The position numbers and the translations under genes are program-made. From positions 1-64,000 of the forward strand of contig JAVTVY010017483.1 in assembly GCA_036873755.1 (NCBI GenBank): a DNA stretch of 64,000 nt, written 5' to 3'. Positions 1-64,000 of the stretch are shown piece by piece (position 1 is the first letter of the stretch; the number at the start of each line of letters is the position of its first letter). The notes beneath the pieces are model-generated. The model was given only the letters and a program-made list of their open reading frames with translations, ran no database searches and was not told the origin of the DNA. This DNA comes from Hanleya hanleyi (Eukaryota; Mollusca; Polyplacophora; Lepidopleurida; Hanleyidae).

Positions 1-2427
1 CTACGATAAGCGGTTACAGCAAAACCAAGAGTGTAACTTCTGGAGTTCATGGGCCATGGTGTTAATAGCCTCGACAGGGTTATTTGAAGAAAATACGGCA
101 CTGGTATCATCTGCGAAAAGAATAATTTTCAAGATATCTGTTACGTTGTTTATATCGTTAATATACAGGAGAAAAAGAACTGGCCCAAGAATTGACCCCT
201 GGGGCACTCCACAGTTAACAAACATTGGATCCGATAATACTCCACTGAAATTTACATGTTGTGATCTGTTAGATAGATAGCTGCTAAACCAGGTATTCGA
301 TAAGCCTCTAAAGCCGTAGTGGTTAAGTTTGGAAAGTAAGATAGTGTGGTTAACTGTATCAAAGGCTTTAGATAGGTCAAGGAAAGAAACTATACTATAA
401 CGTTTAGATTCTTTGGCTGTAATGAGAGCGTCGTATAAAGACGAAGCTGCTAATGCAGTGGAATGATTAGCTCTAAAGCCGTATTGGTCATTGGAGAAAA
501 CATTGTTAGTATCCAGAAATTCTGATATCTTGGAAACGGCAAGTTTCTCCAATATTTTACTAAAACAAGATAAAATAGATATTGGTCTATAGTTTGAGAG
601 GCAAGACGGATCGTCGCATTTAAATACTGGTGTAACTTTGGCCCTTTTAAAAAGATCAGGAACAATCCCGGAAGAGAAGGAACAATTCATTATAGAGGAA
701 AGTGGTGATGAAATGTCATCAGAAACGAGTTTAAGAACAGACATTCGAATATCATCCAGACCAGGCGCAGCGGATTTCAGACTCATAATTGTTTGCTTTA
801 CATCTTCTGGGATTACTTGTGCGAATTCAAAAGTTTTGTGGACAGGCGCACCTAAGTAATCAGTGAAAGCTGATACTGTACTCGGTATTTGAGCATCAAG
901 ATTGGTAGCGACTGAACTAAAGTATTGGTTGAATTTATTTGCAATTGTTTCATTATCAGACACTGTTTCACCGTCAATTGTAAAGAAATCGGGTATTTTG
1001 GATTTTCTATTTCTACTCAGGAGTTGATTTAACACTTTCCACGTTCCTCTGACATCTTGGTTACATTCGTTGAATTTCCTTTCGAAATATAATCTTTTAG
1101 ATAATCGTATAGAGTGATTAAGTTTGTTTCTATAAATTCTGTACTGAATGCGGATGTTAATGTCCTGGGTAATAAGAAGCAGCCGGTATAGTTTATTTTT
1201 TTCATGAATAGACTTTAATATTCCAGGCGTGATCCAAGGTTTAATGATCTTTTTCACAGAGGGTTTGATAGTGGTCACAGGAAAACATTCGTCATAAATA
1301 GGTTCAAATTTTGAGAGGAAGTTCTGTAAGGGAATGTTCGGGTCATTGTAGTTATGATCATTAATACTCCAGTCAACTTCTTTAATTTTTTGTGCAAACA
1401 GATCTTTTTGGACAGATGTCATTTTTCGATAGTTAATATTTTGAACTGAGACCTTGGGAGCAGACTTGGCATTCAGAATGTGGAATATCGGGAAGTGGTC
1501 AGTGATATCAGTTAAGAATATACCAGATAAAATATTGTCGTCATGGAAATTGGTGAAGATATTATCAATGAGAGTAGATGAACGTTCTTTAACTCTAGTT
1601 GGTTTTGTAATTTGCGGGAAAAAATACTGGGACTTAAGAAGTTCAAAGAATTCTTTAGATGGTACGTGACGATCGGTTTTGAAAAGATCAATATTGAAAT
1701 CTCCCAACAAAATACAGTTTTTCTGAGCGATATTCGATTTCTGAAGTGTTGAAAGTAAAAAACGATTGAAGGTATTAATACTTTTGTTAGGGGGTCGGTA
1801 GAACATACCAACTAGATATTGCTCATCATCACAAACTAATTCTAAAAATAGGGATTCATACTCATCCTCCTCATCTGAGAGGGAGAGATCATCTCTTATC
1901 TTACAAGATTTTATAGTTTCATGTATATAAAAAATCAACCCTCCTCCCCTTCTATTTTTCCTCGATGCAGTGAATGGTGTATAGCCAGGAATATCATATA
2001 ACTTTTCAGTTGTGGGATTTAGCCAGCTTTCGGAGAAGCCCAGAACTGAGAACTGATGTTTGAGATTGTGAATAAAACCTGTAACTTCTGAAAAATGTTT
2101 CTTAAGACTCCTAACGTTCAAGTGTAAAAATGAAAGTGTATTATTTTTACTAATGGAAGGCAGCATATTAATTTCCTGGATAAAAGACGTGTCAGTGTAA
2201 TACTTAGACTGGTGAACGTTAATATCGTTCCAGTGGTTGATTTCCAAATCATTGTCATCTGTCGGAACTTTAGAATAGTCAATATCGTTCAGATCGATAG
2301 GATTAAAGCATAAGTTTTCAATAAATTCAAGATTAATTGAAGAACATGGAGAACAAGAGGTTACATATTCTGGTATATCTGCATTAAAGAAAGGTAAAGG
2401 TTGTCTTTTGCAGATTATTATCAGATG
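1..2427 (-). CDS. LINE (non-LTR retrotransposon) endonuclease-reverse transcriptase, partial
   Basis: Second-ORF polyprotein of a non-LTR retrotransposon that nicks target DNA and reverse transcribes its RNA there. Numbering from the TTG codon at 2247: an APE-type endonuclease spans about 38-260 (Asn in HLNVRS near 44, SESWL at 72-76, LGDFN at 181-185, TLIDNI at 225-230, TDH at 249-251). The reverse transcriptase follows, with LDLSKAFDTVNH, GVPQGSILGP and the catalytic FADD at 711-714, near base 115. The protein continues past the left edge, so thumb and C-terminus are missing. The frame stays open upstream of 2247 to a stop at 2428-2430 without an ATG, so the true start is not visible and the 5' end is probably truncated. 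No frameshift or internal stop was found in 2.4 kb, so the copy is fairly young. Motifs suit the Jockey/CR1 assemblage; the exact clade is not certain. Confidence 0.93.
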   Translation of the reverse strand, partial: HLIIICKRQPLPFFNADIPEYVTSCSPCSSINLEFIENLCFNPIDLNDIDYSKVPTDDNDLEINHWNDINVHQSKYYTDTSFIQEINMLPSISKNNTLSFLHLNVRSLKKHFSEVTGFIHNLKHQFSVLGFSESWLNPTTEKLYDIPGYTPFTASRKNRRGGGLIFYIHETIKSCKIRDDLSLSDEEDEYESLFLELVCDDEQYLVGMFYRPPNKSINTFNRFLLSTLQKSNIAQKNCILLGDFNIDLFKTDRHVPSKEFFELLKSQYFFPQITKPTRVKERSSTLIDNIFTNFHDDNILSGIFLTDITDHFPIFHILNAKSAPKVSVQNINYRKMTSVQKDLFAQKIKEVDWSINDHNYNDPNIPLQNFLSKFEPIYDECFPVTTIKPSVKKIIKPWITPGILKSIHEKNKLYRLLLITQDINIRIQYRIYRNKLNHSIRLSKRLYFERKFNECNQDVRGTWKVLNQLLSRNRKSKIPDFFTIDGETVSDNETIANKFNQYFSSVATNLDAQIPSTVSAFTDYLGAPVHKTFEFAQVIPEDVKQTIMSLKSAAPGLDDIRMSVLKLVSDDISSPLSSIMNCSFSSGIVPDLFKRAKVTPVFKCDDPSCLSNYRPISILSCFSKILEKLAVSKISEFLDTNNVFSNDQYGFRANHSTALAASSLYDALITAKESKRYSIVSFLDLSKAFDTVNHTILLSKLNHYGFRGLSNTWFSSYLSNRSQHVNFSGVLSDPMFVNCGVPQGSILGPVLFLLYINDINNVTDILKIILFADDTSAVFSSNNPVEAINTMAHELQKLHSWFCCNRLS

Positions 2428-2430
2428 CTA

Positions 2431-3400
2431 AGCATAATGATAAATATATTTGTCACAATCGAGGCTGGATGCAGCAAAATTTCCGTTTTACTCGTTTTGG
2501 AATATGAATCGTGCACTAATAATCAAAGATAAATTAAATATGACAGGGACAAGACGTTATTCAATGAAGGAATCGTTTTGTTATTTGGGGCATTTATCTA
2601 AGCCTCGTGGGTGCACAATTATGAAAATCCAATATTTCACATCAACACTCACCATCTTGGGCCAAGTTCTCCCTGATCTGTGATCCAATGTCCCTTCTCT
2701 ACAGATAATGGTACCCAATTCAGCTTCAAGGGAAATTTACTTCTCATCGAGTCGTCCAAATTGATTAGCAATGCCGTGGATATTTGCTTGGCGTGTGTGC
2801 ATTTTGAATAAGATCAATGGTTGTTTCATAATTTATCGATGAAGCTCTAGTAGATATGTTACTTAAACAATCAACATGAAAGTGTTGCATTAAATTTGAT
2901 TGAACTGGAGGTGTACAATGAGATCTGAAATTACCCTCAATCTCACGAGAAATTTAACATTTCTGGCGGTGGCCAAGGCCGCCATTTTGAATGTAGCAAT
3001 GATACTGTATGCGGCAAGTAAGCTGCAAGGATATTAAAATTACCTGGATTTATTGTAGCACTCATTCTGTAGCTTTTATGATTCTCGTTCATAGTCGTTT
3101 GCCATAAAAGCGCTACACAGTAGGGAACAGCGTATTTTTTCATTTGAAACTCATATTTGACAGTCGAATGAAAAGCTGAGCTACAATTACTAACTCTGTG
3201 AATAACTGATGCAGTTGTTCTTAAGAAATTTATAGTAAAACAGATACAGACGAACTATTCATTGACAAAATATGCTGAACATATGACCTATGTCCTGCTC
3301 TCCCATATTTTTCAACGGAGAATAATTTGTTCAGTTTGTATTTTGAAACGAATCTCAGTTACATATGATAAAAATATGATAAAAATGCTAACCAATACAC
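2431..3400. other. AT-rich sequence without recognised gene
   Basis: Only short open frames without family motifs are present. The first part may be the remaining 5' region of the LINE, but no promoter or target duplication could be defined. Confidence 0.5.
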
Positions 3401-3404
3401 GACA

Positions 3405-3955
3405 CAGTCCAGGCAGATTGGATCAGTATTGAAAAAATATTGCTATACAAACAAACATACCCCCTTTAGCAGTCGCAAGTACGTTTTCGACTTGACATAT
3501 GAATATGGTCCCCAGACACTAGTTGGAAAACTACCATCTATCCCGCTAATCTATAACTTCGCTTTCAACTGCTGAGTAATAAATGAGGCAGATTGGACAG
3601 CTCAAATAATTATTAAGAAATATGTAGCGGGTCATTTACACATAACCCCCTTTTCAAGATGGAGTAGAATTGTTCAACTGAAATTTGAATACAGTCCCCA
3701 ATTACATCATACGGTTGGAAGATAAAACAAAAGTACTAACTAAAAAAACACTGCTAAGTAATGTTGAGAATTATATTAGGATATTCAGACAAATTTGGAT
3801 CAGTAATAAGAATATAGCAACACACTTACACATACCCCCATTTTGAAAAGGGGCATTTTTTTTCAAGTTGACATTTGGGTACGATCCCCAAGAATGTCAT
3901 ACTGGGTTGAGATACAAAAACGAATCGTGGTTGTGTATGGCAATGACATACATGC
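3405..3955. repeat. Degenerate tandem repeat, about 190 bp x 3
   Basis: Three diverged units start near 3,412, 3,590 and 3,787. Each runs from a GGATCAGTA- or GGACAGC-like start through an AT-rich part to an ACATACCCCC-type word (near 3,457, 3,640 and 3,825), then a GATCCCCA or GGTCCCCA-like word. No coding potential is seen. The array stops at the MITE that begins at 3,960. Confidence 0.6.
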
Positions 3956-3959
3956 TTAA

Positions 3960-4379
3960 CCCTACCAGGCCTGGGGGGAGGCCGAAATGGCCCCTCTACC
4001 AAATTTTCTGTGCTATCACCGGAAAGACAGAAATGGAGAGCTGAAACTCCGTGACTTTAGAGTTTATCATATTGGGGTCATTTTGAGCCTATTGGAATAA
4101 CCCCCCGAGCACAGGATCGTAGATAAATTCAAGAGGGCGTCCACCTGGGGTACCAGAAAAGTGATGTTTTCGTCATATTTCTTCGAAATTTCTGCCTTTT
4201 CGCGATGAAAAGTGGGCAAAAACTATTTTATTTCACATCACATTAATATTTACTAATTTATCATGCAGTTTTTTGCGGAGAAATTGCATAAATAAAAAAT
4301 TCGGGAAATGTGACCGAAAAATCGCCGTTCACTGTGACGTTAGAGGGGCTATTTTCCAAAAAGCCCAGGCCAGATAGGG
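3960..4379. mobile_element. MITE with TTAA target duplication (piggyBac-like)
   Basis: A 420-bp non-coding element with imperfect terminal inverted repeats reading CCCTAYCWGGCCTGGG, flanked on both sides by TTAA (3,956-3,959 and 4,380-4,383). TTAA duplications with CCCT ends are typical of piggyBac-type non-autonomous elements. The interior is related to 34,980-35,420 and more distantly to 18,300-18,790. Confidence 0.75.
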
Positions 4380-4383
4380 TTAA

Positions 4384-6479
4384 TAAAATATAATGCAAAA
4401 TGAATATCTGTAGTGGGACATATTGTCCACCATAGAAGAAAACTGCACCACTTTGGAACTCTACATCCACCCTGGGTAATACCCCCCCCCCCCCATAGCC
4501 ATAGAAAGTCATGGTGTAGATGGAAATCATCTTACCGATGGGGTGAACAATTTCATCAAAACCCGATCCTGACTCCCAGACCATTGCCTTCCTCGAAATA
4601 TAATAACCAGTAGTGGTAATACAACCAGCAGTGAAACCAAGAATTTCGGTACCTTAAATAATACATGGCTCCAGACAGAAAACCACAAAATGAACTGTAA
4701 GAATGAGATGCCAGCAAGGCATGGGAGACCAGAGCTTCGGCAACGACGACGTTTGCCGGATATAAAGATGGCAAATAAATAAATATATAAATAAATAAAG
4801 GAATAAATGAATAAAATGATTCAGTTCCATGGATACCTTATCCAATGGTATTGCATGTCCAACTTTGATTGGTAAGGGAAGACAACTCTGTCAGGCGCAG
4901 ATCGCTTCCACTGCTCAACATGGCCGGCGAAATTAACCTAGATTAGATTGGACAATGGTTTTCGAAGCTGAAAATCAAGCATTTCTGTTCGGGTGACAAC
5001 ATTTGCCAGCATATTAAGTTAATTTCGAATAGTATATCAATACGATGTGCTATTTTATTTTCCCAAAGAAAATGTTTTACTTGCTTCCAATTTGATTTAA
5101 AAATGAGAGTTCAATTTGCATTTTCAACCTATACCTTAGCATAGGTTTTCACGAAAAAGCCGAAAGTAGCTCATTTTTAAAAGTTTATAGGTAAAACACC
5201 GTTCAGCCAACGATATTTGCCAGCATGGCGTTATACATACCATACCGTGTTCTATCTCATGGTTCTTCATTTGATCTAATTGTTACATATCTTCTTGCTT
5301 CCATTTCAATTTAAAATTTGAGAATTTTTAGAGAAAGACACAATAAGGCGTTCAGCTGGAGTAATTAAGTGGGGGCCGGTCCGTGGCTATTAACGCTGAG
5401 ACCTGGTGACAGGTGACGATACCTGCTGGGCCGATTAAACATGGATCACAATTGTGTATTGCACGAGGCGAAGGTTTCATGGGCTGTCTCTTTGATCCTC
5501 TCGATAATCAACACCTAATGTATTGTCACATTTCCGTCTTAACGTTTGCCGTAGAATAGATAATCATTAGAGTTTTGTTTTACTCAGAAAGTCGTCAACT
5601 TTATGTTTGCAAAGGAGGAAGTCGAACAATAGAATCGAAAGCTCTTCTATCATATTGTAGCTTGGGTTCTTGTCATTATTGCGCCTTCGAAAACGGTATG
5701 GACAGGAACATCCAGCAGGTTGATTTTCATAATATAATTATGTGATCAACACCAAAAACAATATCGCTCAGCTTCTTTACACCGTTATTCCACCCTGAAA
5801 ACGTAGACTGTAATAGACTTTATATGAGTATTTGTTGCCAAATACAATGGGTGAACTCCTCTTCCATGATTAGAATGCTGTGATTTATGTTTGTTGACGT
5901 AATACTGAAACTGGAACATGGAAGTGTTATTCATTGAAATTCACACGGTATCGCTACAACTTTTCTTGAATATGTTCACAAGCATTGTACTATAACTGGT
6001 AGGTCGAAATGCCCCAATAATCTGTAAGAATACATGTTTAATACAACAAATGTTACATTTCGCTTTAACAAATATATTATTAATATTCATCGGTTTGTGA
6101 AGTGCATATTTTGTAAAATTCTTTCACCTAAGTTTTATTGCTTAAATTCAATGTTCAATATCTGCTCCCATTTATGCCTTGTGTGTCTGTGTAACAGGCT
6201 TGCCTATAAGATCAGATATTCTATCACAGTTAAATATATTTAAAGATAATACATTGGGAGTTGATTGCACTATTAACGAGTAAGTTGGAGACCTCAATCG
6301 ACCCCATGCTGGGTAATCTTGAGTCGGGCTCAATACACTGTCGGCCATACACCGTTTAAGCGCCAGTCAAAAGACGGCTGGCACCTGTGTTCAGCCAAGC
6401 GTGCAGTAATATACCGCGGCGCCATCTAGCGGCCAGTTAGCAGAAATTACTAACATATTTCGGTAGTATACATGTACTC
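4384..6479. other. No recognised gene; microsatellite and diverged direct repeat
   Basis: A C-run lies near 4,485-4,495 and an AAAT microsatellite at about 4,765-4,820. A diverged direct repeat of about 130 bp is seen at 4,990-5,110 and 5,200-5,330 (shared TTTGCCAGCAT and CTTGCTTCCA words). Open frames here are short and without family motifs. Confidence 0.5.
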
Positions 6480-6780
6480 TCTTGAATAGCGAAATGGACT
6501 CACCGAGACGACAGAAGGGCTATGAATTAATATCGATTGCTTTCCTAGGAAGCGTATTACTATTCGACCGGCTGCCCTGGACAATGTCTCGAGAGTCTAG
6601 ACTTTATTGCATAATGCAGCCCAGTCCAGCTAAATGGCGTGACTGGAGAACAGGGTTCGGAAGAGCTGCTTTCGTGGCAATCTGAGACAAACCGATATAG
6701 TAATAATACTTCGCTCCAACGATCATTTTCTTTTACCCGATAGTGTCCCCATAATATAAGTCTAGCCATTCGAGATATAT
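6480..6780 (+). repeat. Old copy of the repeat at 25.47-25.71 and 29.51-29.75 kb
   Basis: The words GCCCTGGACARTGTCT, TAGTCTRGACTT, TTCGTGG and GAGACAAACC occur in the same order here and at 25,540-25,700 and 29,570-29,740. The short open frames on both strands are not conserved as protein, so this is a diverged repeat rather than a gene. Confidence 0.6.
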
Positions 6781-8956
6781 TTCGAGATATATTCTGTAGG
6801 CTTTAAATTTGCAGAATTCGAAGCGATGTCATCGGCGCATGGGCGAATATATGTAGTAGACAAGCCGGTTATCCGTTCCCGTGTTTTTATTTCCAATTCC
6901 ATAAAACCCGGTAACAAGAGGACAATTTTTGTCGTGAAGCCATCAATACTATACTGTTAAAAATGTTGAAGGTAGCAGGTGGCATAAATGAATTGGCGTT
7001 TCCACTTGCTGGCACCACTGTTTATTATCTCCTGACACAACTATCTAAAGAAAACAACTAACAACGAATATTCTTGTCAGTTACAGTTTAATTTGTTGCA
7101 AAATCTTCGGAATGACGTCAGTGAAACAGACACCGTAAGTTCTAAGAGATATGGCCCCAATACACGATAGTAATAAATTTGCCAGATGTTAATTTACTTC
7201 CAAACAAACCATCCTCCATAAAGCAAATCTGTATACTCCGTACCATCCCTACATGCACATGTGAGCAGTACAGGTATTACTCACTCCGTCCGTTTAAAAT
7301 AAAAGCCAATGGACGAATGGCGTTCGGGTGTGATACGCCACAAATTGTTGAATTTCCGGGCGGAAACGGCATGGGGGCGTTTCTTAAGTTAAAACAAATA
7401 CGGATACGAACATCTGAATTCAAAACAATCAGATGGGACGAAGTACACACTGCCTAGCGTTTAATTCTGTCAAATATGGGCTTATTCGGAAAGGTCATCA
7501 GGTCACGAATGCTGTCCAGAAAGCCTGTTAATAAAACGGCTGGCCTTCGTGCTGGCGCATTGTCAAGGCTCGACTCTCTCAGACAAACCATGGCTAGCGA
7601 TGATGAAGATAACACGCGTCCCATTTTCACGGTGATATAATCGTATGAACCAGGTCATAATGTGTTGAAACATTCTGCAAATGAATTTGCTTTGAGTTAT
7701 CGCATCCTTTCTAACACGTTGAACGTTTACAAATACAAAACACGGGACACGAATTGGTTATATTGCATAGTCCATCAGTCACCAGCTGTATCGGTCCCAG
7801 ACATCGGAGAGTGGAAATGAAATGCCATTCCTACTAGACAAGTTCTCAGTTGAATTGAAAGATATCTTAAAGGGATCTGAAGCCCACTCAAGAACAGAAG
7901 ACCACTCTTCATAATTAGTCCGACAATTACTTGGATCTCTCCAATCACGGAGAGTGTTTCTCTCCTTCATCATAATTATACTTTGGAACGGAACCCGATG
8001 AGGATACCGATATTATTAATTATATTAAGACGACGTGTGTAGTGGTGTAAAATTGGGGCTTGTGGGCCGGTTCGATTCGTTTCGATTCATTTTCAGTGAG
8101 GTCAACATGATCAGGGATGAAATGACGAAACCGAGGGTGAAAAGAGCTGGACTTTGGTGAAAATGGGAAGCGGAGGATCAAATGCGGACGGCCGATGAGG
8201 TAGGAGGGATGAGAATATCAGGAGCCAGTGAAGTTGAAAAACTTCGGTAACCATAACCAGTGAATAGGAATGACATCATCGCAGGAAGTGACCAATCAGA
8301 ACCAAGTATGCTACTGCATTGTTTGATGACGTAGGTATAATTTGTAAAGAAACGTCGTCCATGTTTGATCAGGTGAGAGTTTGACGTATCTCTGAAGGAT
8401 TTAACAAAACCATTCTATTCAAATCATCATACCAGTGCGCATGTATACCATATAGCCATGTATTTACACGGATGTTATTGGGAGGACAAGTATAAGGAGA
8501 TTTGATTTTGAAGACTGCAACGCGCACGCGTTTAACTATATCCTATGCAGATAATTAATTAAACAAACTAGCGATGAGGGAGTAACTGATTTTGAAAACT
8601 ACAACCAGTATGCGCCACATACATTTATTATACCCAAACTTCTAACAATCTATCCATCCTTTATACAAACACACAAATATATCATACTAGATTCCCCACA
8701 CATACAATGTACCGTTTTTTTATGTTGATGTTGATGTTCTCTTCCCTATTATCTCCATTACAAGATTTTCACATTTCATTAATGTGTTTGTTCTAACTCG
8801 CGTGATTAAAAAAAATTATAAGACACTAATGGATTATTCAAATCATGATATCCTTCGTCCTAGATTTTATGGATGACTGCATTCCGTGGATTTTCCATGG
8901 CAGTAGTCTCACACAGACTTTCGCATCCAGTGATAGCTGACAATACGTATAAACCC
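6781..8956. other. No recognised gene
   Basis: The only structure I can support is a diverged similarity of 7,390-7,560 to 62,330-62,500 (AATACG, TTCAAAACAA, GACGAA, GCCTRRCG and TCAAATATGG in order), which marks an old dispersed repeat. Confidence 0.5.
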
Positions 8957-9276
8957 GCATATTGACCTTTGACCTGTTTGTCGTCACAGTCACGTGACCG
9001 GAAGTGACTTTTGTCCCAGCACAATGGGAGGGAGGGAGGGAATTTGGCTTAATGTCACACTCAAGTTTGTTTCACTCTTATGGTGACAGTCAGTTTAGTT
9101 GGTGGAGGAAGCCGGAGTACCCGGAGAGAACCACCACCCTTCAGCAAGTAACTGCAAAACTTTCACACATGGACAAGGGTGTTTCTGGTATCGTTTATAT
9201 GCATGCGCAGGATCAAAGGTGATTTTCTGTCACGTGACTGACGTCCAATAGGTCAGAGGCCAATACGCGGATTAAT
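8957..9276. mobile_element. Small inverted-repeat element related to the palindromic element arms
   Basis: Imperfect inverted repeats of about 45 bp (8,957-9,000 and 9,232-9,276) carry TGACCTTTGACC on one side, a diverged form on the other, and TCACGTGAC on both, plus an ACCGGAAGTGAC word. This is the vocabulary of the arms of the large elements at 9,632, 26,405 and 45,364. No AGTAGTA ends or target duplication were found, so it may be a decayed relative. Confidence 0.4.
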
Positions 9277-9625
9277 GCGCATTCTGTGTTTAGCCTTACA
9301 CGTTGGGACGGTGTGAGATTTTACATCTATAAGTACAGGCAGCTCCCTTCCGCAAAGTGACAACCTACGTTTTGAAATCGAGGAAGAAAATATTTGATAT
9401 CTCTTCAGCGTCAATCCACCTCTGAGTTATTCTGTCCCTACATAAATTGTAACTCACTGTTGCACATACACGTCATGTGTCATATGTGTAGCATAGACAC
9501 TATTGTGTGCTTTCTAAAATACACAGAATTGTGTGTTAATATTGCACACATTAGTTTTGTGTTTGGATACACGGGTTTGCCACAAAAGTTGAACAACATC
9601 AAGAGGCCATACATCCGTTCTGTAT
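9277..9625. other. No recognised feature
   Basis: Left flank of the large palindromic element. An 80-codon open frame has no recognisable motif. Confidence 0.4.
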
Positions 9626-9631
9626 CCTCAG
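9626..9631. repeat. Target site duplication, left (CCTCAG)
   Basis: Perfect 6-bp direct repeat with 16,613-16,618, immediately outside AGTAGTA. It fixes the left end of the element. Confidence 0.9.
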
Positions 9632-10045
9632 AGTAGTATAGAGAGGACGGATAAAGTCATATTTTCCAGGGAGGTAACTCTTGGTTCCCGTGGAGTTTCC
9701 GCCAGGGGGCGCCACCAGCTTGCAGGTATGACCTCACTTCCGGTCTGGGTGAATGGGCCGTGACCTGTGAACATGATAGGACATGTACTAACCTGTTTGT
9801 GGGGTTTTTCCACAATGTCGTTCACCTTCGTGTCTTTTCGGTGAGGTCCGTGTCTTTTCGGGTACGTCCGTGTCTTTTCGGTGACACGCAGGAGTGTGAA
9901 CATGATAGGCCATGTACTGACCTGTCTGTGGGGTTTTTCCACAATGTCGTTCACCATTAGGAGTGCATGTACGGACTTGTATGCCGTCCATTCATTTGAG
10001 TCGGGGACTTGGGGTCCCTACGGAAGGATTTTGCAAGTCATGGGT

Positions 10046-10530
10046 GGGTGTATGTAAAATGAGGATTTGTCTCGAAAATATAAAAAGCGGAACACGGACT
10101 TTACCTCTAAAATAGGGGAAAACCCCTATCAACTCTATCCCAAAGGGCTAATATCGGTCTCTGGCTTATCGGGTTCTGCCTGGAGTGGGTGTATGTAAAA
10201 TTAGGATTTGTCCCGAAAATATAAAAAGCGGAACACGGACTTTACCGCTAAAATAGGGAAAACCCCTATCAACCCTATCCCAAAGGGCTAATATCGGTCC
10301 CTGGCTTATCGGGGCCTGCTGAGAGAGTGGGGGAGTGGGTGTATGTAAAATTAGGATTTGTCCCGAAAATATAAAAAGCGGAACACGGACTTTATCCCTA
10401 AACTAGGGGAAAACACCTATCAACCCTATCCAAAAGGGGTTATATCGGTCCCCGGGCTTACCGGGGCCGAACGGAACACGGACTTTACCCCTAAACTAGG
10501 GGAAAACCCCTATCAAGGGCGGGCGTATAT
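10046..10530. repeat. Tandem repeat in left arm, about 135 bp x 3-4
   Basis: Units contain GTATGTAAAATTAGGATTTG, AAAAAGCGGAACACGGACTT and a small palindrome, CCTAAACTAGGGGAAAACCCC. Homologous units lie at 14,620-15,000 and 15,245-15,780, and single ones in elements 2 and 3, so this is a family-wide arm component. Confidence 0.8.
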
Positions 10531-11076
10531 TGACTCCCATTGACCTTTGACCTCCAGTATAGAGTGCGTATATTCACTACCATTGACCTTTGACCTCAAA
10601 AATGTGCATATCGTGACCTTTGACAGCCAATCAGAAGCGAGTATTTTGACCTCGTCTGACTGTATGTATGTACTGACTTGGTTCTGGGGTTTTTCCATCA
10701 CGGTTGTGCGCAGGTGTATGACGTCACTTCCGGTCTGCGTGAATCGGGCGTGACCTGGGACTATGGGATGCATGTACTGACTTGTGACTTGGTTCTGGGT
10801 ATTTGCCATCACGGGTCACGTGATCAGTTCAAGGTCATATCCAGTATAGAGTGTGTATATTCACTACCATTGACCTTTGACCTGAGCCAATCAGGAGCGA
10901 GTATTTTGACCTCGTCTAACTGTATGGAATGCATGTACTGACTTGGTTCTGGGGGTTTTCCATCACGGTTGTGCGCAGGTGTATGACGTCACTTCCGCGT
11001 GAATCGGGCGTGACCTGGCTATGGGATGCATGTACTCACTTGGTTCTGGGGTTTTTCCATCACGGAACCGGAGAGA

Positions 11077-11132
11077 GAACAACAACAACAACAACAACAA
11101 GGATGACACATGAGAGAACAACAACAACAAGA
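11077..11132. repeat. AAC microsatellite, left arm
   Basis: Two short AAC runs separated by GGATGACACATGAGAG. The mirror copy is at 13,988-14,040, and GTT runs occupy similar places in elements 2 and 3 (48,561; 27,453; 31,495). Confidence 0.8.
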
Positions 11133-11337
11133 AGTTTTTTTCATATAGTTTATTTTCCCCAATGTTACATCATACCCACGCTGGGGGAGCCGTTGGGTAT
11201 GTTTACAACTCAAGAAAACTCTTGTCCAATCAGAGGCCACCATTTTATCTGTTATATCCCTTCTTGTCCGTTAGATGTATTTTCGGCTGCTCTTGTCTGT
11301 CGCCATTTCAGAAAGTTCCATCTTTGCTCGGTGTGAC

Positions 11338-11910
11338 CTAAGCGTCGTCGGGCAGGCCTGGATATTCTTCGGGCAGCATGTCCTGACACAGTTGTTTGCG
11401 CATTCTGATCGCATTTTCCAGGGCCTCCGTGGGTGGTAGTCCCATTGCCTCTTCCAAGTGACGCTTGGTCTTCCTGATGGACCTGTGCGTGGGGTAGTCT
11501 TTCATTTCAAGCGGTAGTAAGGTATACTGTTCATAGATCGCCATGGCTGTTTTCCTGATGCGGGGGCGCATTTGGATGTACGCCTGTTGTAAATTATCCT
11601 CTCCGGCGTCCTCGATCGCTGCAGCGTAAGTATTGATAGCTGCTGTCACAATACGATCCCAGAAGGTAGGTTCTGCCTCACTTTCCACGGACGTAGGCTG
11701 ACTATCTGAGGTCAAGCTCTCCGTATCACTAGATAGACTCTCAGCAATCGCTGTTTCGGCATCAGTCGATACACTCTCAGCAGTCTCTGTATCAGCATCC
11801 GTCTCAACGGACTCCTCGAAGTCTTCAATCCCATGTATATTTTTCTGGTGTCGCATCATATCGTAATGTCTGGTGAACGTGCGTTCGCACTCAGAGCAAG
11901 TATAAGCCAT
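11338..11910 (-). CDS. Small C2H2 zinc-finger protein of element 1 (190 aa)
   Basis: I start it at the ATG at 11,908-11,910, not at an upstream in-frame codon, because a TATAAAA box lies about 50 nt upstream and the same TATA-ATG spacing occurs in element 2. Residues 1-26 form one classical finger (C5, C8, H21, H26). Residues 30-80 are acidic and Ser/Thr-rich, with repeated D-x-E-T or S-x-D patterns. Residues 83-178 are predicted helical and share a pattern with the C-terminal domain of the ATPase protein: PRIR at 116-119, YPTH at 139-142, AI at 167-168, RKQL at 171-174. I know no family for the helical part. A DNA-binding regulator or adaptor is inferred from the finger and acidic stretch. 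The frame is intact, while the copy in element 2 is broken. Confidence 0.75.
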   Translation of the reverse strand: MAYTCSECERTFTRHYDMMRHQKNIHGIEDFEESVETDADTETAESVSTDAETAIAESLSSDTESLTSDSQPTSVESEAEPTFWDRIVTAAINTYAAAIEDAGEDNLQQAYIQMRPRIRKTAMAIYEQYTLLPLEMKDYPTHRSIRKTKRHLEEAMGLPPTEALENAIRMRKQLCQDMLPEEYPGLPDDA

Positions 11911-11957
11911 GTTGACGGTTGAACGTCGACTGTGCGTGTTTTTGGAAATACGCTTGC

Positions 11958-11964
11958 TTTTATA
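11958..11964 (-). promoter_or_regulatory. TATA box of the small finger gene
   Basis: TATAAAA followed by GCAAG, about 50 nt upstream of the chosen ATG. The block from CTGTCTATAAAAGCAAG to the ATG is nearly identical in element 2 (47,819-47,873). Confidence 0.7.
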
Positions 11965-11966
11965 GA

Positions 11967-12145
11967 CAGTAACGCCCATCAACGCTTAGCTTAACGCTTC
12001 AACGCCCTGGTGAATTAGCTCAGAAGCTCTGATTTTCATGGAATTGACACCAATTCATCGAAATGCACTGACGCCCGTCAACGCCCGTCGCTACGCCTTA
12101 ACGCCCGTCTCAACGCCTTAACACACTTTCTTAACGCTTTAACGT
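11967..12145. repeat. AACGCC iteron-like array of element 1
   Basis: Many short copies of a word like TTAACGCCCRTC or YAACGCYT at roughly 10-15 base spacing, between the helical ORF and the small finger gene. Similar arrays occur in element 2 (46,068-46,092, 47,760-47,815, 48,610-48,810) and both arms of element 3. No role is known. Protein binding by one of the finger proteins is a guess. Confidence 0.7.
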
Positions 12146-12525
12146 CGTTTAATGATGCGTTCGAACAAATGTTTCTTTTGTGCTATTGCTCTGGCATACG
12201 CCGCTTTCCAGTTCATGCCCGAGGTTTTCAACATCGACGCTGTTCGTTCAATTTCCATATGGACTGGGTACTTATCCAACAATTTCATATGGGTCACGAG
12301 GTCGACATACCGCTGACGTAAAGCCCGTCGTAGTCTGGGTGCCAATCTGTTATGGCCTAAAATTGCGGCTTCCTCTTTCGAGTACCCTTTGCGTTGAAAC
12401 TTGTTTTCTGTGGCCCTCAACGTCTTGCCCATCTCGGCGTTCATACCTTCTTTGAACAAATCCTTCCATAGCCTCGAGTTCACATTATGTTTATTCCCTT
12501 GTGCGAGTTTGAGTTGGTCCTTCAC
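12139..12525 (-). CDS. C-terminal helical part of the ATPase gene, split off by a frameshift
   Basis: This frame has no ATG where it overlaps the ATPase frame (the codon at 12,523-12,525 is GTG) and stays open further upstream, to around 12,570. In element 2 the equivalent sequence is in frame with the Pro/Gln-rich linker of the ATPase, so I read it as the 3' part of one ancestral gene, displaced by a single missing base near 12,565. It is basic and predicted helical, with LW at 19-20, PRLR at 63-66, YPVH at 86-89, AI at 113-114 and KKHL at 117-120. That pattern recurs in the C-terminus of the small finger protein with the same 23-residue PR-to-YP spacing. No family is recognised. A programmed frameshift is possible but unsupported. 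Confidence 0.7.
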   Translation of the reverse strand: MKDQLKLAQGNKHNVNSRLWKDLFKEGMNAEMGKTLRATENKFQRKGYSKEEAAILGHNRLAPRLRRALRQRYVDLVTHMKLLDKYPVHMEIERTASMLKTSGMNWKAAYARAIAQKKHLFERIIKRR

Positions 12526-13367
12526 AGTTGGGTGATATTCCGGGACTGATGGTATGAAGGGGCCCGCTGTATGGGCGTGGATGGCTGCTGCTGCTCTACC
12601 AGATGTGGACTCGGTGGATGATGTCGGGGTATATGACTTTGCGGTGATCCCTTGCCGGGTAACAGGTGGGTCGTCAGCCGGCGATCTTCAGGGGTATGGG
12701 CTTTTAAATCTACGAATAGGTAGCCGTACGGACGACTTGTTGCCCCTTGAAACGCCTGCATGAAATGGTCGATGTTCTGAGGATAAATTCGACTACCAAA
12801 CACACGGATTTGTGCTCTGTCAATGGGATTGGAGAACAACACAAAGTATTGGCAGTTCAAGGCAATATCTCTGGACGCCTTCCCTTGAGGAAAGAGATTC
12901 TGGGTCAAATAGATGACGGACAGATTCCTGTGATGGGATCCTTTAGTAAACAAGTCGGCAACGTGTGAATTGTCCTTGGCCGCACTCATCAGATCATCTA
13001 GCACTACCACGTTGGTCTGCTCGGGGTCAAAGTAATACGGTTCGTCTATGTCGTGAGGAATCCCTGGGACGAAACTCACATTCTGTAATCGCGTAGTTTC
13101 GTAGGCGGGCTGCCATTGGCTATAACACCAAACAACACGTGTCGGAGCTGTGGTTGCCACACCTTCCTCTAAGAACTTCATCACCCAGGACGTCTTTCCA
13201 CATGCCGTAGGGCCGCTCACCGTCATCGCATAGGGATGCTCTACTGCACTTGTTGGACCTATAGCGGGACTCGGCGGTGTCTCTTGGTTGTGTTTGCCTT
13301 GAAGGTGCCTGAGCATACTATCGCGACGAGAGAAGGTTCTATGACAGAACGTACACGTACACGACAT
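12522..13367 (-). CDS. C2H2-finger packaging-type ATPase of element 1 (281 aa to the frameshift)
   Basis: Residues 1-26 form a C2H2 finger (C5, C8, H21, H26). Residues 45-230 look like an A32/FtsK-HerA-type P-loop ATPase: Walker A GPTACGKTS at 52-60, Walker B VVVLDDLM at 120-127, and a conserved FTKGSHHRNLSVIYLTQNLF stretch (140-159) carrying the polar T-Q-N. In Polinton/Maverick and adintovirus-like elements such ATPases are thought to translocate DNA into capsids; that role here is inferred. A Pro/Gln/His-rich linker (about 230-275) ends in a frameshifted tail; the helical domain continues in another frame. ATG at 13,365-13,367, with a TATA-like box about 52 nt upstream. The equivalent gene in element 2 has several frameshifts. 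Catalytic motifs here are intact, so inactivation looks recent. Confidence 0.82.
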   Translation of the reverse strand: MSCTCTFCHRTFSRRDSMLRHLQGKHNQETPPSPAIGPTSAVEHPYAMTVSGPTACGKTSWVMKFLEEGVATTAPTRVVWCYSQWQPAYETTRLQNVSFVPGIPHDIDEPYYFDPEQTNVVVLDDLMSAAKDNSHVADLFTKGSHHRNLSVIYLTQNLFPQGKASRDIALNCQYFVLFSNPIDRAQIRVFGSRIYPQNIDHFMQAFQGATSRPYGYLFVDLKAHTPEDRRLTTHLLPGKGSPQSHIPRHHPPSPHLVEQQQPSTPIQRAPSYHQSRNITQL

Positions 13368-13417
13368 GTTGATCTGTCGACCAATACATAAGGACTGATG
13401 AGGGACACTTGTTCATT

Positions 13418-13425
13418 CTTATATG
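13418..13425 (-). promoter_or_regulatory. TATA-like box of the ATPase gene
   Basis: CATATAAG on the minus strand, about 52 nt upstream of the ATPase ATG. Element 2 has CATATAAG about 55 nt upstream of its own ATPase ATG (46,134-46,141), so position and sequence are conserved. Confidence 0.6.
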
Positions 13426-13427
13426 TA

Positions 13428-13520
13428 CAGACACCACCACCAACACCACCACCACACACTACCACCACACACACACACACACACACCACCACATTCCACC
13501 ACCACCACCACCACCTGGTG
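13428..13520. repeat. CAC/CA microsatellite upstream of the ATPase promoter
   Basis: Runs of CAC, ACAC and CACCAC, followed by a CCACCTGGTGGTGG palindrome and GAGCTC words. It produces His-, Thr- or Pro-rich open frames on both strands that should not be read as proteins. Confidence 0.9.
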
Positions 13521-14619
13521 GTGGTGGGAGCTCCCGTGTGCTCTTGGAGCTCAAAGCGTGTGGAGCTCAGAGCTCGGAAGTGACATTTGCATATGACCTC
13601 AGTGAGGTCACTTCCGCTTCCGTTCACGTGACCGGAACTGACCTTTGACCCCTGCGCGCGCTAACAGTTCCGGTCACGTGGGGGGCAACCACCCACCGAG
13701 GAAAATGCGATCAGAATGCGCAAACAACTGTTTCAGGACATGCTACCCGAAGAATATCCAGGCCTGCCCGACGACGCTTAGGTCACACCGAGCAAAGATG
13801 GAACTTTCTGAAATGGCGACAGACAAGAGCAGCCGAAAATACATCTAACGGACAAGAAGGAATATAACAGATACAAATGATGGCCTCTGATTGGACAATA
13901 GTTTTCTTGAGTTGTAAACATACCCAACGGCTCCCCCAGCGTGGGTATGATGTAACATTGGGAAAAATAAACTATATGAAAAAAAACTTCTTGTTGTTGT
14001 TGTTCTCTCATGTGTCATCCTTGTTGTTGTTGTTGTTCTTTCTTCTCCGGTCCCGTGATGGAAAAACCCCAGAACCAAGTGAGTACATGCATCCCATAGC
14101 CAGGTCACGCCCGATTCACGCGGAAGTGACGTCATACACCTGCGCACAACCGTGATGGAAAATCCCCAGAACCAAGTCAGTACATGCATTCCATACAGTC
14201 AGACGAGGTCGAAATACTCGCTTCTGATTGGCTGTTAAAGGGCACGATATGCAAATTTTTGAGGTCAAAGGTCAATGGTAGTGAATATACACACTCTATA
14301 CTGGATATGACCTTGAACTGATCACGTGACCTCCCCGTGATGGCAAATACCCAGAACCAAGACAGTACATGCATCCCATAGTCCCAGGTCACGCCCGATT
14401 CACGCAGACCGGAAGTGACGTCATACACCTGCGCACAACCGTGATGGAAAAACCCCAGAACCAAGTCAGTACATACATACAGTCAGACGAGGTCAAAATA
14501 CTCGCTTCTGATTGGCTGTCAAAGGTCACGATATGCAAATTTTTGAGGTCAAAGGTTAATGGTAGTGATTATACGCACTCTATACTGGAGGTCAAATGTC
14601 AATGGGAGTCAATATACGC

Positions 14620-15780
14620 CCTTGATAGGGGTTTTCCCCTACTTTAGGGGTGAAGTCCGTGTTCCGCTTTTTATATTTTCGGGAAAAATCCTTATTTTAC
14701 ATGCACCCACCCAGGCCCTGATAAGCCCGGGTCCGATATGACCCCTTTTAGATAGGGTTGATAGGTGTTTTCCCCTAGTTTAGGGATAAAGTCCGTGTTC
14801 CGCTTTTTATATTTTCGGAACAAATCCTAATTTTACGTACACCCACTCCCCCACTCTCTCAGCAGGCCCCGATAAGCCAGGGACCGATATTAGCCCTTTG
14901 GGATAGAGTTTATAAGGGTTTTCCCCTATTTTAGAGGTAAAGTCCGTGTTCTGCTTTTTATATTTTCGAGACAAATCCTCATTTTACATACACCCACCCA
15001 TGACTTGCAAAATCCTTCCGTAGGGACCCCAAGTCCCCGACTCAAATGAATGGACGGCATACAAGTCCGTACATGCACTCCTAATCACGTGACCGCCGCA
15101 TGATGGAAAAAACCCAGAACCAAGTCAGTACATCTCATAGAGTCATACCCAGGTCACGCAATTAAAAACCCCACAGACTACACAGAAAGGTGTGAATATA
15201 CGCACTCTTTACTGGAGGTCAAAGGTCAATGGGAGTCAATATACGCCCTTGATAGGGGTTTTCCCCTAGTTTAGGGGTTAAAGCCCGTGTTCCGTTTTTT
15301 ATATTTTCGGGAAAAATTCTGATTTTACATGCACCCACCCATGCACCCAGACTCCGATAAGCGCGGGGACCGATATAACCCCTTTTGGATAGGGTTGATA
15401 GGTGTTTTCCCCTAGTTTAGGGATAAAGTCCGTGTTCCGCTTTTTATATTTCCGGGACAAATCCTAATTTTACATACACCCACTCCCCCACTCTTTCAGC
15501 AGGCCCCGATAAGCCAGGGACCGATATTAGCCCTTTGGGATAGGGTTGATAGGAGTTTTTCCCTATTTTAGCGGTAAAGTCCGTGTTCCGCTTTTTATAT
15601 TTTCGAGACAAATCCTAATTTTACATACACCCACTCCAGGCAGAACCCGATAAGCCAGAGACCGATATTAGCCCTTTGGGATAGAGTTGATAGGGGTTTT
15701 CCCCTATTTTAGAGGTAAAGTCCATGTTCCGCTTTTTATATTTTCGAGACAAATCCTCATTTTACATACACCCACCCATG
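14620..15780. repeat. Tandem repeat in right arm, six or more units in two blocks
   Basis: Reverse-complement units of the left-arm repeat form two blocks separated by a spacer at 15,070-15,245. The block duplication explains most of the arm length difference. Confidence 0.75.
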
Positions 15781-15915
15781 ACTTGCAAAATCCTTCCGTA
15801 GGGGCCCCAAGTCCCCGACTCAAATGAAAGTCCGTACATGCAATCCTAATGGTGAACGACATTGTGGAAAAACCCCACAGACAGGTCAGTACATGGCCTA
15901 TCATGTTCACACTCC

Positions 15916-16347
15916 ACTCGACACAATCTCGGACAATGTAGGACATTAGAACCTCGATCCGCACTGGTAAGAATCCATATTGGCATCCATGTTGAAAGAA
16001 TAATATCACGCGGAAACTCCGAACAGCGCATGTCAGCTGTATGACTTCCGTTACCATGGACACTGATGGAGATTAGCTCAAGAAGAAAAACCGAGAGAAA
16101 CACCTCAAATTAGAAGAGATTCTTCCCGGGTAGAATCAAGGGAATGTCCATTTCATTTGGATATATATTTTATCTCCCGATAAGAGAGAAATACAACGAG
16201 GACTATGTGAGGGGAAACACATCCTACAGCATGTGATGTGCCTCACGTGCGGCGGATCACGGTTTACAGCTGAGAGCTGTAAAATCTTTACACCATTAAT
16301 ACGCGAGGTATTATGACTTCACGGAATAAGCCGAGCAGTCGCGAATG
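15916..16347. mobile_element. Nested insertion of 432 bp in the right arm
   Basis: The left arm reads continuously through the equivalent site. Here the sequence is interrupted between two copies of GTTCACACTCC (15,905-15,915 and 16,348-16,358). The insert has no recognised gene or clear inverted ends. The 11-bp direct repeat looks like a target duplication, which would suit a small non-autonomous transposon or SINE. Confidence 0.7.
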
Positions 16348-16612
16348 GTTCACACTCCTGCATGTCACCGAAAAGACACGGACGTACCCGAAAAGACACG
16401 GACCTCACCGAAAAGACACGAAGGTGAACGACATTGTGGAAAACCCCCACAGACATGTCAGTACATGTCCTATCATATTCACAGGTCACGCCCCATTCAC
16501 CCAGACCGGAAGTGACGTCATACCTGCAAGCTGGTGGCGCCCCCTGGCGGAAACTCCACGGGAACCAAGAGCTACCTCCCTGGAAAATATGATCCGTCCT
16601 CTCTATACTACT

Positions 16613-16618
16613 CCTCAG
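16613..16618. repeat. Target site duplication, right (CCTCAG)
   Basis: Second copy of CCTCAG directly after the terminal TACTACT of the element. Confidence 0.9.
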
Positions 16619-16993
16619 TAATAATGATGGGAATTTGGATCCAACATCTGAAACGCTAATCGAGACGCCGTGGCCATGTCCACGTGATTCATTTTCTGAA
16701 GGCCCACTCGGGAGTGTACATATCGAATGTGCATTATATATCTACGCATATGTATTGTTTTACCTAATATGTGTATCTCTGGCACACAAAGGAGGTGTCT
16801 GAGCGTTTTTGTCACAGTGACTCTGTACCAATGATGCGAAGGAAAAATGGATAAATATAAAATGATGACTAAGACCGTAGGTCACATCCAGGCATGAAAT
16901 TAACTTCCTGCCTCGCGCAATGAGTACGGCGCCATTGTCCAAAATTTCGAGTAACATTTTATGGAAGGAATATGAAATGTGGAGAGTTTTAAA

Positions 16994-17361
16994 CAGGTTA
17001 GGGAAAACCACCTCTCTAAAATGGAGGTAAAAAAGGTCGTTTTTGCTTGATAACTTTTGACTCATTCATCATAACGCTACAAAATCTTCAGGCGACTTAC
17101 TTTAAATATTGTTACATGCCGGAACAGTGGTTTTCCAATGAAAGTGTGCATAGTCTAATTGTTAACAGAGAACAAAACATATTGTCTATTCTTATACAAA
17201 TTAGATAGAAGACAATTTGTTTTTTCAATACCATCCGATGCGGATAAATATATCCATGGTCGCCTATGGCGGATGTTTCTATTTTCGATATATTATTGAA
17301 TTTATTGGACAAAAACGACCTTTTTTACCTCCATTTTAGAGAGGTGGTTTCCCCTAACCTG
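16994..17361. mobile_element. MITE with about 55-bp inverted repeats next to TTAA
   Basis: Terminal inverted repeats begin CAGGTTAGGG and continue through CCACCTCTCTAAAATGGAGG. TTAA lies at the right end and TTAA plus one A at the left, so the target duplication is nearly perfect. The 370-bp interior has no transposase. Confidence 0.7.
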
Positions 17362-17763
17362 TTAAATCTCTGTCTTTAATGAGAACGTTTACTGTTAAGA
17401 GTGGGTGGGGGTGAGGGGGGGGGGGAGGTCATATCCTAACAAACATGGCTTTAACGACAACATTTCAGATTTTTAGATTCCGATTTTTCCCATATTCCCG
17501 TCTCAAATCGGTTAATGTTGGCATTATTCGAAGCGTACAAAAGAATAGATTAACAATAAATTAATTTTATATTCAGTGGAAAACAAACCTGTAGAAGAAG
17601 TGTCACATTGTGATATATGTTTCGCCTGTCATATAGAGTATGCAACTGTAATACGGATTATAAAATTTAGCAGCGACTGGAAAACAAGGATTTTGACAGA
17701 AAGATATATAGATGTACCAACAATGGTTCGGTATCTACATTTTCACAAGAATCAACTATCATA

Positions 17764-19526
17764 CAGTGTTTGGGGGAGTTCCGAATCACTTTTCACATCC
17801 AGACTGCTAGCGCTCGTTCTTTTACGAGGTGAGAGCGACTGCTGGTCTTATATTCTAGGGAAATCTGTCGTCTATAATTGTATGTAAAAAAATCTTCAAT
17901 CGGACTTGTCAGTCGATGAGAAAATAACCTCCGCTTCAGTGCACCAGCGCGGGCAGTTGCGAATCATTTTTGTGAGTTGCGGATCACGCCATCTAGCGGC
18001 CGTTACAGGCACTGAGAATGGAATTTTTATTGGCTTGAGGGGTCATCTGCTAATCCTCCATAGGCCGGTGAAGTCCTGGAGAATATTTCAATGTTGCCTT
18101 AATTCTCTCCGTCCTGTGAGCGAATTTTTAACTGTTGCAGTCCAGGCACAAATGACACGCAGATCTAGCGTCGAAAATGTTCTGAAGTATATTTATCTTG
18201 GAGCGAGCCTACAAAATTGCATTGTAATCTCGATTTAATTATTTTTTAGAACATTTTAAGATACGATGTCTGACAATCATAGAGGGTGGCCTAGTGAACT
18301 TTCCTGTACTGCTCCAAAACGACAAAACAGGGGAAGCGGGAACTTCGTGCCATTAAAGCTTATCATATTGGGGTCATTTTAGGCCTGGGCCGAGCAGAGG
18401 ATCATGGGTAAATTCAAAAGGCGGCCGTGTGGTATCTCAGAAATTCGTTTTTTTCAGCCAGTTCTGTCCATTTCTTCGAATTTTTCTGGCCTAAAAGGAC
18501 TAGAAAGTATTTTATTTAGGCAAAAGTAGTTATTCTCTACTTTATTTGGTAGTTTATGAAAGAAAAATCGGAAAATTAAAATTTCGAAAAATCGACCCCA
18601 AAACGTCATCATAGCGTTCATCTTAAACTTTGTTACTCTTTCGGGTAGAGCTTGAATAAAAGATACTGTGTGTTATGTTGCAGCGCTCTAGCCTTATGGA
18701 TAGCGAAAATATATGGGTTGACTCCCATCCCCCCCTCCCCCACCCCTCACCTGCGATACACCCCAAATCTTCCAGACCAGATAGTGTTAATAAAGGGATA
18801 TCCAGTTATTGAACTCGTAGAAACTTCGCTCAGTGATAAACAATTTATTTATATAAAACTTTTTATATTGGAGTAAGAGATATGTCTGAAATTATTGAAT
18901 ATGATGATGTAATATCGAGAAAATGATTTGTTCACCAAGGTTTGGAATGATTCGCGTACATATTTCCGGTTACAAAGATTTTGTCATTGATTCATTTTTT
19001 TTTGACAATGCCATGGATTGACCAATCTTCCTTAAAGTCGGTTTACACCTCTTGTATTAGTTGTGAGACGGTCCCTTATTCACCGATTTCAAGTTATGAA
19101 CGGCGCTTATTTCGTTGATTCGGAATTGACATCTCTATAGCGCCATTATATTACAATGCTGGTCAGTTAGCATTTATCGCAAATCACTAGATATTTTGTT
19201 TGGCCATTTAGCAAGATTCTGTCACTTAAATAAATACTGAATAGACCGCCTAAACCCACCTTATTGCGCGCAGATTCACTACTGGAAAAATCGCAGGTGT
19301 TTTTCGACTCGGTGTCAATTTGTCATTGCACAGTACCCTGCGTATTACGTTGCCGAATTGACCGGAAAAGAAACAATGCAAGTCGGTTGTTTGACGTTCA
19401 TTTCAGTCCACGGAAACAGACGTTCCAATAAACCTAATAATCGGATGCTTTATTTCAAGAAATATCAGGCATTAATTTGGAAAGTGATCCGCAACTCCCC
19501 GTGATTCGGAACTCCCCCAAACACTG
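17764..19526. mobile_element. TA-flanked inverted-repeat DNA transposon without transposase, 1.76 kb
   Basis: Both ends read CAGTGTTTGGGGGAGTTCCG (and its reverse complement) over about 26 bp and are flanked by TA (17,762-17,763 and 19,527-19,528). A GAGTTGCGGATCAC word occurs internally at both sides. TA duplication suggests a Tc1/mariner-related or similar family. The 110-codon frame at 17,906-18,238 shows no transposase motif. The interior holds a degenerate repeat at 18,290-18,790 related to the MITE at 3,960. Confidence 0.7.
18290..18790 (+). repeat. Diverged dispersed repeat related to 3,960-4,379 and 34,980-35,420
   Basis: Shared words in the same order: CTTATCATATTGGGGTCATTTT, GAGCAGAGGATCATGGGTAAATTC, then AT-rich sequence ending in CCAGAYAGTGTTAATAAA-like text. 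No coding potential. Confidence 0.65.
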
Positions 19527-19528
19527 TA

Positions 19529-20497
19529 CTAACTGTTTTAGAGAAAATAACAGTAAACAATTTACATACAAATTAATAATCTTTCGAACTGTTCTTTCCT
19601 TATTGATAGATTGTGGCCTATAATTATAGAGACACATTTACTACCCACAGTTAGCCATACTACAATTAGGGATTTTACCCAGTTTTGTTAGCGTTAAACT
19701 GCCAATAATTATATATATTATAGATTTCATGCTATATAATGCGATTGGTCGTGCTGCCAAATATCAACCCATAACACTTGACTGCTTAAAAATATATTCT
19801 AACCTTCTGTGTTGTGCGTGTCGTGTGCAAATACATGTTGTAAATAGGGTAAACTTTCACATAGCAACAGGTTTTGCAAGAATACAAAATACTGCCTCGT
19901 GAAACAGCTCATCACGGTTGACTTGAGAGAGAGTGCGTTTACCTCCCCCCGCAATAACACAGTAACATTCTTTCCGTGATACACTGAATGAGCGCAAAGG
20001 CACTCGATATCTGAACCATTCCATTTCCAGCACTAAACTGCCCGCTTGTCTGTATGAGAAAAGATATATATAATATAACTTCGTTCTTCTTAGCCCTTTG
20101 CCCACAAATGCAGACAAACGCGAACCTGCTCGTGTTGGAAATGTCACTGTCCCGGTACTGTATCAATGGCAAGCACGTGACATGTATAGGTCAACTTCTA
20201 TACACGCTGGGAAATACCACCTCCAGCTCATTAGTTCTCATATTTCTGTGGTTAATCTTGGGCAAGAAATATGTATAAAAAATCAATAAAATATTTTATT
20301 TCTCTGCACTGAAAGAATCACTGAGTTGTTTTGCACGATATATTTTTATGGCAAGCCAGGCAACACTGCTTGTATTTGCGGCGGGGGTAAAATGTACCAG
20401 CCGCGCTCAGAGAGAATCAGTTTTGCGCATTTGTTGATTATTTCTACATTCAAATATATCTCCTGGTTAGAATTGGATTCAAAATCTTCGTATCGGC
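19529..20497. other. No recognised gene
   Basis: Unique AT-rich sequence. The open frames on both strands (for example around 19,857-20,147) overlap one another and lack family motifs. Confidence 0.45.
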
Positions 20498-20672
20498 ATT
20501 TGTTGTGTAATAATTTACCGCTGGGACGTCTTTCATCCCTCGTCAAAACCCCTCGATTGCTGCGCAATCTCGGGGTTTTGACTCGGGATGAAAGACGTCC
20601 CAGCGCGCAATCTCGGGGTTTTGACTCGGGATGAAAGACGTCCCAGCGATAAATTATTACACAACAAATACC
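20498..20672. mobile_element. Foldback MITE with one arm segment duplicated
   Basis: The left arm (20,498-20,568) pairs almost perfectly with the right arm over about 65 bp (ATTTGTTGTGTAATAATTTA and GCTGGGACGTCTTTCATCCC). A 43-bp part of the right arm is present twice in direct repeat (about 20,563-20,605 and 20,606-20,648), giving a hairpin with two alternative partners. Confidence 0.75.
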
Positions 20673-20859
20673 TCTATGTCGGTTGTGAACCCTTAAACCA
20701 ATCTTACCTAGTAAACGCCACGAATATATAACTATTTTACAGTAATATTGAAAATCTCTTATTATTATTATTAATTATTAATGCTTGACTGTATAAATGT
20801 GTACTAAACAAATATGCACCAATAAAGGTGTTGCACTAAATTACCCATGTGAGAAAAGA

Positions 20860-21001
20860 AAAGAAGATGTCAGATAAAAGGACAGAAAAAATATACCAGT
20901 CCCGACGGGGTTCGAACCCGGACAATGGCGAGCTCAAATCCACCATACTAGGTACTGATTATCCGAGCATATTTAACCACAGCGCCATGGCCTCGGCAGC
21001 T
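20860..21001 (-). mobile_element. tRNA-related SINE or tRNA-like relic
   Basis: On the minus strand, TGGCGCTGTGGTTAAATATG resembles a tRNA A box and GGGTTCGAACCCC is a good B box, separated by a Leu/Ser-like length with a long variable region. The acceptor stem does not pair (CGGGACT has no partner before the A box) and a T- and C-rich tail follows. This fits a tRNA-derived SINE head rather than a working tRNA gene. Confidence 0.6.
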
Positions 21002-24000
21002 TCCAACACAGATTTCTGAAGGTGCCCAATGTATGTGCATAGTACAGTGAGTCAAATGGGACACTCGTCTTGTAGGATACTTACAACCGCCACTATTGTA
21101 ACGGCTTAGAATATCCACTTGCCTAACAGTGTCTCACCATATAAAATGGAGCGTAATACGAGTTTATGCCCTTGGACACTCCAGCCCTTCCTAGAACGAC
21201 CCTACCCTGGAGATGAGGGTCTTCTCCAGGAAAGAGTCACTCCTTTTCAGGGGACATTCTTAGCCTCCCTACCGGCTCACAGGCCCAATTTTGCACTACT
21301 GTGTGTACATACATCTTACTGTTAATGGTCATTTCTACGTGATATGGCGTGAAGCCATAATGGTACAGATATAACTTGGTCTTTCCTCTTAGTCCGGTGG
21401 CTTGAGGTCAAGATCGTGACTGACTGGAATAAAGCACCATATTTTGCAGAGAGGCTCATGTGGGCATAAGAAATGATCTCAGAAGGGGTGCCCATTTCTA
21501 CAGGAGGTGGAAGGCCCTTGATTTGCATAAATCCAATATGGCCGCCATAATACACACAGTAGCTTACTGTTGGCGACTATTTGACAGCTTGAATCGCCTT
21601 TTTACACGAGATTGGTTTTCTACCCGCCTGACTGACTCAAGAAGAAAATAATAACGATAATGGGAAATTTTATTACCCGTTGAGTATCCAATATGGCCGC
21701 CAGAGCGTCACCAATAATGATATTATTGCTATACACATGTATGTGTGTTTGTATACATGCTAATATATATCATATATATTTACGAAGGCTCCATTGAGAG
21801 GTTTCTATACACGTAGCTCAGTTATGATTGACTGGATCAAGCACGCATGAAGGTTATTGGCTATTTTCTTACATGTAAATTAGCATGTGTAAATCCAGCG
21901 GCAAGGGAAGTTACTCTTCCAACACCGGTTGGAATCAGGCTAAAAATGTGCTAAGTAACTACCCTGAAGTAGATTTACTTGTTTTAAGTTTCACAAACGG
22001 TTTCGATATTTGGCACTCGAGAAAATATTTTTTACTGTCTCGCGTAATCGTTCATCTGCTATGCAAAACCCTGCTATCGTAGAAGCCAAATTAGACAAAG
22101 AGTCGGGTTCGAGCCTCGCTGTTGCATGTGTAAAAGTTTGCCAGTTACTTGCCGACGAGCCGGAGGTCGTTCTCTTCCGGTATTTCAGCTTCCTCTATCA
22201 TTAAAAGTGGATTTAAACCAAATCCCACGATTTATCTTGCCCTGGAAAATCTGCCTTGTCTATTAACGGTGCGATTCAACAGGACCTGATATGTTGAATA
22301 TGTAGACATCAGATATCGCGATTGCACTAGTTAAAAAACAGGGCCACTAAAGCTTGATGGCAAAAACCTATTTAGATGATGCCTTCTGCATCATATCTAT
22401 CGAGCCAGCGATTCACCCACCCCTTTTCCTAGGGCGACAAGTATTTATATGATCCTTGCCTCTCGATGGGATGCTCTACAACCTGTAAGATATTAAAGAA
22501 CTCAAGTCATTCTCTGTATGGCTACAAAATTCGGCATATCAAAGGTCATCCACATACTGGACGACTTCATGTTCGTCGGTGTAGCTCTGTAGCTGTTCTG
22601 TAGCTCTCAACACTTTCACTTACTTGTGCGAGTATTTGGGCATTCCAAGCAAACATGCCAAGACCTACTACCCATCAACTACTATGAACTATGAAAGCAT
22701 CATTTCCAGAAGACAAAGTTCATAAACTGAAAAGCACACTGGGTGAATTCTCGCGCCGTAAAATTGGCTCGCACAATTTTGCATGTAAAGTCGTCGTGCC
22801 CGGCAGGACATTTCTCCGCTGCCTGATAGAATTTAACAAAAGTTGTATCACAGGGTCACATTCGCTTAAATAAAGCTAGGGCCTATATTATTACCTAACT
22901 TCTATTCCTGGAGTCTTTCAACGGAAACTTAAGTTTCTTTCTCTAAATTGGGTATCCAATTTCGACGCTGCCGGTGCCTTGGGTTTGGCGGCTGTTTTTG
23001 GATCCTCGCGGATAGACCAAGAATGACCAGCACATCTTGCCCATATCACGGTCAAGAAGTCCTTGCCGTGGAAATTTGGGACCATAAACTGGCAAATCAT
23101 AAAGTTCCCCTTCTTAAATTGCGATAATATGGCCGGGGTTGAAATAATCTCTCACCAGTCTTTTTGAATTTGGTACTAATTCTGTTATTTGGAATATGGA
23201 ATAGGCCTTTGGATTATGGACGCGGATATTCTTTAATGGACGAGGGTTGAATTATGAATGACGGACTAGGCGCTTATAATTTCATTGCTGAGGAAATTGA
23301 CGCGTAAATTAGTAGTTGCCTGCCTTCGAAATGATATTCTGTTCAGATCAAAACATATTTCGGAACAATCTTATTCCTGACAAACTCTCGCGGTTACAAT
23401 TTTAGAAAGCGCTGTCTCTAGCCCCTTGGCTCAACCGCTCGTCACATCCAATACCCTGTCTGTTGCCGAAGCAGAAAGCTAGAGTTCTTCTGACGGCGTC
23501 CCTTGCTGAATCTTCCTTGAAAATATACAAGCGCGCATGACAAGTATATAGAGATTTCCTCAATAACACTGGTCAGTGTGCCAGTAAGATATATTTCATC
23601 TCATCGGCACAGTTGGTTTCCTTCAAAGCATTATTGCACTTCAACAAGTAAGCACTCTCCACAGCTTATACATTCGTATCGGCTACCAGTTGTGTGCACA
23701 GTTTGGCTGCAGTACACGATCCTGCGCAGTTATTCCTTGCCAAGAAGCTACTTTCGGGCATGTCAAAATTACACGGCCGGATAACAGACTGCCCATAACA
23801 GGATATCCTCCATAAGATATTTTATGCTATACCCCACATTGTATCCATGTAATTCTTTTAAGAGCAATAATCTCGGATTCTTACACGTTAATGAATTGAC
23901 GGTTCGTTCAGAACAAGACAGCAATAGCAATGTTCTTTAATACAACGGTGTCTCTTTCTCCGATCAATCTGGCCCGTTACAAAGCATGTACATTATTATC

Positions 24001-24943
24001 CGCAACTTCAAACACAACATGTCCCATAAACCAGATCATTTGTTTATATTGATAATATTAGATATTGTTCAGTTCAAGCAATCCGTGCTTATTTTCGGTT
24101 ACATATTTCACATCCGAGGACGGGCCCCTGTTCCAATTTCTAGAGGATGCGCCCGTTTCAGCAGCCCAAATCTCAGCTCATGTAAAAAATGGAATCTCTT
24201 TAATTGGCATTGCTCCTCTTTAATAGGCCATAGTTTTGGCATTGGCGCCGCCACTTCATCTTCAGCAGCAGGAATCCCGAATAACATATTCAAAATGTGT
24301 CAAACGCTATATTAGTATGACACATTTCACTTGGTAGCTATGCATTGTCCAGACACGGGTTGCATTGTATGGTCGTCCCAACGAATTTATTGCATAAATA
24401 AGGATCTGATCCAACTTGACCCAGTCAACCATGGGCTGCCGTGCCATCTGAGTCAGTTATATATGATTATTTTCTAATATTTACTGTATACCTAACACCA
24501 CAAAAAAAAATAATAAAAAAAAATAATTCAAAATTTTGCATCGAAAATTCGTCAAAAATTGACCATATTTTGGTTCGTCATTATGGCGGCCATCTTGGAT
24601 TATTTTACATTTCTCGCTAGACCCTTGCCAACACTATTAGTGTGGAAATATTCAGACTCTTACCCCAGAGGATGGCGAATATATGATGTTTTGAAAATCG
24701 TTGGGATAAAAATTGCCATTTAGAGTACCAAAATGACCCCGGGCCCCTAATGGGTCACATATTGCCTCCTGGGCCTCGAAATCGGGGGCACCCCTTCTGA
24801 TATTGTTCTCGGTGCCCCTGATGATACGTGTGCCAAATTTGGTGCTTTATTCCACTCTGTCACGATAAAGTGAAAATCTGGCCTTAAGCCACCGGACTAT
24901 CTGGAGAGAACACCTGGTTCACCAGGCTAATGTGGATTTTGTT
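21002..24943. other. No recognised gene; dispersed repeat fragments
   Basis: About 3.9 kb without a supported gene. Fragments near 21,385-21,560 and 24,600-24,905 are inverted relatives of each other (TAGTCCGGTGGCTT, GGAATAAAGCACCA, AGAAGGGGTGCCC) and carry CCAATATGGCCGCC or GGCGGCCATCTTGGATT words. A segment at 23,120-23,290 is repeated at 42,910-43,030 and, inverted, at 34,000-34,110. Confidence 0.5.
23120..23290 (+). repeat. Dispersed repeat, copy 1 of 3
   Basis: Shares TTTGGATTATGGACGCGG, ATTCTTTAATGGACG and GAATGACGGAYTAG with 42,910-43,030 (same strand) and 34,000-34,110 (opposite strand). Non-coding, origin unknown. Confidence 0.75.
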
Positions 24944-27900
24944 CTATTTGATGTTATGGTAAAACATCACCTGCGATGTACTCAAAGGGATTGTTTTATC
25001 AAACACATGGAAACTTTGATATTCGTTGATATTTATGCGAAGAATATTTAACAAATACAGTCGAGTAATACTCTTTGTAGCTATCAGTCTTTGTGTATAC
25101 GTTTGGTGAGACTAGTGACTTTTCGAGTTTCTCGAACAATAAACTCAAGCCGCTAAGACCGCTAATATAAAATCTCAGACCAGTTATTTGGTCAGTCATT
25201 TTAACTCTCAAACTAATGGTTGTACAAGTTAATGGTTCCATTACAACGAATATCAGTCATTTGCTGTTGAGATAATTACTATTGAAGAGCATTGGATATG
25301 TTGTGAAAAGCTACGGTTCACCGACCGTATATTGCCCTTTATTCTTTTGAAAATACACGCCATTCGCTACTCTCGTGAAGTATATATTTATTCGCATGAG
25401 CCGTTTTTGCTACAGCAGGTTGCATTTAGCGATTATATTGATATTTCATTCGAACCTAAATGATAAAATAGAGATGAGAGGAACGCAACTTCGTTTGATT
25501 TTTGGAAGAAATCATATACTTCTAGACCAACAGCCCTGGACAGTGTCTTGATAGTCTGGACTTCATTGTTTAATGCAGTCCAGGCCGTCAGTGATCGCGT
25601 CGAACGCGTAACTGGAAAAATCAAACCATTGAAAAACAGGGAATCTGTCGGACTACTTTCGTGGTGAAACAGACGTCTGTGGTCTGGGAGACAAACCAAT
25701 TAGTGTAGCATGAGATTTCCAATTATGGCAGCAATGTTAATTTCTTGTACCCAGCAGTGATCCTACTATTTAATTGCAGGCTGTAATTTAAGCGTAAGAC
25801 ACGTTTGTCTTGTTCTGGAGACAAAAAGCCTCACCAACCCGGAATTACTGTATTTCAACCCACATCCTGCAGCGTTGTCGCGGGCGAAGGATCTCAACAA
25901 AAGTCACTGTCTATAGATTTATTTCCAGTGTTTTCATTCCCATTTTCTCGTGAAGGCGTCAGTACCTAGGTCGATTGCAATACAGTCAGATTAATAAGTT
26001 CTTTAGTTTCAAGGCGGTCGACCAAACAGGATATCACTTTCTTCAAATATCTAATCAGTCTTGGATGGATTTATGGATGGAATTGACAACACTGAACTCC
26101 ATATTACATTTCAACCGATTCACACATCCTTGGTCGAAGCTCTTTTTAAACGTTTTGGGTTCCGGTTTTCAATAATTAGATGGATGAAGAAATAGGAACA
26201 ATATCACCTGGGTGACGGCATATCAGCTTACATCCATGCTAGGTATCAGGAACAGACTTCCATCAATCGTATAACTCTTTTAGAATGTCTTAAATCAAAC
26301 GAAACCGAAGGTCGCATCCAAAAGTTAAAGTACACCACAGTCCTACACTTGCATTTGAATAAATATTTTGTGTTTGCAGGATAAAAGATAACAGTGGACG
26401 TGTTAGTAGTAGGAAGAGAGCACATTCAGTATCATTTTTCCGCGCCTAGAGTTATCTCCTCCTGTGGAGTCACGCGGAGGTGACGTCACATCCGGGTCAA
26501 AGGTCACGTCCGGGTCAATTGTCACTTCCGGGGTCAAAGATCACGTACGGGTTCAAAGGTCACTTCCGGTCACGTGTTGGCCCAGCAGGAGTTATCTGCC
26601 CCTAAATAAGGCCGTACGTTTCAGTAATTTCAATGTTAAACCTAATGAGCAACCCAGGCATGGACACTTGCGGTATGGGGTGTGGCACCTTTTTTTGTCC
26701 CGAGCTGTAGAACACGAGGGCAGGGGTCTCAAGTTCATGTGTTGAATTTCGCTGACAATTTCAGGGCGGGGGTAGACATGTTAGGTCCATTCCGGCGCAA
26801 TGGACAATGACCTGGCACCTTGGGCAACTCACTCATGGACATTTGCGGTATGGGGTGTGGCAACTTGTTTTCTCTGCCTCGCGTAGAAGACGGTGGTAGG
26901 GGTCTCGTGGCCATAGGATGACTTTCATTGGAAAGTTACCGTGCTCATGCGTAGTCCATAGGTAGATATGGGGTGGACGTTTTGGGGTGTGGGTGGGCCA
27001 CTATTGGGCTGATTTGGCCGTGCGATGTATCCGAGTGAAGCACTCGTATGGGAGCGTCAGACTGGATGGGTGTGGAGTGTAAGTTAACCTGTAGAGCACA
27101 TGGGCAGACAGGGAATTCTGAGTAAAGGGCATTGGAACGTCATTAGTTGTGGCGGAACGATTTATGGTCCAAATTGGTCATGTGAAGTATCAGTTTAAAG
27201 CTCTCCTGGGGTAGTATCAGACTGGATGGGTATGGAATGGAAGTAAGGCTATGTTGCGCAAGCACAGTCAGGGAATTGTGGAAAAAGGGCATTGAAATAG
27301 ACGTTTTGGGGTCAAGGTGGGCCCATGGGCGTATGGGTCGGGGAGGATATCCTTGTGAAGTGCTCCTCCAGGTCGATCAAGTCATGGGTGGGTGCATGTA
27401 AAACTTTCCCTGGAAAACGGACTTTACACGTTGTGAGTCATAGAAATGGAAATGTTGTTGTTGTTGTTGTTGTTGAGATAGTATAGTCTCTCAATTTCGA
27501 GGAAGTTAAAATCAAGGGAAGTAATGCAGTTGCCCCTTAGTAGTAGAGAAAGCAGAAACCCAGTATATTTGCTCTATGACCCCCTTTGTGAAGAGTTTTA
27601 CAGTAACGCCATAACGCCCTATCTGAACGACTTAACGCCCTATCTTAACTCTCTGACGCCTTATCGTAATGTCTTAACGCCCCATCTTAACGCCTTAACG
27701 CATTATCCTAACGCCTTAACGCCCTAATAGAACAGCTTTTTATCTTTTGCGCGGGATTGTACCATGCCATTATATAATACTAAAGCGTCGGCAAGGTGTA
27801 TGTATCAATCCATTCACAACACAGACTAAACATGTTGAGGCTTGGTGGTCCCCGATGTCGTCATCTCTCTCTCCATCTCCCAAATCGCGCCCATTTCCAC

Positions 27901-28978
27901 TTCCGAATCTCCCTTTCTCTACTGCTCCTCGAGTGCACAGGCGCATATCACTCCCAATCTGGACAATAGAGAATATTATAGAGTCCACATCAAATGACAG
28001 CTTTTGATTGGACAGGAGCAGCCTGTTAGGGAGTTGAGATAGGCGTTAAGGCGTTGCGTGGGGATTCGCCTTCTCTTTCTGCATGTATAGCTATGCAGAT
28101 AATATTTAAGTGCCTGGGGCACAGTCAACACCTCCGAAAGTGCCCTTTCTGCTACACCTCAGGGCGTATACGCGTTTCACCTCCAGTCTGGCTCTACCCG
28201 ATATGATCTACAAATAGAACAGGGGTTTTCCCAGGAACACCGCCGTACAATGTCCCGGTGTAGAGCGATGACGACATCGGAGACCACCATGTCTCAACAT
28301 GTTTTAGTCCCTGGTGTGACTGGATTGATACATACACCTTGTCGACGAGTTAGTATTATATAATAGTGTGATACAATCTCGCGCAAAAGATAACAACCTG
28401 TTATGGTAGGGCGTTAAGGCTTTAGGATAAGGCGTTACGATGGGGCGCTAAGGCGTTACGAAAATGTGTTAGGGCGTTAAGATAGGGCGCTAAGACGTTC
28501 AGATAGGGCGTTATGGCGTTACTGTAAAACTCTACACAAAGGTCATAGGGCAAAAATACTGGGTTACTTCCCTTGATTTTTGCTTCCCCGAAATTGAAAT
28601 TGAGATACTATACTATCTCAACAGCAACAACATTTCCATTTCTATGACACACCAGGTGTAAAGTCCGTTTTCCGCATCTTTTCCAGGGAAAGTTTTACAT
28701 CCACCCATTCATGACTTGATCGGCATGAAAGAGCACTTCACAGAAATACCCTCCACGATCCAGTACGCCCCTATGGGCTCACCTCGACCACAAAACGTCC
28801 ATTCCAATGTCCTTTTCCCACAATTCCTTGTCTGCGCATACGCGCCATAGCCTCACTTCCACTCCACTCCTATCCAGTCTGACGCTCCCCCAACGAGTGC
28901 TTCACTTTGATACCTCACACGGTTCAGTCATCCCAATAGTAGCCCACCTAGACCCTAAAACGTCCACCCCAGATCTGC
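24944..28978 (+). repeat. Tandem duplication, unit 1 (about 4.03 kb)
   Basis: Nearly identical to 28,979-32,994, with scattered substitutions and small indels. The junction at 28,979-28,982 shares only CTAT with both parents, suggesting end-joining or microhomology. Unit 1 contains host repeat sequence followed by a right-truncated copy of element 3. Confidence 0.9.
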
Positions 28979-28982
28979 CTAT
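26405..28982 (+). mobile_element. Element 3, first copy, right end lost at duplication junction
   Basis: Begins AGTAGTAGGAAGAGAGC after CGTGTT (26,399-26,404). The left arm and most of the right arm are present. The right arm stops at the tandem duplication junction after AGATCTGCCT, so its outer ~540 bases are missing. Content is as in the full copy at 30,448. Confidence 0.8.
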
Positions 28983-30441
28983 TTGATGTTATGGTAAAAC
29001 ATCACCTGCGACGATTTGAAGGATCTCAACAAAAGGGATTGTTTTATCAAACACATGGAAACTTTGATATTCGTTGATATTTATGCGAAGAATATTTAAC
29101 AAATACAGTCGAGTAATACTCTTTGTAGCTATCAGTCTTTGTGTATACGTTTGGTGAGACTAGTGACTTTTCGAGTTTCTCGAACAATAAACTCAAGCCT
29201 CTAAGACCGCTAATATAAAATCTCAGGCCAATTATTTGGTCAGTCATTTTAACTCTGAAACTAATGGTTGTACAAGTTAATGGTTCCATTACAACGAATA
29301 TCAGTCATTTGCTGTTGAGATAATTACTATTGAAGAGCATTGGATATGTTGTGAAAAGCTACGGTTCACCGACCTTATATTGCCCTTTATTCTTTTGAAA
29401 ATACACGCCATTCGCTACTCTCGTGAAGTATATATTTATTCGCATGAGCCGTTTTTGCTACAGCAGGTTGCATTTAGCGATTATATTGATATTTCATTCG
29501 AACGTAAATGATAAAATAGAGATGAGAGGAACGCAGTCTGATTTTTGGAAGAAATCATATACTTCTAGACCAACAGCCCTGGACAGTGTCTTGATAGTCT
29601 GGACTTCATTGTTTAATGCAGTCCAGGCCGTCAGTGATCGCGTCGAACGCGTAACTGGAAAAATCAAACTATTGAAAAACAGGGAATCTGTCGGACTACT
29701 TTCGTGGTGAAACAGACGTCTGTGGTCTGGGAGACAAACCAATTAGTGTAGCATGAGATTTCCAATTATGGTAGCAATGTTAATTTCTTGTACCCGGCAG
29801 TGATCCTACTATTTAATTGTAGGCTGTAATTTAAGCGTAAGACACGTTTGTCTTGTTCTGGAGACCAAAAGCCTCACCAACGCGGAATTACTGTATTTCA
29901 ACCCACATCCTTCAGCGTTGTCGCGGGCGAAGGATCTCAACAAAAGTCACTGTCTATAGATTTATTTCCAGTGTTTTCATTCCCATTTTCTCGTGAAGGC
30001 GTCAGTACCTAGGTCGATTGCAATACAGTCAGATTAATAAGTTCTTTAGTTTCAAGGTGGTCGACCAAACAGGATATCACTTTGTTCAAATATCTAATCA
30101 GTCTTGGATGGATTTTTGGATGGAATTGACAACACTGAACTCCATATTACATTTCAACCGATTCACACATCCCCGGTCGAAGCTCTTTTTAAACGTTTTG
30201 GGTTCCGGTATTCAATAACCAGGTGGATGAAGAAATAGGAGCAATGCCAACTGGGTGACGGCATATCAGCTTACATCCATGCTAGGTATCAGGAACAGAC
30301 TTCCATCGATCGTATAACTCTTTTAGAATGTCTTAAATCAAACGAAACCGAAGGTCGCATCCAAAAGTTAAAGCACACCACAGTCCTACACTTGCATTTG
30401 AATAAATATTTTGTGTTTGCAGGATAAAAGATAACAGTGGA

Positions 30442-30447
30442 CGTGTT
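30442..30447. repeat. Target site duplication, left (CGTGTT), element 3
   Basis: Matches 33,531-33,536. The host segment copy at 44,270-44,290 shows the same site uninterrupted. Confidence 0.8.
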
Positions 30448-31627
30448 AGTAGTAGGAAGAGAGCAAATTCAGTATCATTTTTCCGCGCCTAGTGTTATCT
30501 CCTCCTGTGGAGTCACGCGGAAGTGACGTCACATCCGGGTCAAAGGTCACGTCCGGGTCAATCGTCACTTCCTGAGTCAAAGATCACGTACGGGTTCAAA
30601 GGTCACTTCCGGTCACGTGTTGGCCCAGCAGGAGTTATCTGCCCCTAAATAAGGCCGTACGCTTCAGTAATTTCAATGTTAAACCTAATGAGCAACCCAG
30701 GCATGGACACTTGCGGTATGGGGTGTGGCACCGTTTTTGTCCCGAGCTGTAGAACACGAGGGCAGGGGTCTCGAGTTCATGGGTTGAATTTCGCTGACAA
30801 TTTCAGGGCAGGGGTAGACATATTAGGTCCATTCCGGCGCAATGGGCAATGACCTGGCACCTTGGGCAACTCACTCATGGACATTTGCGGTATGGGGTGT
30901 GGCAGCTTGTTTTCTCTGTCTCGCGTAGAAGACGGTGGTAGGGGTCTCGTGGCCATAGGATGACTTTCACTGGAAAGTTACCGTGCTCATACGTAATCCA
31001 TAGGTAGATATGGGGTGGACGTTTTGGGGTGTGGGTGGGCCACTATTGGGCTGATTTGGCCGTGCGATGTATCAGAGTGAAGCACTCGTATGGGAGCGTC
31101 AGACTGGATGGGTGTGGAGTGTAAGTTAACCTGTAGAGCACATGGGCAGACAGGGAATTCTGGGTAAAGGGCATTGGAACGTCATTAGTTGTGGCGGAAC
31201 GATTAATGGTCCAAATTGGTCATGTGAAGTATCAGTTTAAAGCTCTCCTGGGGTAGTGTCAGACTGGATGGGTATGGAATGGAAGTAAGGCTATGTTGCG
31301 CAAGCACAGTCAGGGAATTGTGGAAAAAGGGCATTGAAATAGACGTTTTGGGTTCAAGGTAGGCCCATGGGCGTATGGGTCGGGGAGGATATCCTTGTGA
31401 AGTGCTCCTCCAGGTCGATCAAGTCATGGGTGGGTGCATGTAAAACTTTCCCTGGAAAACGGACTTTACACGTGGTGAGTCATAGAAATGGAAATGTTGT
31501 TGTTGTTGTTGTTGTTGAGATAGTATAGTCTCAAATCAAGGGAAGTAATGCAGTTGCCCCTTAGTAGTAGAGAAAGCAGAAACCCAGTATATTTGCTCTA
31601 TGACCCCCTTTGTGAAGAGTTTTACAG

Positions 31628-31752
31628 TAACGCCATAACGCCCTATCTGAACGACTTACCGCCCTATCTTAACTCTCTGACGCCTTATCGTAATGTCTTA
31701 ACGCCCCATCTTAACGCCTTAACGCATTATCCTAACGCCTTAACGCCCTAAT
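31628..31752 (+). repeat. AACGCC iteron-like array, left arm of element 3
   Basis: About nine copies of a TTAACGCCCTATC-like word at roughly 12-14 base spacing. The inverted equivalent lies at about 32,438-32,560. In the first copy the arrays are at 27,604-27,727 and 28,405-28,520. Confidence 0.8.
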
Positions 31753-32437
31753 AGAACAGCTTTTTATCTTTTGCGCGGGATTGTACCATGCCATTATATA
31801 ATACTAAAGCGTCGGCAAGGTGTATGTATCAATCCATTCACAACACAGACTAAACATGTTGAGGCTTGGTGGTCCCCAATGTCGTCATCTCTCTCTCCAT
31901 CTCCCAAATCGCGCCCATTTCCACTTCCGAATCTCCCTTTCTCTACTGCTCCTCGAGTGCACAGGCGCATATCACTCCCAATCTGGACAAGAGAGAATAT
32001 TATATCAGTCCATCAGTCCACATCAAATGACAGCTTTTGGTTGGACAGGAGCAGCCTGTTAGAGAGTTGAGATAGGCGTTAAGGCGTTGCGTGGGGATTC
32101 GCCTTCTCTTTCTGCATGTATAGCTATGCAGATAATATTTAAGTGCCTGGGGCACAGTCAACACCTCCGAAAGTGCCCTTTCTGCTACACCTCAGGGCGT
32201 ATACGCGTTTCACCTCCAGTCTGGCTCTACCCGATATGATCTACAAATAGAACAGGGGTTTTCCCAGGAACACCGCCGTACAATGTCCCGGTGTAGAGCG
32301 ATGACGACATCGGAGACCACCATGTCTCAACATGTTTTAGTCCCTGGCGTGACTGGATTGATACATACACCTTGTCGACGAGTTAGTATTATATAATAGT
32401 GTGATACAATCTCGCGCAAGAGATAACAACCTGTTAT

Positions 32438-32560
32438 GGTAGGGCGTTAAGGCTTTAGGATAAGGCGTTACGATGGGGCGCTAAGGCGTTACGAAAATGT
32501 GTTAGGGCGTTAAGATAGGGCGCTAAGACGTTCAGATAGGGCGTTATGGCGTTACTGTAA
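32438..32560 (-). repeat. AACGCC iteron-like array, right arm of element 3
   Basis: Reverse-complement words of the GATAGGGCGTTAAG type, mirroring 31,628-31,752 across the central loop. Confidence 0.8.
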
Positions 32561-33530
32561 AACTCTACACAAAGGTCATAGGGCAAAAATACTGGGTTAC
32601 TTCCCTTGATTTTTGCTTCCCCGAAATTGAAATTGAGATACTATACTATCTCAACAGCAACAACATTTCCATTTCTATGACACACCAGGTGTAAAGTCCG
32701 TTTTCTGCATCTTTTCCAGGGAAAGTTTTACATCCACCCATTCATGACTTGATCGGAATACCCTCCACGATCCAGTACGCCCCTATGGGCTCACCTCGAC
32801 CACAAAACGTCCATTCCAATGTCCTTTTCCCACAATTCCTTGTCTGCGCATACGCGCCATAGCCTCACTTCCACTCCACTCCTATCCAGTCTGACGCTCC
32901 CCCAACGAGTGCTTCACTTTGATACCTCACACGGTTCAGTCATCCCAATAGTAGCCCACCTAGACCCTAAAACGTCCACCCCAGATCTGCCTATGGACTA
33001 CGCATGCGCATGGTAACTCTTCAGCGAAATTCAACCTATGACCACGAGACCCCTCCCATCGTCTTCTAGATCGCGAGACAGTGAAAACAAGATGCCACAC
33101 CCCATATCGCAAATGTCCATAAGTGGGTGCCAGGCCATTGTTCACCTCGCCGGAATGGACATAACATGTCCAGTCCAGCCCTGAATTTTACAGCGAAACT
33201 CAATCCATGGCTTCGATACCCCTGCCATCGTGTTCTTTAGCTCGATACAGAAAAAACAAGGTGCCACACCCGATATCACAAATGTCCATGCGTGGGTGGC
33301 ACATTAGGTTTAACATTGAAATCACTGAAGCGTACGGCCTTATTTACGGGCAGATCACTCCTGCTGTGCCGTCACGTGACCGGAAGTGACATTCGAACCT
33401 GGACGTGACCCTTGACCCGGACGTGACCTTTGATCCGGAGGTGATGTCACCGGAAGTGGCATCACCTACGCGTAAATCCACAGGGGGAGATAACTCTGTG
33501 AGCCCAAAAATGATATGACTTTGCTCTCTT

Positions 33531-33536
33531 CGTGTT
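33531..33536. repeat. Target site duplication, right (CGTGTT), element 3
   Basis: Directly follows GCTCTCTT. The host sequence then resumes with GGCTTGCTGGCATATTCAC. Confidence 0.8.
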
Positions 33537-33999
33537 GGCTTGCTGGCATATTCACAATTAACTGCTATGTTCCTACATTAGCATATTCACAATTAACTGC
33601 TATGTTCCTACATTGTTTGAATCAATGTTTTCTGTTCACAGGCTAAAAGATAACAGTGGACGTGTTAGCTTGCTGGCAGTATTCACAATTAACTGTTATG
33701 TTCCTTCATTAGCATCTGATTTATATTTATTTTTACCTATGCCTACAGTATTGAGAATACGGAGAAAACAGGATAAGTATAATATTAGGATCTTTACGCC
33801 ATCTCGAATTCGTACCATTTACGAATAGTTAAAAATATTTCAGGAGGCAGGAGAGGAAAAGAACGAACCGCAAATTTACGCCCGAAATTTAGGTGGAGCC
33901 AACCGTCTGAAACTGCTAATTCAATTTTCTCAGAGAGAAGTCTAAGGTGGCGATATGTTTTGCTGGATCAGTTCCAGAATGATAATATATTGGAGCGTC

Positions 34000-34110
34000 G
34001 CCCAAGATTACAAGCGTCTAGTCCGTCATTCATAATCCAGCCGTCGTCCATTAGAGAATATCCGCGTCCATAATCCAAAGACCTATTCCATTTTCCACAT
34101 AACAGTGTGA
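34000..34110 (-). repeat. Dispersed repeat, inverted copy
   Basis: Reverse complement of the repeat at 23,190-23,290 and 42,938-43,030. It sits inside copy A where copy B has a shorter sequence (44,850-44,880), so it looks inserted there. Confidence 0.7.
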
Positions 34111-34979
34111 AAAGTTGTCCTTTTAAGCTATTGATTATAAAGTTTGGCCCCAATTAAATGACAGTGCAGTCTCTGGGCGCCAAGGCCGAGGATATTTGGT
34201 ATGTAAATGTAAATGTCAAGAAATATAATTGTCTATGAATAAAATGCCTGACACCTAGACTATATTGGACAGATTTATCTCAACTAGCATTAATCGTCAG
34301 GGAAACAAGTGCATCATATACGATCCGAACACTACAATTATTGAAAAATATCATGCAAAAATGTCAGTTGCACTTTTCCGTTATTTCCGAGTTACGTTAT
34401 TGCAGTTACGACCGCGAGGAACAACTGGGGTAATATTCCACGTAACATTCACACTCCTTTTTTTTTGCACACTGAAATGTAGCAAACTGACATTCACCAT
34501 GCCCTTTGGAAATATTATATTGATGCGAAATTGATGCGAGATATTAATTCTCAATCAACGATCAACACGTGGTACATTTAGATCATTGCTCATCTATAGT
34601 CGTAACGGGCTCTTGTTTCAGCAACTGAAAGATTTTATTCGAAATGTTCCGACCTGCCGCGAGCCACCCAGATCCACTTTGTTACTGAATTGTAACGATA
34701 AATCACATACATGCATAGAGAATCTTTCAGGAAGTCTATTTCACTGAAATACGTTACTGCGCTGATAGGCGTACGAGACACAGCGTTGGAAGTATGGAAT
34801 ATATTGCATGGTTAGTATAACTCCGAAACATTTCTGACATTCAAGCAAGTCCATGCAATCGGAGACAGTACAATAAAGGGGACGGGTGATCGGCTTAAGA
34901 TCAAAGGTACAAAGGTGTAAATCGCCCGGAGGTTTCTTGTGGATCATGTAACCTCGAAGCGGGAGAAGATTGACGCCAA

Positions 34980-35420
34980 GGCGAAATGGCCCCCCTACCA
35001 AACTTTCTGCGCTATCTCCGGAACGACAAAAAAATGAAGAGATGAAACTCCTTGACTTTATAGTTTATCATATTGGGGTCATTTTGAGCCAACTTGCATA
35101 ACCCCCGAGCAGAGGATCATGGGTAAATTCAAAATGGCGGCCACGTGGGGTACCAGAAAAATGAAGTTTTTGTTATATTTCTGCAAAATGTCTGCTTTTC
35201 CGCTATGAAAAGTGGGCAAAAACTATTTTATTTCACATCACATTAATTTTTATTAATTTAGCATGCAAGCAGTTTTTGCGGAGAAATTGCATAAATAAAA
35301 AAATCGAAAAATCCGACCAAATAATCTGCCAAAAAATGCCGTGTTTTGAAAATGACGTCACTATGACGTCATCAAAGTGGCCATCTTGGATTTTTTCACA
35401 TTTTCTGGTAGAGCAGGGGC
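34980..35420 (+). repeat. Dispersed repeat related to the MITE at 3,960-4,379
   Basis: Closely similar through GGCGAAATGGCCCC, TTTATCATATTGGGGTCATT and GAGAAATTGCATAAATAAAA. It lacks the left CCCTA end and has no clear TTAA flanks, so it is a truncated copy. Confidence 0.7.
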
Positions 35421-35506
35421 TATTACCTGGGGCTATGTTCATACCAAAGGGTTGCCGAGTTTGAAGTGTTTTGATCCAAAAGGATTCACGAAGTGCGCGG
35501 TGATTG

Positions 35507-35715
35507 TCAAAATCCAACCAGACTGTCCATCCATCTAGGAACAGCCGTTCTTATGGCGGGCTTCGTTCTCAATTCTGATTGGTCAGGCGCGTCACGCCTC
35601 CAGCAAAAGAGGTCACGCACACATCAGCTGGCGCGATTGACCAATCAGAATTAAGAACGAAGCCCGCCATAATCGGGCTGCTCCTGGATGGATGGACAGT
35701 CTGGTTGGATTTTGA
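35507..35715. mobile_element. Foldback MITE, 209 bp
   Basis: Inverted repeats of more than 60 bp (TCAAAATCCAACCAGACTGT, then GCGGGCTTCGTTCT and CTGATTGGTC) around a loop of about 60 bases. No gene and no clear target duplication. Confidence 0.8.
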
Positions 35716-35873
35716 ATCGCCCGGCAAAGGCAAAAAAATTGCACAAATTTATTAATTTGACGACGGAAATATATAAAGTGATACTTGCAGAATATGCTGA
35801 TGTATTTTGTTTGGCGATAAACTGTTTATTTCTCGATTCACCCAAAGTCCGTTTCAGACCTTGGTATTTTTTT

Positions 35874-35984
35874 ATATAAAGCATGGGGTTATATATAGAG
35901 GCCCCATATTTCGACACTTCACCCCAATGCCACCGCCCCCCCCCCCCTTCCAAATCTCTTGTTTTGCGGGCCTGTGGAATGGTG
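35874..35984 (+). mobile_element. Solo end of the MITE family at 62,127-62,630
   Basis: Matches the left inverted repeat of that element (ATATAAAGCATGGGGTTATA, a C-run, GCGGGCCTGTGG). No right end is present. It abuts the truncated Penelope-like reading frame directly. Confidence 0.75.
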
Positions 35985-37196
35985 CCAAAGTACAAAAATG
36001 TCATTTAAATATCTGAGGTATAAGAGAGTCTCCTTTTCTAATTTTCTTAAAGCCTGCCCTTCCCAATGAGCTACATAGATAGTGGAAAAATTTGGACTGA
36101 ACCTTTTACCCTTTGCGCAACCACTAATTTGTTGATAGAATTCTGCATTGAATTCGAAGTCTTTACCTTTTAGACTAATTTCTAATAATTCCAAAAGTTT
36201 TTTGTCTGGGCGATTGGGATCAGGAAATCTATGAAAAGCATCTTTAACAGCTTGTATACCATTATCAATGTCAATATTAGTGTACATGAATTCAATATCC
36301 ATGGTGGCAAGTAAGGTGTTAGGAGGAGCTTGGACGCTGGACAATTTTGACAGGAAATCTTTAGTGTTTTTCAAATAACTACTATATCGGTTAGCGGTAG
36401 GCTTCAAGTAGTAGTCAATATATTCCTAAATGTGGTAAGAATTTGACCCACAGTTTGAAACAATAGGGCGCCCAGGAGGTTTGAGTTTATCTGTCCACTT
36501 ATCTATAGGTTGATGAATTTTTGGTAGGAAGATCGGTCTCGATCTTGCATCTTTTTGGGGTGCTAAGTATTCAAACTGTTTGTTCGAAATGATTTGCCTC
36601 CTATTTAGATCTGTCACCATGTTGAGCAGCCTTGGATCATCTTGGGGCCATATTTCTCCATCCAATCTTTTGTAATGTTTAGGGTTGCCAAGTAACCTTT
36701 GGGCTTCTTTGACATAGTTTTCCCTTAACATTATAACTGAAGCTGAGCCCTTATCTGCAGGTTTTAACACAACATTGTGGTTTTTGCGTAGTTTTGTTAA
36801 AGATTGGCGTTCAGAGAAGGATAAATTTGGAATGTTTCCAAATCGCCCATTTGTAATTAGGTCATTAATTCGTTCTGAAAGGGCCTTAACAGCTTTTGGA
36901 ATTTCTGTGTCAACATTTGGTGGTACATACCCAGAGTTCTCTGTGAAGGGTGGTCTTTTTCCAGCTGAAAATCTGAAGCGGTCTGCTAGACTCACCCGAC
37001 GATTGAATTCGGCAGTGATCTTAGACTTTTGCCCCATCTTCTCTATATGTGTATCTATGGGGTTCACAGGTGCGGGATTTGATCTTGGTGTCGGGACAAA
37101 GGAAAGACCCCGACTGAAAAGAGAGATGTCGGATTGTGTTAGTTCGACGTCACCAGTCAGATTTACTATACTAGTATCATGATCAAGAGTAGGATG
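35985..37196 (-). pseudogene. Penelope-like element reverse transcriptase, broken and 3'-truncated
   Basis: The upstream frame (37,196-36,426) holds the N-terminal region and RT start: LSFVPTPRSNP, then RKNHNVVLKPADKGSASVIM, LPKIHQP and PGRPIVSNCGS, all typical of Penelope-like elements. The second frame (36,407-35,985) continues with MDIEFMYTNI (palm motif A), KGKRFSPNFSTIYVAHWEG and YLNDIFVLW. The catalytic pair normally written DD reads ND here, and a stop or frameshift lies between the two frames near 36,408-36,425. The reading frame ends abruptly at a MITE end, so the thumb and any GIY-YIG endonuclease are missing. Non-functional copy. Confidence 0.85.
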
Positions 37197-37900
37197 TCAC
37201 GTGCCCTGTCTCAAATCCAGTTTAAACCTATAGTATTGAGCCAGTGTGAATACAGGCAATTTGGCGTATCTTCAGTCCAGTGAATGTTGTCCATACCAAC
37301 CTTGAATAGAAATGGACAAAATATATATGCAGGTATACTGAGGTAAAATGTACATAAAACAGACAGCAACGAGTCCTTGAGTAAAATAACTTAACTACAA
37401 ACGGCACAGGGGCAAGTTGCATCGTTCTTTGTACACAACATTCGATTAAAAACGTTAACATTTTCATATATCCGAAATTCACTCGTTATTTAGTTCCAGT
37501 GGAGTACACGAAAGAACGTAGTCCGTATTTAGTGGTATTAACTCTAGGTAGAGTAAACCGATTTTCATTTCTAAAACTAAGGGTTTGGCGCATAGAAATA
37601 AACATTTCGGATAAAATGTCAGGTTCAAGCTTATAGAGGATTTTAAAACCTCTGATGTCTTAAAACACTGTCTACAGACATGCAAGCTTTGCCTTTCTTA
37701 ATATCTTTCTTTGCCTTTTCTTCATCACTATTAAAATCAGTGTAAGCAGAATGAGGATCCGGCTCTTAGATATTTCCATTTATTCTGATCTTTTTAAACT
37801 ACAAATATGTCAGAGAAGAGAGTAGAAATTAAAAATGAATATGATAAACGATTAGTAAATTGCAAGTTTCGGTTTAATATCTCAGTGTTTGCAGACTCAT

Positions 37901-38089
37901 TTAAGAGCGTTTAGCTTTTCGGTATACAGTAGCAACGTGCCCGCTAAAATTTAACCGACTATCTGTATTGAAACCGAGCAATTTGGCGCTTTGCTCACAT
38001 TTGATATCTACGCCTTTGACATTAAAAATCGGGCTACCATCTTTTGGTCTCACCGAGAGAGCGTGGTATTTATCCATGTTCGCTTTCAT
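37901..38089 (-). pseudogene. LINE reverse transcriptase C-terminal fragment
   Basis: A short frame with the pattern N-x-x-K-Y-H, then a V-K-G stretch and SAKLLGFNTDSRLNFSGHV, matching the region after the RT palm of Jockey/CR1-like LINEs. A more decayed paralogue lies at 50,490-50,590, so the fragment predates the segmental duplication. Confidence 0.7.
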
Positions 38090-38281
38090 TTCATCGTTTT
38101 CTAACTAGGTAGAAATAATCTGTCATTAGTTTCAACATGATGTCGAAGTTTTCATCTAAAATATCAAACATGCGTCCGTGACGATGAATTCTCGTCGTAA
38201 ATCGCTGAAGATGACTGTAAATTTCTAAATTTCATGTATTGCACGATTTATTTTAGTTCTAAAAATGAATCCTCAAATAAT

Positions 38282-38738
38282 CAGAATGTGTGTCATGCTC
38301 TCACCATAACAGAATGTGTGTCATGCTTTCATCATAACAGAATGTGTGTCATGCTTTCATCATAACAGAATGTGTGTCATGCTTTCACCATAACAGAATG
38401 TGAGTCATGCTTTCACCATAACAGAATGTGTGGGTCATGCTTTCACCATAACAGAATGTGTGTCATGCTTTCACCATAACAGAATGTGTGTCATGCTTTC
38501 ACCATAACAGAATGTGTGTCATGCTTTCATCATAACAGAATGTGTGTCATGCTTTCACCATAACAGAATGTGTGTCATGCTTTCACCATAACAGAATGTG
38601 TGTCATGCTTTCACCATAACAGAATGTGTGTCATGCTTTCACCATAACAGAATGTGTGTCATGCTTTCACTATAACAGAATGTGTGTCATGCTTTCACCA
38701 TAACAGAATGTGTGTCATGCTTTCACCATAACAGAATA
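38282..38738 (+). repeat. Minisatellite, 28 bp x about 16
   Basis: Units begin CAGAATGTGTGTCATGCTTT and end CACCATAA, with rare variants (CTC, CAT, TGAG, one GTGGG). The paralogue at 52,845-52,870 has only about one diverged unit, so the array expanded after duplication. Units are contiguous and have no spacers. Confidence 0.95.
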
Positions 38739-38965
38739 CTATGACAGAAAACCTTCGCCAAACAAACGAGAGAAAGGAAAGTAGTGCCACGTGTCAGCCT
38801 GACGTCATCCATTGCAAACTAAATTATAGTTTTCCATCTGCACATCCTCTTGAAAACTAATATAAGTATGCGGTGTCACAATGGAGGCACGCCTAAGAAG
38901 TAACTAAAGTAATCCACTCCGGAGTATATCTTCTCTGTGAAGTGTCTCTTAATACAATTCTTCAT

Positions 38966-39710
38966 AAAGCCCCGGTCACACTGTCAAGAATTGGGTAGGC
39001 GAATCACCGCGAACTGGAAAATCGTCTTTAATGGCAATTCGTACAGGCATCTTGCGGGGTTCGTCGCAAATCCTGACCATTCTTGCCTATTCTCGGAGGG
39101 AGTACAAAAGTTTTTAAATGTTCAAAACATTTGCCGGCCAAGTGCGATTAAATGGTATAGGTATGGCATTCTTGGCACCATCCTACTGCGTTCTCGCATG
39201 CATTCTCCTCCTATCGTGTATATTCGTGGGTAGTCGTAGTAGTTCTTTCGGTCACAAATCAGCAAGAAAGCCGTACGTATTGTACGATTGTTGGACGCAT
39301 TCTACGCTTCTTGTACGATCATACTACGATACTGAGAAGAATTCAACATGATGTGTGGCCTCCTGGGGGGTCGTGTCAAAGCGTAGCAGGTTCGTACTGC
39401 GTTCGTACTTACATCGTACTGCATACGTACTTATTCGTAGCAGATTATCGAGCATTCGTAGTAGGTTCGCGGGCTGTCGTGTTGATGCGTAGGGCGTTCT
39501 TCATTGAATCGTACTACATGCGTACTCATTCTTCATTATTCTTGTTAAATGCTTATGGCTCTCGTACAAGGAACCTGCGGCATGCGTAAGGGCAGGACAG
39601 TTTCAAGGAGGCCCTCTACAGGCGAATTCACACGAATCGACAAGATTAAAATATTCGTGGTCATTGGCCGGCATTCTCCACCCAATTCTTGACAGTGTGA
39701 CTGGCGCTTT
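38966..39710. mobile_element. MITE, 745 bp, with 31-bp inverted repeats
   Basis: The ends read AAAGCCCCGGTCACACTGTC then AAGAATTGGGT, inverted at 39,680-39,710 with two or three mismatches. The interior is rich in CGTAC words (about 39,270-39,560) on both strands. Absent from the paralogous segment near 53,050-53,180. No transposase; target duplication unclear. Confidence 0.75.
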
Positions 39711-42029
39711 AGATATATTCAGACACTCTTTATCCCTAACCTGCGACTACCTTAGAGGCCCCCATAACATAACATTGAGAATTTAGATGACGATTTTTTA
39801 CTGTCATTGTTTTTTCCCGATCATATGACAAGCGCTGCTGAATAACACTCAACGTATTATGAGGACGCAGCATCAGCGCTAGTCGATATCGCTCAAATTT
39901 GAATCAGCTTTCACTGTTAACGACTATACGAACCAAGAGCATGCCTTAGATAGATTTGTATTTGCACTTCAGCTACATAATATTCGTTATATTTCAGTAG
40001 TTTAAACAGCGTTTGATTCATTGAAATAAACAGAAAGACAGGATTAACAAAACGTTGGTTTATCGGGTCCCGATTCTAGAACAGCCGGATAAAGTGTGAA
40101 AGTTATTAAAGAAATGCAAAACCACCGAAATGGGAGGTGTCAGTGGCATTTAGCACGCACTAATCACTTTATAGATGTTTTTTCATACTATTGTGCTTAT
40201 TTTCCACTTGCAATTTATTGTAACGAAATAGATTGGCGCCGAAATGGCCTGACATGACAGGGGCGCGGAGCTGGGGGGGGGGGGGGGTGGGGGCTAACCA
40301 CATTTTGAGACAGTTATTTGTCCTATCTTAGATGGCATCAGTCCAGCATTTAACATGGCCGAAATAGACTTCAGCCGCCCCCCACACACTTTCAGATGTA
40401 CTCCGAGGCTCTTGCATGACAAAAACATGCGCTACATATGCGATAGAACAATTCGATTATTTTCACCTCAGAAACACCTCAAGTCTCACCTCTTTTTACT
40501 ACATTTCTGTTTCTAAAGTGTCCTGCATAGACTGCTTTAAAGTCTCATACCTGAACACATCCATGTTACACAGTCACAAAAACACCCCAAACATGTATAT
40601 TGGTCTGTTTGTGGAAGACAGCTTCTTGGCGCTATGCCAAGTCACCACAGCACTGCACGTAAAGTTGGCGGGTGTCCAAAGGAAGCTATAAAGAAGCGTC
40701 TTTCTATTATAGCGATGTAAACATGGAAATTGGGTCATTCCTGGAGAAAATCGATAGAGAAAACAGCTTGTTGTTCCTTATGTATTATTAATCTCACGAT
40801 TAGTGTTATGTTTTAATACCACGGATGCGCCAGGTTGCCGCGAGGTTTATACTGGAGTCCGTGTTCTGTTAGAATGCACGAGTAGCGGTGGAGCACGTGG
40901 ACGAAGAAAGGAAAGGAAAGGAACGGCTGAATCTGTGGCCATTTCTCCAAGCGACATATCAGGGACATGTTCTGATACTCAACATTTCAACACAAATAAT
41001 ATAATATAACATTTAAGCACGCGACATTTCAGCATATACCCTACTTTATTATATTTGAAGTGAGAATTCAAAACAGACATGTACGAAACATGTAGAAATG
41101 TTCTGACACCAAACCACTATCTTTTGACAACATCAGATTACTTAAGACCAGAATCGGCTGTTTGAGCTGTTGAGAGGAGATTAGCGTGAGTAACAGTTCC
41201 ATCTCTCCGTGCTCTCATCGTGCAGGGCAGTGCGCCATATGGGCCTGATACGCTTTAAGGTAACGTGTCCAGAAATCCAGATCGAAAAAAGAAAAAGACA
41301 AGGGCTCGTTACGTCAGTTCTTTTACATTTTCAACGACCAATAAAAATAAAAGGCTCTCAAAACGGTCGTCATTGTCCATTCCAAATCTTCAAATCATTG
41401 ACTGAGTCGGTCTATTTGACGAATCTCCGAGAAAGAAAGGTAAAATATATGGCGCTGAACTACTCTGATATTGTTCACTCATATGCACATTTTATGCACA
41501 GGAAACCACGATAATATTTCATTGAACTATATGGAATAAAGAACATCTATCCAGTGGTTCCTTCGTGAGCTTTTATGTCACTTAGCTTAGCATGACGCCT
41601 TCTCCCCTCAAAGATGCCGCATGTGAATATATACCCAGTGTATGAGATCGCCCATGACGTCAAAATGACGGGCTTGGGTATCACGACTTGCACAGTGTGG
41701 GCAGTGTGTTCAAAGTGTCGGAGCGTAAAACGTTCTTAGTAGAAAAGTTTTACGAATTGATGCCCACAGTAAGAGGAGAGGAATTTCCGTGAGTCTGTGA
41801 ATGTCTGATGTAATATTTAGTTGGAATGTCAGTCAAACTCGGGGGTAGCTGTGTTGGGGGAGGGGTAGTTTAGACTTGCCCCTCCCATCTCTGACTCATT
41901 TCGAACTGGCGTTGGCTCTACAACAACAGAAATATTTACATTGTCGAATTCGTTATCTTTCCTCATTTCAGAATCTCATTATCTCAGAACGTCACGTGTT
42001 TACCGTTATTTTTCGCCTATTAGGCAGAA

Positions 42030-42090
42030 TTTGGTACAGTCGGGACAGCATTGGTATAGTCGGGACGTCATTCGATACAACAGGGACAGC
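42030..42090 (+). repeat. Short seed of the 55-kb satellite
   Basis: Three units resembling TTGGTACAGTCGGGACAGCA, exactly where copy B carries over 5 kb of the same repeat (from 55,027). Confidence 0.85.
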
Positions 42091-42189
42091 GGAACAAGGG
42101 GGGGGGGAGCGGGGGGGATTCAGGCGCCAAAAACAAAAAACAAAACACGACACAAAACCAAACAAAAACACGATAGAGTAAAGTGAAAA

Positions 42190-43690
42190 CATATATCTGT
42201 ATTTAATGCAGATTTTACTTTCCAATATGCATGAGGGGCACAAGAAAAAGATTCGTTCACATTCATAAGGTGAACTTTGTTCGGCTCTCAAACAAATAGA
42301 AAAAGGATCTGTGTACATTATTGCAGAACTTTGTAAAACAGGACTATACCACCAAGCGCTTCCAGTTAAAGTTTCTCAAATTTGGCGATACATATCGCAT
42401 GCCGATAGCAAAATACGAGCATAGCGTGCCAGTTTTATGGCGTTACGTTTCGTAACTTCGGTTTAATTCCGTTTAACCCTGGGCCGTGTGAACCCATGTG
42501 TTTTAAGTTGCTCATGATGTTCATATCAACAGTAACAATCAAAGCGTGACAGGGTGAGTGAGTGAATGAACATGATTTAACGTCGTTTTCAACACTATTT
42601 CAGTCATATCACGACGTTTGGTTTCTAATCATTTCCACACCCGGATACCACACGGGTAGGGTCATATTCCTTTTGACACTCGGGACCCCACGGGTGGGGT
42701 CCTATTACTTTTCACACCCGGGGACCCCACGGGTGCCCCAGCTAGACGCCTCTTACGTGACGGATACATCATACTCTGGATAACGACTTGAGAACGAAAA
42801 TTATATGGATTAAGAATATTGTTCCGATACGGATTTGACACTTTTAGAACCTCGTGATGTCTTGCCAGCCAATATTGAACGCTTCTCACTTGCATTTTTA
42901 TGTATACTATGAATTTGTCTTCTTCTTGAATTTGGTGCTAATGCTGTGATATGTATTGAGTCTTTGGATTATGGACGCGGAAATTCTTTAATGGACGGCT
43001 GAATATTGAATGACGGATTAGATGCTTGTATTTCGATTGAAATGATATTTAATATTTAAACTATTCATATTTCCGAACATCATCATTTGCTTGACGGTGA
43101 ATATTTAAAAAAAAACTGTTGCGAGAAACTGCAAAACAGAAAAAAGAAATAGAACGCGTCTGCGGTCATGTTAGACCCCTGGAAATTCCGGGGTCAATGT
43201 GGCCCCTGGACCCTCACCTGTTGTGCTGTGATATTGGCCCCTCCAATCACAAATTGCTTCCGCCGTGCCTCGGGATAGCATTGCAATCGGGATAGCATTG
43301 CTGTATTGTCTGTAGCTCTATATTCCCCATAAGCTCGCAATATGTTATATTTTACAAATGATAACAGCATCTCTGGTTGTTATAGATCCGCGTGAGTTTA
43401 CTTAGCGACTATGCCTATTGCTGTGCTGTCGAAGTATATCAGTTGGATTTAACTAATCCAGGGTCATTGTTGATAATTGATACGATGAGATATTCCACAA
43501 AATATCAGCAGTTTTCTTTTCGTCTCAGTCTCGCATCAGCTAGGCTCATTGAAGCCGTTCAGGATTATTTGATTAAACCCTGATTGCACCGCGCGCACTG
43601 TGCACACACCGGCCCCTTCATGGAACCGAACGCAATCGCTGGCGAAAGAAAATTACGCAAAACAGAAAGTAAAATGTCAATATACTATCA
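42190..43690. other. No recognised gene; short tandem repeat
   Basis: At 42,600-42,745, three units of about 46 bp contain CCCACGGGTGGGGTC-like words. A copy of the dispersed repeat lies at 42,910-43,030. The rest shows no family motif. Confidence 0.5.
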
Positions 43691-43864
43691 AAATGATTTG
43701 GTCGAATTGACAACACTGAACTCCATATTACACTTAAACCAGAAACTGTTCATCGATTTGCATGACGAACACATCCCCGGTCGAAGTTCTTTTTATTTAT
43801 TTTTTCTATGCAACAACTAATTCAGGTTCCGGTATTCAATAAATAAATGGATAAAGCAATATTA

Positions 43865-44079
43865 CACAGAAAAAAAGAAATTTCTTACAAATTTAAGGAA
43901 TATTTCCCGACTATTACACCAGCGGAATATTCCTGAACATAACTAAGGAATATTCCTTACCATGTTAGGGCATTTCCTTAACATGCTACGAAATATTCCT
44001 TATTGAATTTTAAGGAATATTCCGCTGGTGTAATAGTCGGGTAATATTCCTTAAATTTGAAGGAATTTTTTTTTCAGTG
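43865..44079. mobile_element. Foldback MITE, 215 bp, TA target duplication
   Basis: Near-perfect inverted arms (CACWGAAAAAAA, AAATTTAAGGAATATT, CCCGACTATTACACCAGCGG) flanked by TA at 43,863-43,864 and 44,080-44,081. Copy A reads through the site uninterrupted (26,185-26,215). TA and CAC ends fit a Tc1/mariner-like MITE. Confidence 0.85.
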
Positions 44080-44229
44080 TACCTGTGTGGATCTGCGTAT
44101 CAGCTAACATACATGCTATGTATCAAGAACAGACGTCCTTTACCCGTCTCAGTCTAACTATTTTAGAATTCAAAGAAAACCAAACGACGCATCCAAAAGT
44201 TAGAGCCCACCCCAGTCCTACAGTTGCAT

Positions 44230-44520
44230 ATGAATTGATAGTTCCTGTTTGCGGGCAAAAAGATAACATTGGACGTGCTAGCTTGCTGGGATATTCACAA
44301 TTAACTGTTATGTTCCTACAGAAGCATTTGAAATAATGGTTTCTGTTTGCAGAGTAAAAGATAACAGTGGGCGTGTTCGTTTGCTGGGATATTCACAATT
44401 AACTGTTGTGTTCCTACAGAAGCATTTGAATTAATGTTTTCTGTTTGCAGAGTAAAAGATAACAGTGGGCGTGTTCGTTTGCTGGCATATTCACAATTAA
44501 CTGTTATGTTCCTACATTAG
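44230..44520 (+). repeat. Tandem repeat of about 95 bp x 3
   Basis: AAAAGATAACA starts units near 44,262, 44,356 and 44,453. Each contains TTTGCTGG, ATATTCACAATTAACTGTTA and TGTTCCTAC. Copy A has a related array at 33,537-33,740, interrupted by element 3. Confidence 0.85.
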
Positions 44521-45357
44521 CATTTGATTTATATTGATTTCCACCCATGCCTACAGTATGGAGAATATAACAGGATATATATAATAGCAGGATCTTTACG
44601 CCATCTTTAATTCACGCCAGTTATGAATAGTTAAAAATATTTCAGGAGGCAGGAGAGAAAAAGTATGAACCGCAAATTTACGCCGGAAATTTAGGTGGAG
44701 CCAACCGCTAATTATTCAGAAATCGAAGACTAATTTAAATTTCAGATTTTAGTACGCACATAGACCAATTAACCCCCTTTTCTCAAAGAGACCTCAAGTC
44801 TAAGAGAACGATATGTCTTGCTGGATCAGTTCCAGAATGATAATATATTGTGTTCATACGTCGCACAGGATGACCAATGTGTATAGTTGTCCTTTTGAAC
44901 TATTAATTATAAAACTTGGCGCCAATTACATGGCAGTGCAGTCTCTGGACGCCAAGACCGTGAGTATTTGGCATTCAATTGTCGATATGTTTCAACCTAA
45001 ATGTCAAAAAATAAATGTTGATTGTCTATGCATGAAATTCCTTACACCTAGGCTTCATTGGGACAGATTTATCTCAACTAGCAGTTATTGCCAGGGGAAC
45101 CACTACATTATGTCAGATACGAACACGACAATTATTGGAAGAAAAAAAACACACTGCAAAATGTCAGCTGCACTTTTCCATTATTTCCGAGTTACCTTAT
45201 TGAGTTACGACCGTGGGGCAACAACTGGGATAATATTTCACGTAACATTCACACTCGAGTATTATAAACACTGAAATTTGCAGCACATTGACATTCACCA
45301 AGCCTTTTTGAAATGTTATATTGATGAGATATATTTATTCTTAATCACCGATCAATA

Positions 45358-45363
45358 TATGAT
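45358..45363. repeat. Target site duplication, left (TATGAT), element 2
   Basis: Perfect match to 49,763-49,768, directly outside AGTAGTAGT. Confidence 0.9.
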
Positions 45364-46092
45364 AGTAGTAGTATAAGCGTAAATTCCTTAGGAAAAATGT
45401 GGGTGGAAACAATGTGGTGGCATGACGTGGCAATGACGTCATATCCGGGTCAAAGGTCACATCCGGGTCAAAGAGCACATCCATGTTAAAGGTCACATCC
45501 GGGGCAAAGGTCACTTCTGGGTCAAAGGTCACTTCCGTTGAAGTGAACAAGAGTGATCGCCCCCTACATACAAGACCCCAGTGACTTCCAAAGTTAATCT
45601 ATACGGGCCGGCGCAGTGGATATGTCCATACTGGGAAACCCACCCATGGTCATTTGCGGTATGGGTTGTGGCCCCTTGTTTTCTTCGTCTCACCACGTAG
45701 AACACGATGATAGGGCTCGCGAACCATTTGTTGGAATTTTTTTAAAAAGTTACTGTGCGCATGCGCACTGGGCAAGTATCGCTGGGGTGGACGTTTTGGG
45801 GTCGAGAGTATGGAAATGGACGTTTTGGGACCCTAATGGTCCGATTGGGCCGGGTGAGGTGTCAAAGTGAAGCGCTCCTCCAGGGCGATCAAGTTATGGG
45901 TGGGTTCTTGTAAAATTAGGATTTGTCCCGAAAATATAAAATGCGGAACACGGACTTTACCCCTAAACCATGGAGAATCATGGATGTTTTGTAGTTCAGG
46001 CCATCCCTGATCCAAATGAACGACCAGAGTGAGTGAGGGAGTGAGTGAGTGAGTGAGGCGTGCCCAACGCCCGTCTTAACGCATGGACGCAC
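45364..46092. repeat. Left arm of element 2
   Basis: Outer part: tandem words like GTCAAAGGTCACATCCGG (45,435-45,535). Then CATTTGCGGTATGGG, a GCGCATGCGC palindrome at 45,757-45,766, one unit of the GGATTTGTCCCGAAAATATA repeat, a GAGT microsatellite (46,021-46,060) and AACGCC words. The inverted partner is at 48,780-49,762. Confidence 0.8.
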
Positions 46093-46133
46093 TAACGATG
46101 GTGACTGAGTGAGTAAGTGAGTGAGTGAGTGGT

Positions 46134-46141
46134 CATATAAG
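46134..46141 (+). promoter_or_regulatory. TATA-like box of the element 2 ATPase gene
   Basis: CATATAAG about 55 nt upstream of the ATG at 46,194, in the same relative place as in element 1. Confidence 0.6.
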
Positions 46142-46193
46142 GTCGTTTGAACACCATTAGCCTAAGTCTGTATCCACCCTCTGACCGGGTACC

Positions 46194-47351
46194 ATGTCGA
46201 CTACATGTACGTTCTGTCAGAAGACACTCTCTCGTCGCGACAATATGCTCAGACATATGCGTCTAATGCATAGACAAGAGACACCACCGAGTCCCGCTAT
46301 AGGTCCAGCAAGTGGAGTAGAGCGTCCCTATACGATGACGATGAGCGGCCCTATGGGATGTGGAAAGACGTCCTGGGTGATGAAGTTCTTAGAGGGAAGG
46401 TGTGGCAACCCCAGCTTCGACACGCGTAGTATGGTGTTATAGCCAGTGGCAGCCCGCGTACGAGATTACGCGATTAAGGAATGTGAGCTTCATTCCAGGA
46501 ATTCCTCACTATATAGACGAACCGTATTACTTCGATTCCGAGCAGACCAACGGGGTAGTGCTCGATGGCCTGATGAGTGCGGTCAAGGACAATTCGAAAA
46601 TCGCGAACCTATTCACCAAAGGGTCCCATTATCGCAATCTGTCCCTCATCTATTTGACTCAGAATCTCTTTCCTCTAGGTAAGGCGTCCAGAGATATTGC
46701 CTTGAACTGCCAATACATTGTGTTGTTCTCCAATCCCATCGACAGAGCACAAATCCGTGTGTTTGGTAGGCGGACGTTTTGCAGGCGTTTCAAGCGTTCG
46801 TAGATTTAAAAGCCCATGCCCCCGAAGATCGCCGGCTGATGCCCCACCTGTTATTCGGCGAAAGATCACCGCAATGTCATATATCCCTACACCATCCACC
46901 GAGTCCACACCTGGCAGCACCCGTCCAGCAGCAGCAACCCGCCCCCATACAGCCGGTCCCCTTCATACCATCAGTCCCGGAATATCACCCAACCGTGAAG
47001 GACCAACCCAAACCCGTACAAGGGAATGAACATAATGTGAACTCGAGGCTATGGCAGGATTTATTCAAAGAAAGTATGGACGCCGAGATGGGCGAGACGT
47101 TGAGGACCACAGAAAACAAGTTTCACCGCACATTGGCACCCAAACTACGACGGGCTTTATGTCAGCAGTATGCCGACCTCGTGACCCATATAAAATTGCT
47201 GGACAAGGACCCCGTTCATATGGAAATCGAAAGAACAGCGTCTATGTTGAAAACCTCAGGTATCAACTGGAAAGCGGCGTATGTCAGAGTAATAGCACAA
47301 AAGAAACATTTGTTCGAACGCATCATTAAGATCAAAAGCGTCTCACTATAA
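46194..47351 (+). pseudogene. C2H2-finger packaging-type ATPase of element 2, several frameshifts
   Basis: The first frame (46,194-46,442) has the N-terminal finger and Walker A GPMGCGKTS. A shift near 46,400-46,440 leads to a frame (46,402-46,803) with YSQWQPAYE, FTKGSHYRNLSLIYLTQNLF and the region after it. A second change near 46,770, with some deleted codons, leads to a frame (46,779-47,351) with the Pro/Gln linker and basic helical C-terminus. Walker B reads VVLDGLM, so one of two acidic residues is replaced. The linker and helical domain are in one frame here, showing they belong to one gene. About 80% similar by eye to the copy at 12,139-13,367. Not functional as it stands. Confidence 0.8.
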
Positions 47352-47354
47352 ATA
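47346..47354 (+). promoter_or_regulatory. TATA box of the 113-residue gene, overlapping the ATPase stop
   Basis: CTATAAATA begins within the last codons of the helical domain; the TAA stop at 47,349-47,351 is part of the box. The next ATG is at 47,386, about 38 nt downstream. Confidence 0.55.
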
Positions 47355-47385
47355 ACCCACACGACACCATTCCCCTCATTTCACC

Positions 47386-47727
47386 ATGAGCACTGCAGAG
47401 TTCACCTTGTGTGAACCCGACAACGAGGATATTCTAGCCGAAGCGTTACGTCGAGCCAACGTTCAAGTCCATGCTATAATTGATACAGCTCAAGGTGGAT
47501 CCACCGTTCAGCACCAACGCATGCGTTGTCATCTTATCACGCTCACAGATGACATCCAATGGATGACACGGGTATGTCTTCTGCTGCATAAGAAACAGAT
47601 AATACCGATTAAGGATACCAACATGACTACCCGTGCCCAGAATCTGCCGACCCTGCATGAGGCATTTCACACCTTTATGGAGACACAGCTGGAGACGGGA
47701 AATTGTCTTCTTCAACCTCCAAAATAA
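47386..47727 (+). CDS. 113-residue protein of element 2, unknown function
   Basis: Intact ATG-to-stop frame between the ATPase and the small finger gene, with its own TATA box. It has an acidic N-terminus (CEPDNEDILAEALRRAN) and probable helices around 15-35 and 85-105. No finger, P-loop, signal peptide or membrane segment is seen, and I recognise no family. It has no counterpart in element 1, where the sequence between the helical domain and the small finger gene is only iteron-like spacer. It remains open although both neighbouring genes are broken, which could be chance at this length or recent constraint. Confidence 0.6.
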   Translation: MSTAEFTLCEPDNEDILAEALRRANVQVHAIIDTAQGGSTVQHQRMRCHLITLTDDIQWMTRVCLLLHKKQIIPIKDTNMTTRAQNLPTLHEAFHTFMETQLETGNCLLQPPK

Positions 47728-47818
47728 TGTTGTCCGTTCAATGATGATCGACAATGCATAAGCCGTTGGGATAGGACGTTATAAGGTATTGAGACGGGCG
47801 TTGACGGGCGTTACTGTC

Positions 47819-47825
47819 TATAAAA
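47819..47825 (+). promoter_or_regulatory. TATA box of the small finger gene, element 2
   Basis: TATAAAA, 46 nt upstream of the ATG at 47,871. The surrounding block matches element 1 almost base for base. Confidence 0.7.
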
Positions 47826-47870
47826 GCAAGTGTATTCCCAAACGTGCACAGCCGACGTTCAACCATCAAC

Positions 47871-48386
47871 ATGGGTTATACATGCTCTGAGTGCGAACGC
47901 ACGTTCACCAGACATTACGATATGATGCGACTTTCCATCCAGACTTCGAGGAGTCCACTGGGGATGCAGATACAGAGACTGTTGAGAGTCTATTTACTGA
48001 CACGGAGAGCTTGATCTCCGATAGTCAGCCTACATCCCAAGGAAGTGAAGACCAACCTACATTTTGGGATCGTATTGTGAGAGCAGCTATTAATACTCAT
48101 GCTGCACCGATCGAGGACGCCGGACAGGATAAATTACAACAGGCGTACATCCAAATGCGTCCCAGCATCAGGAAAACAGTCATGGCGATCTATGAACACT
48201 ATATTCTACTACCGCTTCAAATGAAATGACCCCACGCACAGGTCCCTCATGAAGACCAAGCGTCACTTAGAAGAGGATATGGAGCTACCACACACCGAGG
48301 CCCTGGAAAATGCGATCAGAATGCGCAAACAACTGTTTCAGGACATGCTGCCTGAACAGTATCCTGGCCTGCCCGGCGATGCTTAA
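47871..48386 (+). pseudogene. Small C2H2 finger protein of element 2, broken
   Basis: The ATG and first Cys pair are present, but a deletion near 47,930 removes the finger histidines and shifts the frame. The acidic stretch and FWDRIV to YEHYILLPL region continue in the frame read at 47,891-48,229, which ends early at a TGA caused by a second small deletion near 48,227. The C-terminal 50 codons then follow in another frame to 48,386. Counterpart of 11,338-11,910. Confidence 0.8.
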
Positions 48387-48560
48387 GTTACAGCGAACAA
48401 AGATTGAACTTTCTGAAATGGCGACTTCTGATTAGACAAGAGCAGACGAGAATACATCTAACGACAAGAGCCTACTTGAATTGTAAACATACCCAACGCG
48501 GCTCCCCCAGCGTGGGTATGATGTAACATTGGGGAGAATAAAATGATTGATCTCTCATTC

Positions 48561-48596
<36 letters not shown>

Positions 48597-48597
48597 G
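48561..48597 (+). repeat. GTT microsatellite of element 2
   Basis: About 12 GTT units after the conserved CCCAGCGTGGGTATGATGTA block. Equivalent runs occur in elements 1 and 3. Confidence 0.9.
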
Positions 48598-48779
48598 ATC
48601 TGTCTACATCATGGCGTGAAGGCGTTATGCTAGGGCGTTAAGGCGTTCAGATGGAGCGCTAGGGCATTAATGCGTTACGATAAGGCGTTGATGGGAGTCA
48701 CTGTAATTCGAGGAATTGGGGGCAATTCCATGGAAGTTAAAAAAATCATATCTTCTGGACTATTTCACCAGGGCGTCCA

Positions 48780-49762
48780 TGCGTTAAGACGGGCGTTGGA
48801 CACGCCTCACGGGCGTTGGGCACGCCTCACTCACTCACTCACTCACTCACTTTGCGCGTTCATTTGGACCAGGGATGGCCTGGACCCCTAAACAGCCATG
48901 ATCCTCCATGGTTTAGGTGTAATGTCCGTATTCCACTTTTTTTATATTTTCGGGACAAATTCTAATTTTACATGCACCCACCCATTGCTTGATCGCCCTG
49001 GAGGAGCGCTTCACTTTGATACCTCACCCGACCCACCTCGGTCCCAAAACGTCTATTTTCATACTCTTTGTCTTCTGCGCATGCGTAGAATGACGTCAGT
49101 TCCACGTCTCACCCATCTCGTCGGATGCTCCCTCACGTATGCTATACATTGATACCTCACTGGACCCAATCGGACCACTAGGTACCCCTCTCGGCCCCAA
49201 GACGTCTATTTCCATACACTTTGTCTACTGCGCATGCGTAGAATGACGTCAGTTCCACGCCATACCCATCCCGGCGGATGTACCTTCACGTATGCTACAC
49301 AATTGGACCATTAGCGGCCCCTCTCGGCCCAAAAACGTCCACCCCAGCGCTACTTGCCCAGTGCGCATGCGCACATTAACGTTTTCAAAAATTCCAAACA
49401 ATGGCTTCGCAACCTCTATCATCGTGTTCTACGTGGTGAGGCGAAGAAAACAAGGGGCCACAATCCATACCGCAAATGACCATGTGTGGGTTTCCCAGTA
49501 TGGACCTATCCACCGCGCCCGTATAGATTAACTTTGGAAGTCATTGGGGTCTTGTATGTAAGGGGAGATCACTCTTGTTCACTTCACCAGAAGTGACCTT
49601 TGATCAGAAAGTGAACTTTGACCCGAATGTGACCTTTGACCTGGATGTGACCTTTGACCCGGATGTGACCTCTGACCCGGATATGACGTCATTGCCAGGT
49701 CATGCTACCCACATTGTTTCCACCCACATTTTTCCTAAGGAATTTACGCTTATACTACTACT
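48780..49762. repeat. Right arm of element 2
   Basis: Reverse complement of the left arm, lengthened by a repeated segment of about 150 bp (49,050-49,280) with TGCGCATGCGTAGAATGACG in each copy. The outer end carries TGACCTTTGACC-type words (49,590-49,690). Confidence 0.8.
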
Positions 49763-49768
49763 TATGAT
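49763..49768. repeat. Target site duplication, right (TATGAT), element 2
   Basis: Directly follows the terminal ACTACTACT. Host sequence resumes as ACATTTAGATCATTGCTCAT, identical to 34,574-34,593. Confidence 0.9.
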
Positions 49769-50489
49769 ACATTTAGATCATTGCTCATTCACATTTGTTA
49801 AATATACTGTTCGGCTACGGGCCACTTGGATCTACTCTGTAACGATATGTAATGAGAAATGACATACATATACAGGGAATGTTCACTGAAGGACGAAACA
49901 AATAAATTATATTGCGGTGTTGTTATCGTAGAGGAGCTGGAACTAATGTGTTTAAAAGACAAAGTCGGAAGCATAGAGGATATTGCTTGGTCAGGATATC
50001 TTGCAAGACGCAAAAAAATATATATGACATTCAAGCGTGTCCATGTAATATATATTTTCTTTCATATATAGTTTCTAGTTTGGGTTGACAGAATTGTTTT
50101 ACTTGTGAGATATTTCTCATCTTAAAACTGAAGTAATGCCCGAACTAACACGCCACCGTGTTCGCCAATTAACTAACACACCACCGTGTTCACCAATTTC
50201 CATTGTCACATCATTTGGAAGAAATTCAGTATGACCCAAATAGTACTTATGAATGGTGTGTGTAAAGCCAGTCACTACAACATAAACAGAGATAGACATA
50301 CACACACTTTATTCTAAGTCGATTCAATAGTAAACATTGTAACACTAGCTCAGATGAGCTATATTAAATCGACCAGAACTAGGCAAAAAAGATATATATA
50401 CCGGTATACCGATAGCACGAATATTAAATATTACAGATAAAGTCCTTCCAGTAAAACAACGGCGTAGATATCAATTGTGAAGCAAGTTG

Positions 50490-50600
50490 TCTGTATTGAC
50501 ACCGAGCAATTTAACACTTTCCTGTACCTAAAGCCTTGATAATATAGTCGAACGTGTCACCAGTATTTTGTCTGATCGAGAGAGCTTGGCCTTTTTATCC
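50490..50600 (-). pseudogene. Decayed LINE fragment, paralogue of 37,950-38,070
   Basis: CTGTATTGAMACCGAGCAATTT and a GAGAGMGCKTGG word are shared in order with the LINE scrap in copy A. The reading frame is destroyed. Confidence 0.55.
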
Positions 50601-50609
50601 CACCATCAC

Positions 50610-51760
50610 CAGATGGTGGGCTGTTCAAATCACTTTTCGTCCGTGGTCCGTCGTCCGGCGTCCGTCGTCCGTCCGTCAGTCCGTCCGTCCGTAAACAATT
50701 CTTGTTATCGCGATTTCACAGGAACTACTGCATGGATCTTTCTCAAATTTGGTACACAGGTTCCCCTTGGGGTCTAGTTGTGCAAGATACCTTTTATGGT
50801 CCGATTCGAAAATCCAATATGGCCACCAGGCAGCCATCTTGGATTTCCCATTGAAACCTTGTTATTGCAATTTCTCAGGAACTACTGCATGGATCTTTCT
50901 CAAATTTGGTACACAGGTTCCCCTTGGGGTCTAGTTGTGCAAGATACCTTTTATGGTCCGATTCGAAAATCCAATATGGCCACAAGGCGGCGATATGAAA
51001 CCTTGTTATCGTGATTTCTCAGGAACTACTGCATGGATCTTTCTCAAATTTAGTACACAGGTTCCCCTTGGGGTCTAGTTGTGCAAGATACCTTTTTTGG
51101 TCTGATTTGAAAATCCAATATGGCCACCAGGCGGCCATCTTGGATTTCCCCATGAAACCTTGTTATCGCGATTTCTCGGGAACTACCGCATGGATCTTTC
51201 TCAAATTCGGTACACGGGTTTCCCTTGGGGTCTAGTTGTGCAAGATACCTTTTCTGGTCCGATTCGAAAATCCAATATGGCCACCAGACAGCCATCTTGG
51301 ATTTCCCCATGAAACCTTGTTATCGCGATTTCTCAGGAAGTACTGCATGGATCTTTCTCAAATTTGGTACACAGGTTCCCCTTGGGGTCTAGTTATGCAA
51401 GATACCTTTTTTGGTCCGATTCGAAAATCCAATATGGCCACCAGGCAGCCATCTTGGATTTCCCCATGAAACCTTGTTATCGCGATTTCTCAGGAACTAC
51501 TGCATGGATCTTTCTCAAATTTGGTACACAGGTTCCCATTTGGGTCTAGTTGTGCAAGATACCTTTTTGGTCCGATTCGAAAATCCAATATGACAGCCAG
51601 CCGGCCATCTTGAATTTCCCCTTGAAACATTATCGTGAATTCTCAGGAACTAATTCATGGATCTTTCTGAAATTTGGTACACCGGTCCCACATGGGGCCT
51701 AGTTGTGGAAGATATCTTTTTGTGGTCCAATTCAAAAATCAAAGTTACGCTTCAAATTAA
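50610..51760 (+). repeat. Tandem array of a 157-bp repeat, seven units, with GTCC-rich leader
   Basis: The leader (50,610-50,700) has CCATCACCAGATGGTGG and GTCCGTCC tracts. Units start at about 50,721, 50,878, 51,022, 51,179, 51,336, 51,493 and 51,646 (measured at GGAACTACTG): spacing 157 in most, with 144 and 153 in shortened ones. Each contains TTTCTCAAATTTGGTACACA and CCAATATGGCCACC/GCCATCTTGGATTT. Since 157 is not a multiple of three, the peptide repeat seen in each frame is not a continuous protein. The pattern resembles abundant molluscan repeats known to me only by recollection. Confidence 0.85.
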
Positions 51761-52675
51761 TAAGGTATTCCCGAGTTGTGACATTGCATCACAAGAGTCG
51801 GCGGATCAAACGGTGGGGCATATTCTATATATTGAGTATAGAGAATATCCATACTTCCACCATCTATATCAAGGAGTTCAAATGATTCCGAATTAAAATG
51901 TATTCCTTCAAATTTTAAATCAGTTTACTTTAGTCCATGCTGTTGCAAGTGAACTGCCCCACCGTTTCCTCTGCCGATGGGTCGGCTACATGAGGGATGT
52001 CACTCTTGTGACTCAACGGCACAACTCGACAACTGTAGACTATCAGTACTGCGTGTTTCGATCCAACGGAGATTCAGACACTTTCAAAGTTTCAACATAA
52101 CTGCAGGGACCGTATCCCTTCAGTATTAAGTTGTGTATCGGTACCACCTTGCTATTTTAGAGCATGGTATCTCAAAAGAGAGCCCAGTAAGTAAAACAGA
52201 ATTAGCATTCGTTCCTAATTATAAAATCTTAGTTAGGCCTACGTATGTTCATAGCTCATGCCAAATTGTCAAAAAGATTTGTCTTCACTTACAATACACA
52301 ATGATGAAACGTGCAAAAAAATACTACAAAACGAAGACGAAGGATCCTCCTGACATTCAGTTTCAGACTTCTCTAACTTTGCTCATTTCAGTTGTACTAT
52401 AACAACCGACATGTCAAGTACAGTTTCTAGAAATCTTGAAACTCCTGAAACTTATAAAGATAATATCTTGGTGTTTTCCCGTATCCTTTTTTCGATCTTT
52501 TTCGCTCAAAATTCTGCAAACAAAATTAGAAATCAATTGTTTGTTCTTAGTAACAATGGACAAAAAGATCCTCTTGTCATTAGCTTACAATTATCAGACA
52601 ATGGTGGGCGCCAAGATCCTTCAGGATCTCTCGTTTTCATTTCATTGTTTTCGAAACAGGTATTAATAATCTGAC
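51761..52675. other. No recognised gene
   Basis: Sequence of copy B without a clear partner in copy A. The frames at 52,133-52,402 and 52,411-52,674 carry no family motif. Confidence 0.45.
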
Positions 52676-55026
52676 AATCTTGCGTCATTATTTTCAACAT
52701 TTTGTAAAAGTTTTCGTTTGAAATATCAAAGAGTCTCGTCGTAAATCGCGAGAGATGAGCGTAACTTTCGCAATTTCGTGCATTATTCGATTTATTTTGG
52801 GAGCAAGCAGTTTTGAAGAATTATCCACCAAATAATCAGGATAGTTTCTTGTTTTTACCATAAAAGACATACTATGACAGAAAACCTTCGCTAAACAACG
52901 TATCGAGTAAAAGGGAATAGTACCACGGGTTAACCTGACGCCATAGTGTTAATCCACTACAAGCTAAATTATGATTTTTTCATCTGCATACACCTCAAAG
53001 AAACCCTCTTGGAAACAATAATTAGGCGATGTCACAATGGAGGCACACTCAATCGTGTTGAGAAGAGAAGCATCTTGGAACATGTAAGCCTATGCTCACA
53101 TCTCAAAGTCAGCTCGACGAAGGAATGGTATTGTAGAACACGAAACATTGACTCTTTGTACAGTTTTGTACGCTGAGATGGCAAGCGCTGCTGAATCAAT
53201 ACCAATATATTATGTGAATGCAGGTTCGGCGATATCACAATTGAATCATTCGAATTTGAATCAGTTAATTATGAAAACAGTCTTCACGTTGAATGGCGAA
53301 ACGAAACAAGTTGATTCATTGAAATGAACAGAAAGACAGCATTAATGAACGTTTTGGTTTCTCAGGTCCCGGATTTCATGAATAGCCGGGAAAAGTGTGA
53401 AAGTTATTAATTAAAGAAATGCAAAACTACCGAAATGGGCGGTGTTAATGGCATTTAGCACGTACTAATCACTTTTTTGCGGTTACAATTTATTGTAACG
53501 AAATAAATTGGCGCTAAAATGGCCTGACATGAGAAAAACATATATATGCCGTAGAACAATTCGGTTATTTCCACCCCAGAGACCTCAAGTCATAGATAAT
53601 CCCTCTTTTTACTCCTTATCTGTTTCAAAGGTGTCCGGCATAGAATTCTTTGAAGTCTCCTACCTGGACACTTTTTCATAATCACAAAAGCACTCCACGT
53701 ATGTTTTTCGTCTGTTCGTGGAAGACAGCTTCTTGGCGCCATGCCAAGTCACTACAGCACTACACGTAAAGTTGATGGGTGTCCAAAGGAAGCTATAAAG
53801 AAGCGTCTTTCTATTTTAGCGATGTAAACATGGAAATTGGGTCATTCCTGGAGAAAATCAATAGAAAAATCAGCTTGTTATCCCATATGTATTATTAATC
53901 TCACGATCAGTGTTGTGTTTTAATACCACGGATGTGCCAGGTTGCCACGAGGTTTACTGGAATCCGTGTTCTGTTAGAATGCACAAGTAGCGGTAGAGCA
54001 CATGGACAAGGAAAGGAACGGCTCAATCTGTGGCCATTTCTTCAAGCGATATATCAGGAATACGTTCCGATACTCAACATTTCAACACTAATAATATAAT
54101 ATAACATTTAGGCACGCGACATTTCAGCATATACCCTACTTAATTATATTTGACCTGAGAATCCAAAAGAGATGTATAAGAAACATGCATAAATGTTCTG
54201 ACACCAAATCCCTTTCGAATTATTTGATAACAGAATCAGCTGTTGGAGCTGTTGGGAGGAGATTAGCGTAACAGTTCCATCTCTCCATGCTCTCATTGTC
54301 CATAACACTGCGCCATCGGCCTGATACTTCGAGGTAACGTGTCCAAACACCCAGATCGAACAGAAAACAAGGGCGCGTTACGTCAGTTTTTGCCATTTTC
54401 AACGACCAATAAAAATAAATGGCTCTCAAAACGGTCGTCACTGTCCATTTGACGAATGTCCGAGGGCGAACAGTAAAATATATGGCGCTGAACTACTCTG
54501 ATATTGTTCACTCATATGCACATTTTACAATATTTCATTGAACTAAATGGAATAAAGAACATATATCCAGTGGTTCCTTCATGAGCTTTTATGTCACATA
54601 GCTTAGCATGACACGCCTCCTCTCAAAGCTATTCTGTGAATATACCCATTGCATGAGATGCCCATGACGTCAAATTGGCTGGCTAGAATCCCATGACTTG
54701 CAAAGTGTGGTCAGTATGTTCAAAGTGTCGGAGCGTGAAAAATTCTCAATAGAATTTGATACCCACAAGTTGGAAGAAGAATTTCCTTGAGTCAGTGAAT
54801 GTCTGATGTAATATTTAGTTGGATTATCATTTAAACATCGGGGTAGCTGTGTTGGGGGAGAAGCAGTTTAGACTTGCCCCTACCATCTCTGACACATTTC
54901 GAACTGGCGTTGACTCCACAACGACAGAAAAAATTACATTGTCGAACTCGTCATCTTATCTAATTTCAGAAACGCATTATTTCACAACCTCACATGTTTA
55001 CCGTTATTTTTCGCCTAGTAGGCAGA

Positions 55027-58000
55027 ATTTTGTGCAGTCGGGATACCATTGGTACAGTCGGGACAGCATTGGTACAGCCGAGACAACATTGGTACAGTCG
55101 GGAGAGCATTGGTACAGTCGGAACAACATCGGGACAGCATTGGTACAGTCGGGACTACATTGGTACAGTCGGGACTACATCGGAACAGCATTGGTACAAT
55201 CGGGACTACATCGGGACAGCATTGGTACAGTCGGCACTACATTGGGACTGCATCCGGGCAGCATTGGTATAATCGGGACAGCATCGGGACACCACTGGTA
55301 CTGTCGGGACAGCATTGGTACAAACGGGACTACTTCGGGACAGCATCGGGATAGCATTGGTACAATCGGTACTACATCGAGGCAGTATCGTGACAGAATT
55401 GGTACAGTTGGGACTACATCGGGACAGCAACGAGACCGCATTGGTACAGTCGGAACTACATCGGAACAGCATTGTTACAGACGGAACAACATCGGGACAA
55501 CATCGGAACAACATTGGTACAATCGGGACATCAGGACAGATTTGGTACAGTCGAAACAGCATCGGGACAGCATTGGTACAGTCGGGACAATCGAGACAGC
55601 ATTGGTACAATCAGGACTACATCGGGACAGCATCGGGACAGCATTGGTACAGTCGGAACTACATAGGGACAGCATCCGGGCAGGATTGGTATAATCGGGA
55701 CAGCATCGGGACAGCACTGGTACTGTCGGGACAGCATTGGTACAAACTTGACTACTTCGGGACAGCATCGGGATAGCATTGGTACAATCGGTACTACATC
55801 GAGGCAGCATAATGACAGCACTGATACAATCGGGACAGCATTGGTACAGTCGGGACAGCTTCGGGACAGCAATGATACAATCGGGACAGCATCAGGACGG
55901 CATTGGTACAGTTGAACAGCATCGGTATATTCGTACAGCATCGTGACAGCATTGGTACAGTCCTGACAGCATTCGCACAGTCGAAACTACATCGGAACAG
56001 CATCGGAAGAAAATTGCTACAATAGGGACAACATCAGGACAACATTGGTACAATCGGTACAGCATTGGTTCAGTGGGGACAGAACCGACACAGCATTGGT
56101 ACAATCGAGACTACATCGGGACAGAATCGGGACAGCATTAGTATAATCGGGACTACATCGGGACAGCATTGGTACAGTCGGGACAGTATCGGGACAGCAT
56201 TGGTACAATCGCGACTACATCGGGACAGCATTGGTACAGTCGGGACTACATCGGGACTACATCGGGACAGCATCGGGACAGCATTGGTACAATCGGGACT
56301 ACATCGGGACAGCATTGGGAGAGCATTGGTTCAGTCGACAGCTTCGGGACAGCAATGGTACAATCGGGATTACATCGGGACAGCATCGGGACAGCATTGG
56401 TTTAGTCGGGACGGCTTCGGGACAGCAATGGTACAATCGGGACTACATCGGGACAGCATCGCGACAGCATTGATACAGTCGGAACAGCATCGGGACAGCA
56501 TCAGGACAGCATTGGTACAATCGGGACAGCATCGGTACAGCATTGGTTCAGTCGGGACAGAATCGAGACAACATTGGTACAATCGGGACTACATCGGGAC
56601 AGCATCAGGACAGCATTGGTACAATCGGGACAGCATCGGGACAGCATTGGTACAATCGGGACTACATCGGGACAGCATTGGGAGAGCATTGGTTCAGTCG
56701 ACAGCTTCGGGACAGCAATGGTACAATCGGGATTACATCGGGACAGCATCGGGACAGCATTGGTTTAGTCGGGACGGCTTCGGGACAGCAATGGTACAAT
56801 CGGGACTACATCGGGACAGCATCGCGACAGCATTGATACAGTCGGAACAGCATCGGGACAGCATCAGGACAGCATTGGTACAATCGGGACAGCATCGGTA
56901 CAGCATTGGTTCAGTCGGGACAGAATCGAGACAACATTGGTACAATCGGCACTACATCGGGACAGCATCAGGACAGCATTGGTACAAACGGGACAGCATC
57001 GGGACAGCATTGGTACAATCGGGACAGCATCGGGACCGCATGGGTACAATCGGGACTACATCGGGACAGCATCGAGAACGCATTGGTACAGTCGCCACTA
57101 CATCGGAACAGCGTCAGGACAGCATTGTTATAATAGGGACAGCATCGGCACAGCATTGATACAGTTGGACACCATCGGTACATTCATACAGCATCTGGAC
57201 AACATTGGTACAGCCGAACTGTATCGGGACAGCATTGGTAAAGTCGAGACAGCATCAGGACAACATTGGTACAATCGGGACAGCATCGGAACAGCATTGG
57301 TACAGTCGGGACAGCTTCGGGACAGCAATGGTACAATCGGGACAGCTTCGGGACAGCAATGGTACAATCGGGACTTCATCGGGACAGCATCGAGACCGCA
57401 TTGGTATAGTCGGGACTACATCGGGACAGCGTCAGGACAGCATTGGTACAATCGGGACAGCATCGGGACAGTCGGACAGCATCGGTACATTCTGTACAGC
57501 GTCATGAAAACATTGATACAGCCCCGACAGCGCCGGGACAGCATTGTTACAGTCGAGACTACATCGGGACAGCATCGGGATAGCATTGGTACAATCGGGA
57601 CTACATCGGGACAGCATTGGTACAGTCGGGACAGCATTGGTACAGTCGGGACTACATCGGGGCAGCACCATTCCAGCATTTGTACAATCGGGACAGCATC
57701 GGGACAGCATTAGTACGGTTGGACAGCCTCGGTACATTCAAACAGCATCGTGACTGCATTGGTACAGCCGAACTGTATCGGGACAGCATTGGTAAAGTCG
57801 AGACATCATCGGGACAGCATTGGTACAGTCTGGACAGCATCGGGACAGCATTGGTACAGTCGGGACTACATCGGGACTGCATCGGGATAGCTTTGGTACA
57901 GTCGGGACAGCAGTGGTACAGTCGGAACTGAATGTGGACAGCACCGGGCCAGCATTCGTACAGCCGAACTGTATAGGGACAGCATTGGTAAAGTTCGGAC

Positions 58001-60115
58001 AGCATCGGGACAGCATTGGTACAATCGGGACAGCATCGGAACAGCATTGGTACAGTCGTGACTACATCGGGACAGCATCGGGATAGCATTGGTACAATCG
58101 GGACAGCAGTGGTACAGTCGGGACAGCATCGGCACAGCATTGGTACAGCATTGGTACAGTTGGGACAGCATCGGGACGGCATTGGTGCAGTCGGGACTAC
58201 ATCGGGACAGCAGCGGGACAGCATTCATACAGTCAGGACTATATCAGGATTTCATCTGGACGGCATTGATACAGACGGGACTACATCGGCACAGCATTGG
58301 TACAATCGGGACAGCATCGGGACAGCATTGAAACAGTCGGGACTACATCGGAATTGCATCATGACAGCATTGGTACGATCGGAACAGCATCCAGACAGCC
58401 TTTGATACAGTCGGACAGCATGGGTACATTCAGAACAGCATCGTGACAGCATTGGCACAGTCCCGACAGCTTCGGGAAAGCATTGGTAGCGTCAGGACTA
58501 CATCAGCACTGCATCGGGATAGCATGAGCACAAGAGGGACTACATCGGGGCAGCATTGGTACAGTCGGAACTACATTGGAACAGCATTGGTACAGTCGGG
58601 ACTACATCGAGACAGCATTGGTACAGTCGGACAGCATCGGTCCATTCGCACAGCATCGTGACAGCATAGGCACAGTCCCGACAGCATCGGGACAGCACTG
58701 GTACAGTCGGGACTACATCGGGACAGCATCGGGACATCATTCGACTCCCATGAAAATTTGCTTGTTCCTAAAGATTTAAATAAAGATTATTATTTCTGTT
58801 ATTATTATTGCTACAATCGGGACTACATCGGAACAGCATTGGTACAGTCGGGACTACATCGGGACGGCATTGGTACAGTCGGGACTACATCGGGACAGCA
58901 TTGGTACAATCGGGAAAGCATCGGCACAGCATTGGTACAGTCGGGACTACATCGGGACCGCATTGGTACAGTCGGACAGTATCGGGACAGAAATTTTACA
59001 GTCGGGACAGCATCAAGACAGCATTGGTACAGCCGGGACAGCATCGGAACGGCATTGATACAGTCGGGACTACATCGGGACAGCATTGGTACAGTCAGGA
59101 CTACATCGGGACAGCATTGGTACAATCGAGACAGCATCGGGACTACATCGAGACAGCATCATGACAGCATTGGTATGATCGAGACAGCATCGGGATAGCA
59201 TTTGGTACAGACTGGCAGAATCGGTACATTCGGTACAGCATCGTGACAGCATTGGTACAGTCTCGACAGCATCGAGACAGCATTGGTACACTCGGGACTA
59301 CATCGGGACAGCATTGGGATAGCATTGGTACAGTCGGACAATATCGGGACAGCATTTTTACAGTCGGGGCATCGGCACAGCATTGGTACAGCATTGGTAC
59401 AGTTGGGGCAGCATCGGGACGGCATTGGTACAATCGGGACAGCATCGGGACAGCATTGATACAGTCGGGACTACATCGGGATAGCAGCGGGACAACATTG
59501 GTACAGTCAGAACTATATCAGGAAAGCATTGGTACAGTTGGGACTACATCTGGACGGCATTGATACAGACGGGACTACATCAGGACAGCATTGGTACAAG
59601 CGGGACTGCATCGGAATTGCATCATTCCAGACAGCCTTTGATACAGTCGGACAGCATGGATACATTCAGAACAGCATCGTGACAACATTGGCACAGTCCC
59701 GACAGCATCGGGAAAGCATTGGTAGCGTCAGGACTACATCAGCACTGCATCGGGATAGCATTAGCACAATCGGTAAGCATTGGTACAGTCGGACAGCATC
59801 GGTACATTCGTACAGCATCGTGACAGCATAGGCACAGTCCCGACAGCATCGGGACAGCACTGGTACAGTCGGGACTACATCGGGACAGCATCGGGACATC
59901 ATTCGACTCCCAAGAAAATATGCTTGCTCCTATAAAGGGGTTATCGAATTTAAATAAAGATTATTCCTATTTTTGTTATTATTATTGCTACAATCGGGAC
60001 TACATCGGAACAGCATTGGTACAGTCAGAACTAAATCGGGGCAGTTTCGGTACATTCGTACAGCATCGTGACAGCATTTGTACAATCGGACCAGCATCGG
60101 GACAGCATTGGTATA
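55027..60115 (+). repeat. Satellite of 20-bp and 11-bp modules, about 5.1 kb
   Basis: Built from ATTGGTACAGTCGGGACAGC (20 bp) and its shortened form ATCGGGACAGC (11 bp), in mixed order, often as a 31-bp pair. Higher-order copies are visible: a 363-bp block at 56,230-56,560 repeated at 56,595-56,935, and a block of about 1.16 kb (58,430-58,850 repeated at 59,640-60,030) that includes a TTTAAATAAAGATTATT tail. Long frames on both strands reflect the lack of stop words, not genes. Confidence 0.95.
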
Positions 60116-62126
60116 GTCAGTACATATCACACTGATGGTACATATTACCTTGATACTACATACCACACTGATAGTACATATTACCCTTATAGTACATATT
60201 GCACTGATGGTACATACCACACTGATAGTGCATATTAATCTGCTAGTATATGTTACACTGATGGTACATATTACACTGATGGTACATATCACACTGACAG
60301 TACCTGTTACACTGATGGTACATATAACACTGATAGTACATATTACACTGATAGTATATATCAGACTGATAGAGCATATCACACTGATAGTACATATCAT
60401 ATTGATGGTACATATCACGTTGATACTACATATCACGCTGATTGTACTTATTACACTGATTGTACATATCAGACTCATAGTACATATCACACTGGTAGTG
60501 CATATCAGACTGATAGCACAGATCACACTGATTATTGTGATGGTACATATCGCATTGACAGTACATGTTACACTAATAGTACATATTACACTGATGGTAC
60601 ATACCACACTGATGGCGCATATTACACTGATGGTACATATTACACTGATAGTACATATTACAGTGATGGTACATATCACACTGATAGTACATACCACACT
60701 GATAGTACATATTATACTAATGGTACAAAACACACTGATAGTGCATATTAACCTGATAGTACATATTGCACTGATGGTACATACCGCACTGTTGGTACAT
60801 ATTACACTGATGGTACATATTACAATGATAGTACATATTACACTGATAGTACATATTACACTGATGGTACATACCACACTGATGGTACATATTACACTGA
60901 TGGTACATATTACACTGATAGTACATATTACACTGATGGTACATACCACACTGATGGTACATATTACACTGATGGCACATACCACACTGATAGTACATAT
61001 TACACTAATGGTACAAAACATACTGATAGTGCATATTAAAATGATAGTACATATTGCACTGATGGTACATACCACACTGTTGGTACATATTACACTGATG
61101 GTACATATTACACTGATGGTACATACCACACTGTTTGTACATATTACACTGATGGTACATACCACACTGATAGTACATATTACACTGATGGTACATACCA
61201 CACTGTTGGTACATATTACACTGATAGTATATATCAGACTGATAGTGCATATCACACTGATAGTACATATCGCGCTGATAGTACATATCATATTGATGGT
61301 ACATATCACGTTGATCGTACATACCACCCCGATAGTGCATATTACCCAAATATTGCATACCACACTGATAGTGCATATCACAATGACAGTACACATTACA
61401 CTGATGATACATATCACACTGATATTGCATATTACACCGATGGTACATATCACACTGATAGTACATAATGATATTACACTGATAGTACATATTACACTGA
61501 TAGTACGTATTACACTGATGGTACATATCACACTAATGGTACATTTCACACTGATAGTACATATTATACTGATAGCACATATTACACTGATAGTACATAT
61601 TACACTGATAGTACATATTACACTGACGGTAGATATCAGACGGATAGTGAATATTACACTGATAGTACATATCACGCTGATATTACATAATGACATTACA
61701 CTGACATTACATATTGCACTGATAGTACTATCACACTGGTGGAACATATCACACTGATAGGACATATTACACCGATACTATATATCACACTGATAGTTCA
61801 TATCACACTGATAGTGCATATCACACTGATAGTACATATCACACTGATAATACATAATGACATTACACTGACATTACATATTGCACTGATAGTACCTATC
61901 ACACTGATGGTACATATTACACCGATAGTACATATCACACTGATAGTTCATATCACACTGATAGTGCATATCACACTGATAGTACATATCACACTGATGA
62001 TACATAATGACATTACACTGACATTACATATTGCACTGATAGTACCTATCACACTGATGGTACATATTACACCGATAGTACATATCACACTGATAATACA
62101 TAATGACATTACACTGACATTACATT
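60116..62126 (+). repeat. Satellite of an 18-bp unit, about 2.0 kb, 110 units
   Basis: Unit ACTGATRGTACATATYAC with variants. The 18-base period equals six codons, which keeps frames open for 540 codons on the plus strand and about 600 on the minus strand. Near the end, a longer repeat with ACATAATGACATTACACTGA recurs at 61,685, 61,853, 62,003 and 62,098. Confidence 0.95.
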
Positions 62127-62630
62127 ATATAAAGCATGGGGTTATATATAGAGACCCCATATTTCGACATTTCACCCTAATACCACCGCCCAGACCCCCC
62201 CCCCCCCCCCCAAAAAACACTCTTGTCTCGCGGGCCTGTGGTGGGATCTCAGTATAGTTTGACGAAGGCCCAGTTTAAGCGGAGAAAAGCTGAAGGACAA
62301 ACTTTATGAAGTCCGAGAGGAAGAAACATGGGAAAATACGAAAATCTAACTTCAAAACAACCAGAAGGAGACGAAATATACGACACATTGTTGCCTGACG
62401 CTTAGTTCGTTCAAATATGGAGAGATCACGCATGATGTTCAGAAAACCTATATGATAACATAATAATAATAAAACGTCTACTCTTCGTCTTGGCTGATCA
62501 AATATCTGTCATAGCACGGCTTTGTTATACCACAGGCCCGCGAGACAAGAGGTTTTTTTGGGGGGGGGCGGTGGTATTAGGGTGAAATGTCGAAATATGG
62601 GGTCTCTATATATAACCCCATGTTTTATAT
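62127..62630. mobile_element. MITE, about 504 bp, with about 100-bp inverted repeats
   Basis: The ends read ATATAAARCATGGGGTTATA and continue to GCGGGCCTGTGG on each side, with a C- or G-run inside each arm. The interior (62,260-62,520) resembles 7,390-7,560. No transposase. Related solo end at 35,874. The target duplication is ambiguous in AT-rich sequence. Confidence 0.85.
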
Positions 62631-62639
62631 CCACATCAA

Positions 62640-63670
62640 GGCGTGAAACGGACTTTGACTAGCGATGATGCTGAATATCTAGAAGATTCCGTCTCGCCGT
62701 CTTCTCGGAGTACTCCTCCAGAAATCAGCTTAAGATTATTGTCAAATGTCATGTGGCTACATGGGAAGGTTTTGCGAGTATTGTCAACTACAGTAGACAT
62801 TGATAGCGAGAGAGATCAAGGGACTGCTTACAACTTACTGTTCATAAGAGAAATTTTGTAAATAATGACATGTCCTCATGGAGGCTCCATACTTTTCTTA
62901 CTCGTCTTGTTAGGAAAACACAATAGGTGACTACATGTAGGGAACCTGGTTGAACCTGCAAAAGCTTCATGACAAGCTATATTGCACACTGTATTTCCTG
63001 TTCGAAGATCCTTACATGACGAACTGCTCAGGCGGGATGAATACAGTGAGTAGGTGTCGGGATGACACAGACCGTATGGCATAGAAATAGCTTATTAGGC
63101 TTCTTGCACAGACTATCTGGCGATTTTCCAGATGGAAATAGAACATGATTTGGTTACCCGTGGCTCACAGTGTCTGGAGCAGAACGCTTGGCTAATTTTA
63201 GAAATTGCTTGCCATAAAAAAATGCACTTTTACCTCAACCGCAACGACGTGTGCAATAACAAACTGAGAACATTTCTCCGCCCTACTAATATAGCGATAG
63301 TGTATACTCCTTTCAGTGCCTCAAAACAAAAACCTCAAATCATCTATATAATATCCAATACAATTGACTCGACCACACAAACCCTATCACCGGTCCGATG
63401 GATTTTTTCCCGGACACCAGGCTGTAAGCCATACTCACCTTCTAACATGTAGGTCATATAGCTTTTGCTAGAAATTCCCATCGTTTTATTTGGAATTTCA
63501 TGATCGAGCCATTCTCTCCTGTGAATGACGAGAAAAGCTGTCATACCCTATAAATTAGCTGATATTAAAAGAAGAACCATGCAGTAGTGTCTATGAAATA
63601 TCGATGTTAAATGAAGCTGCGGACATTTTTAATTGGGTCATTCATTGCATCAAAACATCGACGCGAGGGA
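62640..63670. other. No recognised gene
   Basis: Open frames of 72 and 106 codons (62,643-62,861 and 63,132-63,452) show no family motif and overlap minus-strand frames of similar length. Possible exons cannot be excluded by eye. Confidence 0.4.
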
Positions 63671-63674
63671 AACA

Positions 63675-64000
63675 TTCACTCATATGACACAGCTCTCAGC
63701 ACGACATGTCCTATCGTCATCATTAGTAACTCATATGACACAGCTCTCAGCACGACATGTCCTATCGTGATCGAATTAGTAACTCATATGACACAGCTCT
63801 CAGCACGACATGTCCTATCGTGATCGAATTAGTAACTCATGACACAGCTCTCAGCACGACACGTCCTATCGTGATCGAATTAGTAACTCATATGACACAG
63901 CTCTCAGCACGACATGTCCTATCGTGATCGAATTAGTAACTCATATGACAGCTCTCAGCACGACATGTCCTATCGTGATCGAATTAGTAACTCATATGAC
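63675..64000 (+). repeat. Minisatellite, 53 bp x 6 or more, open at window edge
   Basis: Units contain ACTCATATGACACAGCTCTC, AGCACGACATGTCCTATCGT and GATCGAATTAGTA. Early units vary (CATCATTAGTA), and two lack a few bases in CATATGACACAG. The array continues past the right edge. Confidence 0.95.

What the first reader, a model, noticed from the sequence alone, without database searches (positions are those of the whole stretch)
9632..16612. Compact palindromic element with Polinton-style ends and packaging ATPase but no integrase or polymerase
Perfect CCTCAG target duplication, AGTAGTA ends, kilobase-long inverted arms and an A32/FtsK-like ATPase are all Polinton/Maverick hallmarks, but the element is 7 kb, less than half the usual size, and shows none of the other core genes. 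Non-autonomous transposons normally keep only their ends. Keeping a packaging-type ATPase suggests a satellite that interacts with virion assembly of a helper.
Basis: partly seen in the sequence, partly recalled or inferred. Interest (0 to 1): 0.9.

Follow-up and report, generated by a model that had tools for sequence, protein, structure and literature searches.

The report
Mini-Polinton satellite with own packaging motor
The window holds two small virus-like jumping elements that lack nearly all genes of their larger relatives but keep a gene for a DNA-packaging motor; many copies of that gene lie elsewhere in the same genome, which also holds larger capsid- and integrase-coding elements with matching ends, so they look like hitchhikers of an endogenous DNA virus.

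Summary
In detail: 9632-16612 has AGTAGTA ends, a perfect CCTCAG duplication, long gapped inverted arms and an A32-type ATPase; polymerase, integrase, protease and capsid searches found nothing in it. A second, unreported relative lies at 45364-49762 (TATGAT duplication). The ATPase gene (finger + ATPase + C-terminal domain) is broken in both, but 74 of the 138 best genome matches have a stop-free frame of at least 400 aa. In 20 copies chosen for intact frames the ATPase domain shows purifying selection on internal branches (omega about 0.1). Its predicted fold ranks a viral genome-packaging NTPase first. Elements of 13-15 kb with similar arms encode integrase, double-jelly-roll capsid protein, protease and a different ATPase; no PolB was found in them, while PolB lies at other loci. 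All 7 elements read at both ends (only the two in the window carry this ATPase) have 6-bp duplications. I read the element as a protein-coding satellite of a Polinton, moved by the helper integrase and perhaps packaged in its capsid by its own motor. Mobilisation in trans is supported by anatomy; packaging is inferred. The bolder reading, a virus genome split over separately integrating segments, is not excluded.

The parts
9632..16612 (.). Element 1 (the finding), 6981 bp, ends AGTAGTA / TACTACT
9626..9631 (.). Target-site duplication CCTCAG, left copy
16613..16618 (.). Target-site duplication CCTCAG, right copy
9632..11419 (+). Left inverted arm
13700..16612 (-). Right inverted arm, longer than the left (about 430 bp near 15916-16347 and a further repeated block)
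10031..10494 (+). Tandem core repeat in the left arm, 4 copies (last partial), pointing inward, first copy 400 bp from the end
14644..15788 (-). Tandem core repeat in the right arm, 7 copies, pointing inward
12522..13367 (-). ATP1: C2H2 finger + A32-type ATPase, 281 aa before a stop; agreement with other copies ends near residue 270
12139..12687 (-). C-terminal domain of the same gene, in another frame in this copy (one open frame in many other copies)
11338..11979 (-). 213-aa C2H2 protein sharing the C-terminal domain of ATP1 but without the ATPase domain
45364..49762 (.). Element 2, 4399 bp, related genes, different outer arms
45358..45363 (.). Target-site duplication TATGAT of element 2, left copy
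49763..49768 (.). Target-site duplication TATGAT of element 2, right copy
45890..45966 (+). Core repeat, single copy in the left arm of element 2
48913..48991 (-). Core repeat, single copy in the right arm of element 2
46194..47351 (+). ATP1 homologue of element 2, frame broken into pieces
47386..47727 (+). 113-aa ORF of element 2, not found in element 1; no Pfam match
47807..48383 (+). Remnant of the 213-aa C2H2 protein gene

Best explanation
Element 1 is a copy of an abundant, protein-coding, non-autonomous mini-Polinton, a satellite of integrase- and capsid-coding Polintons in the same genome. Step 1 (supported by anatomy): it was integrated by an rve-type integrase acting on AGTAGTA ends and leaving a 6-bp duplication; since it has no integrase, one acted in trans, most likely that of the 13-15 kb elements whose ends and arms match. 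Step 2 (inferred): its linear DNA is copied from the ends by a family B polymerase supplied by other elements; end-primed strand-displacement synthesis with fold-back would account for the palindromic forms. Step 3 (inferred): the finger-ATPase protein recognises the tandem repeat in the arms, as adenovirus IVa2 binds A-repeats, and drives the short DNA into helper capsids; the 213-aa paralogue (finger + C-terminal domain, no motor) would be its DNA-binding partner or regulator.
For: 7 of 7 elements read at both ends have a perfect 6-bp duplication beside AGTAGTA/TACTACT ends. [quoted passage not shown] its left end was not reached), which carries integrase pieces, ATP2, MCP, mCP-like, protease and companion genes; C3703 (14.9 kb) and C19751 (13.2 kb), read end to end, have a similar gene set. 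Integrase is rve (PF00665, E 4e-9); a capsid homologue is predicted as a double jelly roll (PBCV-1, mavirus, Sputnik). The 7 best PDB matches of the ATP1 model are STIV2 B204 genome-packaging NTPase (E 1e-6 to 3e-5). A tree split of support 0.94 sets ATP1 and 42 database homologues apart from ATP2 and the rest. ATP1: 138 scored matches at 90-100% identity, 107 without in-frame stop, 74 of them with a frame >=400 aa. Selection in 20 copies: ATPase domain, internal branches 7 nonsynonymous: 28 synonymous against 2.54:1 expected (p 3e-10), terminal 59:44 (p 0.001), linker near neutral. The core repeat points inward at 21 of 21 outer ends examined, 88 copies inward, 0 outward, including element 2, whose outer arms otherwise differ. 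Adenovirus parallel: seven A-repeats at 220-400 bp, bound by IVa2 (PMC5033970, passages).
Against: No virion, extrachromosomal DNA, transcript or protein was seen. Both window copies of ATP1 are broken. Of five ATP1 places read at length (two in the window, L017, L018 with L031, L056) only the window's two have both ends and a duplication; L017 and L018 showed one end; L056, a palindrome, showed no AGTAGTAT ends and no core repeat. Loci were fetched for matching element 1's arms, so shared arms and repeat are partly by construction (not for element 2); ends were located by the AGTAGTATA word, so only the duplication is independent. Four inner AGTAGTAT-type ends (L022:6678, L023:4521, L026:5598, L029:1103) were left out of the count; at the first two the repeat lies on the outer side. 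The 138 ATP1 rows are the top-scored of 36,872 first-look candidates and the 20 ORFs were picked for long frames, so intactness is biased upward. The finger region shows no constraint among copies (5:1 and 10:2). The ATP1 model's query-normalised TM is only 0.39-0.45 and RecA-fold ATPases follow. No PolB was found in the helper-like elements. Protease, mCP and PC4-like labels rest on recall: Peptidase_C5 E 0.068 for one copy, none for another, no PDB relative; no PC4 match for those ORFs.
Confidence: 0.58

Rival explanations
1. Segmented (multipartite) endogenous virus: polymerase, integrase/capsid and finger-ATPase modules sit on separately integrating DNA segments, all needed for one infectious cycle, so the small element is a genome segment, not a parasite.
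For: No PolB hit in any arm-sharing locus searched, though the same query finds a PolB only 34% identical. The listed contigs of MCP (142), ATP1 (122) and PolB (79) matches do not overlap (compared in 125, 128). One PolB locus (C4967) is an inverted pair with a TACTACT end and no capsid or integrase hit in the two stretches read. ATP1 is under selection.
Against: The PolB loci read share only the generic AGTAGTA-type end, not the core repeat; the left end at C4967 was not read. Another PolB locus (C994) has a protease gene beside it, as in an ordinary Polinton. The helper-like elements already encode an ATPase (ATP2). Each list holds only top-scored or listed matches, so zero overlap is suggestive only.
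Confidence: 0.2
2. Plain deletion derivative: an old Polinton that carried ATP1 lost its other genes and is spread passively by integrase in trans; the ATPase has no present function.
For: Non-autonomous DNA elements are common; both window copies are broken; 31 of 138 scored copies have in-frame stops.
Against: Purifying selection on internal branches of the ATPase domain while the linker drifts; ATP1 differs from the ATPase of the arm-sharing elements; related ATPase clusters in other, mostly unnamed, genomes have up to 139 members.
Confidence: 0.17
3. Interfering element: the finger-ATPase and the finger-only paralogue act as decoys that block packaging of the helper, to the benefit of element or host.
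For: Two proteins with the same finger and C-terminal domain, one without a motor; high copy number.
Against: The motor domain is what selection keeps; no direct evidence of interference.
Confidence: 0.05

Closest known systems
Polinton/Maverick (polintovirus)
   Same: AGTAGTA-type ends, 6-bp duplication, inverted arms, packaging-type ATPase
   Different: 7 kb instead of 15-20 kb; no PolB, integrase, protease or capsid gene found; the ATPase carries a C2H2 finger and a C-terminal domain and has a motor-less paralogue beside it
Polinton-like viruses (PLVs)
   Same: relatives that mostly lack pPolB are known (PMC11071308, passages), as the helper-like elements do here
   Different: PLVs mostly lack the rve integrase too and encode other replication proteins; the helper-like elements keep the rve integrase, and the satellite has neither
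Non-autonomous DNA transposons (general)
   Same: ends in cis, enzyme in trans, high copy number
   Different: keeps protein genes, one of them under purifying selection
Virophages (Mavirus, Sputnik) as satellite viruses
   Same: dependence on another virus proposed, ATPase of packaging type
   Different: virophages encode their own capsid; none was found here
Adenovirus packaging system (IVa2 ATPase and A-repeats)
   Same: packaging ATPase plus tandem repeats some hundred bases from a terminus
   Different: here the repeats lie in both arms, are longer (about 140-150 bp apart) and no binding has been shown
Phage satellites with packaging genes, such as P4 and PICIs (recalled)
   Same: small genome redirecting a helper's packaging
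   Different: bacterial, unrelated proteins; known here only by recall

Membership tests
Polinton/Maverick, autonomous | 6-bp target duplication and AGTAGTA-type inverted ends | tested here: met
Polinton/Maverick, autonomous | protein-primed family B polymerase | tested here: not met
   tblastn with PolB from L032
Polinton/Maverick, autonomous | rve integrase | tested here: not met
   tblastn with integrase from L026
Polinton/Maverick, autonomous | capsid proteins and cysteine protease | tested here: not met
Polinton/Maverick, autonomous | genome-packaging ATPase | tested here: met
   by homology and fold; activity not testable here, and this copy is broken
Polinton/Maverick, autonomous | length about 15-20 kb | tested here: not met
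   6981 bp and 4399 bp; size from PMC5718144 passages
Non-autonomous Polinton | shares ends with an integrase-coding element of the same genome | tested here: met
   terminal 152 bp 95% identical to the right end of C10644
Satellite virus | packaged and transmitted only with a helper | not testable with these tools
   needs particles or infection data
Virophage | own major and minor capsid genes | tested here: not met

The most novel reading that the evidence does not exclude
An animal dsDNA virus of the Polinton lineage has split its genome over several separately integrating segments: an integrase/capsid segment, a polymerase segment and a finger-ATPase segment, the first and last recognised through shared ends and a shared arm repeat.
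Probability: 0.2. Interest if true: 0.92.

Novelty: new variant of a known kind. Interest (0 to 1): 0.72.

Why it matters
Non-autonomous transposons usually keep only their ends. A small element that keeps a selected packaging motor while leaving integrase and capsid to other elements would be a natural satellite of an endogenous animal DNA virus, and would make testable whether Polintons still form particles. It also bears on how multipartite DNA viruses arise. In the open-access library searched, judged by the titles and abstract starts listed and by passages of four papers on such elements (PMC3671162, PMC6431247, PMC5718144, PMC11071308), I saw no description of a Polinton satellite with its own packaging ATPase; I opened no other listed paper on the subject, and subscription papers and Repbase were not searched.

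Tried and rejected
Chance: rejected; 7 of 7 elements read at both ends carry a perfect 6-bp duplication. Assembly artefact from palindromic reads: unlikely for the copies read, since arms differ by several percent and by indels. Bacterial or phage origin: IMG/VR gave no relative of the ATPase (30 pattern matches, 0 confirmed) and PHROGs only weak hits (best E 0.008, to the finger). Truncated version of the helper: not the simplest story, because ATP1 and ATP2 are 43% identical and fall on different sides of a supported split. ATP1 inside capsid elements: not found in those read.

Led nowhere: the 213-aa protein gave no homologue at E<=0.001 (130 candidates, word-based search); the 113-aa, R133-, R235- and PC4-like ORFs tested have no confident Pfam match; total copy numbers could not be counted because the pattern search did not complete. 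The host was not identified; a marine invertebrate is only suggested by named relatives (cnidarians; molluscs and sea cucumbers).
Full report
OBSERVATION. The element at 9632-16612 is as described: AGTAGTAT at the left end, ATACTACT at the right, CCTCAG on both sides, inverted arms whose 8 longest ungapped blocks are 96-99% complementary. It carries on the minus strand a finger-ATPase gene (ATP1), whose second part is in another frame in this copy, and a 213-aa finger protein that resembles the C-terminal domain of the ATPase protein (E 2e-4 with the window piece, E 9e-7 with the homologue P0001, both for single comparisons) and so looks like the same protein without its motor. MCP, protease, mCP, PolB and integrase queries found nothing in the window.

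SECOND COPY. Comparing the element with the rest of the window brought up a relative at 45364-49762, with a TATGAT duplication. It has ATP1 in pieces, a 113-aa ORF and a remnant of the 213-aa gene. Over the first 600 bp from the end, what its left arm shares with element 1 is the core repeat (72 bp, 90%); inner stretches next to the genes are shared too.

GENOME. The window lies in a 2.48-Gb assembly of 52,793 contigs. Element 1's outer 769 bp gave 86 matches on 36 contigs (40 of 5495 candidates scored). I fetched longer stretches from 15 of the 36. By tblastn 7 of 15 carry capsid or protease genes (C35122, C38447, C27735, C42237, C10644, C3703, C19751), 2 carry ATP1 and the 213-aa gene (C15952, C11518), 3 the 213-aa gene alone (C40687, C2689, C34176), 1 (C16399, 25.7 kb) tandem copies of companion genes with integrase pieces, and 2 nothing or a trace (C32070, C18981); integrase was seen in 4 of 15 (C3703, C19751, C10644, C16399). 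Short stretches from 4 more arm contigs (of L001-L008) show protease in 2 (C17452, C10822), a companion gene in 1 (C39653) and nothing in 1 (C46676). PolB was found in none of these, while the same query finds a PolB only 34% identical at C4967. Coverage of several loci is partial.

HELPER. C3703 (14.9 kb, CCCAGG) and C19751 (13.2 kb, CAGCAG) encode integrase, ATP2, capsid protein, an mCP-like protein, a protease and smaller genes; several are interrupted in these copies, and no PolB was found. C3703 also has an inner pair of ends without a matching duplication. The integrase is rve, E 4e-9. A capsid piece has 998 homologues, some named F54H12.2-like; a model of one from another genome (mean pLDDT 69) matches PBCV-1, mavirus and Sputnik capsid proteins, E about 2e-11. 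A genome search with a capsid piece gave 143 scored matches (of 24,211 candidates) on 142 contigs, all at 95% identity or more, none with an in-frame stop, 108 of 143 with frames of at least 400 aa; I infer a recent burst, with the caution that only top matches are scored.

ATP1. 138 scored matches (of 36,872 candidates) at 90-100% identity; 107 without in-frame stop, 74 of these with frames >=400 aa, 31 with stops. 16 of the 122 contigs hold two matches; in 14 of the 16 they lie minus-then-plus, back to back, which fits the palindromic loci read (L018, L056). Of the ATP1 places read at length, only the window's two show both ends; L056 shows no end and no core repeat. In 20 copies chosen for long frames the ORFs are 409-411 aa; mean dN over mean dS is 0.38, 0.20 in the ATPase domain. 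On a FastTree tree with domain limits set by me, internal branches of the ATPase domain show 7:28 against a neutral 2.54:1 (p 3e-10), terminal branches 59:44 (p 0.001); C-terminal domain 11:9 internal (p 0.07) and 43:13 terminal; linker 15:7 and 25:6; finger 5:1 and 10:2. So the motor was kept while the lineage multiplied, less strictly on the youngest branches. The best fold matches are STIV2 B204 packaging NTPase (mean pLDDT 74; target-normalised TM 0.52-0.60, query-normalised 0.39-0.45, top 7). ATP1 and ATP2 share 43% in the core; a split of support 0.94 puts ATP1 with 42 homologues apart from ATP2 and the rest (123 sequences, drawn from a search with ATP1; finger motif seen in 62).

REPEAT. 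A motif with about 140-150 bp spacing occurs in the arms, pointing inward: 21 of 21 outer ends examined, 88 copies inward and 0 outward, first copy 367-2135 bp from the end. Inner AGTAGTAT-type ends were not counted; at L022:6678 and L023:4521 the repeat lies on the outer side. Most loci were selected by arm match, so this is partly built in; element 2 is the independent case. The PolB loci L032, L034 and L035 and the truncated ATP1 locus L056 lack it. The adenovirus packaging domain, seven A-repeats at 220-400 bp bound by IVa2 (PMC5033970, passages), is the model for a packaging signal; this is an analogy, not a test.

POLYMERASE. PF03175 gave 164 matches; the listed rows lie on 79 contigs, none shared with the arm, ATP1 or MCP lists. 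The arm list shares two contigs with the ATP1 list and one with the MCP list. One PolB locus has a protease gene 43% identical to the helper's beside it, as in an ordinary Polinton; another (C4967) is an inverted pair of finger-PolB genes with no capsid or integrase hit in the two stretches read; ATPase fragments lie beyond its TACTACT end.

CONCLUSION. Anatomy and copy structure support a satellite mobilised by the integrase of arm-sharing Polintons; packaging by its own motor into helper capsids is the likeliest reason for the selection, but is inferred. It is not an autonomous Polinton: PolB, integrase, capsid/protease and length were tested and not met. Whether it is a parasite or a segment of a split genome is open.

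Noticed in passing
window 24944-32994: Two head-to-tail copies of a 4.06-kb unit, 97% identical, with weak pieces of the core repeat and internal inverted repeats.
   Followed up: partly
L034 (C4967:20400-30300) and L035: A finger-PolB gene present as an outward-facing inverted pair, arms 91.6% identical over 3.6 kb, with nested palindromes between.
   Followed up: partly
L015:1077-2102 (-): ORF with a CARD domain (E 1e-14) and a PC4-like match (E 4e-5, below the curated cut-off), about 1.6 kb outside the C38447 element.
   Followed up: no
L009-L012 (C16399:13790-39536): A 25.7-kb element with a GACGAT duplication made largely of tandem copies of companion genes.
   Followed up: partly
L022, L023, L026, L029: A second AGTAGTAT-type end inside the arms, as if one element were nested in or recombined with another.
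   Followed up: no
window 54819-62257: Long stretches of tandem-repeat-like DNA open in several frames.
   Followed up: no
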